A DNA stretch of 64,000 nucleotides from the NCBI GenBank assembly GCA_015179125.1, contig WHVA01000029.1, positions 310,001 through 374,000 on the forward strand, read 5' to 3'. The number at the start of each line of letters is the position of its first letter. The stretch's first letter is position 1. The DNA comes from Gautieria morchelliformis (Eukaryota > Basidiomycota > Agaricomycetes > Gomphales > Gomphaceae). Both the position numbers and the translations under genes were made by a program. This document shows positions 1 through 64,000 of the stretch, piece by piece. The notes under the pieces are model-generated. The model ran no database searches and had not been told where the DNA came from. It was given only the letters and a program-made list of their open reading frames with translations.

Positions 1-2089
1 CATATTAGTTTTTCATGAGTTCATCTATGTGGTTCGGAAGTGGCACCCGGAGGTTTTGATATGGACGTCGTGTGGAAGAGGCGTGGGTTGAAAAAAAAAC
101 TGAGTGTTTGACGTACGCTACCACGACGGAAAACAGTAAGCGAATTGATCGGAAACTACGACTACAGTGTAGCGGTGTGATCCTGCAACCCTCATTTAGA
201 GTAGACGGCTATTGTCAGGCTACCTCTTAGGAATACAATCTGGGGACATGCGAAAGCGGCAAAGGACAAAAGAATGAAAATAACACTCATGCCGACGGCA
301 AAACGTGGCCTCCGGCTGAGCTCGGAGTTCCGAACCCCGCACGACTCCGCACAAACCTAATCTCCGCATCAGATTCAGTTCGAGACCTACATTTAGTTGG
401 AGCTCCTGAATCTCTGTGTCGTTTAGTCTCCCAGTAGGCCATTATTCTGGCCCTTTCTTTTCGAGAGCCCGGTTTTCAATGTCTGGCAAGGTTATGTAAG
501 CATGCTGACACACGTCATGAAAAAGGGTTGCTCCGCCTTGGACCTGCATCTCAGGGAACTTATACAGGTACTTAATCGGTGCCGAATAGTGGTTCAGCCT
601 TGTTTGGTCGTACTGTACTCATGGCCTATGTTCAAACAGTAGAGAACCGCATGCGGGTAATCTGTCCGGTTTCATCTATCACCACCACTTCTTGCATACT
701 TCCAGCATTTTTTAGTCCCATATTATTGGTGGCGCCGGGAAACGTGTACTTAATAAAGAGGTATCTTTTCATATCCACGAGCCTGTTCTTTTCCGCGGTC
801 CTCGGCTTAATTTGGGTATAGTGGAAAGGAACTTACCATCTCAGTATTGAGTACTTCATCTCGTGTTCCGGGAACATGTCTTGAAATCAAGGAGGCACGG
901 GAGATATTATCTTATGGCCCTATGACGGAACAACTGGTACTTATATAATTAAATAGCGAGTCAGCTATAATACCCAGGATATCTTCGCGATATGACACCA
1001 CGTGCGAATATTGTATTTACTATTCAGAACCATCCGCTTCCAAAATTTATTGGCCGCAATTCCACCGGCAACCAACCACAATGTCTCGATAGCATTGCTC
1101 TAATTATATCTTCGGCTTTCCGATCAGCGATCGGACCACCATAATGGCTTGCCTGGGGTATCTTTCGCTTCTTGGTTAGATATAGACCTGGGTATGATCC
1201 TCAACACTGACGTCATTTTATGAGTTTATTCGTCTGCCGTGTGATGAAATAAAGCAGAAGTGTGAAACTCAATGGAATTGTTCCTGTGACAGTGGGAAAC
1301 TGGCTTGCAGGCGATGTCCGAGTCAAGATAGCCACGGTGCGAACGACCTTCAACTACTGGAGCACTCGAGTATCGCCAGCATAATATATATGGCAGCGGC
1401 GACCCAGTAGGTCATAAAGCATAGCTGATCTTAGGTTCGGGTAGCTCACTACACTAAATGCATGTCGCATGCATTTGTCGAGGCTAAGCCCCGGGTCAGC
1501 TCGGCTTTCGCGAGCTCGGCGCGGCTCAGCCTGAGCCTGGAAGATACTACAAATGATAAACTAATTTCATTTCGTACTAGTTTTGGTTGGCTTTCTATGA
1601 GTTTACAAGTATTGGACCAAAGAGGTATATGTTTCAAATGTGTGATGCTGTTTGTCAACTGAACAAATAGTGAGAGTGCAATGTCACAACCCTTGGGCAG
1701 GTTATATACCCTTTGCTGGCCCTCTGGACTTGAGCTAGCCTATGCTCAAGCCCAATATTGAGCATATGGTCATTTCCCCTTATCTGTATTGTTCTCATGA
1801 TACCTCGCATGCTTTAGTTAGTCATGTCCTGCCCCTCCCTTATATGTCCACCCCTGCTCCATAACCTCATACTATATATAATTCCACCTATAGGCTTCCC
1901 TATTCCTCAGTTGGAAAGGCAAATGTGCCCCTTTAGAGGCCTTTACGAACAGCATGATGAAATCCCAAAGGGCGAAGTGGTGAAGACAAGAGGTAAAGAC
2001 TCAGGAGTGAAGTCCCAGTCCTTTCTAAGAGGTCGCAGTCTAGAAGGGGAGGTTCAGGACAATGATCAGGACAAGGCAAGGTAGTGCAC
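1..2089. other. No recognisable gene
   Basis: Reading both strands I find only short open frames (the longest about 86 codons) with no family resemblance. Positions 1460-1550 hold a GC-rich stretch with repeated GCTCGGC-like words, reminiscent of transposon ends, but I cannot pair it with a second end. I see no repeat shared with the rest of the window in 1-1440. Confidence 0.4.
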
Positions 2090-4070
2090 AAGGTAGATCT
2101 ATTATGTCCCTGATCATAATGATGTTTGCCTGGACATCCTTCACCCCTGCAAGATCATCAGTTAGCAGGACACCCAGGAATCAGCAAAATGATGAAAAAT
2201 GTTTGAAGATAGTATCACTGGCCTAACATGTCCCACTTTGTCACCAACCATATTGGCTCCTGTTCCAAATGTCACCATGCCAAATTGATCCACCACAAAC
2301 CCTTCAGCCCTCTTCGCTTCCTACCTATAGGTGAATGACCCTTGGACTTGATTTCCATGGACTTTGTTCAAGGACTCCTCCTATCCGATGGCCACAACAT
2401 GATTCTCATCTTTGTTGACTGGCTCACAAAGATGGCTCTGTTCATTCCCACATTCTCAGACATTGATTTGGGAGAAGTTGCCATGCTCTTCCTTTGTTAT
2501 ATATTCTCTAAACATGTACCCTCAGCAACATCATTTCAGACCAAGGAAAACACTTCACATCCTGATTCCGGATGTTGCTCTGCAAGATCCTCAGGTTCAA
2601 AGGGAACCTGTCAACAGTATACCACCCCCAAACTGATGGTCAAACAGAATGAGTCAACCAGATCCTCAAATAATAACTTCAGGTGTATATCAACTACCAG
2701 GAGGATGACTGGGTGAACCTCCTCCCTCTTCCTGAATTTACGTACAGCAACACTGCCCATTTGGTGACGCAGGTTACTCCCTTCTTCACAAACAAGGGAT
2801 TCCACCTGAAACTTGAAGTTGTTGTGACAGGCGCAACTATACTATTTAAATCACTCTTCTATATAGAAACTAACAAAAAGAACAAAAAGAAGAATTTATT
2901 AAAGAAATGGAAACTACACTCATGACATCATAGATATCGACGTGCGCAAGCGCCAGATAATATCACGATCGACAGCTATCTTATCTATCGATTAGATAAG
3001 ATACAGGAACATAGAATACCGGCATCGGCCGATCAGAGACAGCGCGCCTGTTGGCAGATGGCATCAGCCATGACGTTGACAGGCACCAAGTGGGTGCGGG
3101 CACCAAATGCCGCAGAGGCATACAGACTGCGCAGGAGTATCGGATGTTACAGAATGATGACAGAACGTCACTCCAAGGACATAAACTCGATTAGCTGCCC
3201 CACAGAAGAGGCACAGAGGTGGTGGCCCCATCACCAAGAGCAGCATTTATGTTGCACAAGAGTAACTCAGTTTTCATTTCCTATTGTACTCCATGACATG
3301 TCCAGCTGATTATTATCCTAACATCATGTAGACAGGAGCTTTGTATAGTAGATACAACACTCTATTCCAAAGTCTATCACCCCTGTTATTATCCCCATCT
3401 TTTTCATGGCTTTATGACTACAAATAGTTACCCCTTTATTTACACACAGTTTTTCGACCCACCCACTCATTATCCTGCACACTGGTAGTCATCACTATTA
3501 TAGTATAAATAGCTACCACAAATGTACGAACCGACCATCCAGAAATTACTGTAGACTTGTTTGATAGCTACAGAACACAATCCTTGATAGTTTTCTCTAA
3601 ATCTTCGTTGAGAGTCTATTATCATTGCCTACTCTAAACTCAAAAGTGAAGCCTTTTGACATAACCATTCTCTAGATCGAACCTACCCTTCCATCGACAT
3701 GGTCACGTGACCAGCATCCATCAGTGACGGACGCGCCTCAGTGAGCTTAGTCAGCACACAGCGACGGGACAAACATAGCAGTCCCAGCCGCTAAGCAACA
3801 GAGATCATTTATCAAAATCATTTTAATCTGATATATATTATAAAAGAAGTATCCCCCACTTCGGTTGCTTCTGAAGATGCTTACCATCAGCACCTTCAGG
3901 AAATAAAGAAATGAATTACCCAGCACACCACAGCCACTAATGTTGAGCTAAGCTGTGTAAAGTCAGTGTGCGCGGAGCATGCGAGCGGCGATAAAGTACC
4001 TGTGCGAAGGTAAGCACATGGATCTGAAGGCATTTGATGGCTCATGAGCTTGGGGAGAGCATATGCTGGT
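2090..4070 (+). mobile_element. Old Ty3/gypsy remnant (integrase part), interrupted by repeat A
   Basis: Between about 2120 and 2820 the conceptual translation shows a retroviral-type integrase: an HPGISK zinc-binding segment, the core start SMDFVQGL, and WLTKMALFIPT, which are typical of Ty3/gypsy integrases. Related sequence resumes after the family A repeat at 3846 and fades by about 4070. Gag, protease, reverse transcriptase and LTRs are not seen. The element is a fossil, truncated at both ends and broken many times, so it is probably old. The insertion of repeat A (2820-3845) with a 5-bp target duplication shows that the gypsy was there first. Confidence 0.7.
2820..3845 (+). repeat. Dispersed repeat family A, copy 1 (LTR-like)
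   Basis: One of three long copies (also 9001-10066 and 11448-12506), all in the same orientation and about 1.03-1.07 kb long. It starts TGTTGTGA and ends TATAAAA, and is flanked by the 5-bp direct repeat GAAGT (2815-2819 and 3846-3850). It contains a TATAAA box near 3505 and the palindrome TCACGTGA at 3703-3710. Length, TG start, TATA box and 5-bp duplication suggest a solo LTR, but the 3' end is not the usual CA, so the class is not settled. Confidence 0.75.
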
Positions 4071-4109
4071 GGTAGGGTTGAGGGCAAGTACATGCTTGTA
4101 TGCTGTACA

Positions 4110-4580
4110 AAGGTTGTATTTCTCTATTGCTCCACAGACATGTCTTGCTGTTTACTATCCCCCCATTTTATTGACAGGGGCTTTGTATGGTTTGTTATGA
4201 CTTTAGCTTGGATACTTGTTACTGAAATTAGTATTTACATCATTAATGCTCCACAAGAGCTGTATGTAACCTCCCCCTTGTCTACATACAATGTTTTGGC
4301 CCATTTCTCTATTATCTCTAATCCCACTTACTGAAATCATAGTATAAGGAGTCAGTACAAAACATATGATATGGTAGCCAGAAAACATCTGTCTTCACTC
4401 GAATATCCCTATATGTGTGTCTGATCGCTAGGTTCATTTTCCATTGATCTACTTCAATTCTTGGATGAGACTACACTATAACGACTTACTCTCTACCATT
4501 CCAAGAACGAAAGCTTTGAAGTTCTCACTGTCTTGCTTGATGACCATTTCTCATCTGCCATGTTGTGACTGATTCGGATT
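4110..4580 (+). repeat. Diverged relative of repeat family A
   Basis: Order of short shared blocks (ACAGGGGCTTTGTATGG, a run resembling CATTTCTCTATTATC, then TCATAGTATAAGGAG and a CGAAAGCTTTGAAGTTCTC block) follows the 3' two thirds of the family A copies. Divergence is much higher than among copies 1-3 and I cannot define ends or a target duplication. Confidence 0.45.
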
Positions 4581-4659
4581 GTCATCAGGGTCTTTGCCTT
4601 GAGCTTAGGAGGTTAATAAAAAAGGTGATGTGATACAGCACTTCTATTAAGCAAACGGT

Positions 4660-5420
4660 GTGGATTTGTTTGCACCTCTTTGGCACCTCTTGGCACCCAT
4701 CCTTCTCTGGTGTCCATGTCTTCCCCTCCCTCCACATATCCTTTCCCCTGTCTGTACTCCTTTCCCTCTGCGGTTTCGTTATCCCTGCTTCTTTCTCTCC
4801 TCCGCTTGGCCGTCCTCGACCGCTCATGGCTTTTGCATGTCTCTGCATGTCTCCTACAGTGAGCTGTTTTTCACCATTGTCTCCTTTGCTTACAGCCCTT
4901 TCACCATCATCCCCCATCCTTTCACCTCCACTTTTCACCCTCGTCCCGTGTCCTTTCACCTCGGTGGGCTCTGACGACAGTTCTTCCCACCAGACTTCAC
5001 TGCGTGGGGAACAGGGACTGTTTCTCCCCTGTCTCACACCCCCTTTCCCTCCTGTGCCTCTTTGGCACCTCCGTCCTTCTGTGGCATCTGTGTCTTCCCC
5101 ACCCTCCCCCACTATCCTTTTCCCTGTCCGTACTCCTTTCCCTCCACATTTTCGTTCTCCCTGCTTCTTTCTCTCCTGCTCTTTGCCATCGTTGACCGCT
5201 CATGGCTTTCGCATGAGTCTTACAGTGAGCTCTTTTTCACTGTTGTCTCCTTTGCTTACAGCCCTTTCACTGTTGTCCTGTGTCATTTCACCTCCACCTC
5301 TCATCCCACGTCCTTTTGCCTCTGCAGGCTCTGATGACTTTCACCCCTGTCTCACATCCCCTCACCCTCCTTCACACTGTCTCATGCCTGTTCCCACCAC
5401 TGTATCTTCTTCCTCTCCTG
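4660..5420. repeat. C/T-rich tandem duplication, period about 380 bp
   Basis: Two imperfect direct copies lie side by side, roughly 4660-5030 and 5040-5420. Landmarks repeat in order: TCTTTGGCACCTC, CTCATGGCTTT, TTACAGCCCTTTCAC and GGCTCTGATGAC-like words, spaced about 375-385 bp. The strand is strongly pyrimidine-rich. An open frame of 279 codons crosses the whole block, but overlapping open frames exist in other phases and on the other strand, as expected when low-complexity sequence lacks stops. I do not read it as a gene. Confidence 0.6.
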
Positions 5421-5429
5421 TGCAGACTA

Positions 5430-6447
5430 AGATAGAGGGCACTCTAATAGGGCACCCTTATATAATCTACTTTAGCCCAATATTTTGGGCTCAATAGACA
5501 TTCACATGGTCACCTTTTCACCACTTTGCCTCCTACAATCCATGCAAATAACCTCTAGAAATGAGTCCCAGGAACCAGAGTATTATTTAAATAAAAATTG
5601 AGCTGTATATAAAAAACTTGAATTTTACAAAAGTGCAGGAAATCACTTGTATGATGCAAGGACATGCTCAGAAAATTTTTGGGCAAGGACGATGAAGGAC
5701 ATTTGGCCGCTTATGTAATCAATCACGTGACCTCAGCGGAGCATGAAAATTGAAGAAAAGCCGGCCAAACCAACCACATCTATATATGAGCATCCAGCAT
5801 GGGCTGGAAGTCTAAAGTGTGATTAGCACACCTTGAAAACCTGAGCAAAGGTGCCCTGGATCACTTTTATCCAAAATTTCATTGTGAGCTCGACTTTATT
5901 GAGCAATACTGGGGTGCAGTCAAGTTCTGATACAGGTCAAGTGCACAAATGACAGATATGGATGCCATGGAGCACAATGTGATTGCTTGCCTTGACAATA
6001 TCCCATTAATCCAAATTCAGTGGTCAGTGGTTTCTAAGTCTATCATCTGAATATGAATTACTCATTGTTTTTTTATTTTTTTTTATTTTTTTTTTTTTTG
6101 TTTTGGAGTAGCTATGCAAATCAATCTGCAAGATTCATATAGGCATACTTGCAATGCCTTTCTGGCTCAATGGCTGCCTGGGAAAACCGAAACCAAAGGT
6201 ACCATGGACACCAAACTTTATCCCATTGGATGGCTGAGAAAGCAAGGGCTGCCTATGCATAGCACTTCATTATTGATCTGGAGGTACTTAATACATTACA
6301 ATATATAGACTATGAGTGGGGAGGCATCCTTGATATGAAATCTGATGAGTCATTTTTTTTTTCAAACTCGACTTCAGGATTTTGGCCACTTTTTAGGGTT
6401 AAGGTTAGAGATTACATAGGGGTGCCCTATTAGAGTGTCCTCTATCT
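5430..6447. mobile_element. TIR DNA transposon, deleted copy, TA target duplication
   Basis: The ends are inverted repeats: AGATAGAGGGCACTCTAATA on the left and, on the reverse strand of the right end, the same word with one mismatch. Similarity continues to about 38 bp with four or so mismatches. TA dinucleotides flank both ends (5428-5429, 6448-6449), as in Tc1/mariner-like elements. The interior keeps only the last part of a DDE transposase (see 5845-6310), so this is a deletion derivative. A TCACGTGA palindrome lies at 5723-5730. Superfamily assignment rests on the TA duplication and on the transposase motif. Confidence 0.75.
5845..6310 (+). pseudogene. DDE-superfamily transposase fragment
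   Basis: The frame at 5857-5931 reads a histidine-cysteine motif FHCELDFIEQYWG, the conserved block around the third acidic residue of a DDE transposase common in mushroom genomes. After a gap with a T-rich stretch that ends in a plausible acceptor (TTGGAGTAG near 6110), a second block reads YANQSARFI followed by an in-frame TAG and AYLQC, the usual downstream RF..RF..AY region. The first two catalytic acids and the DNA-binding domain are absent. The open frame is interrupted by several stops. It lies inside the TIR element at 5430-6447 and cannot make an active enzyme. Confidence 0.7.
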
Positions 6448-7199
6448 TATCCCTCACCCTATATTTGTCTCTTTGTGGGTTTTCTCCCTTGCGTATGTCT
6501 ACCGTTAATTTGTCCACTAACGTCTATCTTCGAGGAGGTCGCTGACAGACTACCTCTCCTACCTATTACTGTTCCTATGAAACTGTCGTTCAGGCCTTGA
6601 ACGGCTTGACAGTACCTATGGAGCTTCGTCTTTACAGTCCCCCTGGCGAGTGCGTCCTTCCCGACAACACCGACACTTGCGTCGTCTGCCGCATTTTCGC
6701 CCCTCCATCATCCCCCGTTTTGATGGATGTTATGTCTCTAATGGCTTATCCTGGAGATCTGGCATCTGATGACTATGAAAAAGGTATCCTGGATGATACC
6801 TCGGTAGCTATTTGGATGATTGGTGCTGTTCTAAAGTTGACATGGATTCCCAGACGAGAGCATTCAATCTTGCCGTTTCCGACTATGTCTGAGATGGCAC
6901 CAAAGCCTTTGTTTTGGAGTTTGTATCTTTCCTGTACTCTTGTTTTTTTTTTTTTTTTTTTTTTTTTTCATTTGTGTCACTCAACGTGTCTTCCTCAGGT
7001 GTGTTTATGACGGTAATTCGGTTTGCTGGAGTTGGGCTCCTGCTGCCAATGTTAACACAGCCATCTATGCATACAGCACATTCAGGAAAGTGAATGAACA
7101 TGGCAATTTGAGCATAGTTGTTGATAACGTTGCGCTGAATGTTGGTGTAGCCACCCTGGCCCCTTGCTCCCCTGCTTGCGTCAAACTTGCTCCTTGGCG
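6448..7199. other. Unrecognised sequence, gene-like patches
   Basis: A 137-codon plus-strand frame at 6597-7010 and a minus-strand frame at 6883-7278 overlap. Neither resembles a family I know. A T-run of about 26 bases at 6943-6968 separates the two halves. The right half is continuous with repeat C, so part of this stretch may belong to that element. Confidence 0.3.
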
Positions 7200-7610
7200 G
7201 ATGCTCACAACTTTTTATTACCTGTAGCTTCACCCATTTTATTCTCAGATTATAGAAAAGAAGAGGATGAAAGTACATGCCAATCTTATTGTTGGGATAT
7301 AAATAAATTTATGTTTGTCCCTCCCCGAGCGGCGGCTCCGCCGATGAGAATGCCTCTTCTTATTTTTACGCCTCTTCTTATTTTTTTCCACCCACTTTTA
7401 AGATACACTATATCATTATAACTATTCATAATAATACTCCTACTCATATCTATTATTAAGTATCTATCCAACTATCTGTTATTCTATCTTGTAGTCAGAT
7501 ACTCTCTCATATGTATATATATCTCCGAGATGTTTAAACATATACAGAATATTCTAATAACATCTATTATTCTCCTTATAAATACTACTATATATTCCTG
7601 TATGTTGTTA
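7200..7610 (-). repeat. Dispersed repeat C, copy 1 (reverse orientation)
   Basis: The reverse complement of this AT-rich stretch matches 46940-47345 across about 410 bp with small gaps. Shared blocks include GGAATATATAGTAGTATTTA, TTCTATAATCT and ATAAAATGGGTGAAGCTACA. I see no TIRs, target duplication or coding capacity, and I do not know the family. Confidence 0.65.
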
Positions 7611-7790
7611 TTAATACTCTTATAATATATATTATATACTCATATATGCTGTATCACATGACCATTTCGATTATCCTCCTTTCGGGAAAGGATGGTAGCC
7701 CACGTCATCATGCAAGGAAGTTCGCAACAGCTGTCCCTAAAGACGATTGTGATGACACTCTCTCCCACAAGCTTTGTGAAGATGGCCATC
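7611..7790. other. AT-rich spacer
   Basis: The first part is AT-rich and may continue repeat C. The rest (7660-7790) is unique in the window and is the left flank of the solo LTR that follows. No gene recognised. Confidence 0.3.
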
Positions 7791-8820
7791 TGTCAAGATT
7801 GGTTTTTAGGCGTTAATATCGTGTATTGGTGAACACAGCGAATGCCCAAATAACTTGTGCGAATAAGTGTGCCGTTCGGAAAATAAGGTGAACCAATAAG
7901 TGTTCAGAAGATAAGAGGGCTGCCCCATCGGGGCTTGCCCTATCTACAGTCGTAGTGAAATAGCCCATGGCACTTGATGATGTAACATGCAATGTGTCAC
8001 GGAAAGGTTGTTTAAATAGCAACAATCCTTTCGCCGGCGAAGGCGCTCCTTCGGAGCCCTTCACTGACAGCACAGGTAATAGTTCGAAGGCTAAGGTAAC
8101 GAAGGTGAAGTATGAAAACTCACCAGTGATGCTTAAGTCTTCCCCTGGTTGAAGATAGAAATCTACAGGAGAGGGCTCAAGACGATGGTCACAGCGAGGT
8201 CAAGTTTTGCACAAGATGGATGTATGATAATTGAACTGCAGAATATACATGTGAATGTAGACTACTTATATCTAATGCTCATATGATGCTAGTGAATAGG
8301 AAAGAGGTCGTCTGGAGTCAGGGTTGGATAGGGGTGTGCAGTCATGATACAAATAGATGAAACACAGATACAATAGAATGAAAGAGGAGTGCGAAGATGA
8401 AATGGCAGGGAGGAAAGGGGATGAAGGTATTCATGTATGAAAACATGCCTTGGGACCTGCATATACGCCACCCTGCATGGACTCTTCGTCTGCTGGGTTG
8501 ATCCCACACGACCTACAGGTAGGATGTCCCGTGAATGCATTCCAGCCATACGAACACCTAAAGGGGTCGGATTGGGAAGATGATGGGGTCAGTGATGAAC
8601 CATAAGGCCGGGTAAAGGGTGTCGATCGTGTTTGATGGCGTGCCTGCTGGCGAATGATGCGAGCAGCGAATGGCCATTCGGCGAATGGGGCGAAGGGCAA
8701 ATGGAGCGAACATAGAGGAGGAGTGGTCGAAGGGTAGGGAGAACTCAGGCAACGATGCAGGAGGAGTGATGAGGGGGAACGTAGAGACAGCGAGGTAAGG
8801 GAAATAGATGGGTCATGACA
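7791..8820 (+). mobile_element. Solo LTR, family B, copy 1
   Basis: Starts TGTCAAGATTGG and ends GGTCATGACA, so the tips form the usual TGTCA/TGACA inverted pair. Flanks are CCATC and CCACC, an imperfect 5-bp target duplication that suggests an older insertion. It aligns along most of its length with the copy at 44595-45846, and its middle with 15661-15890. No internal retrotransposon genes adjoin it. Confidence 0.8.
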
Positions 8821-9000
8821 CCACCGTTTGTCCTCTCCACTTTCACCCACTTGTTTGGACGTTAGCTTTTCGGGTGACAGCCTCTCGCAGATGGATCTGG
8901 GCAATCTTATCACAAGGAGTGGTAAAGGGTGTGCTGTTCTTACACCTTAACTGCCCTCCCTACCCTTTATCTTTCTTCATTTGTATTTGTATCTGGTCTT

Positions 9001-10066
9001 TGTTGTGATATACGCAATTATATTATTTAAGTCATTCACATATACAAGAAACTAATAAAAGAAACAAGAAAAAGAAGAAGAATCTACCAAGGAATGGGAA
9101 CGACTCTCACGACAGATATCAACATGCGCAGACGACACATGACACTCATGATCAAGTAGCTATCTTACCTGTAGATCAGATAAGATACAGGGATGAAGGC
9201 ATCGGCCACGTGTGGCCGATCAGAGACAGCGCGCCTATTGACAGATGGCATTGGCCATGACATCGACAGGCACCAGGCCACAGGCACCGAGGAGGTGCGG
9301 GCACCAAACGCCGCAGAGGAGTATAGACTGCGCAGGAGCATCGGACGTCATGGAATGACGACAGAATGTCGTTCCAATCACGTATGCTCGAGCAGCTGCC
9401 CCATAGAAGAGGCACAGAGACAGCGGCCCCATCACCAAGAGTAGCATTTATGCTACACAAGAGCAACTTAATTTCTACTTTTCTATTGAGCTCCATGACA
9501 CAACCAGCTGATTACTATCTTGATATCATATAGACAGGGGCTTTGTATAGTAGGTACAAGACTCTATTCCAAAGCCTAACACCCCTGCCATTATCCCCAT
9601 CTTTTTCATGGCTTTATGACTACAAGTAGTCACCCCTTTAGTCACACATAGTTTTTCGACCCATTTACCCACTATCTTGAACACTGGTAGTTATCACTAG
9701 TATAGTATAAACAGCTACCACAAATGAACTGATCATCCAGAATCAACTGTTTCACCCCCTGAAGTTCCTGCAGTCTTGTTTGATAGCTACAGAACTTAAA
9801 TCTTGATAGTTTTCTCCAATTCTTCGTTGAGAGTCTATTCTCACTGTCTACTCCAAACTATCTCAAAAGTGAAGCCTTTTGAGACAGCTATCCTCTAGAT
9901 CGAGACCATTTCTTCGTCGACGCGGTCACGTGACCACCATCCACCAGTGCCGGACGCGCCTCAGAGAGCTTAGTCAGCACATAGCGAAAGGGCAGATATA
10001 GCGGTCCCAGCCACTAAGCAATACGAATTCTTTATCAAGGCATTAATCTGATATTTGATCATAAAA
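9001..10066 (+). repeat. Dispersed repeat family A, copy 2
   Basis: Starts TGTTGTGATA and ends GATCATAAAA. It is flanked by a perfect 5-bp direct repeat GTCTT (8996-9000 and 10067-10071), which fixes both ends. Contains a TATAAA box near 9711 and TCACGTGA at 9926-9933. Same orientation as copies 1 and 3. Confidence 0.8.
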
Positions 10067-10249
10067 GTCTTTGTATCGTCATTGTATATGTTCCCGTTTG
10101 AATGTGACTCCCTTTGAATGTGACTCCGTAACCTTTCGAGCCTTCCTCTGTCTTGAACAGACCCTGTTTCAAATCCGTGTTGGTGATTATTATTTTAGTT
10201 CTTCTATTGTGTTCCATATCCGGGTGTGAGGTGAGGGAGTTAAGTTTTT

Positions 10250-11447
10250 TTTTTCTGTTGCTTTGTTCCTCCTACTACCATGGCTTCCAACACTTGCTGT
10301 ATATGTGGTATTTTGATGCCAGTGTTCCACTGGGGGGCAATGGGCAAGGTCTTTTCCATGAGTGTCATTATTGCCATCTTCCCCCTTTGACCGGTGAACA
10401 TTCTGGCTTCTGTTGTGGAGATCAAGGCAATGAGATGTGTCACATGCCGCCCCTTCCACCCTTGCCTGATGAATACGACGTCTTTCTGGATGATCCTAAC
10501 CTTTCTTCTTTGTCCCGTGTATTAAATCTCATCTATTCGTTTGCGTCTCTTGAATCCACTGCTGAATTTCCCAGCTTGCACGAATCGCCTGGCTTTTTTA
10601 CCATCCAGGGCCGTCTTTACCATTGCCTCCACCCATCACATCATGACTTGGCTTTGTGTTGGTTGTTGTATGATGGTTTCCTTGCTGGACTCGCTCCTCA
10701 TCAAAACTGGTTTAACTGCCTCCCTCAGCTATGGACAGCTGCGATGAAGGATGTGCTGCTGCACATGAATCCCTTTGTTCGTGCTATACGTCAGTTATCG
10801 ACTGTACAACATTCTCAATTTCCAGAGGCTTCCATTGTTTTGAAATATTCTTCTACCACAAATGAGGTGCTGTGTATGTTCCCTTTTTCTTTCCTGTGCT
10901 TATGTGGTTTCTTTTAGATTGCAGCCGTGATGTCCTTTTGCAATACTACATGGACCAATGTCCTTCCACGCACCCTGACCATTGCACGGGTTGGTGGGTC
11001 AAATCAATCCATTCCTGCTGTCAGTCATCTCTGGGAACCATTGGCCTATCCATTGATTTTTCCACACGGAATTTTAGGTTGGGGCTTAAATGACAGTGTC
11101 CCTGTATGTTCTTCCACAGGGGACACTGACTGTGTGTCCACACAGATGTGGTATTATCATACCAGACTTCTTCACGAAAAACACTTTTGCATCTTCGGCT
11201 GACTTTGCAATGAATATATTGTAGATATGTTCACCCGTGACCTCGAGTGTAGATTAAATTATATTCAACACAATCAGCCCAGGGAAAGCACTAATCCAAC
11301 CTCTCCTGATGTATACTTACCTGCTTCCTTCCTTGGATAGAGGAAGTGGGCCTCAGAACAGATCGTGGATGCCCTGACATTGGCTTCCACATATGGCCCA
11401 CCAACGTTCTTTATTACTATGACTTGCAAGCCACACTGGCAAGAAAT
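10250..11447 (+). pseudogene. Helitron RepHel, N-terminal remnant
   Basis: The first block (10250-10866) carries the cysteine-rich and proline-rich region seen ahead of Helitron Rep domains (FHECHYC, FCCGDQG, PPLPPLPDEY, GFFTIQGRLYH, HMNPFVRAI). A GT-AG intron at 10867-10917 joins TTNE to IAAVM in frame. The second block reads EPLAYPLIFPHG, YIVDMFTRD, VYLPASFLG and FFITMTCKPHWQEI, the Helitron_like_N domain up to the start of the Rep catalytic core. In-frame stops at 11200-11202 (TGA) and near 11338 (TAG) make it a pseudogene. The coding sequence is cut at 11447 by repeat A copy 3, before the HUH motif. Helicase is absent. Confidence 0.8.
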
Positions 11448-12506
11448 TGTTGTGATAAACACAACTATTCCATTTCAAATCATTTATATATAAAAGAAAC
11501 TAATGAATAAAGAAAGAAAAAAAAAAAAAAAAAGAAACAGAAATTACATTTATGATAGATGTCGGCGCAGACGACAATCACACAAATTTACGACATGCTA
11601 TATTACTCATAGATTGGGTAATGTACAGGAGTTCGAGCGTTGACCACGTGCGGTTGATCAGGGACGGCGCGCCTATCGAGTGATGGCATCGGCCATGACG
11701 TCGACAGGCGCCAGGCCATAGGCACCGAGGGGTGCGGGCACCAAAATCCGCAGAGAACAATAGACTGCGCAGGAGTACAGGGTGCTGTGGAGCGACCTGA
11801 GAATGTCACCTGCAGTATACATACTCAATCAGCTGCCCCACAGAAAGGGCACAGAGACAGCGGCCCCATCTCCAAGCCCAGCATATATGCTGGGCAGGGT
11901 AAACTCAGCTCCTTTTTTCTATTTGAACCCCATGACACATCTGACTGATTACTATCTTAACATCATGTGGACAGGCGCTTTGTATACTAGGTACAGATCT
12001 CTATTCCAAAGCCCAGACAATCCTAACACCATCCCCATCACCCCATGACTTTATGACTATAAATTAGTCACCCCTTAGTTACAAAGTAGTTTTTCGACCC
12101 ATCCATCCAATATCTTGAACACTAGTAGTTACTATCAACATAGTATAAATAGCTAGTACAAATGTATGAACGAAATCATCCAGAATCGATTATTCTGCCT
12201 CCTGAGATAACTGTAGTCTTGTTTGATAGCTACAAAGCTCAGATCTTGATAGTTTATTCCAAATCTTCGTTGAGGGTCTACTATCACTGTTTACTCTATA
12301 CTACCTTAAAAGCGAACACTTTTGATTTGACTATCCCTTGGATCGACACCATTCTTCTGTCGATGCGGTCACGTGACCCTCATTCATCAGTGCTGGGCCT
12401 CGAAGGGCTTAGTCAGCACATAGAAGAGAGGCGAACACAGTGGTTTCAACCACTAAGCAATAGATTTCACTTGTTAAAAGGCGCTAATTGATATCTTAAT
12501 CTAAAA
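11448..12506 (+). repeat. Dispersed repeat family A, copy 3, at a chimeric junction
   Basis: Starts TGTTGTGATAAAC and ends ATCTAAAA, matching copies 1 and 2 along its length, with TCACGTGA at 12369-12376. Unlike them it lacks a target duplication: the left flank is GAAAT inside a Helitron gene, and the right flank is GAACC inside gypsy reverse transcriptase. The two sides therefore came from different places, which fits recombination between two repeat copies or a large deletion. Confidence 0.75.
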
Positions 12507-15500
12507 AGAACCACCTCTTTCTGAGCAAGAAAAAGGTGGACCTCTACTCCATCCGAATGGAGTGCCTCGGCCATATGATCGATGGCCGAGGGGTACATGC
12601 GGACGAGGATAAGATGCAACGCATCCGCGAATGGCGCAGGCCACGGACGTTCAACAACGTCCAGCGTTTCCTCGGGCTGGTACAGTATCTGGCACATTAC
12701 ATGCCGGATGTTAGCGCATATACCACCCCGCTATCGGGCTGTGCGCGTAATAACTGTCCATTCGAATGGACACCACTGCTCGACAAATGCTGGCAAAGCA
12801 TTAAGGCGTTGGCCTGTAAGGCCCCGATCCTGCATCCAGTAGATGCAAGGTGCCCAGAGCCGATCTGGGTGATCACCGACGGATCAAAAGCCGGTGTCGG
12901 TGCGGTCTACGGCCAAGGTTCTGACTGGAAAACTTGTCGACCAGCCGGCTTCTTGTCAAAGAAGTTCAGCGTTGCTCAGCAACACTACCGGACTCACGAG
13001 CACGAGACGATCGCGGTGCTCAAGGCTCTCATGAAATGGGAGGACAAACTGCTGGGGCGAAGGTTCACCCTCGTCACAGACCACAAGGGGCTCGAGTACT
13101 TCGAGACCCAAAAGAGCCTATCTGACCGACAGGTCAGATGGTGGGAGTTTCTATCCCGGTTCAATTTCAACACCGTTCATGTAGACGGTGTAGAGAACAA
13201 GGTAGCGGACTGCCTGTCGCGCTACTACGAGAGCGACACGAGTGATGACAATCACCCGGACCACGTCTTCGTGAACGCAGATGCGCGTTTAGACCCGGAC
13301 GGTGAGTTATTGCCCACCGACCGGTATGTCAAGTTGCGAACAGTGGCGACAAGACGCTCTAAACGCCTCACTGAGAAGACAGAGGCAAGAGTAACGGAAG
13401 CCGCCACATTAAACGAGGGCTCACCAGAGCCCGCGAACGTCGCCGCGTCCCGCGACGACGAAGATGACGTCAGAGCCATCGCCGCAGGAAATGACGGCGC
13501 ACCCCTGTGCCGGATCGTCGAGCAAGGCATAGACCTGTCCAAGGTCCTACGAGACGCGTACCACAGGGACACCGTGTTCACAAAGATCATGGCGCACCCG
13601 GATGCGCACCCGAGATTCGGGATCCGGGACGGGCTGATCTGGACTAAGAAGCAGCTCAAGAGAGACGTCATTGCCGTCCCCCGCTCTGTTCTTCAAGGGG
13701 GAAGGAAGCTGATCGAAATTATCATCGATCGGGCACATCAGATAGTCGGCCACTACGGCCATCTGAAGATTCGAACTACGTTCGAAGAGCATATTGGTGG
13801 CCGGGCATGAACCCAGACATAGAAGCATTCTGCACATCGTGCGCGAGGTGTCAGATGACGAAAACTGGGCCACAACGGCCCAAAGGCCTACTACACAGCC
13901 TACCCATTCCAGATAGGCCGTGGCAGTCGATTGGCATCGACTTCATGGGGCCCCTGCCCAAATCCAACGACTGTGACTACCTGATGGTAGTCATCGACCC
14001 ACTAACGTCGCTCGTACACCTCGTACCAACCACGACGAGCGTGTCAGCCAAGGGAGTAGCCTGGCTGTTTCTGAAGGAGGTCATCCGACTGCACGGAGTT
14101 CCCGACTCGATCGTCTCGGACAGGGACTCAAAGTTCACGTCGATCTTCTGGCGTGAACTCCAGCGACTCATGGGGACTAAGCTCCTCATGTCAACTGCCT
14201 TCCATCTACAAACGGATGGAGCAACCGAGCGGGCAAACCACTCGATCGGCCAGATATTGCGTGGGGTCGTCAGAGACGATCAGAAGGATTGGGCAGTGAA
14301 ATGCCCAATGGTTGAGGTCGCCCTCAACAGCAACGTCAGCGCGACCACAGGGTTCGCACCTTTCGAGCTGAACCACGGCTATATGCCGCGGATAGACCTC
14401 CCCATAGCCATGGACACCCCGTTCAAAGGGGTGGCCCGGTTCGGACATCAGGCAAAATGGAACCTGATGGCGGCACACGATGCAATCATAGAGCATCGAG
14501 TGATGCAAACATTTCACGCAAATAAGAAACGTATGGCGAGCGACAGGTACGCGGCCAACGACCGCGTCTACCTTTCGACACAAAACCTAACTCTCCCGAA
14601 AGGAAGAGCCAGAAAGCTAGTCCCGCCGTACATCGGACCGTACCGCGTCGTCGAGGCTCACAACGACACCTCGACGGTGACCCTCAATCTTCCTGACAAA
14701 CTGAAAAGCCATCACATTTCACCGGTCTTCCATTCCAGCCTCGTACGGCAATACGAGGCTAACAACGACGAATTGTTCCCTCGTCGTGAGGCCAAGTCAT
14801 TTTACGACTTTGGAGAAAATGACGACGAGGAGTGGCTCGTCGACGAGATTATCGCACACCGATGGATAAACTCGACGGACCTGGAGTTCCAGGTCCGTTG
14901 GACCCTAGGCGACGTGACATGGGAACCCATGTCGTCCTGCAAGGACCTTGAAGCCCTAGATAGCTATCTAGAGCTTTGGGGGGTGGGCAAGCCACGCGAC
15001 CTCCCCAGACGCCGCTAGACGCGTCTGTCACGTGCAGACCACGTGACGTGCCGACCACGTGACGTGCCGGCCACGGCGCAGTTAAATTTTCACCTCGGAT
15101 CTTTCCGAGGGCGCATCGCTTCTTGGAAGCAACCACCATCATCTACCCACGAAGATGATGCCCCCCAAAGATGGGATGGTCGTTGACCCGTCAACGTCCA
15201 CAATGCGGACATTGGCCCCAAGACAAGGGGCCGCAGACATTCTCCGTGCTCCAATAGACCAGGAGCACTGGATGATCGTGGGCTGGGAGGACGCCCTCGC
15301 CATCCGGACGATTGCGCAACATGCGCGGACTACGCCGCGCACCTTAGGGCCGCGACCAGCACCCGCAAGGTCAAATTGCGGGATGAGGACATCGGCGATG
15401 CCGTCGATGCTGCCTGGGGATGGCTCCCATGGGGCATCGCGTGCGACGCGAGGGAGGAGCCCCTCCGGGACATCCTTAAAAAGGAGGTCAAGGAGCTGGA

Positions 15501-15660
15501 ACGCGCGGTCGAGGACCACGACGACGCGCTCGCAACCGAGCGCGCAAGGATCAAGGAACTGGAGCAACAGCTGAGCGCAGCCCAGCTCCAGGTTACCCTG
15601 GTCCACACTGCCTCAAAAAGGCCGCGACATGACCCAGCCACAGACCCAGTTTGCCGACCG
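12507..15660 (+). mobile_element. Ty3/gypsy chromovirus-like element, 5' truncated
   Basis: The element begins inside reverse transcriptase, at the thumb region (ECLGHMIDGRG, QRFLGLVQYL), right at the end of repeat A copy 3. RNase H follows (VITDGSKAGVGAVYGQ, near 12870; YRTHEHETIAVLKAL), then integrase (HYGHLKIRTTF and SIGIDFMGPLP through STAFHLQTDGATERAN, about 13720-14250) and a chromodomain (VDEIIAHRW, DVTWEP, about 14840-14970). A tail region to 15660 carries an accessory reading frame with a coiled-coil (15376-15669). No LTR of its own is visible. It is broken: one large truncation plus about two other interruptions. Middle-aged by appearance. Confidence 0.85.
15025..15076 (+). repeat. 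Short tandem CACGTG-containing repeats
   Basis: Three near-copies of a 17-18 bp word containing CCACGTGACGTGCC lie just after the gypsy coding region. They may act as binding sites for a bHLH-type regulator, or as part of a 3' untranslated region. Confidence 0.5.
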
Positions 15661-15890
15661 TGCAGATAATAGTACGACGACTAAGGTACCGAAGGTGGAG
15701 TACAAAAACTCACCAGTGGTGCTTAAGTCCTCCTCTGGTCGAAGATAGGAATCTACAGGAGAGGGCTCAAGACGATGGTCACAGTGAGGTCAAGTTTGGC
15801 ACAAGATGGACGTATGATAATTGAACTGGGGAATATACATGCGAATGGAAACTACTTATATCGAATGCTCATATGATATCAGCGAATGAG
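15661..15890 (+). repeat. Fragment of solo-LTR family B
   Basis: Matches the interior of the family B LTRs (8068-8300 and 44875-45110), including ACTCACCAGTGGTGCTTAAG and GAGGGCTCAAGACGATGGTC. Neither LTR tip is present. It separates the gypsy tail from the KDZ pseudogene. Confidence 0.75.
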
Positions 15891-17839
15891 CCTGCAGGCT
15901 GTGGTCCAGCTCAATAGGAATCAAAGGCGCCTCCCAGGTCAACCACCGGAAAGACGGGTTGGGAGAAGGATCTCCAGGAGCTGATCCATGCAGCCTTACA
16001 TCCGGAGGAATCGGCAACTGAGGAGATAGAGGGGGAGCCTCCAGGAGCCGCAGTAACGGCCCATCTCAGTGAAGGACTGAGTGAAATCATTGCGATTCTG
16101 GACTGGGATGCTGTCAACATCGTAAATAAACTGACATTCTCACCCTACCCCATTTTATGCACGCCGCACCTCAATTGCCGCTTCTGCCCAGGACAGCGTC
16201 CCTTGACGCGGCATGAAACTGTCACCATTGTGCCACTTTTGGGGAAGAATATGCAATGGGGCAATGCCCACCTGATTGTTGCTGGATGCCATCAGTGCAG
16301 AGCTGTCTACTATGTTGACCATGTGACATGCCCTCAATCCCCTCTTTCCTCAATGTGTGTTCAGCATTTGGAGTATGAAACTCAGTTTTTGCGGGTCTCG
16401 AAAACAGAGAACATCTGGGTAGAGCGGCCGGTTGTGCAGTTTCAAGAAGCTGCCATTTTCAGGTTCAAGGCGTCTTGGCAGGGCTTTGCAGATGTTCTGA
16501 ACAGGAGTTTCTTGCAGGCTTCCCTGCATCTCCGAGATGAGCAGAGCCACAAGCTGTTTGTTGAGCACTTCACCCGGCGTTTGGTTGTTGCTCATGGCCT
16601 GGAGAACATCTTCACATGTGCTCCAGGTCCAAGTGCAGACAATATGACCAAAGCATTGCTTGGGTTGATTGGACGCAGCCAAGGCATTGTCCCTGGGTCT
16701 CTTGACCATGTTTGCATTGACTGTGCACACCAGAAGTGTTACTGGTCAGATAATGTGCAGGATCCACAGCTTGGTCAAACTCCTGATGATGCACTTGCTG
16801 AGGTGGATGACCCTGGGGCATTGGGAGGGGGCTACACAGTGCAGCCCCTTGCGGCAGGACTTCAAGCGCCAGCACCAGCTGCTGCAGGGGTCCAGGTATG
16901 GGTGCGAATGGCTGTCATGGATGACAAAACATTGACACATCGGGTGAGTGTGTGGGCCCAGTGCAATAGGATGTCACTTAGGCTCAGTTTGTTAGATACG
17001 TGCAATTGACCGTTGCCGGGAACCTTTGGTCAACTATAGGTTGGGGCGATTCTGTCATCTGCATCTAGAGAATGAGAATGTATATGGCATCAATATGTGT
17101 GGACGCCCTATCGCTGGGTAAGGAGATGTGACATGTAATTTGCCTGCTCATATGGCAATCCACCGAGCATGGAAGCAGAGGTTTGGACAGGCATCCTTTC
17201 AGGGTGTGCGACATGGTATTAAGAAGGGTGGTCCTTGGGATCCTGATAGCCAGCCAGACCAGGAGGATGCCGAACCAGACTTGGGTCATACCTTTCGTGC
17301 ACACCGTACATATTGCGTCCAGACCATTCAATGGGCTTGTGGCATGCCCAACGGGTGGGGAAAGTGTTATGAGATTGAGAGTGTCTCTCAGGTCCTGCAA
17401 TTGGTTAAGTTCTGGTTTCCACCAGAGGGAGCCAGACCAGCTTTCCTTGTCTATGACAATGCCTGCAAATTGCTTGCACATATTGTTACTCAGAATGCAC
17501 ATGACTTGTGGCTCACCACCACTCGGTTTGTGGTGGACACATAGCATTACATCAACCACCACAGCACGGATCGCCTTTGTCGGGAATGGTGCTATCCTGC
17601 CCCCCTCAATGGCAGTCAGCCAGACTTGGTCATCTTGGAGCGAGATGGCACAGGACAGATGTGTGCCAGTCATGCCTTCAATATGGAGGTGGCAGTTCAA
17701 TGCATGGATGGATGGATTTGAATCACAGCTTCGACAGATGACTGACTTCAGCTTCGATTGTTTCATACATTCAGTCATGTTATTGTATAAGGAAGAGGTT
17801 AAGCAGAGGGTGGAGGGCAAGCAGCGTGCCATTCCTGAC
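15891..17839 (+). pseudogene. KDZ-type DNA transposase with CxC5 and CxC6 clusters
   Basis: KDZ transposases are cut-and-paste enzymes expanded in Agaricomycetes. The frame is open from about 15950. A CxC5-like cluster (CRFC, then CHQC) lies at 16170-16310, and VRMAVMD with DKTLTHR ends the first exon at 16943. A phase-0 GT-AG intron (16944-16995) leads to the CxC6-like block, NYRLGRFCHLHL and MCGRPIAG (to 17118). The KDZ core follows: FLVYDNACKLLAH, TTRFVVD, LCREWCYP and the SHAFNMEVAVQ block with its conserved glutamate, to about 17790. Two in-frame stops, TAA at 17119-17121 and TAG at 17542-17544, break it. The start is lost at the junction with the LTR fragment. The young gypsy inserted at 17840. 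Confidence 0.85.
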
Positions 17840-18201
17840 TGTCAGGGTTCACGCGTTTCCTTCCACAAGTTTCTATTTCCTTCCATGAGTTTCCGTCACC
17901 TTCTGTCACATGTCACTTTCTGTCACATGTCACTTTCCATCACATTCCGTAACCTTCTACAAGTTTCCATCTCCCCTATTATGTAAGCCTTGCCAGCGCT
18001 ATAAGACTGTAGCCCGTGTGGTGGCGTTTCCTCAGCTTGATCTCTGAGGATACCCACTACACAGGCAAGTCCCCATGTATCTATCGTTGGTAGAGTTATA
18101 AACTGAGGATACCCACTACACAGTTGGTCATTGTCCTAGTATCGGCTCTTATCTCCTTGAGTATCTTTGGTTGTGGCTTCGTCATTAGTGTTGCCCTCAC
18201 A
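17840..18201 (+). repeat. 5' LTR of the full-length gypsy
   Basis: 362 bp, TGTCAGGG to CTCACA. Contains two copies of a 17-bp word TCTGTCACATGTCACTT where the 3' LTR has one, and a repeated GAGGATACCCACTACACAG word. Confidence 0.95.
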
Positions 18202-18261
18202 GAAGATCAAGCTCATAGGACGACCCCACACACTTTTCTTAACCAGCCTTCATCTCAGCCT

Positions 18262-19368
18262 ATGGCAGACCAACTCCCAGACGCATACTGGGACGCCCTG
18301 GGTGACCATGGGCCATTCCTTCGAGGCCTCCTTTCCAGCCAAGCACAGCAGTTGCAGCAACTTCAACTGCAGAATCAGGAACTGCACAATCAGATTGCTA
18401 ACGTTCACGACCACTTAGCCAATGCTGCCACCAACGCTGCTGTTGCTGCTGCTCAAGCCCTTGCGCCCTCGGTACCTCACAGTGTCCCTCCATCTACTCG
18501 CTCTATCAAAGCAGCAGAACCGGAGAAGTTCAATGGAGACCGTGCAGAGACTGAAGGGTTTATCAGGTCTATCAAGTTGTCCATCGCTGTCCAGCCAGCA
18601 TCCTTCCCAGATGAACGCACAAAGATCCTATACGCTCTTTCCTTCATGACGGGAGGCTCTGCGGAGATATGGGCACACAACGAGACACAGGCTGTCATTG
18701 ATGGCACCTCCTCTATATCCACTCTGGAGGGGTTTATTAAACGTGTGGAGGAGGCCTTTGGTGACCCAGATCGTGCCAGAACGGCTCGCACTAAGCTGCA
18801 TGACCTTAGGATGGCGTCAGGAATGTCGGCAGATGAATACACGGCTCAATTTGAGATCCTGGCAGGCAGGACAGGCTTTAATGATGAGGCACTCGAGGAT
18901 GCCTATGCTCGTGGCCTTCCAGCAGGTATCCTTGACAAGATCCACGCCCAGCCCTTTCTTCCATCCAACCTCAAAGCCTGGAAGGAAGCAGCCTGTCAGA
19001 TTGACCGCAATCATCGCCGTCTGTTAGAGGTCAGGAAGGCACAGACACCTCATGTCCCTAATCGCCCTCCTCCTGCCCGACCACTCCACACTCCTGCTAT
19101 GGCTCCTGTTGCCACAGCATCACCCAGTAACGCGACACCTATGGACATTGACTCATCCCGCCGCCGCACCGAAACACGAACCTGCTACAACTGTAAGAGA
19201 CCTGGTCACATTTCACCAGACTGTCCTGAACCTCGCAAGCCACGAATCCGTGCAAACCTCACAGAGGCAGACATTGCAGCAATTGTCTCTAAATCTGTAG
19301 CAGCGGCGATAGAGGAACGCAAAGAGAAGGTGGAAGCCCCTGTCCAAGAGGAAGGAAAGGGTTTTTAG
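18262..19368 (+). CDS. gag: Gypsy Gag polyprotein
   Basis: 368 residues from the ATG at 18262; the frame is open upstream into the LTR, but this is the first ATG with a plausible leader. A glutamine-rich stretch near residues 30-50 may form a coiled coil. The central region is the retrotransposon Gag domain. A CCHC zinc knuckle, CYNCKRPGHISPDC, lies near residues 312-325. The protein should assemble the particle and bind element RNA. Pol starts 20 bp after the Gag stop in another frame; such elements are known to use frameshifting or reinitiation for Pol. It looks intact. Confidence 0.9.
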   Translation: MADQLPDAYWDALGDHGPFLRGLLSSQAQQLQQLQLQNQELHNQIANVHDHLANAATNAAVAAAQALAPSVPHSVPPSTRSIKAAEPEKFNGDRAETEGFIRSIKLSIAVQPASFPDERTKILYALSFMTGGSAEIWAHNETQAVIDGTSSISTLEGFIKRVEEAFGDPDRARTARTKLHDLRMASGMSADEYTAQFEILAGRTGFNDEALEDAYARGLPAGILDKIHAQPFLPSNLKAWKEAACQIDRNHRRLLEVRKAQTPHVPNRPPPARPLHTPAMAPVATASPSNATPMDIDSSRRRTETRTCYNCKRPGHISPDCPEPRKPRIRANLTEADIAAIVSKSVAAAIEERKEKVEAPVQEEGKGF

Positions 19369-19388
19369 GCCAGTCAGCGGTGAAAGAC

Positions 19389-22300
19389 ATGCCCCGCTCG
19401 ACGAATCGGTTTTCAGTTCTCGAAACATGTACAATAGGGATCACAGGCGGTATGATGCATCCTTCTCCTATCCCTGATCGAACTGAAACCAAACCAGCCA
19501 TGCCAAAAACCCAACCCATCGCTCCAGTTGCTAATGCAAACCTTCCAGTCCCTCTATATGTCCGTACTGCTGACCTCCGCCGATGCACCAAAGTACCTCT
19601 CAAAGTCCACTCCGTTGACACAGGGCATCCACTTGCAATTGACTCCCTCCTTGACAGTGGTGCTACAGGGATGTTCATCGATGTGGAGTTTGTGAGGGAA
19701 CACAGGCTTCGGACCCGCCCCCTACCCCGTGCCATCCCCGTCTACAATATTGATGGTACCCCAAATGAGGCTGGCTCAATCAAGGAAGAAGTCGACCTCA
19801 TTTGCACCTTTGGGGATCATACAGAACGTGCCACATTCTCTGTCACGAGCCTTGGACGACTTGCCATCATTCTTGGTCACACATGGCTTGTTGAACACAA
19901 CCCAGAAGTTGACTGGCGTATAGGAGATGTGAAGATGACACGCTGTCCCAAGTCATGTGGGGGCAGACCTGTTGTCAGAGGGCCCACAGTCGAAACTGTT
20001 CCAGAAGAGAGTGTAAATCAAGAGGAGGTTCCCATACAGCACACCCGCTCCCTACTTGAGGAAGGAGACAGGACCTTTGTCATCTTTGTGAATGAGAGTC
20101 CTGAAATGATTGGCGCAGGCTGGACTGTCTCCCAACAGCTTGCTGAACGGGCCAGCAAGTCTGCACCAGTCAGATCCTTCGAGGACCTTGTCCCTAAACC
20201 ATACCAGGAGTTCAAGGATGTGTTTTCTAAGGAGTCATTTGACCAACTGCCTCCTCGAAAGCCCTGGGACCATGCAATTGAGCTCACTCCAGGTGCACAA
20301 CCCTTCAGCACAAAGGTTTACCCAATGTCACCGGTTGAGCAAAGGGAACTGGATAACTTCCTTGAGGAGAACCTGAAGAGCCATCGTATCCGTCCCTCCA
20401 AGTCACCTATGGCATCTCCAGTCTTCTTTGTGAAGAAAAAGGACGGCAGTCTTAGATTTGTGCAAGACTACCGGAAGCTCAATGATATAACAATCAAGAA
20501 TGCCTATCCTTTGCCCCTTGTTCCAGACATCATGAATAAGATTGCTGCTGGAAGGGCTAAATACTTCACAAAGCTTGACATTCGCTGGGGATATAATAAT
20601 GTACGCATAAAAGAGGGAGATGAGTGGAAGGCAGCCTTTCGGACAAATAGGGGCCTGTATGAACCTCTAGTCATGTTCTTTGGACTCACGAACAGCCCAG
20701 CAACCTTCCAGACGATGATGAATGACATCTTCAAGAGTCTCATCGATGAAGGGGTTGTGGTGGTGTTCATGGACGACATTCTCATCTTCACAGAGTCGCT
20801 TGAAGAACATCGTAGGATTGTACGACGTGTCCTTGAAATCCTCCGGGCCAACAACCTGTACCTCAAACCTGAAAAATGCCTATTTGAGCAACTAGAGGTG
20901 GAGTATCTCGGCCTCATCCTCTCTCAAGGACAGGTTGCCATGGACCCAGTCAAGGTTGCAGGGGTGCGGGACTGGCCAATACCACGTAACGTCACTGAAG
21001 TCAAATCATTCCTTGGTTTCATCAACTTCTACCGTAGATTTGTGGAAGACTTCTCACACATTGCAAAGCCCCTCAACCAGTTGACAAAACAGGATGCCCA
21101 ATGGTCTTGGGATCCAAATGGCCCAGAGCAAGCGTCCTTTGACAAGCTCAAACTCCTCATCACCTCAACACCGATCCTTGTCCTCCCTGATCAAGACAAA
21201 CATTTCCGTCTTGAAACAGATGCCTCAGCCTATGCCACAGGAGCAGTACTGTCCCAGCTATGTGATGATGGCAAATGGCGGCCTGTGGGGTTTGTCTCCA
21301 AAAGCCTCAATGATGCTGAACGCAACTATGCCATCCATGACAAGGAGCTTCTTTCTGTGATTCGGGGATTAGAGGAATGGCGCCACATCTTAGAGGGAAC
21401 GAAGCACAAGATTGAGATTCTCAATGACCATCAGAATCTCACCTACTTCCGCACTGCACAAAACCTGAACCGTCGTCAAGCACGCTGGTCACTCTACCTC
21501 TCTCGCTTTGATTTTGAGCTGATCCATCGTCCTGGTCGTCATTCAGCCAAGCCTGATGCACTCTCACGACGCGTGGATCATAAGCGGGGGGAGGAAGACA
21601 ACCAAAATCAAGTCTTACTTACCCCTGACTTGTTCCACATCAAGGCGAATCCCCCAGAGGCTGGTGCGCAGTTAGTCCCAGGTGAAGGTGATGCTTTCCT
21701 CAATCGAGTAAGGAACTGTGTAGACCGGGATGAAAAGGTTGTCAAGGCTCTCAAAGAACTGGGCTCCTCTGGCAATTTACGAGGAGAAGAGTGGTCTGAA
21801 CAGGATGGGCTTGTCCTCTATCACAACAAAGTGTACGTGCCGCTTGATGCAAAACTACGACATGACATAGTGAAAGCGCACCATGACATGCCTCTCACTG
21901 GTCACCCTGGTCGCTGGAGAACCACTGAACTAGTTGCTCGGAGTTACTGGTGGCCTGGGATGGGACGTTACATTGCAAAATACGTGAAGGCCTGTGACCT
22001 GTGCAACCGGACAAAAACCTTCCCTGCTTCTCCCATTGGCAAGCTTCTACCAAACCGTATCCCAGACCGTAGATGGCAGGTTATGTCTGTTGACTTGATT
22101 GTAGAACTGCCTACCAGTCATGGCTATGATGCTCTCCTTGTTGTTGTCGATCGCCTCTCAAAGCGTGCACATGTCATTCCCACCACTTCAGATGTAACTT
22201 CAGTGGGAGTTGCCCGACTCTTCCGTGATCATGTTTGGAAACTTCATGGGCTCCCTGAAGAAATCATCAGTGATCGAGGCACACAGTTCATCTCCCAGTT

Positions 22301-23279
22301 CATGCGTGAACTGAACAAACTTCTTGGTGTCAAAGTCGCCGCCTCTACTGCTTATCACCCCCAAACTGATGGACAGACTGAAAGGGTTAATCAGGAGATT
22401 GAGCAATACCTTCGACTATTCATCAACCAGCGTCAGGATGATTGGTTCGAATGGATATCCTTGGCCGAGTTTGCCTATAACAACCGAATCCATGCCTCAA
22501 CCCAGACTACACCCTTCATGTTGGACAGTGGCCAACATCCAAGGCTGGGACTGGAACCAGTCTGGGAAACTCGACTCGAGGCCCTGGATGAGTTCACAAC
22601 GCGGATGGAAGCGGCCACGAGAGAAGCTCGTTCAGCCCTGTCCAAGGCAGCAGAGGACATGGCACGCTTCTATGACGTGCACCATAAAGCAGCCCCAGTT
22701 TATAAGCTTGGTGACAAGGTCTGGCTCAATGCACAAAACATCACAACCACTCGCCCAATGAAGAAGCTAGACCACAAGTGGCTAGGTCCCTACACGGTTA
22801 ATAAGGTGGTCTCACGAAATGCCTATGGTCTAAATCTTCCTGCATCCTTTGGTCGCACACATCCAGTGTTCTCTGTCGTCCTGATTCGGCCATATGAAGA
22901 TGACCCAATTCTTGAACGTCATGCCCCTCCACCCCCCCCCCCTGTCATACGGGATGGAGCCGAAGAATATGAAGTTGAAAGGATTCTAGACAGCAGGATG
23001 TTCCGTGGAAGGTTGGAGTATCTCGTGCGCTGGAAGGGCTATGGAGCTGCCGACGATCTCTGGCTACCAGCAAAAGATGTCTCTGGGGCAAAGCGACTCA
23101 TTAAGGAATTTCACCGGCAGAACCCAGAGGCACCTCAGCGTATCTCAGCAGCCACATACATGTCCCTCCCTTTCCAGAGATTTCAGAACTTCACAGAACC
23201 TTCCAGGCAAACTCTCTTCGACTGGACTGCAGGCAGGGCTTCTACTCATAATGTCAAGGGTCCAGGACCCCAAAGATAA
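19389..23279 (+). CDS. pol: Gypsy Pol polyprotein with chromodomain
   Basis: 1296 residues from the ATG at 19389. Domains in order: aspartic protease (LLDSGATGMFID, near residue 90), reverse transcriptase with the VVFMDDILIF active site (near residue 460), RNase H (LETDASAYATGAVLSQ, near 610), integrase (HPGRWRTTELV zinc region near 840; DRGTQF; STAYHPQTDGQTERVN near 990), and a C-terminal chromodomain (EVERILDSR, LVRWKGYG, residues about 1195-1240). Domain order RT, RNase H, integrase marks Ty3/gypsy, and the chromodomain marks the chromovirus branch, which targets heterochromatin. All catalytic motifs I can check are present. Together with near-identical LTRs this suggests a recently active element. 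Confidence 0.95.
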   Translation: MPRSTNRFSVLETCTIGITGGMMHPSPIPDRTETKPAMPKTQPIAPVANANLPVPLYVRTADLRRCTKVPLKVHSVDTGHPLAIDSLLDSGATGMFIDVEFVREHRLRTRPLPRAIPVYNIDGTPNEAGSIKEEVDLICTFGDHTERATFSVTSLGRLAIILGHTWLVEHNPEVDWRIGDVKMTRCPKSCGGRPVVRGPTVETVPEESVNQEEVPIQHTRSLLEEGDRTFVIFVNESPEMIGAGWTVSQQLAERASKSAPVRSFEDLVPKPYQEFKDVFSKESFDQLPPRKPWDHAIELTPGAQPFSTKVYPMSPVEQRELDNFLEENLKSHRIRPSKSPMASPVFFVKKKDGSLRFVQDYRKLNDITIKNAYPLPLVPDIMNKIAAGRAKYFTKLDIRWGYNNVRIKEGDEWKAAFRTNRGLYEPLVMFFGLTNSPATFQTMMNDIFKSLIDEGVVVVFMDDILIFTESLEEHRRIVRRVLEILRANNLYLKPEKCLFEQLEVEYLGLILSQGQVAMDPVKVAGVRDWPIPRNVTEVKSFLGFINFYRRFVEDFSHIAKPLNQLTKQDAQWSWDPNGPEQASFDKLKLLITSTPILVLPDQDKHFRLETDASAYATGAVLSQLCDDGKWRPVGFVSKSLNDAERNYAIHDKELLSVIRGLEEWRHILEGTKHKIEILNDHQNLTYFRTAQNLNRRQARWSLYLSRFDFELIHRPGRHSAKPDALSRRVDHKRGEEDNQNQVLLTPDLFHIKANPPEAGAQLVPGEGDAFLNRVRNCVDRDEKVVKALKELGSSGNLRGEEWSEQDGLVLYHNKVYVPLDAKLRHDIVKAHHDMPLTGHPGRWRTTELVARSYWWPGMGRYIAKYVKACDLCNRTKTFPASPIGKLLPNRIPDRRWQVMSVDLIVELPTSHGYDALLVVVDRLSKRAHVIPTTSDVTSVGVARLFRDHVWKLHGLPEEIISDRGTQFISQFMRELNKLLGVKVAASTAYHPQTDGQTERVNQEIEQYLRLFINQRQDDWFEWISLAEFAYNNRIHASTQTTPFMLDSGQHPRLGLEPVWETRLEALDEFTTRMEAATREARSALSKAAEDMARFYDVHHKAAPVYKLGDKVWLNAQNITTTRPMKKLDHKWLGPYTVNKVVSRNAYGLNLPASFGRTHPVFSVVLIRPYEDDPILERHAPPPPPPVIRDGAEEYEVERILDSRMFRGRLEYLVRWKGYGAADDLWLPAKDVSGAKRLIKEFHRQNPEAPQRISAATYMSLPFQRFQNFTEPSRQTLFDWTAGRASTHNVKGPGPQR

Positions 23280-23453
23280 GCGATATCGGCCTCCGCCTAA
23301 CCAATTCATTCCGATAAGCTATATATCCCCTCTCCACCTGTGACCGCTCACTTCCACTGCATCGACCCCACCACATCCATCAACCATGTCCTCGCCCGCT
23401 ATTGAGCTTGTTGCCCTCCCCAGCTTCACCAAAACCTCTCTGACCTGCCAAAC

Positions 23454-23981
23454 ATGTCACGTGTCGATCCCACCCTCCTGCACTTCTCCGGCTTCTCGTC
23501 ATCCAGAGCAGCCAGTGAAGCCAAGCTACAAAGGATGCTTGACTGCCGTGATCTCGACGTCGCATGGTCTTCAAAGTGGTCCGTCAGCTCTGAGGACCTC
23601 ACACCAGCGAACAGTCAGGCGCCCACTCGCCCTGCACTCGCATTCCTCAGACCCCGACACAGACGAGAGAACACGTACTACATCGGCGACCCTGTCTTCC
23701 TCAACGATGGAACCCCCCCGTGTGGAACCCCCTACACTTTCGAAGGCTGGGTGGGGCGACGTTTCTGTAACATGGCAGGAGAGCGAATACGTCGAGCAAG
23801 GTTCCGAGGGCCGCACTTGCCCATGGACCCCAATCCCCCTGAGCTCATCATTGACCTGCGTTACCAGGAAGGGAAGGGTCAGGAGAGATGGTGGTCCCGC
23901 CTGTGGCATACTTGGAAACGATGTCTCGGTGGATGTTGGGGGCTAGGTGGCAGCTGTGCTTGTCGGGACGACAAGCATTGA
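23454..23981 (+). CDS. Accessory reading frame between pol and 3' LTR
   Basis: 175 residues, placed after pol and ending 12 bp before the 3' LTR. The C-terminal half looks protein-like, with YYIGDPVFLNDG, EGWVGRRFCNMAG and RFRGPHLPMDPNPPE. An overlapping 186-codon frame starts at 23386 in another phase, so which of the two is used is uncertain; I prefer this one for its composition. I do not recognise a domain. The truncated gypsy at 12507-15660 also has a frame in this position but a different, coiled-coil, sequence. Confidence 0.5.
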   Translation: MSRVDPTLLHFSGFSSSRAASEAKLQRMLDCRDLDVAWSSKWSVSSEDLTPANSQAPTRPALAFLRPRHRRENTYYIGDPVFLNDGTPPCGTPYTFEGWVGRRFCNMAGERIRRARFRGPHLPMDPNPPELIIDLRYQEGKGQERWWSRLWHTWKRCLGGCWGLGGSCACRDDKH

Positions 23982-23992
23982 GAGGGGGGTGA

Positions 23993-24337
23993 TGTCAGGG
24001 TTCACGCGTTTCCTTCCACAAGTTTCTATTTCCTTCCATGAGTTTCCGTCACTTTCTGTCACATGTCACTTTCCGTCACATTCCGTAACCTTCTACAAGT
24101 TTCCATCTCCCCTATTATGTAAGCCTTGCCAGCGCTATAAGACTGTAGCCCATGTGGTGGCGTTTCCTCAGCTTGATCTCTGAGGATACCCACTACACAG
24201 GCAAGTCCCCATGTATCTATCGTTGGTAGAGTTATAAACTGAGGATACCCACTACACAGTTGGTCATTGTCCTAGTATCGGCTCTTATCTCCTTGAGTAT
24301 CTTTGGTTGTGGCTTCGTCATTAGTGTTGCCCTCACA
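23993..24337 (+). repeat. 3' LTR of the full-length gypsy
   Basis: 345 bp, same tips as the 5' LTR. Followed directly by target duplication CTGAC at 24338-24342. Confidence 0.95.
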
Positions 24338-24342
24338 CTGAC

Positions 24343-24700
24343 TACTAAAATATCATTAGTATTATAGTCCTCCAAATCCACTGTAAGTAGTTACAGCCTA
24401 TCTGCTCACCTATTACAAGCAGGTACATGAGGCCATTTTATTGAGTTTGATGGGTATGACAGGAAGCATGGCTCTTGTTCCCTTTGTAGTTCTCTTCATG
24501 TATGAGCTTTATCTCACAATCAGGTTTTGCTCCTTGCCAACTACTGAGGAAGAGGAGACATGGGCTAGCTACTTGATAGTTTTTAGAGCACAATGGAAAA
24601 GTGAAGCAATGACTTTGCAACTGCGCAAAGTTATATGAGGCGAACAATGGAACTCATGGATTATTTCCTCACAATGGGGTGACATGGTTTGTCACTAGCT
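24343..24700. other. Right flank of the gypsy insertion
   Basis: Presumably continues the sequence downstream of the KDZ pseudogene. Overlapping short open frames on both strands, none recognised. Confidence 0.3.
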
Positions 24701-24714
24701 TGCGTCAACGTTCC

Positions 24715-24845
24715 CGTTCCAAGTTCCGACCCTGTTTCAAGTTCCGACCCTGTTTCAAGTTCCGACCCTGTTTCAAGTTCTGACCCTGTTTCAAGTTCTG
24801 ACCCTGTTTCAAGTTCCGACCCTGTTTCAAGTTCCGACCCCCATT
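24715..24845 (+). repeat. 18-bp tandem repeat, about seven units
   Basis: Unit CCGACCCTGTTTCAAGTT repeats with single C/T changes. As 18 is a multiple of three, frames stay open on both strands (SELETG repeats on the minus strand). I read it as a minisatellite. Confidence 0.85.
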
Positions 24846-24899
24846 CTGGGAACAATGTCAGAAGTGAAGCGGCTCACATAGTATACAGGATCTAGGGTC

Positions 24900-25330
24900 A
24901 GTCATGTTGTGGGAAACTGGAAATAGGCCAAGCTAAGTGTCCTATGATTACACCTTTGAAGGGATGCAATGATTTGGTGCTACCAGACCCATGCATGCAT
25001 CTCCTCTTTCAGTTCACTCTCCCTCATGTTTCTGGCCTACACCAAGGAGTGGATGGTGTGCACAGAACAGCATTGGAGATGGTCGGAACAGGAAAGGCCA
25101 TGAATGGAATGTGAGCTGGGCATTGACAGTTGTAAGAGGCCCAGAGGCAGTGGGGAGCAAGGCAGGGGCAGCTACATGTTCACACAAACGGCAGGTTGGA
25201 CAGTGTGGGGGTGAATGTGAGCAACGATGAAAGCAAATGAATCTGAAGGTACATGGAAGTGAATGGAGTTCCCCTGAGGACAGCTCCAAGCACTGTGAAA
25301 CAGGCATGGGTTGGATACAATGGATATTGA
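24900..25330. other. No recognisable gene
   Basis: Short open frames on both strands only. No shared repeat found. Confidence 0.3.
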
Positions 25331-25334
25331 ATTC

Positions 25335-25680
25335 CCCAGCTATGGGTACTGACCAGATACCACTGGAATACATTATGTTTTCATTGTACTGTTTTAATTG
25401 GTAAACACAGCACTGCATTGCATCACAGTGAGCTACACTCACTATTGTGCAATGGAGCACATTGGAGTTTGAAACTGCTTTCCCAGCTATAGGTACTGAC
25501 CAGATACCATGGGGATACATTAGGTTTTCATCACGTTTTTTTTTTAATTGGTAAACACTGCAATGATTGATAGTGTGGTGCCATGTATAACATTGTAAAT
25601 ATTTATTTTGTGGTCACTGTGCTGCATTGTGTCACAGTGGGCTACACTACTGTGTGACGGAGCACATAGGGTTTTGACAT
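25335..25680 (+). repeat. Imperfect direct repeats, period about 147 bp
   Basis: CCCAGCTATGGGTACTGACC at 25335 returns as a near copy at 25482, each followed by CAGATACCA, a TTTTCAT word and TTTAATTGGTAAACAC. A decayed third unit with GCATTGTGTCACAGTG follows at about 25620. Confidence 0.6.
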
Positions 25681-25844
25681 TGCAATGGTTGTTAGTTTGG
25701 AGCATTGGACACCATTGCCAAACACTGTCCTCTGGTGTGTGACAGGGCATCCCAGTGGCCGGCATTGGAAATCGGGGTAGTGGAGTGGCCATGGCCCCGG
25801 GTTGAATTGGCGCCCAGGGACAATCAGTGGGGACATGAGTAATG

Positions 25845-26090
25845 GGGGTATTACTGTTAAGAGTTCACTATAATGGCTTAGTCTTTGCTACTCCAAAAGC
25901 CAAAGATTTGGTGCTCTCGTTAACCTGTTTGACGACGTCCTCTCATCGGCTCAGTCACGTGACCATCCCGAACACCTGCCGAGCTTAGTCAGGTCGTGCC
26001 TACACCAACGAGGCGGCGTACACTGAGACGATTCCTGAGTGCTCCAATATTGAGTTAATTCTTTTAATCTAATGTAAAAGCATGTAGTGC
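25845..26090 (+). repeat. 3' fragment of repeat family A
   Basis: Matches the last 250 bp of the family A copies: TTCACTATAATGGC-like start, TCGGCTCAGTCACGTGACC around the palindrome at 25955-25962, GAGCTTAGTCAG, and a final TTTTAATCTAATGTAAAAG. Diverged and lacking the 5' part. Confidence 0.6.
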
Positions 26091-26164
26091 ATGTTTCCTT
26101 CAGGATTGATGGTCCGGAGATGCTCCGAGTTTCTTCAGGAGGCAGCTTCGATACCCGGCGCACC

Positions 26165-27483
26165 AGTACTGCTAGTGTTCTGCAAAGCCCGGCTTCAGCC
26201 GCGGCCTAAGCCGGAGCCGGGCCCCCAAAAGCCGGGCCGAGCCGGGCCAAAGCCGTCCTGAGGCCGGGATCTAGGGCCCGGCTTGAGTTTTGAGAGCCCG
26301 AGCCGAGCCCTGAAGCCGCGGCTTTTGGGCGCTTACCCGGTATGCACTGTTCGGGTGGCAAGCGGCACTCAGGTAGCTAATTTGAGTATCTCCTGTACTC
26401 TATTGGTTGAGTTTGAAAAAATTTCTGTCTGCTGCTCACTGCCATGCCCTTGCCCCGTATCCAGGACCCCAGCGATGTGGACGAGGTTCAGCTGCTCCCT
26501 ATCAAGAGTGCCCGTTCGGGCCGAACGCTAAAGCCAAGCACCGCACTGAAGGATCCCGATAATGTGGCCAATGTTCTTGGTCAACGCAAGCATGCCAAGG
26601 TCGTGACTAAGGTGGTAGAAACTACTGACCAACATAAAAATAAAAAACAAAAGACTATTGTTGAGCCGGCCCTGGTGATCGAGCCAAATGCAAGGACCGT
26701 TGCCAAGCCTACTGATTTCAGTAGTACTGAAATGGTTACGAATAAGGAATCTGGTGGCATTACTGGTGAGTCATATATTTGCATAGATAATTGTCTATCT
26801 ATTGATCTAAGATTCAGGTACTCAAAGCAAGGCTACACCGGGGACTTCAGCCATACAAGATAAGATAGTCCAGGGAGCTCCGGCTCGCCCTGACGGCTGG
26901 CTCAAGGATCTAGATGCGGTAGAGGGCTTACCTGACACGGAGATCAAGTCCAAAGATCGTACTTTGGATACACGTTATTTTTTCGATAATCTACACGTTG
27001 AGGAAGGTAAAAAAATTATTGACTGCAAATTGTGCCGGTGAGTCAGGTCTCCTCCATGGCAGGCAAATGAGGACTATATTATTTGTAGGAAAAATGACCG
27101 ACAAAAAATAACTTATGTATTCGAAGTAAGTACACTTCGCCGGCACATGCAAGCCTCGCGCCAGGTAAGCCTTCATAATGAATTGTAGCTCAGTCTGATC
27201 TTCTTGGCACAGGCTCAATACAGAGCTTGTGGAGGGGGAGAGCGAAGTTGATATCGAATACGACTAGCTAGTTAAAAGTACATAGAATTTCCACTTCGGC
27301 GCTGCATCCCCTCGGTCGATATTTCCCACTGAAGAGCCCCGGCTTAAGCCGGGCCAAGCCCGAGCCGAGCCCAAGCCGGCACTCAGGGCCCGGCCCTGAA
27401 TTCTGTGAGCCCGAGCCGGCATGAGCCGAGCCGAAGCCGGGGCTTTTGAGCCGAGCCGGGCTTTGCAGAACACTAAGTACTGC
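26165..27483 (+). mobile_element. Short hAT DNA transposon with perfect 8-bp target duplication
   Basis: Element 26173-27475 (1303 bp). Left tip TAGTGTTCTGCAAAGCCCGG is exactly inverted at the right tip. AGTACTGC flanks both sides (26165-26172, 27476-27483); an 8-bp duplication is the hAT hallmark. Subterminal regions are rich in GCCGGGC/GAGCCG words on both sides, likely transposase binding sites. The interior holds a four-exon frame for a BED-type zinc finger protein but no room for the catalytic RNase H-like domain, so the copy is non-autonomous. Perfect duplications imply a fairly recent insertion. Confidence 0.9.
26444..27251 (+). CDS. Spliced BED-finger protein encoded inside the hAT element
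   Basis: Model: exons 26444-26765, 26818-27037, 27089-27164, 27213-27251, giving 218 residues. All three introns are GT-AG, 48-52 bp, and keep phase. The first about 120 residues are basic and low in complexity. A BED-type zinc finger follows: aromatic pair in TRYFF, CKLC, then STLRRHM. The usual fourth ligand, a histidine five residues after the first, reads as arginine (RRHMQASR), so zinc binding may be weakened. BED fingers give hAT transposases their DNA binding. Here the protein stops just after the finger, so it would bind DNA without cutting it. A repressor role is possible but is inference. Expression is unknown. Confidence 0.6.
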
Positions 27484-28426
27484 ATAGTCAGCGTATTGCC
27501 GGTCATTAGGACAGACATGTGGACTGTCCTTGTGCATGCTCAGCGGTGGCGCACGTGGCACGGAGATGCATCAGCAGTTGTCCCCGTCGACGGTGTCGCC
27601 CGTGCTCGTGTGCCCACACGCGAGTGCGGCACCAGACCCCGGGCCGGCGGCGATGGCAGCGTCGATCTGACAGGGTGCGTCACACACAATGCTGTGAGCT
27701 GTTACCGTAGGTGTGTCCTGCCCCTCAGTCTCCATCATTCCTGCTGTGACCCAGCTGACAATACCGTCTCGTGGTTACCAGTCGTAGATCGCGGTAGCTC
27801 TTGATCGTGACAACAGGCCCGCCCTTGATGCGATGCGTCCCCTGCGTCCGCCGGAAGCAGAAACCGAGGAAGATGAGACGCAGAGCGAAACGTCAACATT
27901 GGCACCTGCAGGCGGGGCACCCGACATGCTGCATGAGGCAGTTCTCCGGTGCAGTCGCGAGATCGACGTCCCAGCCCACGACGGCGCCGTCTGTGTAAAC
28001 TCAAGTGGCGGGCTGCCGAGGCATGTAAATGTGGGAGCCGTCCATTCGTGCGTGTGTGGGCGCATGTCCCTCACTCGGGCCTGCCATCACATTGGGCTGC
28101 ATGCAACGTTAGACTAACCAGGACAGATGACCGGCCTACACCGGCCTACAGTACCACCTCAAACTACGGCATGCTACATAAACGGCCAATGTCCTACGGC
28201 CCTGCAACTCCCACGTACCCTGCGTAGAACTACGTATCACAATGCCTTTTTCCTGATGACGACCCACGACCCGTATCCCACAACTTGTCACTTGAGGAAC
28301 GGGTCAGTGGTTGGATTGTGCCATGACATGATATCGTCCACAGGAAATTCACACACAGTGGAGCCTATACAGAACCTCGTGCCGATTCCACAGATAGTCC
28401 GGATGGCGCGACCACTCTGAAAATCC
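27484..28426. other. GC-rich stretch, no gene recognised
   Basis: Overlapping frames of 60-127 codons exist in several phases on both strands at 27421-28227, as expected of GC-rich DNA. None resembles a known family. It lies downstream of the DUF6533 gene, so its 3' untranslated region is expected at the right edge. Confidence 0.3.
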
Positions 28427-30002
28427 CTACTCCCGAGTCCGAGACTCTCTGAGTTTTTGGAAGAAGATGCGTTCGCGCATGTTGAGCATAAGTCGACTAC
28501 CCAATGAGCATGGGAGGGCAATCGTCCAGCTGCAAGGAGGTGCTGCTATACGTAGCCAGTATTACTATGACGAATCCTGACACACCTGATAGCAACCTCT
28601 AGGTAATTTACCGAGGCAAAGGCCGAGACCAGACAATTTATGAGAAGAATGGCAAACATGCTGCAGACCTGATTCAAGATAGCCTCATATCTGTCAAGGA
28701 GATCAAGTACTTACGTTACAAAATAGAGTACACTGGGCTATATTAGTCTCCCTGCCCACACGAATTGAGGGTCGGAACACACCTATCACGTATAATCAGG
28801 CCTAGCAGCGATGAGCTCTGGCTATTCTTATACATTGTCCAAGCCTTGTACAGCATCAAAAGACACAGAATACTTTCACCGATGATTTCTGGGATCCAGG
28901 CAATGAAGTATAGTGGTGGCTGGGCAGCAACGTAGCAACCTGTCGATATCCCCGAAGGCCTAGGAATACCTGAAGGGGTCAGTCAGGAAAAACTGCGTAG
29001 AAAGGCCATAATTGTAGTCGCAATATACCTCGTGGCAAGCCCATATCTACAACAGCAATGGAGCCAGCAATTTCAGCAACAAAGAGCATGCCAAACAATA
29101 CTAGCAACTTTCTATTGCGCTCATAAACAGCGTATATCTGTGTGGTGTGTATAGTCGTTGTAAGAGAATGCCCGATAAATGAAGCGCAGAGAAGACATGT
29201 ACCCGGGTCATTAGGATAACTGCTCATCAAATATCAACATTGCAACATCATACCAGATTTGTACTTACGTTGCACGCTAAATACAGTGATAGCTTCTCTG
29301 TAGATAACCCAGGAAAGGTAACTGACGATCAAAACTGCTCCCTGGACTTACGATGTCGTTACCACCCAGCGAAAACCGCTGCAGCTGCCGAACGATCCGT
29401 GAGTAGAGAGTCGTGGTACGGCAGCAGTGGAGACATACAACTTCGAAGATATCAGTGGCCTATTTGTGTAATATGTCGATACGGGCGCACCTTCAACGAA
29501 ACAGAAGGACTCATGTGTACTTTTGGAACGGATTAAAAATATGACAGTTTTGAAAAAACGATTGCACCTAATATATTCGGGATAAGGGTAAACGGTCCCA
29601 AATAACGGTTCTAGGAAAGGAGCCATCAGCCTCCCTGGACCAGCTGAGAAGTGAAGTTCTACAAAGAGGAATAGCACTTTTCCAAATATCCATCCGGGGT
29701 AATTCCATACAAGTTGTACCTGCGTACAATTCGGTAAGAGTTCGATGAGTGTCTTCTCGTAGTGACTGCCAGACGTACTTCGGCGTCAAAGGTGAGCACT
29801 TCAAGTTGTATCATAGTTAGTCGTCTTTCTCAGGATTAGCTGCAAGAATTTCACCATGGTCATACAAAAGGAAGGCAAGAGAGGCAAAAGTGGAAGAGTT
29901 GACAATCCGTGCTGCGGGTAGATGGTGATTAGTTACATCATTCAAACATTAGTACCCAGCTTGGCCACCTGAAGATACCAGTATCGCGAAGCTGAATTCC
30001 AT
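28427..30002 (-). CDS. DUF6533-domain seven-helix membrane protein, 14 exons
   Basis: A minus-strand model joins 14 exons into 277 residues: 30002-29969, 29911-29855, 29798-29779, 29719-29663, 29610-29568, 29490-29439, 29384-29352, 29297-29269, 29219-29203, 29137-29029, 28969-28783, 28732-28715, 28660-28586, 28529-28427. Every intron is GT-AG, 49-77 bp, and keeps the frame. The N-terminus has the DUF6533 signature YDHVLTFDAEVQLVW (residues 28-42), then KVLFLFNRYL. Later landmarks of the family are RIYAVYERNRK (about 114-124), a conserved GC before helix V, RDSVLYF (211-217) and GSRLMLNMRE (254-263). Hydrophobic segments fit about seven helices. These basidiomycete membrane proteins are mostly of unknown function. 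No stop or frame break is seen, so it looks functional despite the transposons around it. Confidence 0.85.
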
Positions 30003-30623
30003 CGACAAGCACTTATCTGAGGTTGAGCGCAATGGTTTCCAATGGTGCTGGTGTAAAGCCTACAAAGAGAAAATAAAGTCCCATTCGGTGGCAGATCTCC
30101 AACTTATATGCCCAAGTTTTCATCCAAGAAAAACTGCTGTTATGATCATTGATCAAGGGCGATGCTGCAGCTGAGATGTCACCGAGACAGTCTTGAGAAC
30201 TGAGTTACTGAAGGTGTCTAAGATTACTTAGCCCCGTTTCCTCGAGACAAGCCACAGACTTGATCAATGGAAGTCACTACCGTGGGTGCGTGATTCGATC
30301 AGAACTACTACGGAGTCATAATTAGTGCCACCCAAGGATCATTTGCAGTATCGATTTCCAAGCATGGTGGCCGGTGTTGGATGCAATTCGGCGTACTGAC
30401 ATAAGCCGATGACGCATACAAAGGCAGTAATACACGGTTCACCGGGCCTGGTGCCGCTCGGCATCAGCGGCCGCTGACTTTCGGCGGTTCACGCTGGCAA
30501 GTAGGTTCGGCACAAGCCCCATCTCCGACTCAAAGTTCACGCTCCGCGAGCACCTTCCGGAGAAGGCGCTTGTACCAAGATGCCGCGCTAGGGGGGCCGT
30601 CTCCCGCCGCCTCTACCAGCCAC
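30003..30623. other. Intergenic, upstream of the DUF6533 gene
   Basis: Divergent intergenic space between the minus-strand DUF6533 gene and the copia element. It presumably holds that gene's promoter. No reading frame or repeat recognised. Confidence 0.4.
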
Positions 30624-30628
30624 ACACT

Positions 30629-30731
30629 TGTCGTTATCTGTCGATTAGTCAGCTCCCAGTAGCTACATAGCGGCTGAGTTCGAAGTTGGAATCTTACTCG
30701 TTGATTCCACCTTCGAACTCAGGATCTGACA
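30629..30731 (+). repeat. 5' LTR of the copia element
   Basis: 103 bp, unusually short for an LTR. Contains the near-palindromic pair TTCGAAGTTGGAATC and GATTCCACCTTCGAA. The sequence right after it (GGTTATGGGCC) is the likely primer-binding region. Confidence 0.85.
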
Positions 30732-33700
30732 GGTTATGGGCCCCGGCTCTTGATCGAAGAAAAAGAATCCATCCGAGCCTTAACCACCATCCTATCATGT
30801 CGGACTCAGAAACCGAAACGCGCGAGAGGCACCAAACTCACGAGCACCAACTACAACACGTGGACGGTTGAGATGCAAGGAAAGTTGATGACCATCAACG
30901 TGTGGCGAATAGTCACAGAAGACTCGAAGAAGCCAACCGAAGCAGCGCTAATAGAAAAGTGGTTAATGAAAAGAGAAGAAGCCGCCGGTATCCTCCTGAA
31001 GTCGTTGTCCCACACACAGTACGTCCACATCGAGGGCGTGATGGATGATCCAGTTGAGATGTGGAAGAAACTGAAAATGGCTCACCGATCCCAAGTGGCG
31101 AACAGCCGATTCCACGCAATACAGAAACTGCTGAACATACGAAAGGAGGACCCTGAGTCCCTTACAGACTACATCACCCGTGTAAACGCCGCAACGAGCG
31201 ATCTCATAGCTCTAGCACCCAGCGCTCTCACCGTCCAGAGCATCGTCGACGAAATCGGGATCCATGCAGCTATCCCAGGACTCGAGCAAACCGAGTACGG
31301 CGCGTTCACCTCATCCCTACTCCTGATCAGCACACTCGATCGTACCACCGTCTCCACTGCCTTCAGGAACGAGGACATGAAGCGCCAAGCAAGCCTAGCA
31401 TCGTCGGGAGCAGCGCTCACCATAGCCAGAGAAAAGAAGACCGTCATTCCTACGTGCTCAGCATGCAGGAAGCGAGGCCACTCTGCAGACCAATGCTGGA
31501 TCGCGCATCCAGAGCTTCGACCTGCACGACAGAGACAGGACGGCCGGAACGCGAACCAAGCGAAAGAGAGCGTGCCAAACCCAGTGGTGCAAGAACTTGC
31601 CGGAAACGCGAGTCTACGATCCCTCCACTCGTCACCTATCAGCAGCAACGCTGATCTACATTGGAATACTGATACAGGGGCCACTAGCCATATGACGCCA
31701 CACCGTCATTGGCTTCGAGACTACGAGCCATACCGCGTACCCATTCGACTGGCGACAAACGAGATAGTGTATTCAGCCGGGAAGGGACGCGTCCTATTTG
31801 CGCCGATGATAGATGGAAGAACAGGGCGAAACATTATTTTCTCGAAAGTCTTACACGTACCAGCCCTCCAAAACAACCTGCTCGCTGTCCTACATCTCAC
31901 TACACATCATGAGTTCCAAGTCAGTATTGTGAGAGACCGCATCTCGTTCTTCCAAGATGGAACCTGCGCTTCTATGCCGCAGTACAGAATGGTACGGGTT
32001 TCCTGATTGGGAACACTATACCCGACCCAGAACATACCTTTACTGCCTCATCGTCGCCTCTAGGAGATCGCTCCTGATGGCACCAACGCCTCGCACACAT
32101 CGCATCGGCACGTCTGGATAAGCTGTTAGAGAACAACATGGCCCGTGGGATTCAAATAAAATCAAAGAAAACTCTGCCAGCTATCTGTGAGCCGTGCATC
32201 ACTGCAAAACAACACTGTGATCCTTTCCCAAAAAGGACCGATAACCGTGCCTCGAAGCCACTCGACCTTGTTGTATCAGATGTACACGGACCACTGCCAG
32301 TTCGCTCAGCGACCGGCCATCGATACTGGATAACGTTCACGGATGACCACACGAGATACAGATGTGTGTATCTCCTGAGAACGAAAGATGAAGCTTTCGA
32401 TGCATACTGCGCGTACGAAGCCTTTGCTGAAAACCAAACGGGCGAGAGGGTGAGAAGGTTCAGAGACGACAAAGGTGGGGAGTACATAGGCAAGAAATGG
32501 GACGAGCACTTCAAATGTCGAGGTATCATCCATGAGCATACCACAAAAGGTACACCACAACAAACGGGATCTCGGAGCGCACAAACCGTACTCTCATTGA
32601 AGGTACAATTGCGCTACTACAACAAGCTCACCTGCCAGCGATGATGTGGGGGGACGCCCTAAAACTGCTAGTACACATCGTTAACGCCACCCCAACCTCA
32701 GCACTCCCAAGCATGACGCCGTACGAAGCTTGGCATGGCCAAAGACCGGATCTAGGAATGCTTCGAACCTTTGGATGCACGGCCTACGTCCACGTGCAGA
32801 AGGAAGACCGGACCAGACTGCAACCAAGAACCCGAAAGTGTATCTACCTCGGTTTCGAAACCAGGTACAAGGGCTGGCGCTGCCTTGACCCTGTCACGAA
32901 ACGCACCATCATCTCTCGGGATGTCATATTCAATGAATCCGAATTCCCAGGACTATCCACCTTGAGCTCCACTGACCAAGAATCGCTCCTACCTGCGTTT
33001 CCACTCCCGAGAGAAGTCACTGCTCCTCCAGACGTCGCACAAGAACCACAGGATCCAAACCCTGACCCTGAACCCCTCAACGACGACCACGAAAACCTTC
33101 CCATCCCTCAAATCCCTGAACCACCACACTTGCCCATTGACGAGCCCCGCCGTTCAAGCAGGAACACAGCCTGAGTTGACTACCACCAGCTTCATGACCC
33201 ATTTTTCAGGCCATGCCCACCACCAGACCTCGATTCGGACCCTGAAGGGGGCGCAGCAATAATTGCATCCATCATCGAGGCCCTGGAATTCGTCCACGAT
33301 GGACCAATCGCTGTCAGCAGCAACACGCCATCATCAGGTACCATTGAGATAGCTCTGAATGCGACGATCAAGGATGACAGAGTCCCAAGAACCTTCGCAG
33401 AAGCAATGCGACGATCCGATAGCCAACTATGGAAAGAATCAACAGACACTGAAATCCAAGCACTTCTAAACAATGGAGCATGGGAACTGGTAAAACTACC
33501 ACCAGGAGAAAAAGCCATCGGATCAAGATGGGTGTTCCGAATTAAGCTCCATTCGAATGGATCCCTGGACAAGTACAAGAGCCGTCTAGTGGCAAAAGGG
33601 TATATCCAACGGCCAGGTATTGACTACGATGAGGTTTTTGCTCCCACAGTGAGATGGGCTGCCTTGCGTACTATACTGGCGCAAGGAGCACTTCAAGGAG

Positions 33701-34962
33701 CGCACATCGAATCAGTAGACATCTCGAACGCCTATCTTAATGGAGTACTAGGTGACGATGCAAATATATACATGGATCAGCCGGAGGGATACCACCAAGG
33801 AAGTGAAGACTGGGTATGTAAACTGAAGAGAGGAATCTATGGTCTCAAACAAAGCGGAAGACTGTGGTACGAGAGGCTTGGGGCCGCACTGGAAAGCATA
33901 AGCTTCAAACATCTCCAATCCGACCCGAGCGTTTACATTTGGGCGAGCGGCACCACAAAGATTGTCATCCCTGTTTTCGTTGATGATCTAACCCTAGTAT
34001 CGAACTCCAAACAGGATCTCGACCGAGTAAAGAACGAACTCGCCAAGATATTCAAGTTGAAGGACCTAGGAGAAACGACATCGCTATTGGGAGTGGAAGT
34101 AAACTACAACTGCTTGAAAAGGACGCTGAAACTATCGCAAAAACAATACATACAAGACATCCTAAACCGTTTTCACATGATGGAGTGTCGCCCAGTTTCA
34201 ACACCCATGACTCCTGGCCTGAACTTGAGCTCAGCGATGGGTCCATCAACCCCAGAAGAAGTCGAAGAAATGCGGAACACACCGTACCTAAACACAGTCG
34301 GCGCGCTGAATTATCTCGCTATAGCGAATCGCCCCGACATTGCATACACCGTCGGATGTCTTGCCCGTTTCAACTCGAACCCCGGTCCCACCCATTGGGC
34401 CGCCGTGAAGCACCTGCTGCATTACTTGAAAGGAACCATGGATCTAGCACTCACCTTCGCCCCCAATGACTTGACTGAGACATTCCAAATGTGGACGGAT
34501 GCTGATCATGGCGGGAACTTAGATAATGGCAGGTCGACCTCTGGATTCCTCACAAAGATCGGGACAGGAGCTATCAGTTGGGCTAGCAAACTGCAAAACA
34601 TCGTCACCCTCTCCACAATGGAAGCAGAGTTCGTAGCGGCAACCCTAGCCGGAACTGAAATCATGTGGTTACGGAACCTGTTCGAGGAACTCGACTCGAA
34701 GATCGAGAAGCCGTGCTACCTCTACATAGACTACCAGTCCGCCTTATCCGTAGCGAAAAACCCCAAGCACCATGGCCGTATGAAACACCTCGACCTTAGA
34801 TTCTTCTGGTTACGGGAGAAAGTCGCACAGAAAATAATTCAATTGAAGTACGTATCCACAAAGGATATGCCGGCGGACCTCTTAACAAAAGCATTGCGAT
34901 GGAGCGGCATAGGCATGCCATGGGACTTTTCTAACTGGGAGATTGCCTGCGTGAGGGGGGTG

Positions 34963-35132
34963 TGTCGTTATCTGTCGATTAGTCAGCTCCCAGTAGCTAC
35001 ATAGCAGCTGATTTCGAAGTTGGAATCTTGTTGATTCCACCTTCGAACTCAGGTACGTGCACGCTGTCATCCTATGTAGAAGATAATAGGAAACTCACTC
35101 GTTGATTCCACCTTCGAACTCAGGATCTGACA
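34963..35132 (+). repeat. 3' LTR of the copia element, longer than the 5' LTR
   Basis: 170 bp. Same tips as the 5' LTR, but the word GTTGATTCCACCTTCGAACT occurs twice with about 43 bp of unrelated sequence between, accounting for the extra length. Confidence 0.85.
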
Positions 35133-35137
35133 ACACT

Positions 35138-37985
35138 CTCTACGGCTTCACTCATTATAACAATCTACTATACCATATGTCTCTTGAGCTCCCTAGCTAG
35201 TTAGAAATGCTTAATCACCGAGTAACTGTCTTATATCCCATTGGGAATAGTGGGGGTGGGCACAATTGTGCTATCTCACTTGTCAACGCGTTACAGATGC
35301 CTGGTCACTGATTTTTAAGGACATCTACAGTTGGGAATGTAGGCCAGATATCCTAAATATTTTCAGCAGCAAATTGGACAGCTCGATCACTATAATAGTA
35401 GTGGTATGAATAAATTGAGTCATTGACAGGCACGGTTTCAAACCTTCGGGCAAGAAGGAGAGAAGAGAAACAATAATAGCTCAGAATATGAGACTCCCAG
35501 ATGACTGATGAGAGAGAATATGATGATCCCAAGCCTGTCCTATAGAACATATTTGCATGATAACAGCAGGATATCTCCCCAGCATACGTCGATGTCCATT
35601 TAAAACGCGAGCGTGCTTAAAGTCACATGATGTAATGAACTGTCGACACCGTTGTCTGGAAAAGTTCCCGGTGCTGCGCCCACCGGTCACCGAGCAGCAA
35701 AGTAATTTATGGGATCACTTTAAAACATACTACAGGTCATTGTGATAATTTTTTAAAAATTATTCTTGAGTGACTGGTTCAACTACGTGCCTCACAAGCC
35801 ATTTGTCACTCGTCCCAGAAGGCACATACATCACGACATAATTAAAATGATTCTTAGCTACTCACACAGGACAAGTTGTCAGAATACATCTCTGTTACGA
35901 TAATCTAAAGAAACCTTGACGCGAGAGGTGTTGTACCGACGCAGCACCCTGAAGAGACGGTCCCCCTAGCGTGGAAGCTTGGTACAAGCCTCTCCTCTGG
36001 AGATGAAGTCGGAGCTTCAAGGCTTGCGCCGAACCTAGCTGGCAAGTACCATTTGCGGCACTCGTGCCCACTCCCACCCACCCTCGATCGGCACCGCACA
36101 CTGCTGCGCGTTTCACACAACACGTGGCACCGTGGTTCAACATGTCCCCTCGGACGTCGCTCGCACCCAACGCCAAGTGGCGGCCCTTGGTGCACTGTCG
36201 ACTTCCACAAGGAACCTCGTCACCACTCGCTCCCACTCTCAGGTGAGAGCTGTTATCTAACATTATATTCAGTGCTGAGACTCACCAGCTCTTGGCCCTG
36301 CCGTACACTCGCATGTCCATCTGCGCCCCACCCTGTTTCGTCCACACCCAGCCCCCAATCGTGGCCACTAGCGCTCCTCCCCATGGCATCTGATTGTAAG
36401 CACAACGCTGCCCTCACCAACACTGGCAACAACGATTGAAAGAAAGCCATGTTTTGCCAACTGGCAATGCTGGCAAAACATCTTAAGTGAAAGAGAATCG
36501 CAGACCAAACTAACTTGGTGCACATGTCTTTCCCACATTCCTGGCATGGTTTTTCGTTAGCTGGGTCTGCGCATCTCTCACTAATACTGCATGACGATTG
36601 AGATCCCTGGCTCACCAACTGGCAATGCAGACGAACCAACCTTTGCCAGTGTCACTTTGTATTTATCCTCCTACGGCACGTCTCAATGTCTTCCATTCCA
36701 CCCTCGTCTCATTTTCACAAGTAAGTATCATGCTTTGAAACGTCTTCACTCAGACTTACGGTGCCCCTTGTCCAAGTGTTTGGCTGGATACCCGTCTTCC
36801 TACCATCTGCTCTGTGCCTTTCGCTACCTCGAGTACAACCAAACTTTGCCCCTGTTCCCACCATTGTAGGTACACTGTCTATAGCTGGGCAGCGATGAGC
36901 TGCTGCCCGTATTGTGTTCTTTTTTGAGCTCCTGCAGCAGTGTATACTAGCACTTGATACCAGTGACTTATATACTTATACTTTGAACTTCTAAGAAGTG
37001 ACTGGACACTGATGAGCAATGCCTAATTGTACTTTCAAAGTCATTTTGTTTACTGCACATCAGTGCGCGCCTTCCAACTTCACCACAGCCTCATCAAAGC
37101 CACTGCGGCCCAGTATCTGAGCACTGGTCCGCAGTGGTTTCAACACTTGTTATCAGTACCTCCGGAACTGATGACAAGTGCCTTTCTTCCTGCTGGTCTG
37201 CGGTTTCCTGGGTGCCACTGCCAGATTCCCTGGCGTGGATCGTTTCCCCCTGCAAGGCATGATGGGTAGAAACGGGGACATGTACCGTTAATCAGCAATA
37301 TCCGCTGTTTATCAGGGGCGGGTAGTACTCACCACTGGCCACATGTTGTGCGTCTGCCCTGCGTCAGTGTTCGAGGCCGTGATTTACAGGTCGGCTGTGG
37401 ACAGCATCAGTCAGCATGGCATGGCTGAGTACCATCGCATGGTGGTGCATGCTGGTGGCCAACACTGCGTACTGGCGATTACCACCATTTAGCACCACGT
37501 GGTGCTAACCCCTGCGAACACAAAGGTACGAGTAGCGAAAGGAGTAGTGAGTATAAGGAGCGCAGTAAAGGAACAAGGGAATCCTTGTCCTTTACAAGAC
37601 AAGGGTTATAATTATAATTAGACAAGCCTGGCCTGCACTTCGCTCTGGCCAGGATATAATGGACATGGAAATCATAGAATTATTTCATCATACAATATTT
37701 TCAGTGGTGTCATTGCCTAATGGAAAGTGAACTTGGACATCATCTCTATGGCGGACACGTGACAAAGTGGTGTACAGTTGCACAACAGGAACTTCATATT
37801 ATGGATCAAAATATAAATGAAGAGTACTATAAATTTTGGACATAAAGATATACATGTTCCAGTCTGCCAACATCAATCAGTCATGATACCATTATGTTAT
37901 GACCCAAAGGCTTGCTGTAAGCAACTAATGTCGCTATAACATAGCACTCATTCTGCGCGAGTGTTTCTCAACACAAATCTGACAT
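35138..37985. other. Long stretch without a recognised gene
   Basis: Open frames of 60-130 codons occur on both strands (for example 36053-36439), none of known family. Small structures: inverted repeat GTTTTGCCA/TGGCAAAAC at about 36450-36478, and the 18-bp palindrome TAGCACCACGTGGTGCTA at about 37488-37505. 37600-37980 would be downstream of the TERT relic. Confidence 0.35.
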
Positions 37986-39955
37986 TCAGTATGACACACC
38001 CTCTATCATTTCACATGCTTCCTTGACCATCCCAGCCCACTGCTTCTGACACTTTGCAAACTTTCCACCTCGAAGGTCAGATTCCAATGCCATCGTTACT
38101 TCCCCAAGGCGCTCGCTTCCTTTGCGCCTCAGGATGGTCCAGAATGCATGTTTGCCCAACCTGATCTCACAGTCCGGTGAACGTGCGCCCATAGCAACAC
38201 AAGAATTTAATTACCAGATGACTGACCATTGATGGATGGAACACGTGGCTCCGTGAGCACATCCAGTTCGACCTGTTATCCTCGACTGCATGGTTGTATA
38301 TGTAAACCGAAGCATCTTGTGAATTACGTCTAACATGGCCATGAGGAATAATAATATGAAATGAAGAGGTAACAAAAAACTAACCAAGAATAAACTTTAC
38401 CATACCTTTCTTTCTCAGATCAGTCCCCCACGCACGGATATTCATGGCTGTGAGCAGGAAGCTCTAGTATATGTTCTGATGCACAACCCGGGCCGGGTTC
38501 AATGATGTGTTGCAAAATATGGTATGACTCCTTAGTCTTGCCATTCTGTGCAATGTGAGAACATGCACTGGCAAAAGAGCTAGACTCACCGGAGCATTCT
38601 GTGTTCGAATGCTGCGCCAGGCTTGCGTTTCCTTTCAATAGTCAACGTATTGCCAATGTCTATATGGAATTTGGTTATAAGCAGACATGGGCGACAAACT
38701 TCCACTCACGACCCCCTCTGTATTGGTTATAGTCAGCTGAGACAGACAGGTCGGGCATATCAATAAGAAGGCCACACTAAGGGAAATCTAGAGGCCTGTG
38801 AGTGATGCAGCTGGGCCGAATTTCCTGGACCGATGATCTTTTTGTCTGGGGAATAATTTGGTTCATGATATGCTCCTTGGCATCAAAGTTTATTAATGTT
38901 TTTTCGACAGAAATAAAACAGGCGTATTCTGGATGCCCTGACGCATCATTGAAGCTCGCATTGAGCTAACCATAATTTGTACAGTGCAACATACTGTAAG
39001 AACCTGGCCTTTGGCCGGTTACTTACCGGTATAACCTTCCGAGCCCGAGCCTTGTGATACTCGTGCCTGAGTACATATGATTCTTATCCTGCGCCCGAGC
39101 AGAGCTCATATCCGACCTTGATCCCATGCCCGTACCCCCTTAGTTACTGATTCCGCTCCATCACGCATCATTCACATATTACCTCGCCCTGACCTCGCCC
39201 TGATCTCCACTAATATGTTCGCCCCTGACTCGTACCCTCGCCCCGTATATAAACCCCCCTGTATGCATTCCTACTCCTCAGTCTGAAAATCAACTATTGT
39301 ATAACTTCGATCCTTAGTTAGTTTCTAAGCCTTGCCTCTTAAGCCAAACCTCACCTCTTATTCGTTTGCCTCCAAAGTTGGGACTCGTGCGTAGGGTCGG
39401 CGCAGCACATAAGCTGAAGCCTAGTCCCTCTCCGACTTCCCCATCCAAACCTCGCCCCGTAACCTCGGACCGTACCTCGGGTTTCACTCCCGACCTCGGT
39501 CAACCTTACGACGGATCATATCGTAACACATACCGATAATCATCATGTCTAGGAACTTCATGGCTTTGTCTTTGTCTGCCGTAACAAACAGATAATCATC
39601 AACGAGTCTGCAAAGCATCTGTTTGTGGATATAAGTGTAAGCAACCTTGTCAGCATTTCCACTTACACTCTCCATATTTTCGGTGAATTTGAATACTTTT
39701 GTTTCTAGATCACTGTAGAAAAAAGCGCACAAGATTGTGGACAGAACAGAGCCTTGGGGAATGCCGACAGTTTGGCGATAATAATCATTCCCGATCTGAC
39801 TTGATAATGGTCAATGATCATGCAACGCACACTTAAAGTGCACTAACCTTCACGATGTTCTCTGTGACATGCTCTATCAAAAGCTGAAGTACCTCTTCTC
39901 GATCCTCATATGGATAGACTACCTTAGGAGACTGTGGCCAATCGCCTGATGTATC
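37986..39955 (-). pseudogene. TERT: Telomerase reverse transcriptase (TERT), C-terminal half, pseudogene
   Basis: Minus-strand exons read a telomerase catalytic subunit. Exon 39955-39848 ends ENIVK. Exon 39795-39534 carries motif B' (YYRQTVGIPQGSVLST) and motif C (LCRLVDDYLFVT). Exon 38937-38710 has motif D (GHPEYACFISVEKTL, NFD) and motif E. Exon 38659-38590 and the exons after it match the C-terminal extension (KPGAAFEHRML, SHTIFCNTSLN, LGKHAFWTILRRK), ending at 37986. Introns are GT-AG and mostly about 45-57 bp once the inserted LTR is set aside. Two in-frame TAG codons are present: 38779-38777, where motif E should read FPWCG, and 38466-38464, where NIYQSFL is expected. The RNA-binding half and motifs 1, 2 and A are not convincingly found. 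I read it as a decayed partial copy; a working gene would have to lie elsewhere. Confidence 0.85.
38990..39533 (+). mobile_element. Solo LTR inside a TERT intron
   Basis: LTR 38995-39528 (534 bp), TGTAAGAACC to CGTAACA, flanked by perfect CATAC duplications (38990-38994, 39529-39533). It has a TATATAAA box at 39246. On the TERT strand the duplication lies exactly on the intron donor GTATG, and the LTR tip supplies the next T, so a GTATGT donor is kept. Confidence 0.9.
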
Positions 39956-40024
39956 CTAGATGAAAACTTACCTGGTCGACAAAGATAACTTGTCATAGCA
40001 TCTGGCAATGAGAATAGTAACGAA

Positions 40025-41144
40025 GTGCACCACCAATGTCGAGCACGGTGTACCTCAGGCCCTTCCCTAGTGTTGTCACCCAGAACATGTCGAGGAGGTA
40101 GTTCTGCAATACGCCGTCAGCTCAGTGCACCCACCCATGTGCATCTGCATCGGGCACGACTTACTGTATCATTCCCATCCTCACCACGGGGAACGGGTAC
40201 CTGGCCTGGAACATCACCCGCACCACCTTCAATATGAGGCTACTCTGCTTGTGCAGCACCCAGTGATATAAATATGAGTGAGGGGAAGGCGCACGAGTGT
40301 GCAAGACAGAAGAACACGCCACAGCCAGCGTCCTGACATGCGTTGAAACGGAAATGCACGCCTTTGGGACCCTAAGGGCGTGAACCATCCCAAGGGGACA
40401 CCTTCACCTTGAACATTAGCGTCTGCTTCTCTGCAATCCATCAACAGGTCTGTCCCAGATGAAGCAGTCATACGGAAGGACATGCCAGAACGATGTCCAT
40501 GGTCGAGGATCAGAAGATGTGGGTGCATGCAAAGTGTTTCATCTGGGTGTACACACGATGTACCCAGCACCGAGATTGAGCATGGGATATGAAAGGAGGT
40601 AATTCAATCCATGCATAAACACCTGTGCACTATGTCTCCTCAGGTCAGTGTACTCACAGCCGCATGCATGTGCAGGGGGGGCATGACTTACCCTGATTGC
40701 CATTCAATATGGTGCAAGTCGTCGACACGGTACACGATGCTATCATCCCACCATGAGCACCATCCGCCAAAGGTACCTCACTATGCAGCCATACATCTTC
40801 TCTTGAAGTCGGAGGCTGATACGTATGACGACAATCGCTACTCACGGTACTAAAAACCCCAAAAAGGAGGATATTGGTGGGCAAGATGGGGTGCAATAGG
40901 TGACAGCGCTAGCAAAGAGAATCAAGCAGTGCCCTTTGGAAAGCATACACACAGAGGATGCACCATACTCCAAGCAAACAGGTTTGACAACCACCATAGT
41001 CTGAAAGTGGGGTAAGGCCTTCGTCACATCTTTGCTTCCAATCCAAAGGAACTTTGCACCATCTCTAACAACAGAGCGCAAAGGAAGAGGTGAAGTAGGA
41101 GCGACATAAAGGATGTGGTTAGGTAAGCAAAACAGACACAGCAA
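40025..41144 (-). other. Unidentified exon-like sequence on the minus strand
   Basis: Minus-strand frames at 41144-40855, 40790-40693 (joined in phase across a plausible GT-AG intron) and 40570-40161 look protein-like (for example DGAKFLWIGSKDVTKAL, GASSVCMLSKGH). I do not recognise the family, and I cannot link all parts in phase. It lies upstream of the TERT relic in the same direction but does not read as telomerase. Confidence 0.35.
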
Positions 41145-41589
41145 ACGTAATCACGGGAATGTAGGGGAAGAAACGATGGATATGGATAAGTAAAACATAG
41201 CACACATCACCGACTGTTGATTGATGACCCTAGTGAGCCCATGCACGCAGAGGGAATACCTTGTTAAGCAAATGGTGCAACACACATGCAAAGCAGAGGA
41301 AGAGCCAATAGCCAATGACAGGAGTGCATACTAACCACTGTGTCAGTTGTCAGCCAATAAAATTTGATGGACGACATCACATGCCACCAAAACAGAGGAA
41401 AACATATGCAAACCCCTGCTACACCCAATCACACAAATGCTTAGTAACACTTGTCTGACACCATAGCCAATGAAAGGGCAATGATCCAATGTCTCACAAT
41501 GTCACATGGGTGGAAAACACGGTAAAACACTGGCAAATGAAATGGTGTCATATGCTTACTAGAAGACTAATACTGTGACTGCACTAATT
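41145..41589. other. Spacer before the LINE
   Basis: No open frame of note and no repeat seen. The LINE is 5' truncated, so its boundary is only approximate. Confidence 0.3.
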
Positions 41590-44187
41590 CTGACAGTATA
41601 AGTGACATGCAAAGACACATGCAGGAGCGAGCAAAGGAGAACCAAGCTCAACAAGAAAACATAGAGGGTGTTGTCTGGCTAGGGGACTTCAATTGCCACC
41701 ATCCCACGTGGGACGAAGAATGCAATGCTCACCTGTTCACTCGGAGCAACCTTGATGCGGCACAAGTACTCTTGGAGGCTACCACTGAGCATGACCTCCA
41801 GATGGTACTCCCCAGGGTGATACCCACCCTATGAGCCATGGCAACAGGAAATCACACAAGGACTGACAACATTTTCATCTCTACCGCTCTACTCAAAAGG
41901 CTAATCACATGTTCGACAGTGCCAGAAGACATGCCTGCAACAAGTGACCATTTCCCAATAGATATGTCAATCGACGTGTCCTTTGCACCGCCAGCTACCT
42001 ACCAAAAGCCAACTATAGGGAGGTGGACTGGAAAGCCTTCATGGAAATCCTGAGGTTGCGCCTGAGGGACAGCATCGACGAGCCGACACCCACCAGCAAG
42101 AGTGTTTTCTGCCACAACTTGGAAAAGATTACGAAAGCTATAGTGTAGACGGCAGAGGAGCTAGTACCTAAGACTAAGCCGTCCCCTTATATGAAAAGGT
42201 GGTGGTCTCAAGAACTAACCAGACTCAGGACTAGCACTAGAAGCCTGGGCAGGAAAACCTACATGCGACAAGCTGATCCGACGGATGGAGGGCATGAGGA
42301 ATATAGAAATGCCAGGAACAAAAAGCTACACTGGGATGCTTTTCTGGAAGAAATAGACAAAGAAACTGTCTGGACAGTGCACAGGTACGCATCAGGGGAT
42401 GTAACTGACGGGGGACGAACTAGGGTCCCAACCCTCACGACAAAGCACGAAGATGGCACTAAGTGGGTGGCCAGCACAAATGACCAGATGGCAGAAATGT
42501 TATTCAACATGTTCTTCCCAAAGTCCAGAGCAGAGGCAAGTCAAGCTCAAGCGAACTTCAAGTACCCCCTGCCCGCTTTCGATTTCCAGCCCATTACTGA
42601 TGACCAGATCCAGCGAGCAGTAGATAAACTCAACCCCTTCAAAGCGCCTGGGGTCAATGGTATCCCCAATATCATCATCAAGCAGTGCATTGACATGCTT
42701 TTGCCATTTATAGGGCCTCTCTACAGAGCCATGTTCAGTCTCAACATGTACCCACCTGAGTGGAGAGACTAGTCACAAAGGTGCTCAGGAAGCCAGGAAA
42801 GCTTGACTACACTGTACCCGGCGCGTACAGGCTGATAGCTCTCCTGGACACAATAGGGAAGATTCTCTCAGCTTGTGTAGCAGAGGACTTGGTTAATATG
42901 ACTGAAAAGTACCAACTCTTGCCAGACAATCATTTCGGGTGCCGACCTGGAAGGACAACCACTGATGCGCTACACTACACCATAGCGGCAGCAAAGAACG
43001 CATGGAGACGGGGTAGGGTTCTGGGGGCACTCTTCTTAGACATAAAAGGTGCTTTCCCAAGCATTCAGCTCAAACAGCTGGTACACGATAGGCACCACAG
43101 GGGAATACCTGAGGAATACACCAGGTGGATCCATGGTAGGGTAGAGGGCAGAAAAATGGTCGTCAGTTTTGACGACTACAGCATGCAAGCCATGCCGGTG
43201 GAGCAAGGGATGGACCAGCTGTACCTGGTATCAGCAATAGCTTACCAGTTCTACAATGCTGACCTGCTTGAAGTAGTGCAGCAGGAAAACAAGGAAGGCT
43301 GCGTAGGATTCGTCGATGACACCACGCTCATAGCTGAAGGAGTGGACCTCAAGGTGGCCTTCAACAAGCTGGCGGAAATCTTGACAAGACCCGGAGGAGC
43401 TATCAAATGGGCCAGCACGCATCAATGTGATTTCGCAGTCGAGAAGTTTGGGCTCATGGTTACAAGACACAGGGAGAAGGACCCCTTCAACGTCGAAAAG
43501 ACCAAGCCAACAGTGAGGCCAACCATACAGATTGGGGCACACTGCATACAGCGAACCAGCACCCATAAATTCCCAGGAGTCATCATACACCAGGAATTGC
43601 ACTACATGGAGCAGGTCAACTATGCACTCAAAAAAGGAGAAAGGTACATTGCGCAGTATAGAAGGCTGGTGAAGCCAACAAAAGGGGTATCAGCTAAGTA
43701 CATGTGCAGATACTACCTGACAGTTGCAATACCAAAGTTGTTGTATGCGGCTGACATATTCCTTGTACCAGAGTCCAAATGCATGAAAGGGACGAAATGG
43801 TACATAAACAGGCTGGCGAGGATTCAGCGACAGGCGGCCCTCATGATAACGGGGGCCATGTGAACCACAGCAAATGACGTACTAGATGAACATGCCAACC
43901 TCCTTCCCTTCCCACTCATAGTAGCTAAACTGCTACACAGAGCCGCAATAAGAATTACATGCCTGCCAGACACACACCCTTTAGCCCCAGAAGTACGAAG
44001 GGCAGCCAAGAGGTACGTCAAGCGACATTGCACACCTCTGCACAAATTACTACACGCCTTCGACCTCCAACCAGGCAAATGGAGAAGATCAGGATGGCAA
44101 CACGTGAGCCCAAGTGGGCCCCCGCTTTCAAGATGTGCATCCCAGCAAACAAGGCCCAAGCAGCAGAGGAGAATGACGCTGAGATTG

Positions 44188-44524
44188 CGGATTGTTATAA
44201 ACTGGTATATGTTGCTTCATTTCTTTACTATGCCAGCGCCGCCTGTGTTGTGAACCGGCACTTTCCCAGGACTATCCACATTAGGATACACCTATCTAGT
44301 TCCCACTCTGCGATTCCCTGACCGAGCGCTCGCATATCAATCATTGTATAAGTAGGTAGTGCCATAGTTACAACGAATCTAATGGTTTTAGCCCTTCACT
44401 CCCATGAGGAGTCCAGTCGAGCGAGTTAACAGTGTCCTCACTAGTGTCTATTCTCTTGTGCGTTGCGCTTTGTGTTCCGCTCTGTCTGTCTCTATCTCCA
44501 TCCTTATCCCTCAATAACACGGAT
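44188..44524 (+). mobile_element. Solo LTR (family E) in the LINE RNase H region
   Basis: LTR 44193-44519 (327 bp), TGTTATAAAC to CAATAACA, flanked by perfect CGGAT duplications at 44188-44192 and 44520-44524. A TATAAGTA box lies near 44347. It is inserted just before the first RNase H motif of the LINE. Confidence 0.9.
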
Positions 44525-44589
44525 GTCAAAGTCTGTACTGATGGCTCATGCATTGAGGGAGGGGTTGGCACTGCCACGGTGCTCTACAG

Positions 44590-45851
44590 GGAGGTGTCAA
44601 TATTGGTTTTTAGGTGTTAATATTGTGTATTAGTGAACACAGCGAATGTCCAAATAACTTGTGCAAATAAGTGTGCCATCCAGCGAATAAGGTGAACCAA
44701 TAAATGTTCAGAAGATAAGAGGGCTGCCTGAATGGAGCTCACCCTATATACAGTCGTAGCGAAATAGCCCATAACACTTTACGATGTAACGTGCAAGGTG
44801 TTACGGAAAGGTTGTTTTAAGTAGCAACAATCCTTTCGCCAGCGAAGGTGCGCCTTTGGAGCCCTTCACTGACAGTGCAGATAATAATATGAAGACTAAG
44901 GTAACGAAGGTAAATTACGAAAACTCACCAGTGGTGCTCAAGCCCTCCTCTGGTTGAAGATAGAAATATATAGGAGAGGGCTCAAGATGATGGTCACAGT
45001 GAGGTCAAGTTTTGCACAAGATAGACGTATGATAATTAAACTGGGGAATATACATGTGAATGTAGACTAGTTATACTGAATGATCATATGATGCTAGCGA
45101 ATAAGAAACAGGCTGTCTTGAGTCAGGGTTGGATAGGGGTGCACAGTCAGGATACAAATAGATGAAACACATATACAATAGAATGAAAGAGGAGTGCAAA
45201 CATGATATGACAGGGAGGAAAGAGGGCGAAGGTACTTATGTACGAAAACATGCCTTGAGACCTGTATACACGTTACCCTGCAAAGACTCTTGGTCTGCTG
45301 GGTTGATTCCACATGATCTACGGGTAGGATGCCCTGCAAATGCATTCCGGCCATAGGAACACCTAAAGGGGGTTGAGTCGAGAAGGTGATGGGACCAGTG
45401 ATGAACCATCAGGCCGGGTAAAGAATGTCGATCATGTTTGATGGCGTGCCTACTGGCGAATGATGCGAGTACCGAATGGCCCTTCGGCGAATGACGAATG
45501 GAGTGAACATAGAAGAGTTGTAGCCAAAGGGAAGGGCGAAGCCGAGTGAACATAAAGGAGGAGTAGTGAAAGGGAAAATAGGGATAGCTGGGTACAAGAA
45601 ATACACGAGTCATGACATCCGGCCATAGGAACACCCACAGGTGGTTGCGCCGAGAAGGTGATAGGACCAGTGATAAAGCATAAAACTGGGTAAAGGACAT
45701 TGATCATGCTTTGATGGTGTGGCCACTAGTGAATGATGTGAGCAGCGAATAACCGTTCAGCGAATCTGGCGAAGAGCGAACAGAGCGAACATAGAAGTGG
45801 AGAGAGGATGGTGTTACTGGGTATAAGAAATAATCGAGTCATGACAGGAGG
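44590..45851 (+). mobile_element. Solo LTR, family B, copy 2, in the LINE RNase H domain
   Basis: LTR 44595-45846 (1252 bp), TGTCAATATTGG to TCATGACA, flanked by perfect GGAGG duplications at 44590-44594 and 45847-45851. It aligns with 7791-8820. About 200 bp of extra length comes from partial internal repetition (two blocks with CCGGCCATAGGAACACC, near 45340 and 45620). Confidence 0.9.
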
Positions 45852-46939
45852 ACAGAGTACAGCAGGTGGTAAGGCTGTACATGGGCACCGGGCACGAACA
45901 TACAGTCTTCGAAGCTGAGTTGGCGGCTGCCCCAATAGGGGCCAAGCTTCCCACTACTGAAAGGGGAAGGAAGTATGTCATTGCCACTGATAGCCAAGCC
46001 ACAATTCAGACCACAAGGCGAGAGAAGGCCATATCGGGCCAATACCTAGTGGCAGCCCTGCACAGCAGATCAAAGGCATAGTGAGACAACAGCCAGGCGC
46101 CACAGTGCTAATGGGATGGGTGCTGGGGCATGCAGAGATACCTGGGAACAAGAGGGCCGATGCTGAGGCCAAGAGATCAGCGAAGGGAGACTCAAGCGAG
46201 GAGTGGCTGATACCCATCAAGCGCAGGGGTACTCTACCTTACAGCAAGTCAGCTGAATTGCAATGATACCAGCAGGAGCTCAAATGAGCAGCCAAAGTTA
46301 CATTTGCAAAGTCACCGAGGGCCCTCATTGCACACAAAATAGATCCCAGCATGCCGTCCAGCGCTTATGAGAAGCTAAGCCAAGATCTCCCTTACAAGCA
46401 GGCCTGCTTACTAGTACAGCTTAGCACAGGACACATTGCGCTTAACAAGCACCTGTACAAGATCGGCAAGGTGGACTCACTGATCTGCCTAACGTGCAAC
46501 CGAGCTGAGGAAACAGTTCATCACTTCCTGTTCAGATGTCCTGGGTATGCCGCACAGAGAAGAGAGCTAGAGAAGCAGATGTGCAGGGGGGCGAAGTCAG
46601 CAAGGACGCTGTTAGGGAGGCCAAAGGCGATGTCGCACCTGTTTAAGTACATCAGCACCACCTGTAGGTTCGAACAAACTCACAGCGACCTGAAGCTGCC
46701 ACAGGAGCAGGGTAGAGAGATGAGATGACATGCAGGGTTGCCCTCAATGATGGGCAAAGCACAAAAGACTTGATTTTCACACCCACATTAGGCATGGGCT
46801 CGCTCGGGGCTCCACCCAATGAGCGCAAGCAAAGATAGATAACAAAAGGCTCTGGCAGATATACATGTCGACCGGGTACTTGTAGCTACCGTCTTATGTA
46901 GGGAACGGCCCCAAAAGACGATAAATTGGGAAAAAAAAA

Positions 46940-47345
46940 ACCCCATATAGGAATATATAGTAGTATTTATAAGGAGAATAATAGATGTTATTAGAAGATT
47001 CTGTATATATTTAAACATCTCAGAGATATATATACATATGAGAGAGTATTAGCTACAATATGAAGTAATAGTAGTTGTCTAGATATTTGTAATATATATG
47101 AGAAAGAGTATTAATATGAATAGTTATAATAATATAGTGTATATTAAAAGTTGGTAGAAAAAATAAGAAGATGCATAAAAAGAGGAGTTCTTGTTGGCAG
47201 TGCTGCCGCTTGGGAGGGACAAAAGTTGATTTATTTATATCACAACAATAAAATTGCCATATACTTTCAGGGTCTTCTTTTCTATAATCTCAGAATAAAA
47301 TGGGTGAAGCTACATGTAATAAAAAGTTGCGAGCATATGCCTCAC
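46940..47345 (+). repeat. Dispersed repeat C, copy 2
   Basis: Matches the reverse complement of 7200-7610. It starts right after the A-run that ends the LINE. AT-rich, no coding capacity recognised. Confidence 0.65.
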
Positions 47346-47988
47346 CTAAGCCTTATGACCACCAAAATAGTTGATCAAAGCAGAAAATTACTGCAACCGA
47401 GAAAGTCACTGACCTGAGCAATGCCTCTGCTCCTGCCCTTGCTTCACACCAGCAGCAGCTTCAGCTGCTGCTGCACAATGTCTCACTGCAAAACTGTTTG
47501 CCACTTCATCACCAGAGAGGGTTGAGGAATCAGCTGTGATACTGCTGACCAAACATGTACACAGAACACACTTGGTGGAGAGGCGGCCAAGAAGCCTCCA
47601 GGAAACAACACTTCTTCTCGCATGAATAAGCGAAAGACCATGGACATTGTCAAAGTCACTGATTGGATAAAAATGGATTTAAAATTTTTGTTTTAAATAA
47701 AAACAAAAAAACTCACTGATTCAGCTATGCAGTGGATGAGAGAGGAAAGTCCAATGATTCCACTGGAAGCACCAAAACCCCACATAAGAGGAAGCAAGTG
47801 CATGGTAAGCAGGATTTTCTCTGTTCATTTCATTAATAGATGATACCTCATGTTGCTTAAGGAATAAAACCTATATCTCAATGCACAAGATAAACTCACA
47901 CCTGGACAGTCCATTGTCCAGTGGTGGAGGGTAAGTACAAATTGTTACTGTTCTAATTTATATCACTAACCATTATGCAGCTTTCTGC
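47346..47988. other. No recognisable gene
   Basis: Contains a small CAGCAGCTTCAGCTGCTG palindrome at about 47450. No family resemblance found. Confidence 0.3.
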
Positions 47989-48663
47989 TCAATTGTTACA
48001 ACCATGCATTTCCAACTTCCGCCACTCAGTTCCGCTCACATTCTGACCCTCTGATAGTTCCAATATTCCACCCCTTGTTTTATTCTCTTTTTCTTTTGAC
48101 TCTATTACTCAGACCCACCGGACTCGACTCACAGCACAGCAAGACCATATGTCCGGCCCTCTTTGGAGTCTCGTTGTTTCTTTCTATCAGATATACTTTC
48201 CGACCCCTTGTTCTTTTGCCAATGTTTTACCCTACCCTGAACCCCCCTTGTAGTCCCCTTGTTCCCAATTAGTTAGTTACCCCATATGTCTATCCGACTT
48301 CCGCTCCCTCCGGAATTTGCTTAGTACTACACCATTACATGTTGTCTCAGCTCTTTGTATAAAAGCCCCTCATGTATGCCCGTTATTCTGCAATCAGATA
48401 GTCACCTTTGATATGTGATTTCCTTCACTCTATCTCCTGTTCTTAGCACAGCGAGTTTTGCAAGACCTCTGCCTCTCCACCTTCCGCCTTCCGGCTCAGC
48501 TTCCCAACTCAAGTTCCAACTTCCATTTAGTTCAATACTTTCCGACTTCTGACTCATGAGCCAAAATACTTAGGATAATAGTTCATTGGGGGCACAACAT
48601 ATAAGTTGAAGCCCTTGTCCTTTCTGGTTCCGACTTGTGGAAATCTCTATACATAACCTCAAT
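47989..48663 (+). mobile_element. Solo LTR, family D, forward copy
   Basis: LTR 47994-48658 (665 bp), TGTTACAACC to ACATAACC, flanked by TCAAT on both sides (47989-47993, 48659-48663). Has a TATAAAAG box near 48357. The reverse complement of this family is found at 50732-51360 and 58960-59639, and in part at 62136-62687. Confidence 0.85.
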
Positions 48664-48850
48664 TCTAAACAGCTACCAGTATGGGCACTACTAGCTGCTG
48701 ATCACCTTCCAATTATGGTATCTTCTGTATTACACTATATGAAAGCGCCTCGGTGGGTTGTGGGCGTCACTTATGTCAGGTTTTAGGTCATCAGTTTGTC
48801 AGCGGCACGCGAGCGGCGCAGCCGCGAGCCAAGAACGCTGCGCAGCATGG

Positions 48851-48999
48851 TCACGTGACCATTTGCGTTCCAAATTAGGTCAGCGGCGAGCGGCGCAGCC
48901 GCGAGCATAGAACGCTGCGCAGTGGTCACGTGACCCGTTCGCGACCAGAGCGCACATACGCGAGCGTGGTCCGTGCACGACATGCGCCCGCGGTATAAA
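48851..48999 (+). promoter_or_regulatory. Putative promoter of Helitron unit I
   Basis: Two TCACGTGA palindromes (48851-48858, 48926-48933), a GTCCGTGCACGAC word, and TATAAA at 48994-48999. The same order recurs in units II and III, and in unit IV with the palindrome altered. Confidence 0.6.
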
Positions 49000-49929
49000 G
49001 GCCTAACGGTAAGGAGGGAACGCCAGGAACCTGCCCAACCGGCAATTCCTGTGTCTGCTGTCTGCTGTCTGCTGTCTGCTGTCCCTTTAGCTGGCTGGCT
49101 GTCTATTGCTTTGGCTGACTGGCTATCTATTGGCTTGGCTGGCTTTCTATTGGTAGGTAATATCTTTTTTTGATGCATTGCCATGTATTTTATTTTATTT
49201 GTGTTGGTAATTTTATTGGTTCCTTTTTTTTTCATCATATAGTATTGTCACATGTGCATTATATTTTTGTGATTTTTTTCGAAATTTGATTTAAATAACT
49301 GCAGAAAAGAATGTTTTTAATATCAATATTTTTCAGGTTTTTTTCGAAAATTGACATCAATAAGTTTCCTCTAAAATTAATGACAATAGGTTCTGCTTTT
49401 AAATCTGGTTTGTTTTATTGTTTTATTGACTGTAAAGCTGCTTACCTATACTGGTGGCTGGCTTACTATGGCTTTGGCTGGACTCTGGGTTTCTCTGTCA
49501 GTCTCTGGGCTTCTCTGGCTTTGGCTGGGCATTAATAACAGCTTCTGCTTCAATGTACTGTACTTTTTTGACATTTTTTCGCAAATAGATATCAATAAAT
49601 TATCCTGACTTTGTGAAAATTGACAACAGCTCCAGGTTAAATGTGCAGTGCATTTTTTTGACATTTTTCGCAAAATAGATAATCCTAACTTTGCTAAAAT
49701 TAATAACAGCTTCAGCTTACATGTACTGGACATTTTCTTGACATTTTTTCGAAAAATAGGTAATCCTGACTTTGCTAAAATTAATGACAGCAGCTGCTTA
49801 AATATGGTTTCCTTGACTATTTTATTTATGTCTGTATATGTCACAAAATATATATTGATACATGTCCCTGACTTTGCTAAAAGTTAACAAGTAGTAACAG
49901 CCTCTGCTTGCTTCACTTTGAGGCCCTTG

Positions 49930-50720
49930 GGGATATACTACGCATGTTGAGGGGCATGCTACACACACTATGCATGGGGACACGCATGTTATGCGTGGAG
50001 ACATGTTATGCATGGAGACACGCACGCTATGCTTGGGGACACGCATGCTATGTGTGGAGACACTCATGTTATGCATGGAGACACACATGTTATGCGTGGG
50101 GACACACACGCTATGCTTGGGGACAAGCATGCTATGCATGGGGACACACACGCTATGCTTGGGGACACCCATGTTATGCGTGGAGACACGCATGTTATGC
50201 ATGGGGATGTGCACACTATATGTGGGGACACACTATGCTTGGGGGACACGGTACAAACAAGGGACACACTATAGGGGAAAACACTACAAACAAGGGACAT
50301 TCTACACATGCTATACTTGGGGGACATGTTATGCATTGGGGACACACTTTGCACACTATGCTTGAGGGAGATGCTACACACACTACATGTAGGGACATGC
50401 TACACATGTGGACACGCTATGCATGGGGGACACACATGCTATAATTTAGGGACATGCTACACACAAAATACTTGAGGGACATGTTATACATGTGGGACAT
50501 GCCATGCACACTGTACTGCATGTGGGGACACACTACATATGGAGACATGCTACATGTTGAGACATGCTACATGTGGAGACACACTACGCACACTATACTT
50601 GGGGACACACTACGTGTGGGGACATGCCACATGTGAGGATGCAATACATGTGATGACACACTACAGGCAAGGACACACTACATGTGAGGTAGGGGACATG
50701 AGACATGGGAGAAATGTGTA
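49930..50720 (+). repeat. 21-bp minisatellite of Helitron unit I
   Basis: Unit close to ACACGCATGTTATGCGTGGGG, with variants toward the 3' end that break the register. Frames stay open in several phases because 21 is a multiple of three. Confidence 0.85.
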
Positions 50721-50726
50721 GAGTTA

Positions 50727-51365
50727 TTACCTGTTATGTATCAGGTTTGGATCTAAAAGGACTGCAGCTTCAACTTATATGTTGCACCCCCAACTATCAT
50801 CCTAAGTACTTTGGAGATCTGAGATTGGAAGTTGGAAGAGGTTGAGTATTGTAACTGAAGTAGTAAGGGTTCAAGAATTGAGTTAAGTTGGATATGAGAA
50901 ATCAAGTTGGAAGACGGAGGTCAGAGAGACAGAGGCCTTGCAGGTCTAAGAACCGGAGGGAGTCACGTATCAAAATCGATTATCTGATTGCTGAACAGAG
51001 GCACACATGACTGGGTTTTATACAAAGAGCTGAGACAACGTGTCAGAAGGCAGAGGTAAGCAATTCCAGTGCAAGTAACTAGGATAAATGTACCTAATGC
51101 GAAACAAGAGGAACTACAAGGGGGTGCAGTGTAGAACTAAGAACAATAGGCAAAAGACCAAGGGTCTAATTGGTAGCGGAACAAATGGAACTCCTGACGC
51201 TCTGGACTTGCTGTGCTGAGGGCCAAGTATGGAATGCTGGTGAAAAGAGTCATAAGGGAAATATGTGAAGAACAAGGGGATCACAAGGTTGAAGTGCAGA
51301 CATTGTGGAATAGAGTCGGAGGTGCGGGGGTACCGGAGTTGGTTGAGCATGGTCATAACATTACC
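50727..51365 (-). mobile_element. Solo LTR, family D, carried in Helitron unit I
   Basis: LTR 50732-51360 (629 bp) with TTACC on both sides (50727-50731, 51361-51365). Reverse orientation relative to 47994-48658. The same LTR sits at the same place in unit III, and unit IV shows the uninterrupted site at about 61968. Confidence 0.9.
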
Positions 51366-51537
51366 TACCTTGATGTGTTATTTAGAGTTACTTTCAATCA
51401 ATAAGAAGAGTTTTACTTATCTGAATGAAATTTTCTTATCCGAATGTGTTTGACTTATCCCAAGTTTGATTCACCCAATGTGTTTGACCTTGCTGATGCG
51501 TTTGACCTTACCAAGGCTTTTGACCTTACCGAGGTGT

Positions 51538-54500
51538 CAGAGAACATGCGGGTGAGAAATGACCCTGACAGAGCCCGGTTTGCAGAATGGCTGCAGAATG
51601 TGGGTCAGGGAAAGGATCTCCCACGAGATCATACCTTCTCACTCCCTCAACACATGGTTTGTGGCCCTGGAATTGCAGAGCTGATCCGGGAAATATACCC
51701 TGGCATTGGCAATGCAGTCACCATGACTGCCAATCCAAAGTGGGATGAGATAGTGGCTGAGTTGCTCCCTGGACAAACTGCTCAGGACAGACCTGACCTG
51801 GTGTCGCGGGTGTTTCACCTCAAAAAGAAATACCTCATTGACTTGATCGTCAAGGACAAGATCTTTGGAGAAACTGTCGCTCGCGTTCACACTATTGAAT
51901 TCCAGAAGAGGGGGCTCCCACACATGCACCTGCTTATCTGGTTTGGTAGGGAGTCCAAGGTCAAACATCCACATGAGGTGGATTCTATGATTTCAGCAGA
52001 GTTCCCTGATCCAGAGACACATCCTGTGCTCTACCAGTTGGTCTGTGAGCTGATGACACATGGTCCCTGTGGACAAAGGAATCCAAACGCACCCTGCATG
52101 GAAAATGGCAAGTGCAAGAAAAACTTCCCAAAGCCATTCTGTGAGGAGACCGTTGTGAATGTAGATGGATATCCAAAATATCGTCATCGCAATGATGGAA
52201 GGCTGCACAATGTCAGAGGTGACATGCTGGACAACAGATGGGTTGTGCCATACTCTCCTCTGCTCTTGCACAAACTCCGGTGTCACATCAACCTTGAATT
52301 CACCTTCAGTGTGAGGTGCGTCAAGTATATCCACAAGTATCTATACAAGGGCCACAATCGGACCACCATGGAGTTTGGTGTCGACCATGATGAGATAAAG
52401 AAGTACCTGGACGCTCGCTATGTCAGTGCTCATGAGGCCTGTTGGAGGTTGCTGGAGCGGGAAATCCACACCCAGGTGCCTGCAGTCATGGCACTCCCAG
52501 TCCATGAAAAAGACCAGCAATCAGTCGTTTTCAATCCTGATGCTGATCCGCTCACCATCATGAACAGGGTCGAGGGGTCAAAGACAGCGCTCATGGCTTA
52601 CTTTGAGGCCAATGCTGCCTACCCTCATGCACGCGATGTGCTCTATGTGGATTTTCCTGAGCATTTTACCTGGAAAAAAGAGGAAAGGGTATGGACACCA
52701 CGTCAAAGGGGATATAGCATTGGACGCCTTCACTTTGCAAGCCCAAAATCAGGAGAGAGATTTTATTTGTGCACTCTCCTCACGGTGGTCAAGGGGGCCA
52801 GATCCTTTGAGGAGCTTAGGATGGTGGATGGCATACAATGTGCTACTTACAAGGAGGCCTGTCTTGCCAGGGGACTTCTGGAGGATGATCAGGAGTGGAG
52901 GCTGTGTCTCCAGGAAGCCAGTGGCATGAAAACAGGTGCTCAGCTCAGACATCTCTTTGCCACCATCCTTGGTCATTGCATTCCCTCACAACCTGACAGA
53001 CTATGGGACGCCTTCAAGGAGCACATATGTGATGATCTCAGACACCGGCTCCAAGTCAGACACAATATCCAGGAGCCACGGGATGATCAGGTCTATGATT
53101 TTGGCCTCTTTCTCTTGGATAAACTCCTTCAGCATAATGGAATGTCCTTGAGCAGCTTTAAAGATATGCCTGGGTGGTAGGCGAGTGGGAGGTCCTGATT
53201 GGAAACAGGTTCATAGCTGAGCAGAGGGACTATGACCCTGTTCAAGAGAGGCAGATGGCTGATGAGGAGGTTCCCAAGCTGAATGAGGGGCAAAGGTCTG
53301 CGCATGATCAGATATTACGGTCGGCACTGGACATAGATGCTCAGGGAAACCTAACGGACAAATGTTTTTCGTCACTGGCTCAGGGGGCGCTGGGAAATCA
53401 TTCACATGGAACACCCTAATCCACTCCTGTAGAGCGGAGAGTCTCATTGTGCTTGCTGTAGCCTCATCTGCAATGGCTGCACTTATCCTCACTAATGGGA
53501 CAACCTCTCACAGCATGCTTGGAATTCCAATTCCTGTCCATGAGGGCTCTCTCTCCTCCATCAAAAAGAACTCTGACCAGGCTGATATGCTGAGACTGGC
53601 CAGGCTCATCATTTGGGATGAGGCTGCAATGCAGCATCACCATGCCATAGAGGCCATTGACAGGACACTGAGGGATTTCCTTGACCAGCCTGACCGACCC
53701 TTTGATGGCATCACGGTTGCCTTTGGAGGTGACTTTCAGCAGACTCTCCCAATTGTCCCCAAAGGCTCCAAGGAGGATATCGTGGGAGCTACCCTTCAGA
53801 AGTCATATCTGTGGCCAAAGATCAAGGTCCTCCATCTGACAGAGAACATGCGGGTGAGAAATACCCTGACAGAGCCAGGTTTGCAGAATGGCTGCAGAAT
53901 GTGGGTCAGGGAAAGGATCTCCCACTAGATCATACCTTCTCACTCCCTCAACACATGGTTTGTGGCCCTGGAATTGCAGAGCTGATCCAGGAAATATACC
54001 CTGGCATTGGCAATGCAATCCCTGCCCAGGACAATTATTTCTTGGAGCGGGCCATCCTCTGTCCAGAAATACTGAGGTCAATGAGATCAATTCAATGGTG
54101 TTGAGGCAGTTTCCAGGTGATGCTCAGGTCTTCCACTGTGCAGATTTTGTCAAGGAAACCGACTTTGCAGAGCAGTATCCTGTGGAGTATCTGAATTCCA
54201 TAGAGATGGGCAGTCTTCCTCCTGCTCACTTGGAAGTCAAGCCTGGAGTGCCTCTGATGATGTTGCGCAATTTGGATAAGAAGCAAGGACTATGCAATGG
54301 GACAAGGTTGCGGTTGGTGAGGATAAGCATTAGAGTCTTGGAGGTCAGGATCATCTCAGGTCCACGTGCAGGAAATACTGCTTTCATCCCCAGGATCACT
54401 ATTTCACCATCAGAGGGAGAATTACCATTTGTGCTGCAGAGGAGGCAGTTTCCAGTGCGTGTGGCATTTGCAATGACCATCAACAAGTCTCAGGGACAGT

Positions 54501-54666
54501 CTTTGGTACGGTTGGGCTGGACCTGAGATATCCAGTGTTTGGACATGGTCAGTTGTATGTTGGTGTTTCAAGGGGAACAAGCTGGAACAAAGTGAAGGTC
54601 TTGCTTGAGGAGGGTTTGAACACAACCAACATTGTATATAAAGATGTATTACTTAGAGCTCCTTGA
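51538..54666 (+). pseudogene. Helitron RepHel (HUH replication initiator plus Pif1-like helicase), broken and rearranged
   Basis: A 578-codon frame (51444-53180) begins in tail repeats, crosses a duplicated piece of helicase (51538-51717), then enters Rep at TMTANPKWDEI. The HUH motif reads RGLPHMH (near 51915), followed by the conserved CGQRNPNAPCM and KYIHKYLYKGH. Helicase follows in shifted frames: Walker A GSGGAGKS (about 53378), Walker B LIIWDEA (about 53605), GGDFQQTLP, ENMRVRN (53842) and the end [12 protein letters not shown]. The gene stops at 54664. Frame shifts lie near 53175, 53360, 53862, 54070 and 54510, so the helicase is inactive. The Rep half is open. The Helitron N-terminal domain is missing. 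Confidence 0.85.
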
Positions 54667-54789
54667 TTTCTGATATCTACTTGATGCAAATTGATTACTT
54701 TGATTTCCCCAATGCACTTGACCTTACTGATATGTTAGACTTACTGATGCATTAGACTTACTGATGCCTTTGACCTTACCGAGGCGTTT

Positions 54790-54827
54790 GACTTGCACCC
54801 CCGCGCTTCGCGCGGGTATCCACCTAG
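54790..54827 (+). other. Helitron 3' terminus of unit I
   Basis: Hairpin CCCGCGC-TTC-GCGCGGG at 54800-54816, then TATCCAC and CTAG ending at 54827. The loop is the reverse complement of the GAA loop found in the other four termini. Confidence 0.9.
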
Positions 54828-54975
54828 TCTAAGAGTGAAACGGGGGCAGTGGGTTGTGGGCGCCGCTGACTAATAATGTTACGTAAAAATTAGGTCAGCG
54901 GAGCGAGCGGCGCAGCCGCGAGCCCTAGGCCCTGGCCCAGGCCAGACCATTGATGCTGCGCAGCAGCGTCCCAGG

Positions 54976-55048
54976 TCACGTGACCGGTTCACATTTGTCG
55001 CGACCATACGCGAGGGTGGTCCGTGCACGACCCTTCGCTCAGTATAAA
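54976..55048 (+). promoter_or_regulatory. Putative promoter of Helitron unit II
   Basis: TCACGTGA at 54976-54983, GTCCGTGCACGAC, and TATAAA at 55043-55048. Confidence 0.6.
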
Positions 55049-55689
55049 GAGAGCGATGCTGCAGCACCACACCCCCACTGGTGTCTTCCTGTGTTCTGGC
55101 TGTACTGGTGGGCTTACTATTGCTTTGGCTGGGCTCTGGGTGTCTTGTGTGTGTCTCTGGGTGTCTCTGGGCTTCTCTGCCTTTGGCTGTGAATGACACC
55201 AGCTTCTGCTTCAATGGCCTGTATATTTTTTAAATATTTTTTCGCAAATAGCTATCAATAAACCTAACTTGCTAACCTTAACAGTAAGCCAACTTATATA
55301 TCTGTACATTTTTCGATATTTTTCGCAAATAGACATCAATAAATGCAATTTGCTGACCTCATAACAGCCACTTAAATATCTTTACATTTTTTTGACATTT
55401 CTTCGCAATGGATTCAACCACTTCTTTGCTCAAGTTAATAACAACTTCTTGTTTTACTGTAGTGTGTTTTTTTTTATCTTTTGTTGAAAAATAAGTATAG
55501 ATATCAATAATTATCCTGACTTTGCTAAAATTATACCAGCTTCAGGTTCATGTACTGTACATTTTTTGACATTTTTTCAAAAGGTAGATATCAATAAATT
55601 ATCCTGACTTTGCTAAAATTAATGACAACAGCTGCTTAAATGTGGTTTCTTTTGCTATTGTATATATGTCACAAAATAGATACTGATAC

Positions 55690-56010
55690 ATGTCCCTGAT
55701 ATGTGTGAGGACACATTACGTTTGGGGACATGCACCTGTGAGGACACGTTACGTGTGGGACATGCTACTGTGAGGACACGTTACGTGTGGGGACACGCTA
55801 CCTGTGAGGACACGTTACAGTGGGGACAGCTGCTGTGGGACACGCTACCTGTGAGGACACGCTACTGTGCGGACACGCTACCTGTGAGGACACGTTACGT
55901 GTGAGGACACGCTACCTGTGAGGATCGTTACGTGTGGGGACACGCTACCTGTGAGGACACGTTACATGTGGGGACATGGTACCTGTGAGGACACGTTACG
56001 TGTGAGGACA
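55690..56010 (+). repeat. Minisatellite of Helitron unit II
   Basis: Alternating half units GTGAGGACACGTTACGT and GTGGGGACACGCTACCT, about 17 bp each, with several indels. Related in words, but not in register, to the 21-bp arrays of the other units. Confidence 0.8.
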
Positions 56011-56753
56011 TGCTATCCAACTGCACTTTGGGTCTTCCCCCATTTCTGATTTTGGTATTGTTTCTGGTTCTGTGAGAGTGTCACCGGAGGATCAGCTGGC
56101 ATATCGATATAACCACATTGTCAAAATTCAGGATCCCAAGATCACTATTGGATCTATTTCACAATGCACAAGCTTTGAAACCTGTGGATTATGACAATAG
56201 GTGCAATCTTACCGAAGCGCGTTCCATTTTCAATCAGCCCTTTAGTAAGAATACTAAGAGTAATTGGTGGTGTTGCATAGTATAGTAGTCACTCAAAGGC
56301 CTAGCAGAGTCCTATTTCTTCGAATCTCTGATGATTCAGTCAAGGCTATTACCACTTTCATGTCTAGAGTCGCTGGAGGCCCATCCCAGAGGTCGAGAGA
56401 GAGCTCTGCATGTTCGGCTGTTCCATGGGTGCATACATGATTCATGATACTATATGATCAGGGATATATTTGCATGATCCTATTTACCCCAATGCACTTG
56501 AACTTACTGATTCACTTGACCTTGCTGATTCACTTGACCTTACTGATTCACTTGACCTTACTTATGCATTTGACCTTACCAAGGCGCTTGACCTACACCC
56601 CCGCGCGAAGCGCGGGTACCACCTAGTCTAAGAGTTAAACGAGCACGGTGGGTGGTTGTGGCGCCGCTGGACAAATAATGTTACGTAAAAGTTAGATCAG
56701 CGGAGCGAGCGGCGCAGCCGCGAGCAATGAACGCTGCGCAGCAGCGTCCGCGG

Positions 56754-56808
56754 TCACGTGACCCGTTCGCGCGTGGTCCGTGCACGACACGCGCGGGCGG
56801 TATATAAA
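56754..56808 (+). promoter_or_regulatory. Putative promoter of Helitron unit III
   Basis: TCACGTGA at 56754-56761, GTCCGTGCACGAC, and TATATAAA at 56801-56808. Confidence 0.6.
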
Positions 56809-57849
56809 GGCAGTTCGGTAGATGGAACGACAGGAATCTGCCTGACCTGCCAATTCATCTCTCTGCTCTCTGCTGTGTCTGCTCTCTGCTCTGTCTGCCG
56901 TCTGCTGCGCTGTCTGTGTCTTGAGCTGCCGCTGTCTGTTTTCTTTAGCTGTCTGTTTTGGTTTCTTTAGCTGCGCTGGTCTGTGTCTTGAACTGCGCTG
57001 TCTGTGTCTTGAGCTGCACTGTCTGTGTCTTTAGCTGCGCTGTCTGTGTCCTGAGCTGCGCTGTCTGTTTCTTTAGCTTGCGCTGTCTGTGTCTTGAGCT
57101 GCGCTGTCTGTTTCTTTAGCTGTGCTGTCTTATTTCTTTGAGCTGGCTGTCTATTGGCTTCACTGGCTTTGTATTGGTAGGTCTTCATTTTTTTTTTTTT
57201 ATACCACTGAAATGTATTTTAATTTTTTTATTTGGAATTTTATTATTTTTCACTTTATAATTTTGTGAAATTTTTCAAAAATATATTTAAATAATCCCAA
57301 GACTTTGCTGAAAGAAATGTATTTTAATATAGATATTTTTCAGGTTTTTTTTTCGAAATTGACATCAATAAGTTCTTCTAAAATTAATGACAATGAGTTT
57401 GCTTTTAAATGTGGTTTGTTTTGTTGTTTTATTTACTGTAAAGCCGCTCACCAGGCCTCCTCTCTGGCTATACTGGTGGCTGGCTTACTATTGCTTGGCT
57501 GGGCTCTGGGCTTCTCTGGCTTGGCTGGGCATTAATAACAGCTTCTGCTTCAATGTACTGTACTTCTTTGACATTTTTTCGCAGATAGATGTCAATAAAA
57601 TATCCTGACTTTGTGAAATTGACAACAGCTCCAGCTTAAATGTACTGGACATTTGTTTTGACATGTTTCAAAAAATAGATAATCCTGAGCTAAAATTAAT
57701 GACAGCAGCTGCTTAAATATGGCTTCCTTACTATTTTATTTATGTCTGTATATGTCACAAAATAGACATTGATACATGTCCCTGAGTTTGCGAAAAGTTA
57801 ATGATAAGTAACAGCCTCTGCTTGCTTCACTTTGAAGCCCTTGGGGATA

Positions 57850-58930
57850 TGCTACACATGCCATTGGGACATGCTATGCATGGGACAGGCATGTTATGCA
57901 TGGAGACACATATGTTATGCGTGGAGACACGCATGTTATGCATGGGACAAGCATGTTATGAGTGGAGACATGCATGTTATGCGTGGGACACGCATGTTAT
58001 GCATGGGGACACGCATGTTATGCGTGGGGACACGCATGTTATGCGTGGGGACACGCATGCTATGCTTGGAGACACGCATGTTATGCGTGGGGACATGTAT
58101 GCTATGCGTGGGGACATGCATGCTATGCTTGGAGACATGCATGTTATGCATGGGGACACGTATGCTATGCATGGGGACATGCATGCTACATGTGGGGACA
58201 CACTATTCTTGGGGACAGACAGGCTATGCATGGGGACACACACGCTATGCATGGAGACATGCATGTTATGCGTGGAGACATGCATGTTATGCGTGGGGAC
58301 AAGCATGCTATGCATGGGGACACACACACTATGCTTGGGGACACCCATGTTATGCGTGGAGACATGCATGTTATACATGGGGACGAGCATGCTATGCATG
58401 GGGATGTGCACACTATATGTGGGGACACACTATGCTTGGGGGACACGGTACAAACAAGGGACACACTACAGGGGAAAACACTACAAACAAGGGACATTCT
58501 ACACATGCTATACTTGGGGGACACACTACAAACAAAGGACATGCTATGCACACTATACTTGGGGGACATGTTATGCATTGGGGACACACTTTGCACACTA
58601 TACTTGAGGGAGATGCTACACACACTACATGTAGGGACATGCTACACATGTGGACACGCTATGCATGGGGGACACACATGCTATAATTTAGGGACATGCT
58701 ACATTTGGGGACATGCTACAAACCAGGGACATGCTACACACAAAATACTTGAGGGACATGTTATGCATGTGGGACATGCCATGCACACTGTACTGCATGT
58801 GGGGACACATATGGAGACATGCTACATGTGGAGACACACTACGTGTGGGACATGCTACATTTGAGGATGCAATACGTGTGATGACACACTACAGGCAAGG
58901 ACACACTACATGTGAGGTAGGGGACATGAA
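57850..58930 (+). repeat. 21-bp minisatellite of Helitron unit III
   Basis: Roughly two dozen 21-bp units near 57885-58440, then more irregular units with the words GGACATGCTACACA. Open frames of 268, 284 and 300 codons overlap on the plus strand and shorter ones on the minus strand; they encode seven-residue repeats and are by-products of the period. Confidence 0.9.
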
Positions 58931-58954
58931 ACATGGGAGAAATGTGGAGAGTCA

Positions 58955-59644
58955 TTACCTGTTATGTATCAGGTTTGGATCTAAAGGGACTGCAGCTTCA
59001 ACTTATATGTTGCACCCCCAACTATTATCCTAAGTATTTTTGAGATCTGAGATTGGAAGTTGGAAGAGGTTGAGTATTGTAACTGAAGTAGTAAGGGTTC
59101 AAGAATTGAGTTAAGTTGGATATCAGAAATCGAGTTGGAAGGCAGAGGTCAGAGAGACAGAGCCTTGCAAGTACTTGCTGTGGTAAGAACAGGAAACAGT
59201 GCAAAGGGAGGCAAGTCAATCATCTGATTGCAGAACAGAGGCACACATGACTGGGTTTTATACAAAGAGCTGAGACAACATGTCAGAAGGTAGAGGTAAG
59301 CAATTCCAGTGCAAGCAAAAGTGACTAGGATAAATGGAGTACGTAACTAATACGGAACAAGAGGAGCTACAAGGGGGTACCGGGTAGAACTAAGAACAAT
59401 TAATAGGCAAAAGAACAAGGGGAATGTGGGTCTAATTGATAGTGGAACAAATGGATCTCCTGATGCTCTGGACTTGCTATGCTAAGGGTCAAGTAGGGAA
59501 GGCCGGTGAATAAAGTCAAAAGGGGAAGTATGTGAATAGTAAAGAACAAGGGGATCAAAAGGTCAAAGTGTGGACGTTGCGGAATAGAGCCAGGGAGGCA
59601 TGGAGGTACCAGAGTTGGTCAAGCAGCATGGTCATAACATTACC
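58955..59644 (-). mobile_element. Solo LTR, family D, carried in Helitron unit III
   Basis: LTR 58960-59639 (680 bp), TTACC on both sides. Identical insertion site to unit I, so one insertion event was copied with the Helitron. Confidence 0.9.
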
Positions 59645-60043
59645 TACGTTGATGTGTTACTTAGAGCTACTTTCAATCAATAAGATGTGTTTGACTTATC
59701 TGAATGAAATTATCTTATCCGAATGTGTTTGACTTATCCCAAGTTTGATTTACCCAAGGCTTTGACCTTGCTGATGTGTTTGACCTTACCGAGGCATTTG
59801 ACTTGCACCCCCACGCGAAGCGCGGGTATCCACCTAGTTACACTATATGAAAGCGGCTCGGTGGGAGGTTGTGGGTGCGCTGACAAATGCTGACCAATGC
59901 TTGGTCATTAGTTTGTCAGCGGAGCGTGCGAGCGGCGCAGCAGCGAGCCCCTGGCCCTATCACCGGTTTACGCCGGTCTGCTGGCTCCAGGTCTCTTTAG
60001 GTCAGCGGCGAGCGGCGCAGCCGCGAGAACACTGCGCAGCGGT

Positions 60044-60097
60044 CAGGTGACCCCTTCGCGCGTGGTCCATGCACGACACGCGCGCGCAGTATATAAA
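60044..60097 (+). promoter_or_regulatory. Putative promoter of Helitron unit IV
   Basis: TATATAAA at 60090-60097 with the same upstream GTGCACGACACGCGCG context. The palindrome is altered to TCAGGTGA. Confidence 0.55.
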
Positions 60098-61089
60098 GGC
60101 AGTTTGGTAGGATGGAACGCCAGGAATCTGCCCGACCGGCAATTCCTCACTCTGCTGTCTGCTCTCTCTGCTGTGTGCTGTCTGCTGTGTCTGCTGTCTG
60201 CTGTGTCTGTGCTGTCTGCTCTCTGCTCTGTCTGCGCTGTCTGCTGTCTGCTGCTCTCTCTGGTGTCTCCTCCTTTAGCTGGCTGGCTGTCTATTGCTTT
60301 GCCTGGCTGGCTATCTATTGGCTTGCCTGGCTTTCTATTGGTAGGTAATATCCTTTTTTTAATGCATTGCCATGTATTTTATTTTATTTGTGTTGGTAAT
60401 TTTATTGGTTCCTTTTTTTTCCTCACATAGTATTGTCACATGTGCATTATATTATTGTGATTTTTTTTTCGAAAATAGATTTAAATAACATCCAAAGACT
60501 GCTGAAAAAAATGTATTTTAATATCAATATTTTTCAGGTTTTTTGCGAAAATTGACATCAATAAGTTTCCTCTAAAATCAATGACAACAGATTCTGCTTT
60601 TATTTACTGTAAAGCCGCTTACCAGCCACTCCTCTCTGGCTATACTGGTGGCTGGCTTACTATGGCTTTGGCTGGGCTCTGGTTTCTCTGTCAGTCTCTG
60701 GGCTTCTCTGGCTTTGGCTGGGCATTGATAACAGCTTCTGATTCAATGTACTGTACTTTTTTGACATTTTTTCGCAAATAGATATCAATAAATTATCCTG
60801 ACTTTGTGAAAATTGACAACAGCTCCAGGTTAAATGTGCAGTGCATTTTTTTGAAATTTTTCGAAAAATAGATAATCCTAACTTTGCTAAAATTAATAAC
60901 AGCTTCAGCTTACATGTACTGACATTTTCTTGACATTTTTTCGAAAAATAGGTAATCCTGCTTAAATATGGTTTCCTTGACTATTTTATTTATGTCTGTA
61001 TATGTCACAAAATAGATATTGATACATGTCCCTGAGTTTGCGAAAAGTTAATAAGTAGTAACAGCCTCTGCTTGCTTCACTTTGAGGCC

Positions 61090-61960
61090 CTTGGGGATAT
61101 GCTATGCATGCTATACTTGAGGGGCATGCTACACACACTATGCATGGGGACATGCATGTTATGCATGGAGACATGTTATGTGTGGAGACATGCATGCTAT
61201 GTGTGGAGACACTCATGTTATGCGTGGGGACACACACACTATGCTTGGGGACACACATGCTATGCATGGGGACACGCATGTTATGCGTGGGGACATTCAC
61301 GCTATGCTTGGGGACACCCCTGTTATGCGTGGGGACAAGCATGCTACGCATGGGGACACACACGCTATGCTTGGGGACACCCATGGTATGCATGGAGACA
61401 GGGGACAAGCATGCTATGCATGGGGATGTGCACACTATATGTGGGGACACACTATGCTTGGGAGACATGGTACAAACAAGGGACACACTACAGGGGAAAA
61501 CACTACAAACAAGGGACATTCTACATGCTATACTTGGGGGACATGCTACAAACAAAGGACATGCTATGCACACTATACTTGGGGGACATGTTATGCATTG
61601 GGGACACAATTTGCACACTATACTTGAGGGAGATGCTACACACACTACATGTAAGGACATGCTACACATGTGGTTACACTATGCATGGGGGACACACATG
61701 CTATAATTTAGGGACACGCTATGTTTGGGGACATGCTTCAAGCATGCTATGCATGTGGGACACGCCATGCACACTGTACTTGGGGACATGCTACATGTGG
61801 AGACACACTATCCATGGAGGACATGCTACGCACACTATACTTGGGGACATGTTATGTGTGGGGTCATGTTACAAACCAGGGACACAATAAGCATGCTATA
61901 TTTGAGGCTATGCATGGAGGACATGCTATGCACGCTATACTTGGGCACATGCAGACATGT
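61090..61960 (+). repeat. 21-bp minisatellite of Helitron unit IV
   Basis: Same unit as in units I and III, fewer clean copies. Confidence 0.85.
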
Positions 61961-62132
61961 GTAGAGACATTACCTATCTTTATGTGTTACTTATAGGTAC
62001 TTTCAATTGAAATGAGATGTGTTGTACCTATCCCAAGTTTGATTTACCCAATGTGTTTGACCTTGCTGATGCATTTGACCTTACCAAGGCGTTTGACCTA
62101 CACCCCCGTGTGAAGCATGGGTATCCACCTAG

Positions 62133-62853
62133 AGGTAAGGGTTCAAGAATCGAGTTAAGTTGGATATCAGAAATCAAGTTGGAAGGCAGAGGTCAGAGAG
62201 ACAGAGGCCTTGCAAGTACTTTCTGTGGTAAGAACAGGAAACAGCGCAAAGGGAGTCACATATCAAAGTCAATTATCTGATTGCAGAACAGAGGCACACA
62301 TGACTGGGTTTTATACAAAGAGCTGAGACAACATGTCAGAAGGTAGAGGTAAGCAATTCCAGTGCAAGCACAATTATCTGATTGCAGAAGTAACTAATAC
62401 GTAACAAGAGGAAATACAAGGGGGTGCTGGGTAGAACTAAGAACAATCAATAGGCAAAAGAACAAGGGGAATGTGGATCTAATTGATAATGGAACAAAGG
62501 GATCTCCTGATGCTCCGGTCTTGCTATGCTAAGGGTCAAGTACGGAAGGCTGGTGAATAGAGTCAAAAGGGGAAGTATGTGAATGGTAAATAACAAGGGG
62601 ATCAAAAGGTCAAAGTGTGGACGTTGCGGAATAGAGCCAGAGGAGGCATGGAGGTACCAGAGTTGGTCAAGCAGCATGGTCATAACATTACCTACCTTGA
62701 TGTGTTTTACTTATCTGAAAGAAATTTTCTTATCCAAATGTGTTTGACTTATCCCAAGTTTGATTTACCCAAGGCGTTTGACCTTGCTGATGCATTTGAC
62801 CTTACTGAGGTGTTTGACTTGCACCCCCGCGCGAAGCGCGGGTATCCACCTAG
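62133..62853 (+). mobile_element. Helitron unit V, partial
   Basis: Starts inside a family D LTR (matching 59090 onward), continues through the LTR tip at 62687 and TTACC, then subterminal repeats, hairpin CCCGCGC-GAA-GCGCGGG and CTAG at 62850-62853. The 5' part is missing, so unit IV may have inserted into this copy, or the junction arose by recombination. Confidence 0.8.
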
Positions 62854-63124
62854 TCTAAGAGTTAAACAAGCACGGTGGGTGGTTGTGGGCGCCGCTTACA
62901 AATAATGTTACATAAAAATTAGGTCAGCGGAGCGAGCGGCGCAGCCGTGAGCCCTAGGCCCAGGCCCAGCCCAGACCGACCGGTCTCTGGGGCTTGCTGG
63001 TACACCGCTGGGTGACCTGGCAGACGCTGCGCAGCCGGTCCCCTCTGCCCTCCTTCTACCACCATCCCATCCCATCCCATCCCTCCCACCACTTGCATCC
63101 CTTCCATTAACATCCTATCTAGGT

Positions 63125-63560
63125 TCTTTCTGGTGAGTTTGATGCTACTGAAACTGCCTTTTTATGTTGGTTATTTATAATTTCGCTTTTTTGGCCTTTT
63201 TTAGGCACTGTTCAAGTGATATTTGTCCTGTCACTGGTGCACTGAGTACCTGGGTGTTTCTGGTGAGTGTTATGCTGTTGTATCTGCCTTTTCCTGATGC
63301 TTATTGTGTTCTTATTTGCTATAATTTCGCTTTTTTGGCCTTTTTTAGGCACTTTTCAAGTGACATTTGTCCTGTCACTGCTGCACTGAGTACCTGGGTG
63401 TTTCTGGTGAGTGTTATGCTATTGTACCTGCCTTTTCTTGATGCTTATTGTGTTCTTATTTGCTATAACTTTGCTTTGTTGGCATTTTGTAGGCACTTTT
63501 CAAGTGCATTTGTCCAGTCACTACTGCATACCCTACCTGGGTATTATCCCCTTTCTGGTA
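63125..63560 (+). repeat. Tandem units each holding a possible small exon
   Basis: Three units of about 130-150 bp. Each has TTCTGGTGAGT (donor-like), a CTATAATTTCGC-type stretch, TTTTTAG or TTTGTAG (acceptor-like), and GCACTTTTCAAGTG up to GGGTGTTTCTG. The putative exons are about 58 nt. They contain in-frame stops in some phases and may be untranslated leader exons. Confidence 0.6.
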
Positions 63561-63718
63561 CGTTTTTGTAACTGTATCTGCTATTTGCAGTATGTATATT
63601 AGGATCAGTGGCTTTGCAATCCGTCTGAGATACCCGCACAGCCTGTTTTCCCTGAGTTTGCCTTAGTCTGCTTGCAATGTAAGTCTGATATTGATATCTT
63701 TATCCTCTCTCTACTCTT

Positions 63719-64000
63719 ATGCCTGCATTTCTCAGGGATCCATCTACCCCAGAGAGCAACCGTCGGCGGGTGCGTGAAAGTGCGAGGGAGGGGCAGGAGG
63801 TGATGACACCACCCAGTCATCGGAGAGCGCGCCGGAGAGCGCATATTGGAGCTCAGAACCAGCCACCCCCTCCACCACCGCCTTTTGCCATCCCTCACCC
63901 TCCTTCTAGAAGCAGTGCAGCCGATCCTTTTCAACAACCTGTGGCAGGGCCATCACTTGCTCCTGATCCCAGTCCTACAGAGCAGGTGGCAGCCCTTCAT
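63719..64000 (+). CDS. Start of a possible Helitron RepHel protein (partial)
   Basis: An ATG at 63719 opens a frame of 94 codons that runs to the window edge without a stop. The product begins MPAFLRDPSTPES, is arginine-rich (NRRRVRESARE, HRRARRRAH), then proline-rich (a run of seven prolines), as is usual for the disordered N-termini of large fungal Helitron proteins. A splice acceptor lies nearby (TTTCTCAG, ending at 63736), so translation could instead enter at the GGATCC exon start from an upstream exon. No catalytic domain lies within the window; the assignment rests on its place in a Helitron unit. It could be an unrelated captured gene. Confidence 0.5.
   Translation, partial: MPAFLRDPSTPESNRRRVRESAREGQEVMTPPSHRRARRRAHIGAQNQPPPPPPPFAIPHPPSRSSAADPFQQPVAGPSLAPDPSPTEQVAALH

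Follow-up and report, generated by a model that had tools for sequence, protein, structure and literature searches.

Head-to-tail Helitron pairs as such are already known. At the maize r1 locus, as described by Du et al. 2008 (PMC2267711), the CTAG of one of two adjacent Helitrons lies directly before the TC of a different Helitron, creating a novel G/T junction. The pair was explained there by consecutive insertions, and both orders were proposed, with the newcomer entering either at G|T behind the resident or at A|T at the resident's 5′ end; PCR on the pair fits 3′-side insertion unless one copy was excised (PMC2267711). Head-to-tail Helitrons with perfect junctions in the bat Myotis were interpreted as tandem repeats (Pritham and Feschotte 2007, as cited in PMC2267711 and PMC5876387). 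For Fusarium and Metarhizium, the account in PMC5148889 describes a copy that lies 2 bp upstream of the partial 5′ end of another, a tandem of three copies, several elements that carry more than one 5′ terminus, and evidence for circles with joined ends; it also names insertion into the 5′ end as one possibility. A preference of maize Helitrons for insertion in the neighbourhood of other Helitrons is also cited (Yang and Bennetzen 2009, as cited in PMC12477314 and PMC3288121), and circles joining CTAG to TC are described as active Helitron donors (PMC4778049). The HUH relaxase TrwC is described as integrating incoming DNA into resident oriT, a copy of the enzyme's own nic site (PMC3264647). 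For the single cases in maize and the Fusarium relatives, the choice between concatemer and consecutive insertion, and the side of landing, were left open in these accounts (PMC2267711, PMC5148889).

The window analysed here, a 64,000-nucleotide stretch of Gautieria morchelliformis DNA, carries a head-to-tail Helitron array on the + strand at 48730–64000, the strand of all window features described below. The original prediction was of an array with five 3′ termini. CACCTAG ends are present at all five positions (54827, 56626, 59837, 62132 and 62853) and the array is real, but 62132 is a fossil internal terminus and not a boundary. The proper reading is units I, II, III, IV (counted once, its fossil terminus lying inside it) and VI. 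Behind the other four termini a new 5′ end follows without a spacer, as predicted, with TCTAAGAG starting at 54828, 56627 and 62854 and TTACACTATATG at 59838.

Unit I (48730–54827) has a B-type 5′ end (TTACACTATATG) with an A just upstream, degenerate Rep and helicase genes, and a 3′ CTAG. Its Rep-like open reading frame (51444–53180) contains a partial Helitron_like_N match (PF14214, E 3.7e-27, profile positions 116–191 of 191), and pieces of a PIF1-type helicase occupy two overlapping frames at 53362–54526 (PF05970, E 2e-59; PF21530, E 1.5e-16). A solo LTR (TGTTATG...CATAACA) with TTACC on both flanks lies at 50732–51360. The junction CTAG|TCTAAGAG at 54824–54835 leads into unit II (54828–56626, 1799 bp, A-type 5′ end), and its counterpart at 56623–56634 leads into unit III (56627–59837, 3211 bp, A-type), which holds a solo LTR copy at 58960–59639. 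Unit IV (59838–62853, 3016 bp, B-type) is entered through CTAG|TTACACTATATG at 59834–59849; within it, the fossil 3′ terminus (62105–62132), consisting of a weak hairpin and CTAG, is fused to a truncated LTR copy (62135–62687). The last junction, CTAG|TCTAAGAG at 62850–62861, opens the A-type unit VI (62854–64000), which leaves the window. Followed as far as contig position 376500 (locus L099), unit VI shows no 3′ terminus and has a frame of 833 codons, open on either side, that holds a full-length Helitron_like_N match (PF14214, E 6.9e-58). A suspected inverted LTR copy at 48000–48620 was not shown by BLAST at 1e-10. The complete units in the window are 1.8–6.1 kb long. The parts shared by units I, III and IV are only 78–88% identical, and neither unit II nor the 1.1 kb of unit VI inside the window has a long match to other window units.

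The genes are those of canonical Helitrons (Helitron1), with a Rep of the HUH class (PF14214, units I and VI) and a PIF1-type helicase (PF05970 and PF21530, unit I). The 3′ ends likewise show CTRR with a hairpin shortly upstream, the stem being weaker at 59837 and 62132. The predicted hairpins fold in units I and II and at 62853 (−9.6 kcal/mol, z −3.5 to −3.8), but less well at 59837 (z −1.4) and 62132 (z −0.7). The 7-bp stem lies 11 nt before the 3′ end in unit I and at 62853, and 10 nt before it in unit II. G-T pairs, proposed to preserve the stem in unit IV, do occur at 62132, although the hairpin there is the weak one. In unit I (hairpin at 54800–54816) the loop is inverted as proposed, with TTC in place of GAA, and two further loci (L049 and L118) have the same inversion. 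A short 9-bp inverted match, CGCCTCGGT, connects the 5′ region of unit I with its 3′ region and would at most be a candidate for the asymmetric terminal inverted repeats of Helitron2/Helentron elements. The bases that follow 62132, AGGTAAGGGTTC, belong to the solo LTR and form no 5′ end. Because the same follower recurs at 7 of 72 3′-like ends in the first 68 loci, we regard 62132 as an inherited internal terminus and rejected it as a unit boundary; its fusion to the truncated LTR is probably a product of read-through and not a junction.

A genome-wide search for such junctions, suggested with the original prediction, returned 355 exact copies of CCACCTAG|TCTAAGAGT and 168 of CCACCTAG|TTACACTATATG in 122 Mb (search strings of 17/20-mers). 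Reversed-pattern controls of both strings gave 0 matches, which excludes chance. The same 5′ ends occur without a preceding G 110 times (A-type) and 87 times (B-type). The base before these ends is A in 93 of the 100 listed A-type and 83 of the 87 B-type cases, in agreement with canonical Helitron insertion between A and T and not with the TT or TTTT-T/C insertion of Helitron2/Helentron elements; the first bases of the element are TC in the A-type and TT in the B-type. Junction places were listed for 100 of the 355 and 100 of the 168, and the first 30 of each were extracted as loci. Unlike elements are joined to the exact base, and the places listed are spread over many contigs, which makes assembly stacking an unlikely general cause. 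Identical duplicates among 70 junctions within the extracted loci (L001 and L008 left out) amount to two pairs, L022/L025 and L048/L050, on contigs C101 and C122. A once-only junction copied by a recent segmental duplication is excluded by the 355 and 168 junctions together with the pairwise comparison below. Two further candidates were rejected: a frequent junction with the B end in its TACACTATATG form (1 match), and a third 5′ family among CTAG-TA ends (7 matches, of several kinds). Outer 3′ ends chosen as CTAG-T-A/G continue into DNA unlike a Helitron 5′ end in 18 of 20 fetched cases; the first count of 136 such ends is impure, 5′-end remnants following the other 2.

Young 3′ and 5′ ends differ in how often they are joined. 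Among the young 3′ ends nearest to the unit I tail (best 40 of 1420), 36 of 40 end exactly on Helitron-5′-like sequence, one has a 2-nt spacer and three are not joined, whereas young 5′ ends are joined directly to CTAG in 17 of 39 distinct matches (from the best 40 of 460; p 1e-5). Followers of the 3′ ends and stretches preceding the 5′ ends were classed by eye; contig C122, a duplicate of C101, and a weak 41st row were left out of the 5′ tally, and a similarity search with a query holding 13 junction bases (best 40 of 1326) was given no tally of its own. For unit I's own 5′ end, 13 of 29 resolvable nearest copies (best 40 of 1102) are joined (p 9e-5). Broader counting, with spacers and matches inside other termini taken as joined, gives 37/40 against 24/39 (p 0.0012). 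Leaving repeated followers uncounted (three nearly identical TCTATAGTATAAAG, four TTCCTATAGG) reduces the young 3′ fraction to 33 or 29 of 40 (p 0.0004 and 0.012, respectively). Where copies were seen at both ends (n = 15), 8 are joined at the 3′ end only and 1 at the 5′ end only (p 0.039). With 17 of 39 young 5′ ends adjoining CTAG, newcomers must often enter existing junctions, or further copies must often be added later. Tails of a single young 3′ type (best 40 of 1420) stand in front of A-type, B-type and several additional kinds of 5′ end.

Some insertions fall close to a terminus. One lies just within a resident 5′ end, CTAG|TTACACTA|TCTAAGAG at L073, and the other side expected of such an event, CTAG|TATGAAA, has 7 exact matches. 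Insertions near resident 3′ ends are represented by CTAG|TA|TTACAC (three times) and CTAG|TA|TCTAAG (once), and GGTA|TTACAC places inside 3′ ends account for 2 of the 39 young 5′ matches; some junctions could therefore be 3′-directed, at G|T.

Unit order within the arrays looks polar, near-identical left units standing against unlike right units. We compared 53 junctions in list order (L025 and L050 left out), scoring a side as alike when its 1.5-kb flank was at least 97% identical over at least 1.2 kb. Left sides were alike in 39 pairs, right sides in 2 and both sides in none; 16 junctions were involved on the left and 4 on the right (p 0.005), and the polarity thus holds statistically. Even at an identity of at least 95%, no pair among the 53 was alike on both sides.

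Of the 5′ ends, the outer appear to be younger than the inner. Among A-type 5′ ends only, 10 of 26 outer but 2 of 25 inner ends have a near-identical twin (p 0.019), a contrast that weakens with pooled twins (13/26 against 6/25, p 0.08). Median terminal branches measure 0.4–0.6% for outer and 1.7–2.2% for inner 5′ ends (p 0.012–0.044), a difference that the mean lengths, taken at 300 and at 450 bases, do not show. These branches come from 25 outer and 31 inner ends, part of the latter taken from the window and from the similarity search. The outer set excludes the stubs L073, L079 and L089, and L084, removed here by a filter that met a chance CCTAG in other DNA, is kept in the twin test. At the 3′ side, the TACCC subfamily makes up 15 of 18 outer and 23 of 64 inner ends (p 0.0004), not counting 3 of 67 inner ends of neither subfamily and L102 and L115 of the 20 outer ends fetched. 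Among inner ends, divergence is greater in TACCC than in TATCC (medians of 3 and 1 changes per 60 bases, p 0.0005); within TACCC, outer and inner 3′ ends showed no difference in divergence (p 0.93). L001, L008, L025 and L050 (window copy, overlap, duplicate contig) were left out of the subfamily and branch counts. A strict age order inside arrays, although expected, was not seen from the subfamily labels that could be followed along them.

Given junctions observed in such number between neighbours that are plainly unlike, we consider it probable that each chain was built up by independent Helitron insertions stacked on one another, every newcomer being placed precisely on a resident's 5′ terminus. 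The 5′ boundary of a Helitron is where Rep is thought to nick at the start of transposition. A resident starts with T and once entered the host behind an A; this makes its 5′ boundary an A|T target in its own right and presumably a Rep nicking site too. The incoming form would probably be a circle with its ends joined as CTAG|T, entering exactly at the 5′ terminus of the copy already in place, perhaps directed there by Rep bound to the resident terminus. The circular donors (PMC4778049) and the TrwC integration (PMC3264647) described above speak for such a course. In an exchange at the nick, the newcomer's CTAG would join the resident's first T, and its 5′ end would join whatever stood before the resident, be it a host A or an earlier neighbour's CTAG. 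Repeated rounds would yield spacer-free head-to-tail chains in which the 3′-most unit tends to be the oldest. Going further, the sequence comparisons make it conceivable, at slightly less than even chances, that Rep uses resident 5′ termini of several types as a preferred, base-exact integration site. This would be an HUH counterpart of site-specific integration, by which the family may be stored in growing, ordered stacks while other DNA is largely spared.

The same junction would arise if newcomers inserted directly behind a resident CTAG, at the non-canonical G|T site, a route that the single PCR-tested maize pair allows in its published account (PMC2267711). Near-3′-end insertions do occur, and a preference for young copies as targets would also raise the joined fraction of young 3′ ends. 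We nonetheless regard this route as unlikely. It predicts that right-hand units are the youngest, yet near-identical right sides are rare (2 pairs against 39 on the left) and the median terminal branches of right units are longer than those of outer 5′ ends; it also predicts young outer 3′ ends, yet these fall mostly in the more diverged subfamily. Where the original prediction placed repeated insertion next to the resident's CTAG, the evidence favours the resident's 5′ end, with its regenerated A|T site. The other mechanism then offered, read-through, is not supported as a junction maker, given unlike units and varied 5′ partners, while repeated insertion as such is. Rolling-circle read-through past the terminator laying down several copies, or integration of circle multimers, would give perfect CTAG|T junctions, has been proposed for bats and plants (as cited in PMC2267711, PMC5148889 and PMC5876387), and as an event probably happened here, in unit IV with its bypassed inner terminus. 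That product, however, ends in an LTR and not in a 5′ end. One element should also supply both sides of a junction, whereas the window units differ from one another in sequence as well as in length, and behind the tails of one young type (best 40 of 1420) come A, B and several other 5′ types. Neighbours are not copies of one element, in the window or among the 53 junctions, no two of which agree on both sides at an identity of 95% or more. The junctions therefore do not come mainly from read-through, an origin that we hold to be very improbable.

Homologous crossing-over between circle and resident, or multiplication of pairs by unequal crossing-over, would be permitted by the shared 3′ and 5′ subterminal sequences, and contigs C101 and C122 do carry identical junctions. 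A circle crossover would again have the two ends of the circle itself meet at the junction, yet young tails, whose full-length copies are mostly B-type at the 5′ end, have exact non-B followers (A-type or other) in 31 of 40 cases (best 40 of 1420). Unequal crossing-over would make both sides alike, and apart from the C101/C122 duplicates none sampled is so at 95% or more; we give these exchanges slightly less credence again. Least probable of all is that insertions occur everywhere and only those in Helitron-rich DNA survive or are assembled in this way. The genome is in 1113 contigs, and a survival bias toward repeat-rich DNA is plausible, but a 3-kb unit has about 200 AT sites (0.070 per base in the window). 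As 36 of 40 young copies (best 40 of 1420) nevertheless end on a 5′ terminus, such a bias cannot produce base-exact landing.

We found no earlier report of head-to-tail Helitrons at this scale, nor of a polarity test. With hundreds of base-exact junctions in one genome, the question left by single cases becomes statistical, and the junction statistics point to the resident's 5′ end, a short sequence that can be named as the candidate landing site. Should resident termini serve Rep as integration sites, there would be a simple reason for A|T junctions, for finding Helitrons near Helitrons, for elements with several 5′ termini and for stacks that cross families. Against the systems described, the present arrays are like the maize r1 pair in kind, with an exact CTAG|T junction between unlike neighbours as expected of consecutive insertion. 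That account concerns one pair whose order stayed open (PMC2267711), whereas more than 500 exact junctions make the order testable here and favour the 5′ side. The Myotis arrays share the perfect head-to-tail junctions, but are read in the citing accounts as tandem repeats (PMC2267711, PMC5876387), whereas neighbours here are unlike. The Fusarium and Metarhizium cases, as described, differ in their Helitron2-like termini and in being isolated (PMC5148889). The preference of maize Helitrons is cited as a neighbourhood tendency (PMC12477314, PMC3288121), whereas the attraction seen here is base-exact and polar. TrwC, finally, is a bacterial conjugation enzyme whose integration was demonstrated in the laboratory (PMC3264647), and the arrays of G. 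morchelliformis suggest, from sequence, a possible Helitron counterpart.

In the window (C326:310001-374000, from a 122-Mb assembly of 1113 contigs, eukaryotic by its retroelements and Helitrons), Helitron units follow one another head to tail from 48730 to past the window end. Unit I (48730-54827; 6098 bp) starts with TTACACTATATG behind an A and carries Rep and PIF1-type helicase frames, both degenerate. Units II (54828-56626) and III (56627-59837) start with TCTAAGAG, unit IV (59838-62853) with TTACACTATATG, and unit VI extends from 62854 past the window end. The 2.5 kb of contig beyond the window (L099) contained no CACCTAG terminus for unit VI; it holds a frame of 833 codons, closed at neither end, in which Helitron_like_N matches over its full length. 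All five CTAG termini of the original prediction are present, at the ends of units I to IV and at 62132, and four of the five are followed at the next base by a 5' end. The 62132 terminus, inside unit IV, is followed by an LTR fragment, a follower shared by 7 of 72 3'-like ends among the fetched loci. It is an inner, bypassed terminus without a junction, and probably a read-through product. The predicted array and junctions stand, and 62132 alone takes another meaning.

The unit I hairpin loop (54800-54816) is inverted as predicted, from GAA to TTC with the stem retained, and likewise at two further loci (L049 and L118); a template switch inside the palindrome would give this change. A solo LTR with TTACC on either side occupies corresponding places in units I (50732-51360) and III (58960-59639) and is truncated in unit IV (62135-62687); it seems to be a single insertion carried and multiplied by the Helitrons. 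Minisatellite-like blocks of the GGGGACACGCATGCTATG type (49940-50700 in unit I, 57850-58900 in III, 61100-61950 in IV) account for long spurious ORFs in several frames of these units. Elsewhere in the window, long ORFs at 12536-15018, 18124-23279, 30750-35004 and 42191-43863 resemble Ty3-type, Ty1-type and LINE-type retroelement proteins (labelled by eye).

The genome-wide junction search proposed with the original prediction showed the structure to be widespread: CCACCTAG|TCTAAGAGT occurred exactly 355 times and CCACCTAG|TTACACTATATG 168 times, and reversed-pattern controls for both gave 0 matches in the 122-Mb assembly. Since 110 A-type and 87 B-type 5' ends (the two kinds searched for) were not preceded by G, about three quarters and two thirds, respectively, are joined; these shares are approximate because the search patterns differ slightly. 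An A precedes 93 of 100 A-type ends not after G (100 of the 110 being among the matches listed) and 83 of 87 such B-type ends; an A before the insertion is the canonical Helitron target. Three of 30 fetched A-type ends of this class were preceded by a short stub of another 5' end behind CTAG.

The original prediction offered read-through or repeated insertion as the source of the junctions. Units I, III and IV are of unequal length, with some segments in common at 78-88% identity, and neither unit II nor the visible part of unit VI had a match above 150 bp to the other units. Among 70 junctions in the loci, two pairs were identical on both sides, both between C101 and C122 (two contigs); after these, the highest-scoring pair reached 97% and 93% on its two sides. 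We then compared 53 junctions from two pattern searches, with at least 1.4 kb on each side and duplicates removed. Left sides were alike (at least 97% over at least 1.2 kb) in 39 pairs and right sides in 2, and no pair was alike on both sides. A replication concatemer needs both ends of one element at a junction, an integrated circle multimer carries the same expectation, and a homologously recombined circle would likewise bring one element's two ends together; this was not seen in these junctions. The unlike neighbours also speak against read-through. Repeated insertion made the junctions, and the insertion point was most likely the 5' end of the resident, the copy already in place.

Several comparisons bear on which unit came second. 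Recent twins were found for the left unit in 16 of 53 junctions and for the right unit in 4 of 53. A-type 5' ends had twins in 10 of 26 cases at the outer edge of arrays versus 2 of 25 within them (p = 0.019); because outer A-type ends do have twins, the left-unit excess does not come from 5' sequences being unable to match. With inner ends allowed to match outer A-type ends, the pooled counts were 13 of 26 versus 6 of 25 (p = 0.08), which makes the twin evidence from A-type 5' ends moderate. Trees built with FastTree on the first 200, 300 and 450 bases gave outer 5' ends shorter terminal branches by rank (p = 0.012, 0.044 and 0.024); the mean lengths were similar at 300 bases, and at 450 the means ran the other way. 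The TACCC subfamily made up 15 of 18 outer 3' ends that run into other DNA, versus 23 of 64 inner ones (p = 0.0004). Inner 3' ends differed from their own consensus over 60 bases by a median of 3 changes in TACCC and 1 in TATCC (p = 0.0005). We take TACCC to be older than TATCC; substructure could give the same pattern, and within TACCC outer and inner 3' ends did not differ in divergence (p = 0.93).

As young 3' ends we used the 40 copies most similar to the terminal 400 bases of unit I (best 40 of 1420; the window copy and 39 at 97-98%). They were followed by an A-type 5' end in 20 cases, an A-type end after a 2-base spacer in 1 (C359), a B-type end in 5, other Helitron-5'-like sequences in 11 (L122-L124, L126-L133) and something else in 3 (L120, L121, L125), giving 36 of 40 exact joins. 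The 11 were classed by eye on likeness to known 5' ends (T...TATAG..GAAAGC.GC.CGGTGGG); three are nearly identical (TCTATAGTATAAAG) and four have TTCCTATAGG in common. Young 5' ends were 39 distinct matches to that of a copy on C529 (88-100% identity, from the best 40 of 460). Of these, 17 formed an exact CTAG junction, 3 had a 2-3 base spacer, 4 lay within another copy's terminus, 2 in a Helitron interior, 1 beside an inverted neighbour and 12 in other DNA. Exact joining thus differed, 36 of 40 versus 17 of 39 (p = 1e-5). The difference held without repeated follower types (33 or 29 of 40 young 3' ends; p = 0.0004 or 0.012), with the 5' set narrowed to its 24 nearest members (10 of them joined; p = 8e-5), and with spacers and matches inside termini counted as joined (37 of 40 versus 24 of 39; p = 0.0012). 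The best 40 of 1102 matches to the unit I 5' end comprised, by coordinates, 13 exact junctions, 1 TA spacer, 15 not after G and 11 without assignment; 13 of the 29 assignable were joined, versus 36 of 40 young 3' ends (p = 9e-5). Fifteen copies could be traced over 6.1-6.8 kb from the 5' match to a 3' end. Eight were exactly joined at the 3' end only (C529, C802, C295, C178, C142, C782, C360 and window unit I), one at the 5' end only (C604), five at both and one at neither (C511); eight versus one gives p = 0.039. Two of the eight, C295 and C782, have their 5' side within the end of another copy or 2 bases behind it. Twins, branches, 3' subfamilies, joined fractions and these both-end copies together say that the 5' side dominates over the 3' side.

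Some insertions were off-centre. At L073 (CTAG|TTACACTA|TCTAAGAG), an A-type copy sits in A|T, eight bases within a B-type 5' end; CTAG|TATGAAA, the opposite side of such events, occurred 7 times, each side being identified separately and unpaired. At three loci a stub immediately precedes a complete end of its own 5' type (L079, TCTAAGA; L089, TCTA; L140, TTCCTATA); the first two are similar to L073, and all three resemble the 'multiple 5' termini' described for Helitrons in Fusarium. Near resident 3' ends we found CTAG-TA-TTACAC three times and CTAG-TA-TCTAAG once (by coordinates), and two young copies lay within GGTA|T of a 3' terminus (L148, L161). Insertions are thus drawn to both termini, and the exact junctions may have more than one origin. 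Stacking also seems to extend across 3' families: at L143 (C604:267458-267497), the 3' end that abuts a young B-type 5' end in an exact join is of another Helitron-like kind, CGGGTCTATTGGCTAG. Two other arrangements were seen: an inverted TTCCTATAGG-type 5' end head-to-head with a partial young 5' region (L145, C656:47680-47770), and TAGTGTAATATAGTGTAA after the CTAG of a 6.1-kb copy, resembling two inverted B-type 5' stubs (L166, C511:23974-24020).

Rep is modelled to nick at the Helitron 5' boundary. For a resident with its first T behind a host A, that boundary is both an A|T site and the modelled nick. Earlier work established that Helitron circles with CTAG joined to TC form and transpose (PMC4778049), and that A|T sites are Helitron entry points (PMC5876387). 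The simplest account would be that the circle joint exchanges with a nick at the resident 5' boundary, with Rep, we infer, bound to the resident end. The TrwC relaxase, described as integrating DNA at a resident oriT (PMC3264647), may be a parallel for the Helitron 5' end. The CTAG|T of an array junction has the same sequence as the circle joint, so Rep should accept this junction too; that would account for copies inserted between units already in place. A subterminal stretch like GAAA.CG.GC..GGTGGG, common by eye to 5' ends of different types, could be a candidate recognition feature across them.

In the Helitron literature searched, mostly open-access, we came across neither exact junctions by the hundred nor a test of their order. 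Tandem Helitrons are cited for bats and plants (PMC2267711, PMC5148889, PMC5876387), and Fusarium offers single cases, for which entry into a 5' end is named among the possibilities (PMC5148889). A neighbourhood preference is cited for maize (PMC12477314, PMC3288121), mushroom copies often inserted in regions holding other Helitrons (PMC4289320), and new insertions in wheat prefer AT dinucleotides (PMC13286980). Du et al. (2008) described a single pair in maize in which unlike Helitrons meet at the same G/T junction, proposed both orders and called the order unclear (PMC2267711), whereas here hundreds of exact junctions are present and their order was tested. Head-to-tail Helitrons were already known; what is new here is how densely they occur, that families are mixed and that the order is polar.
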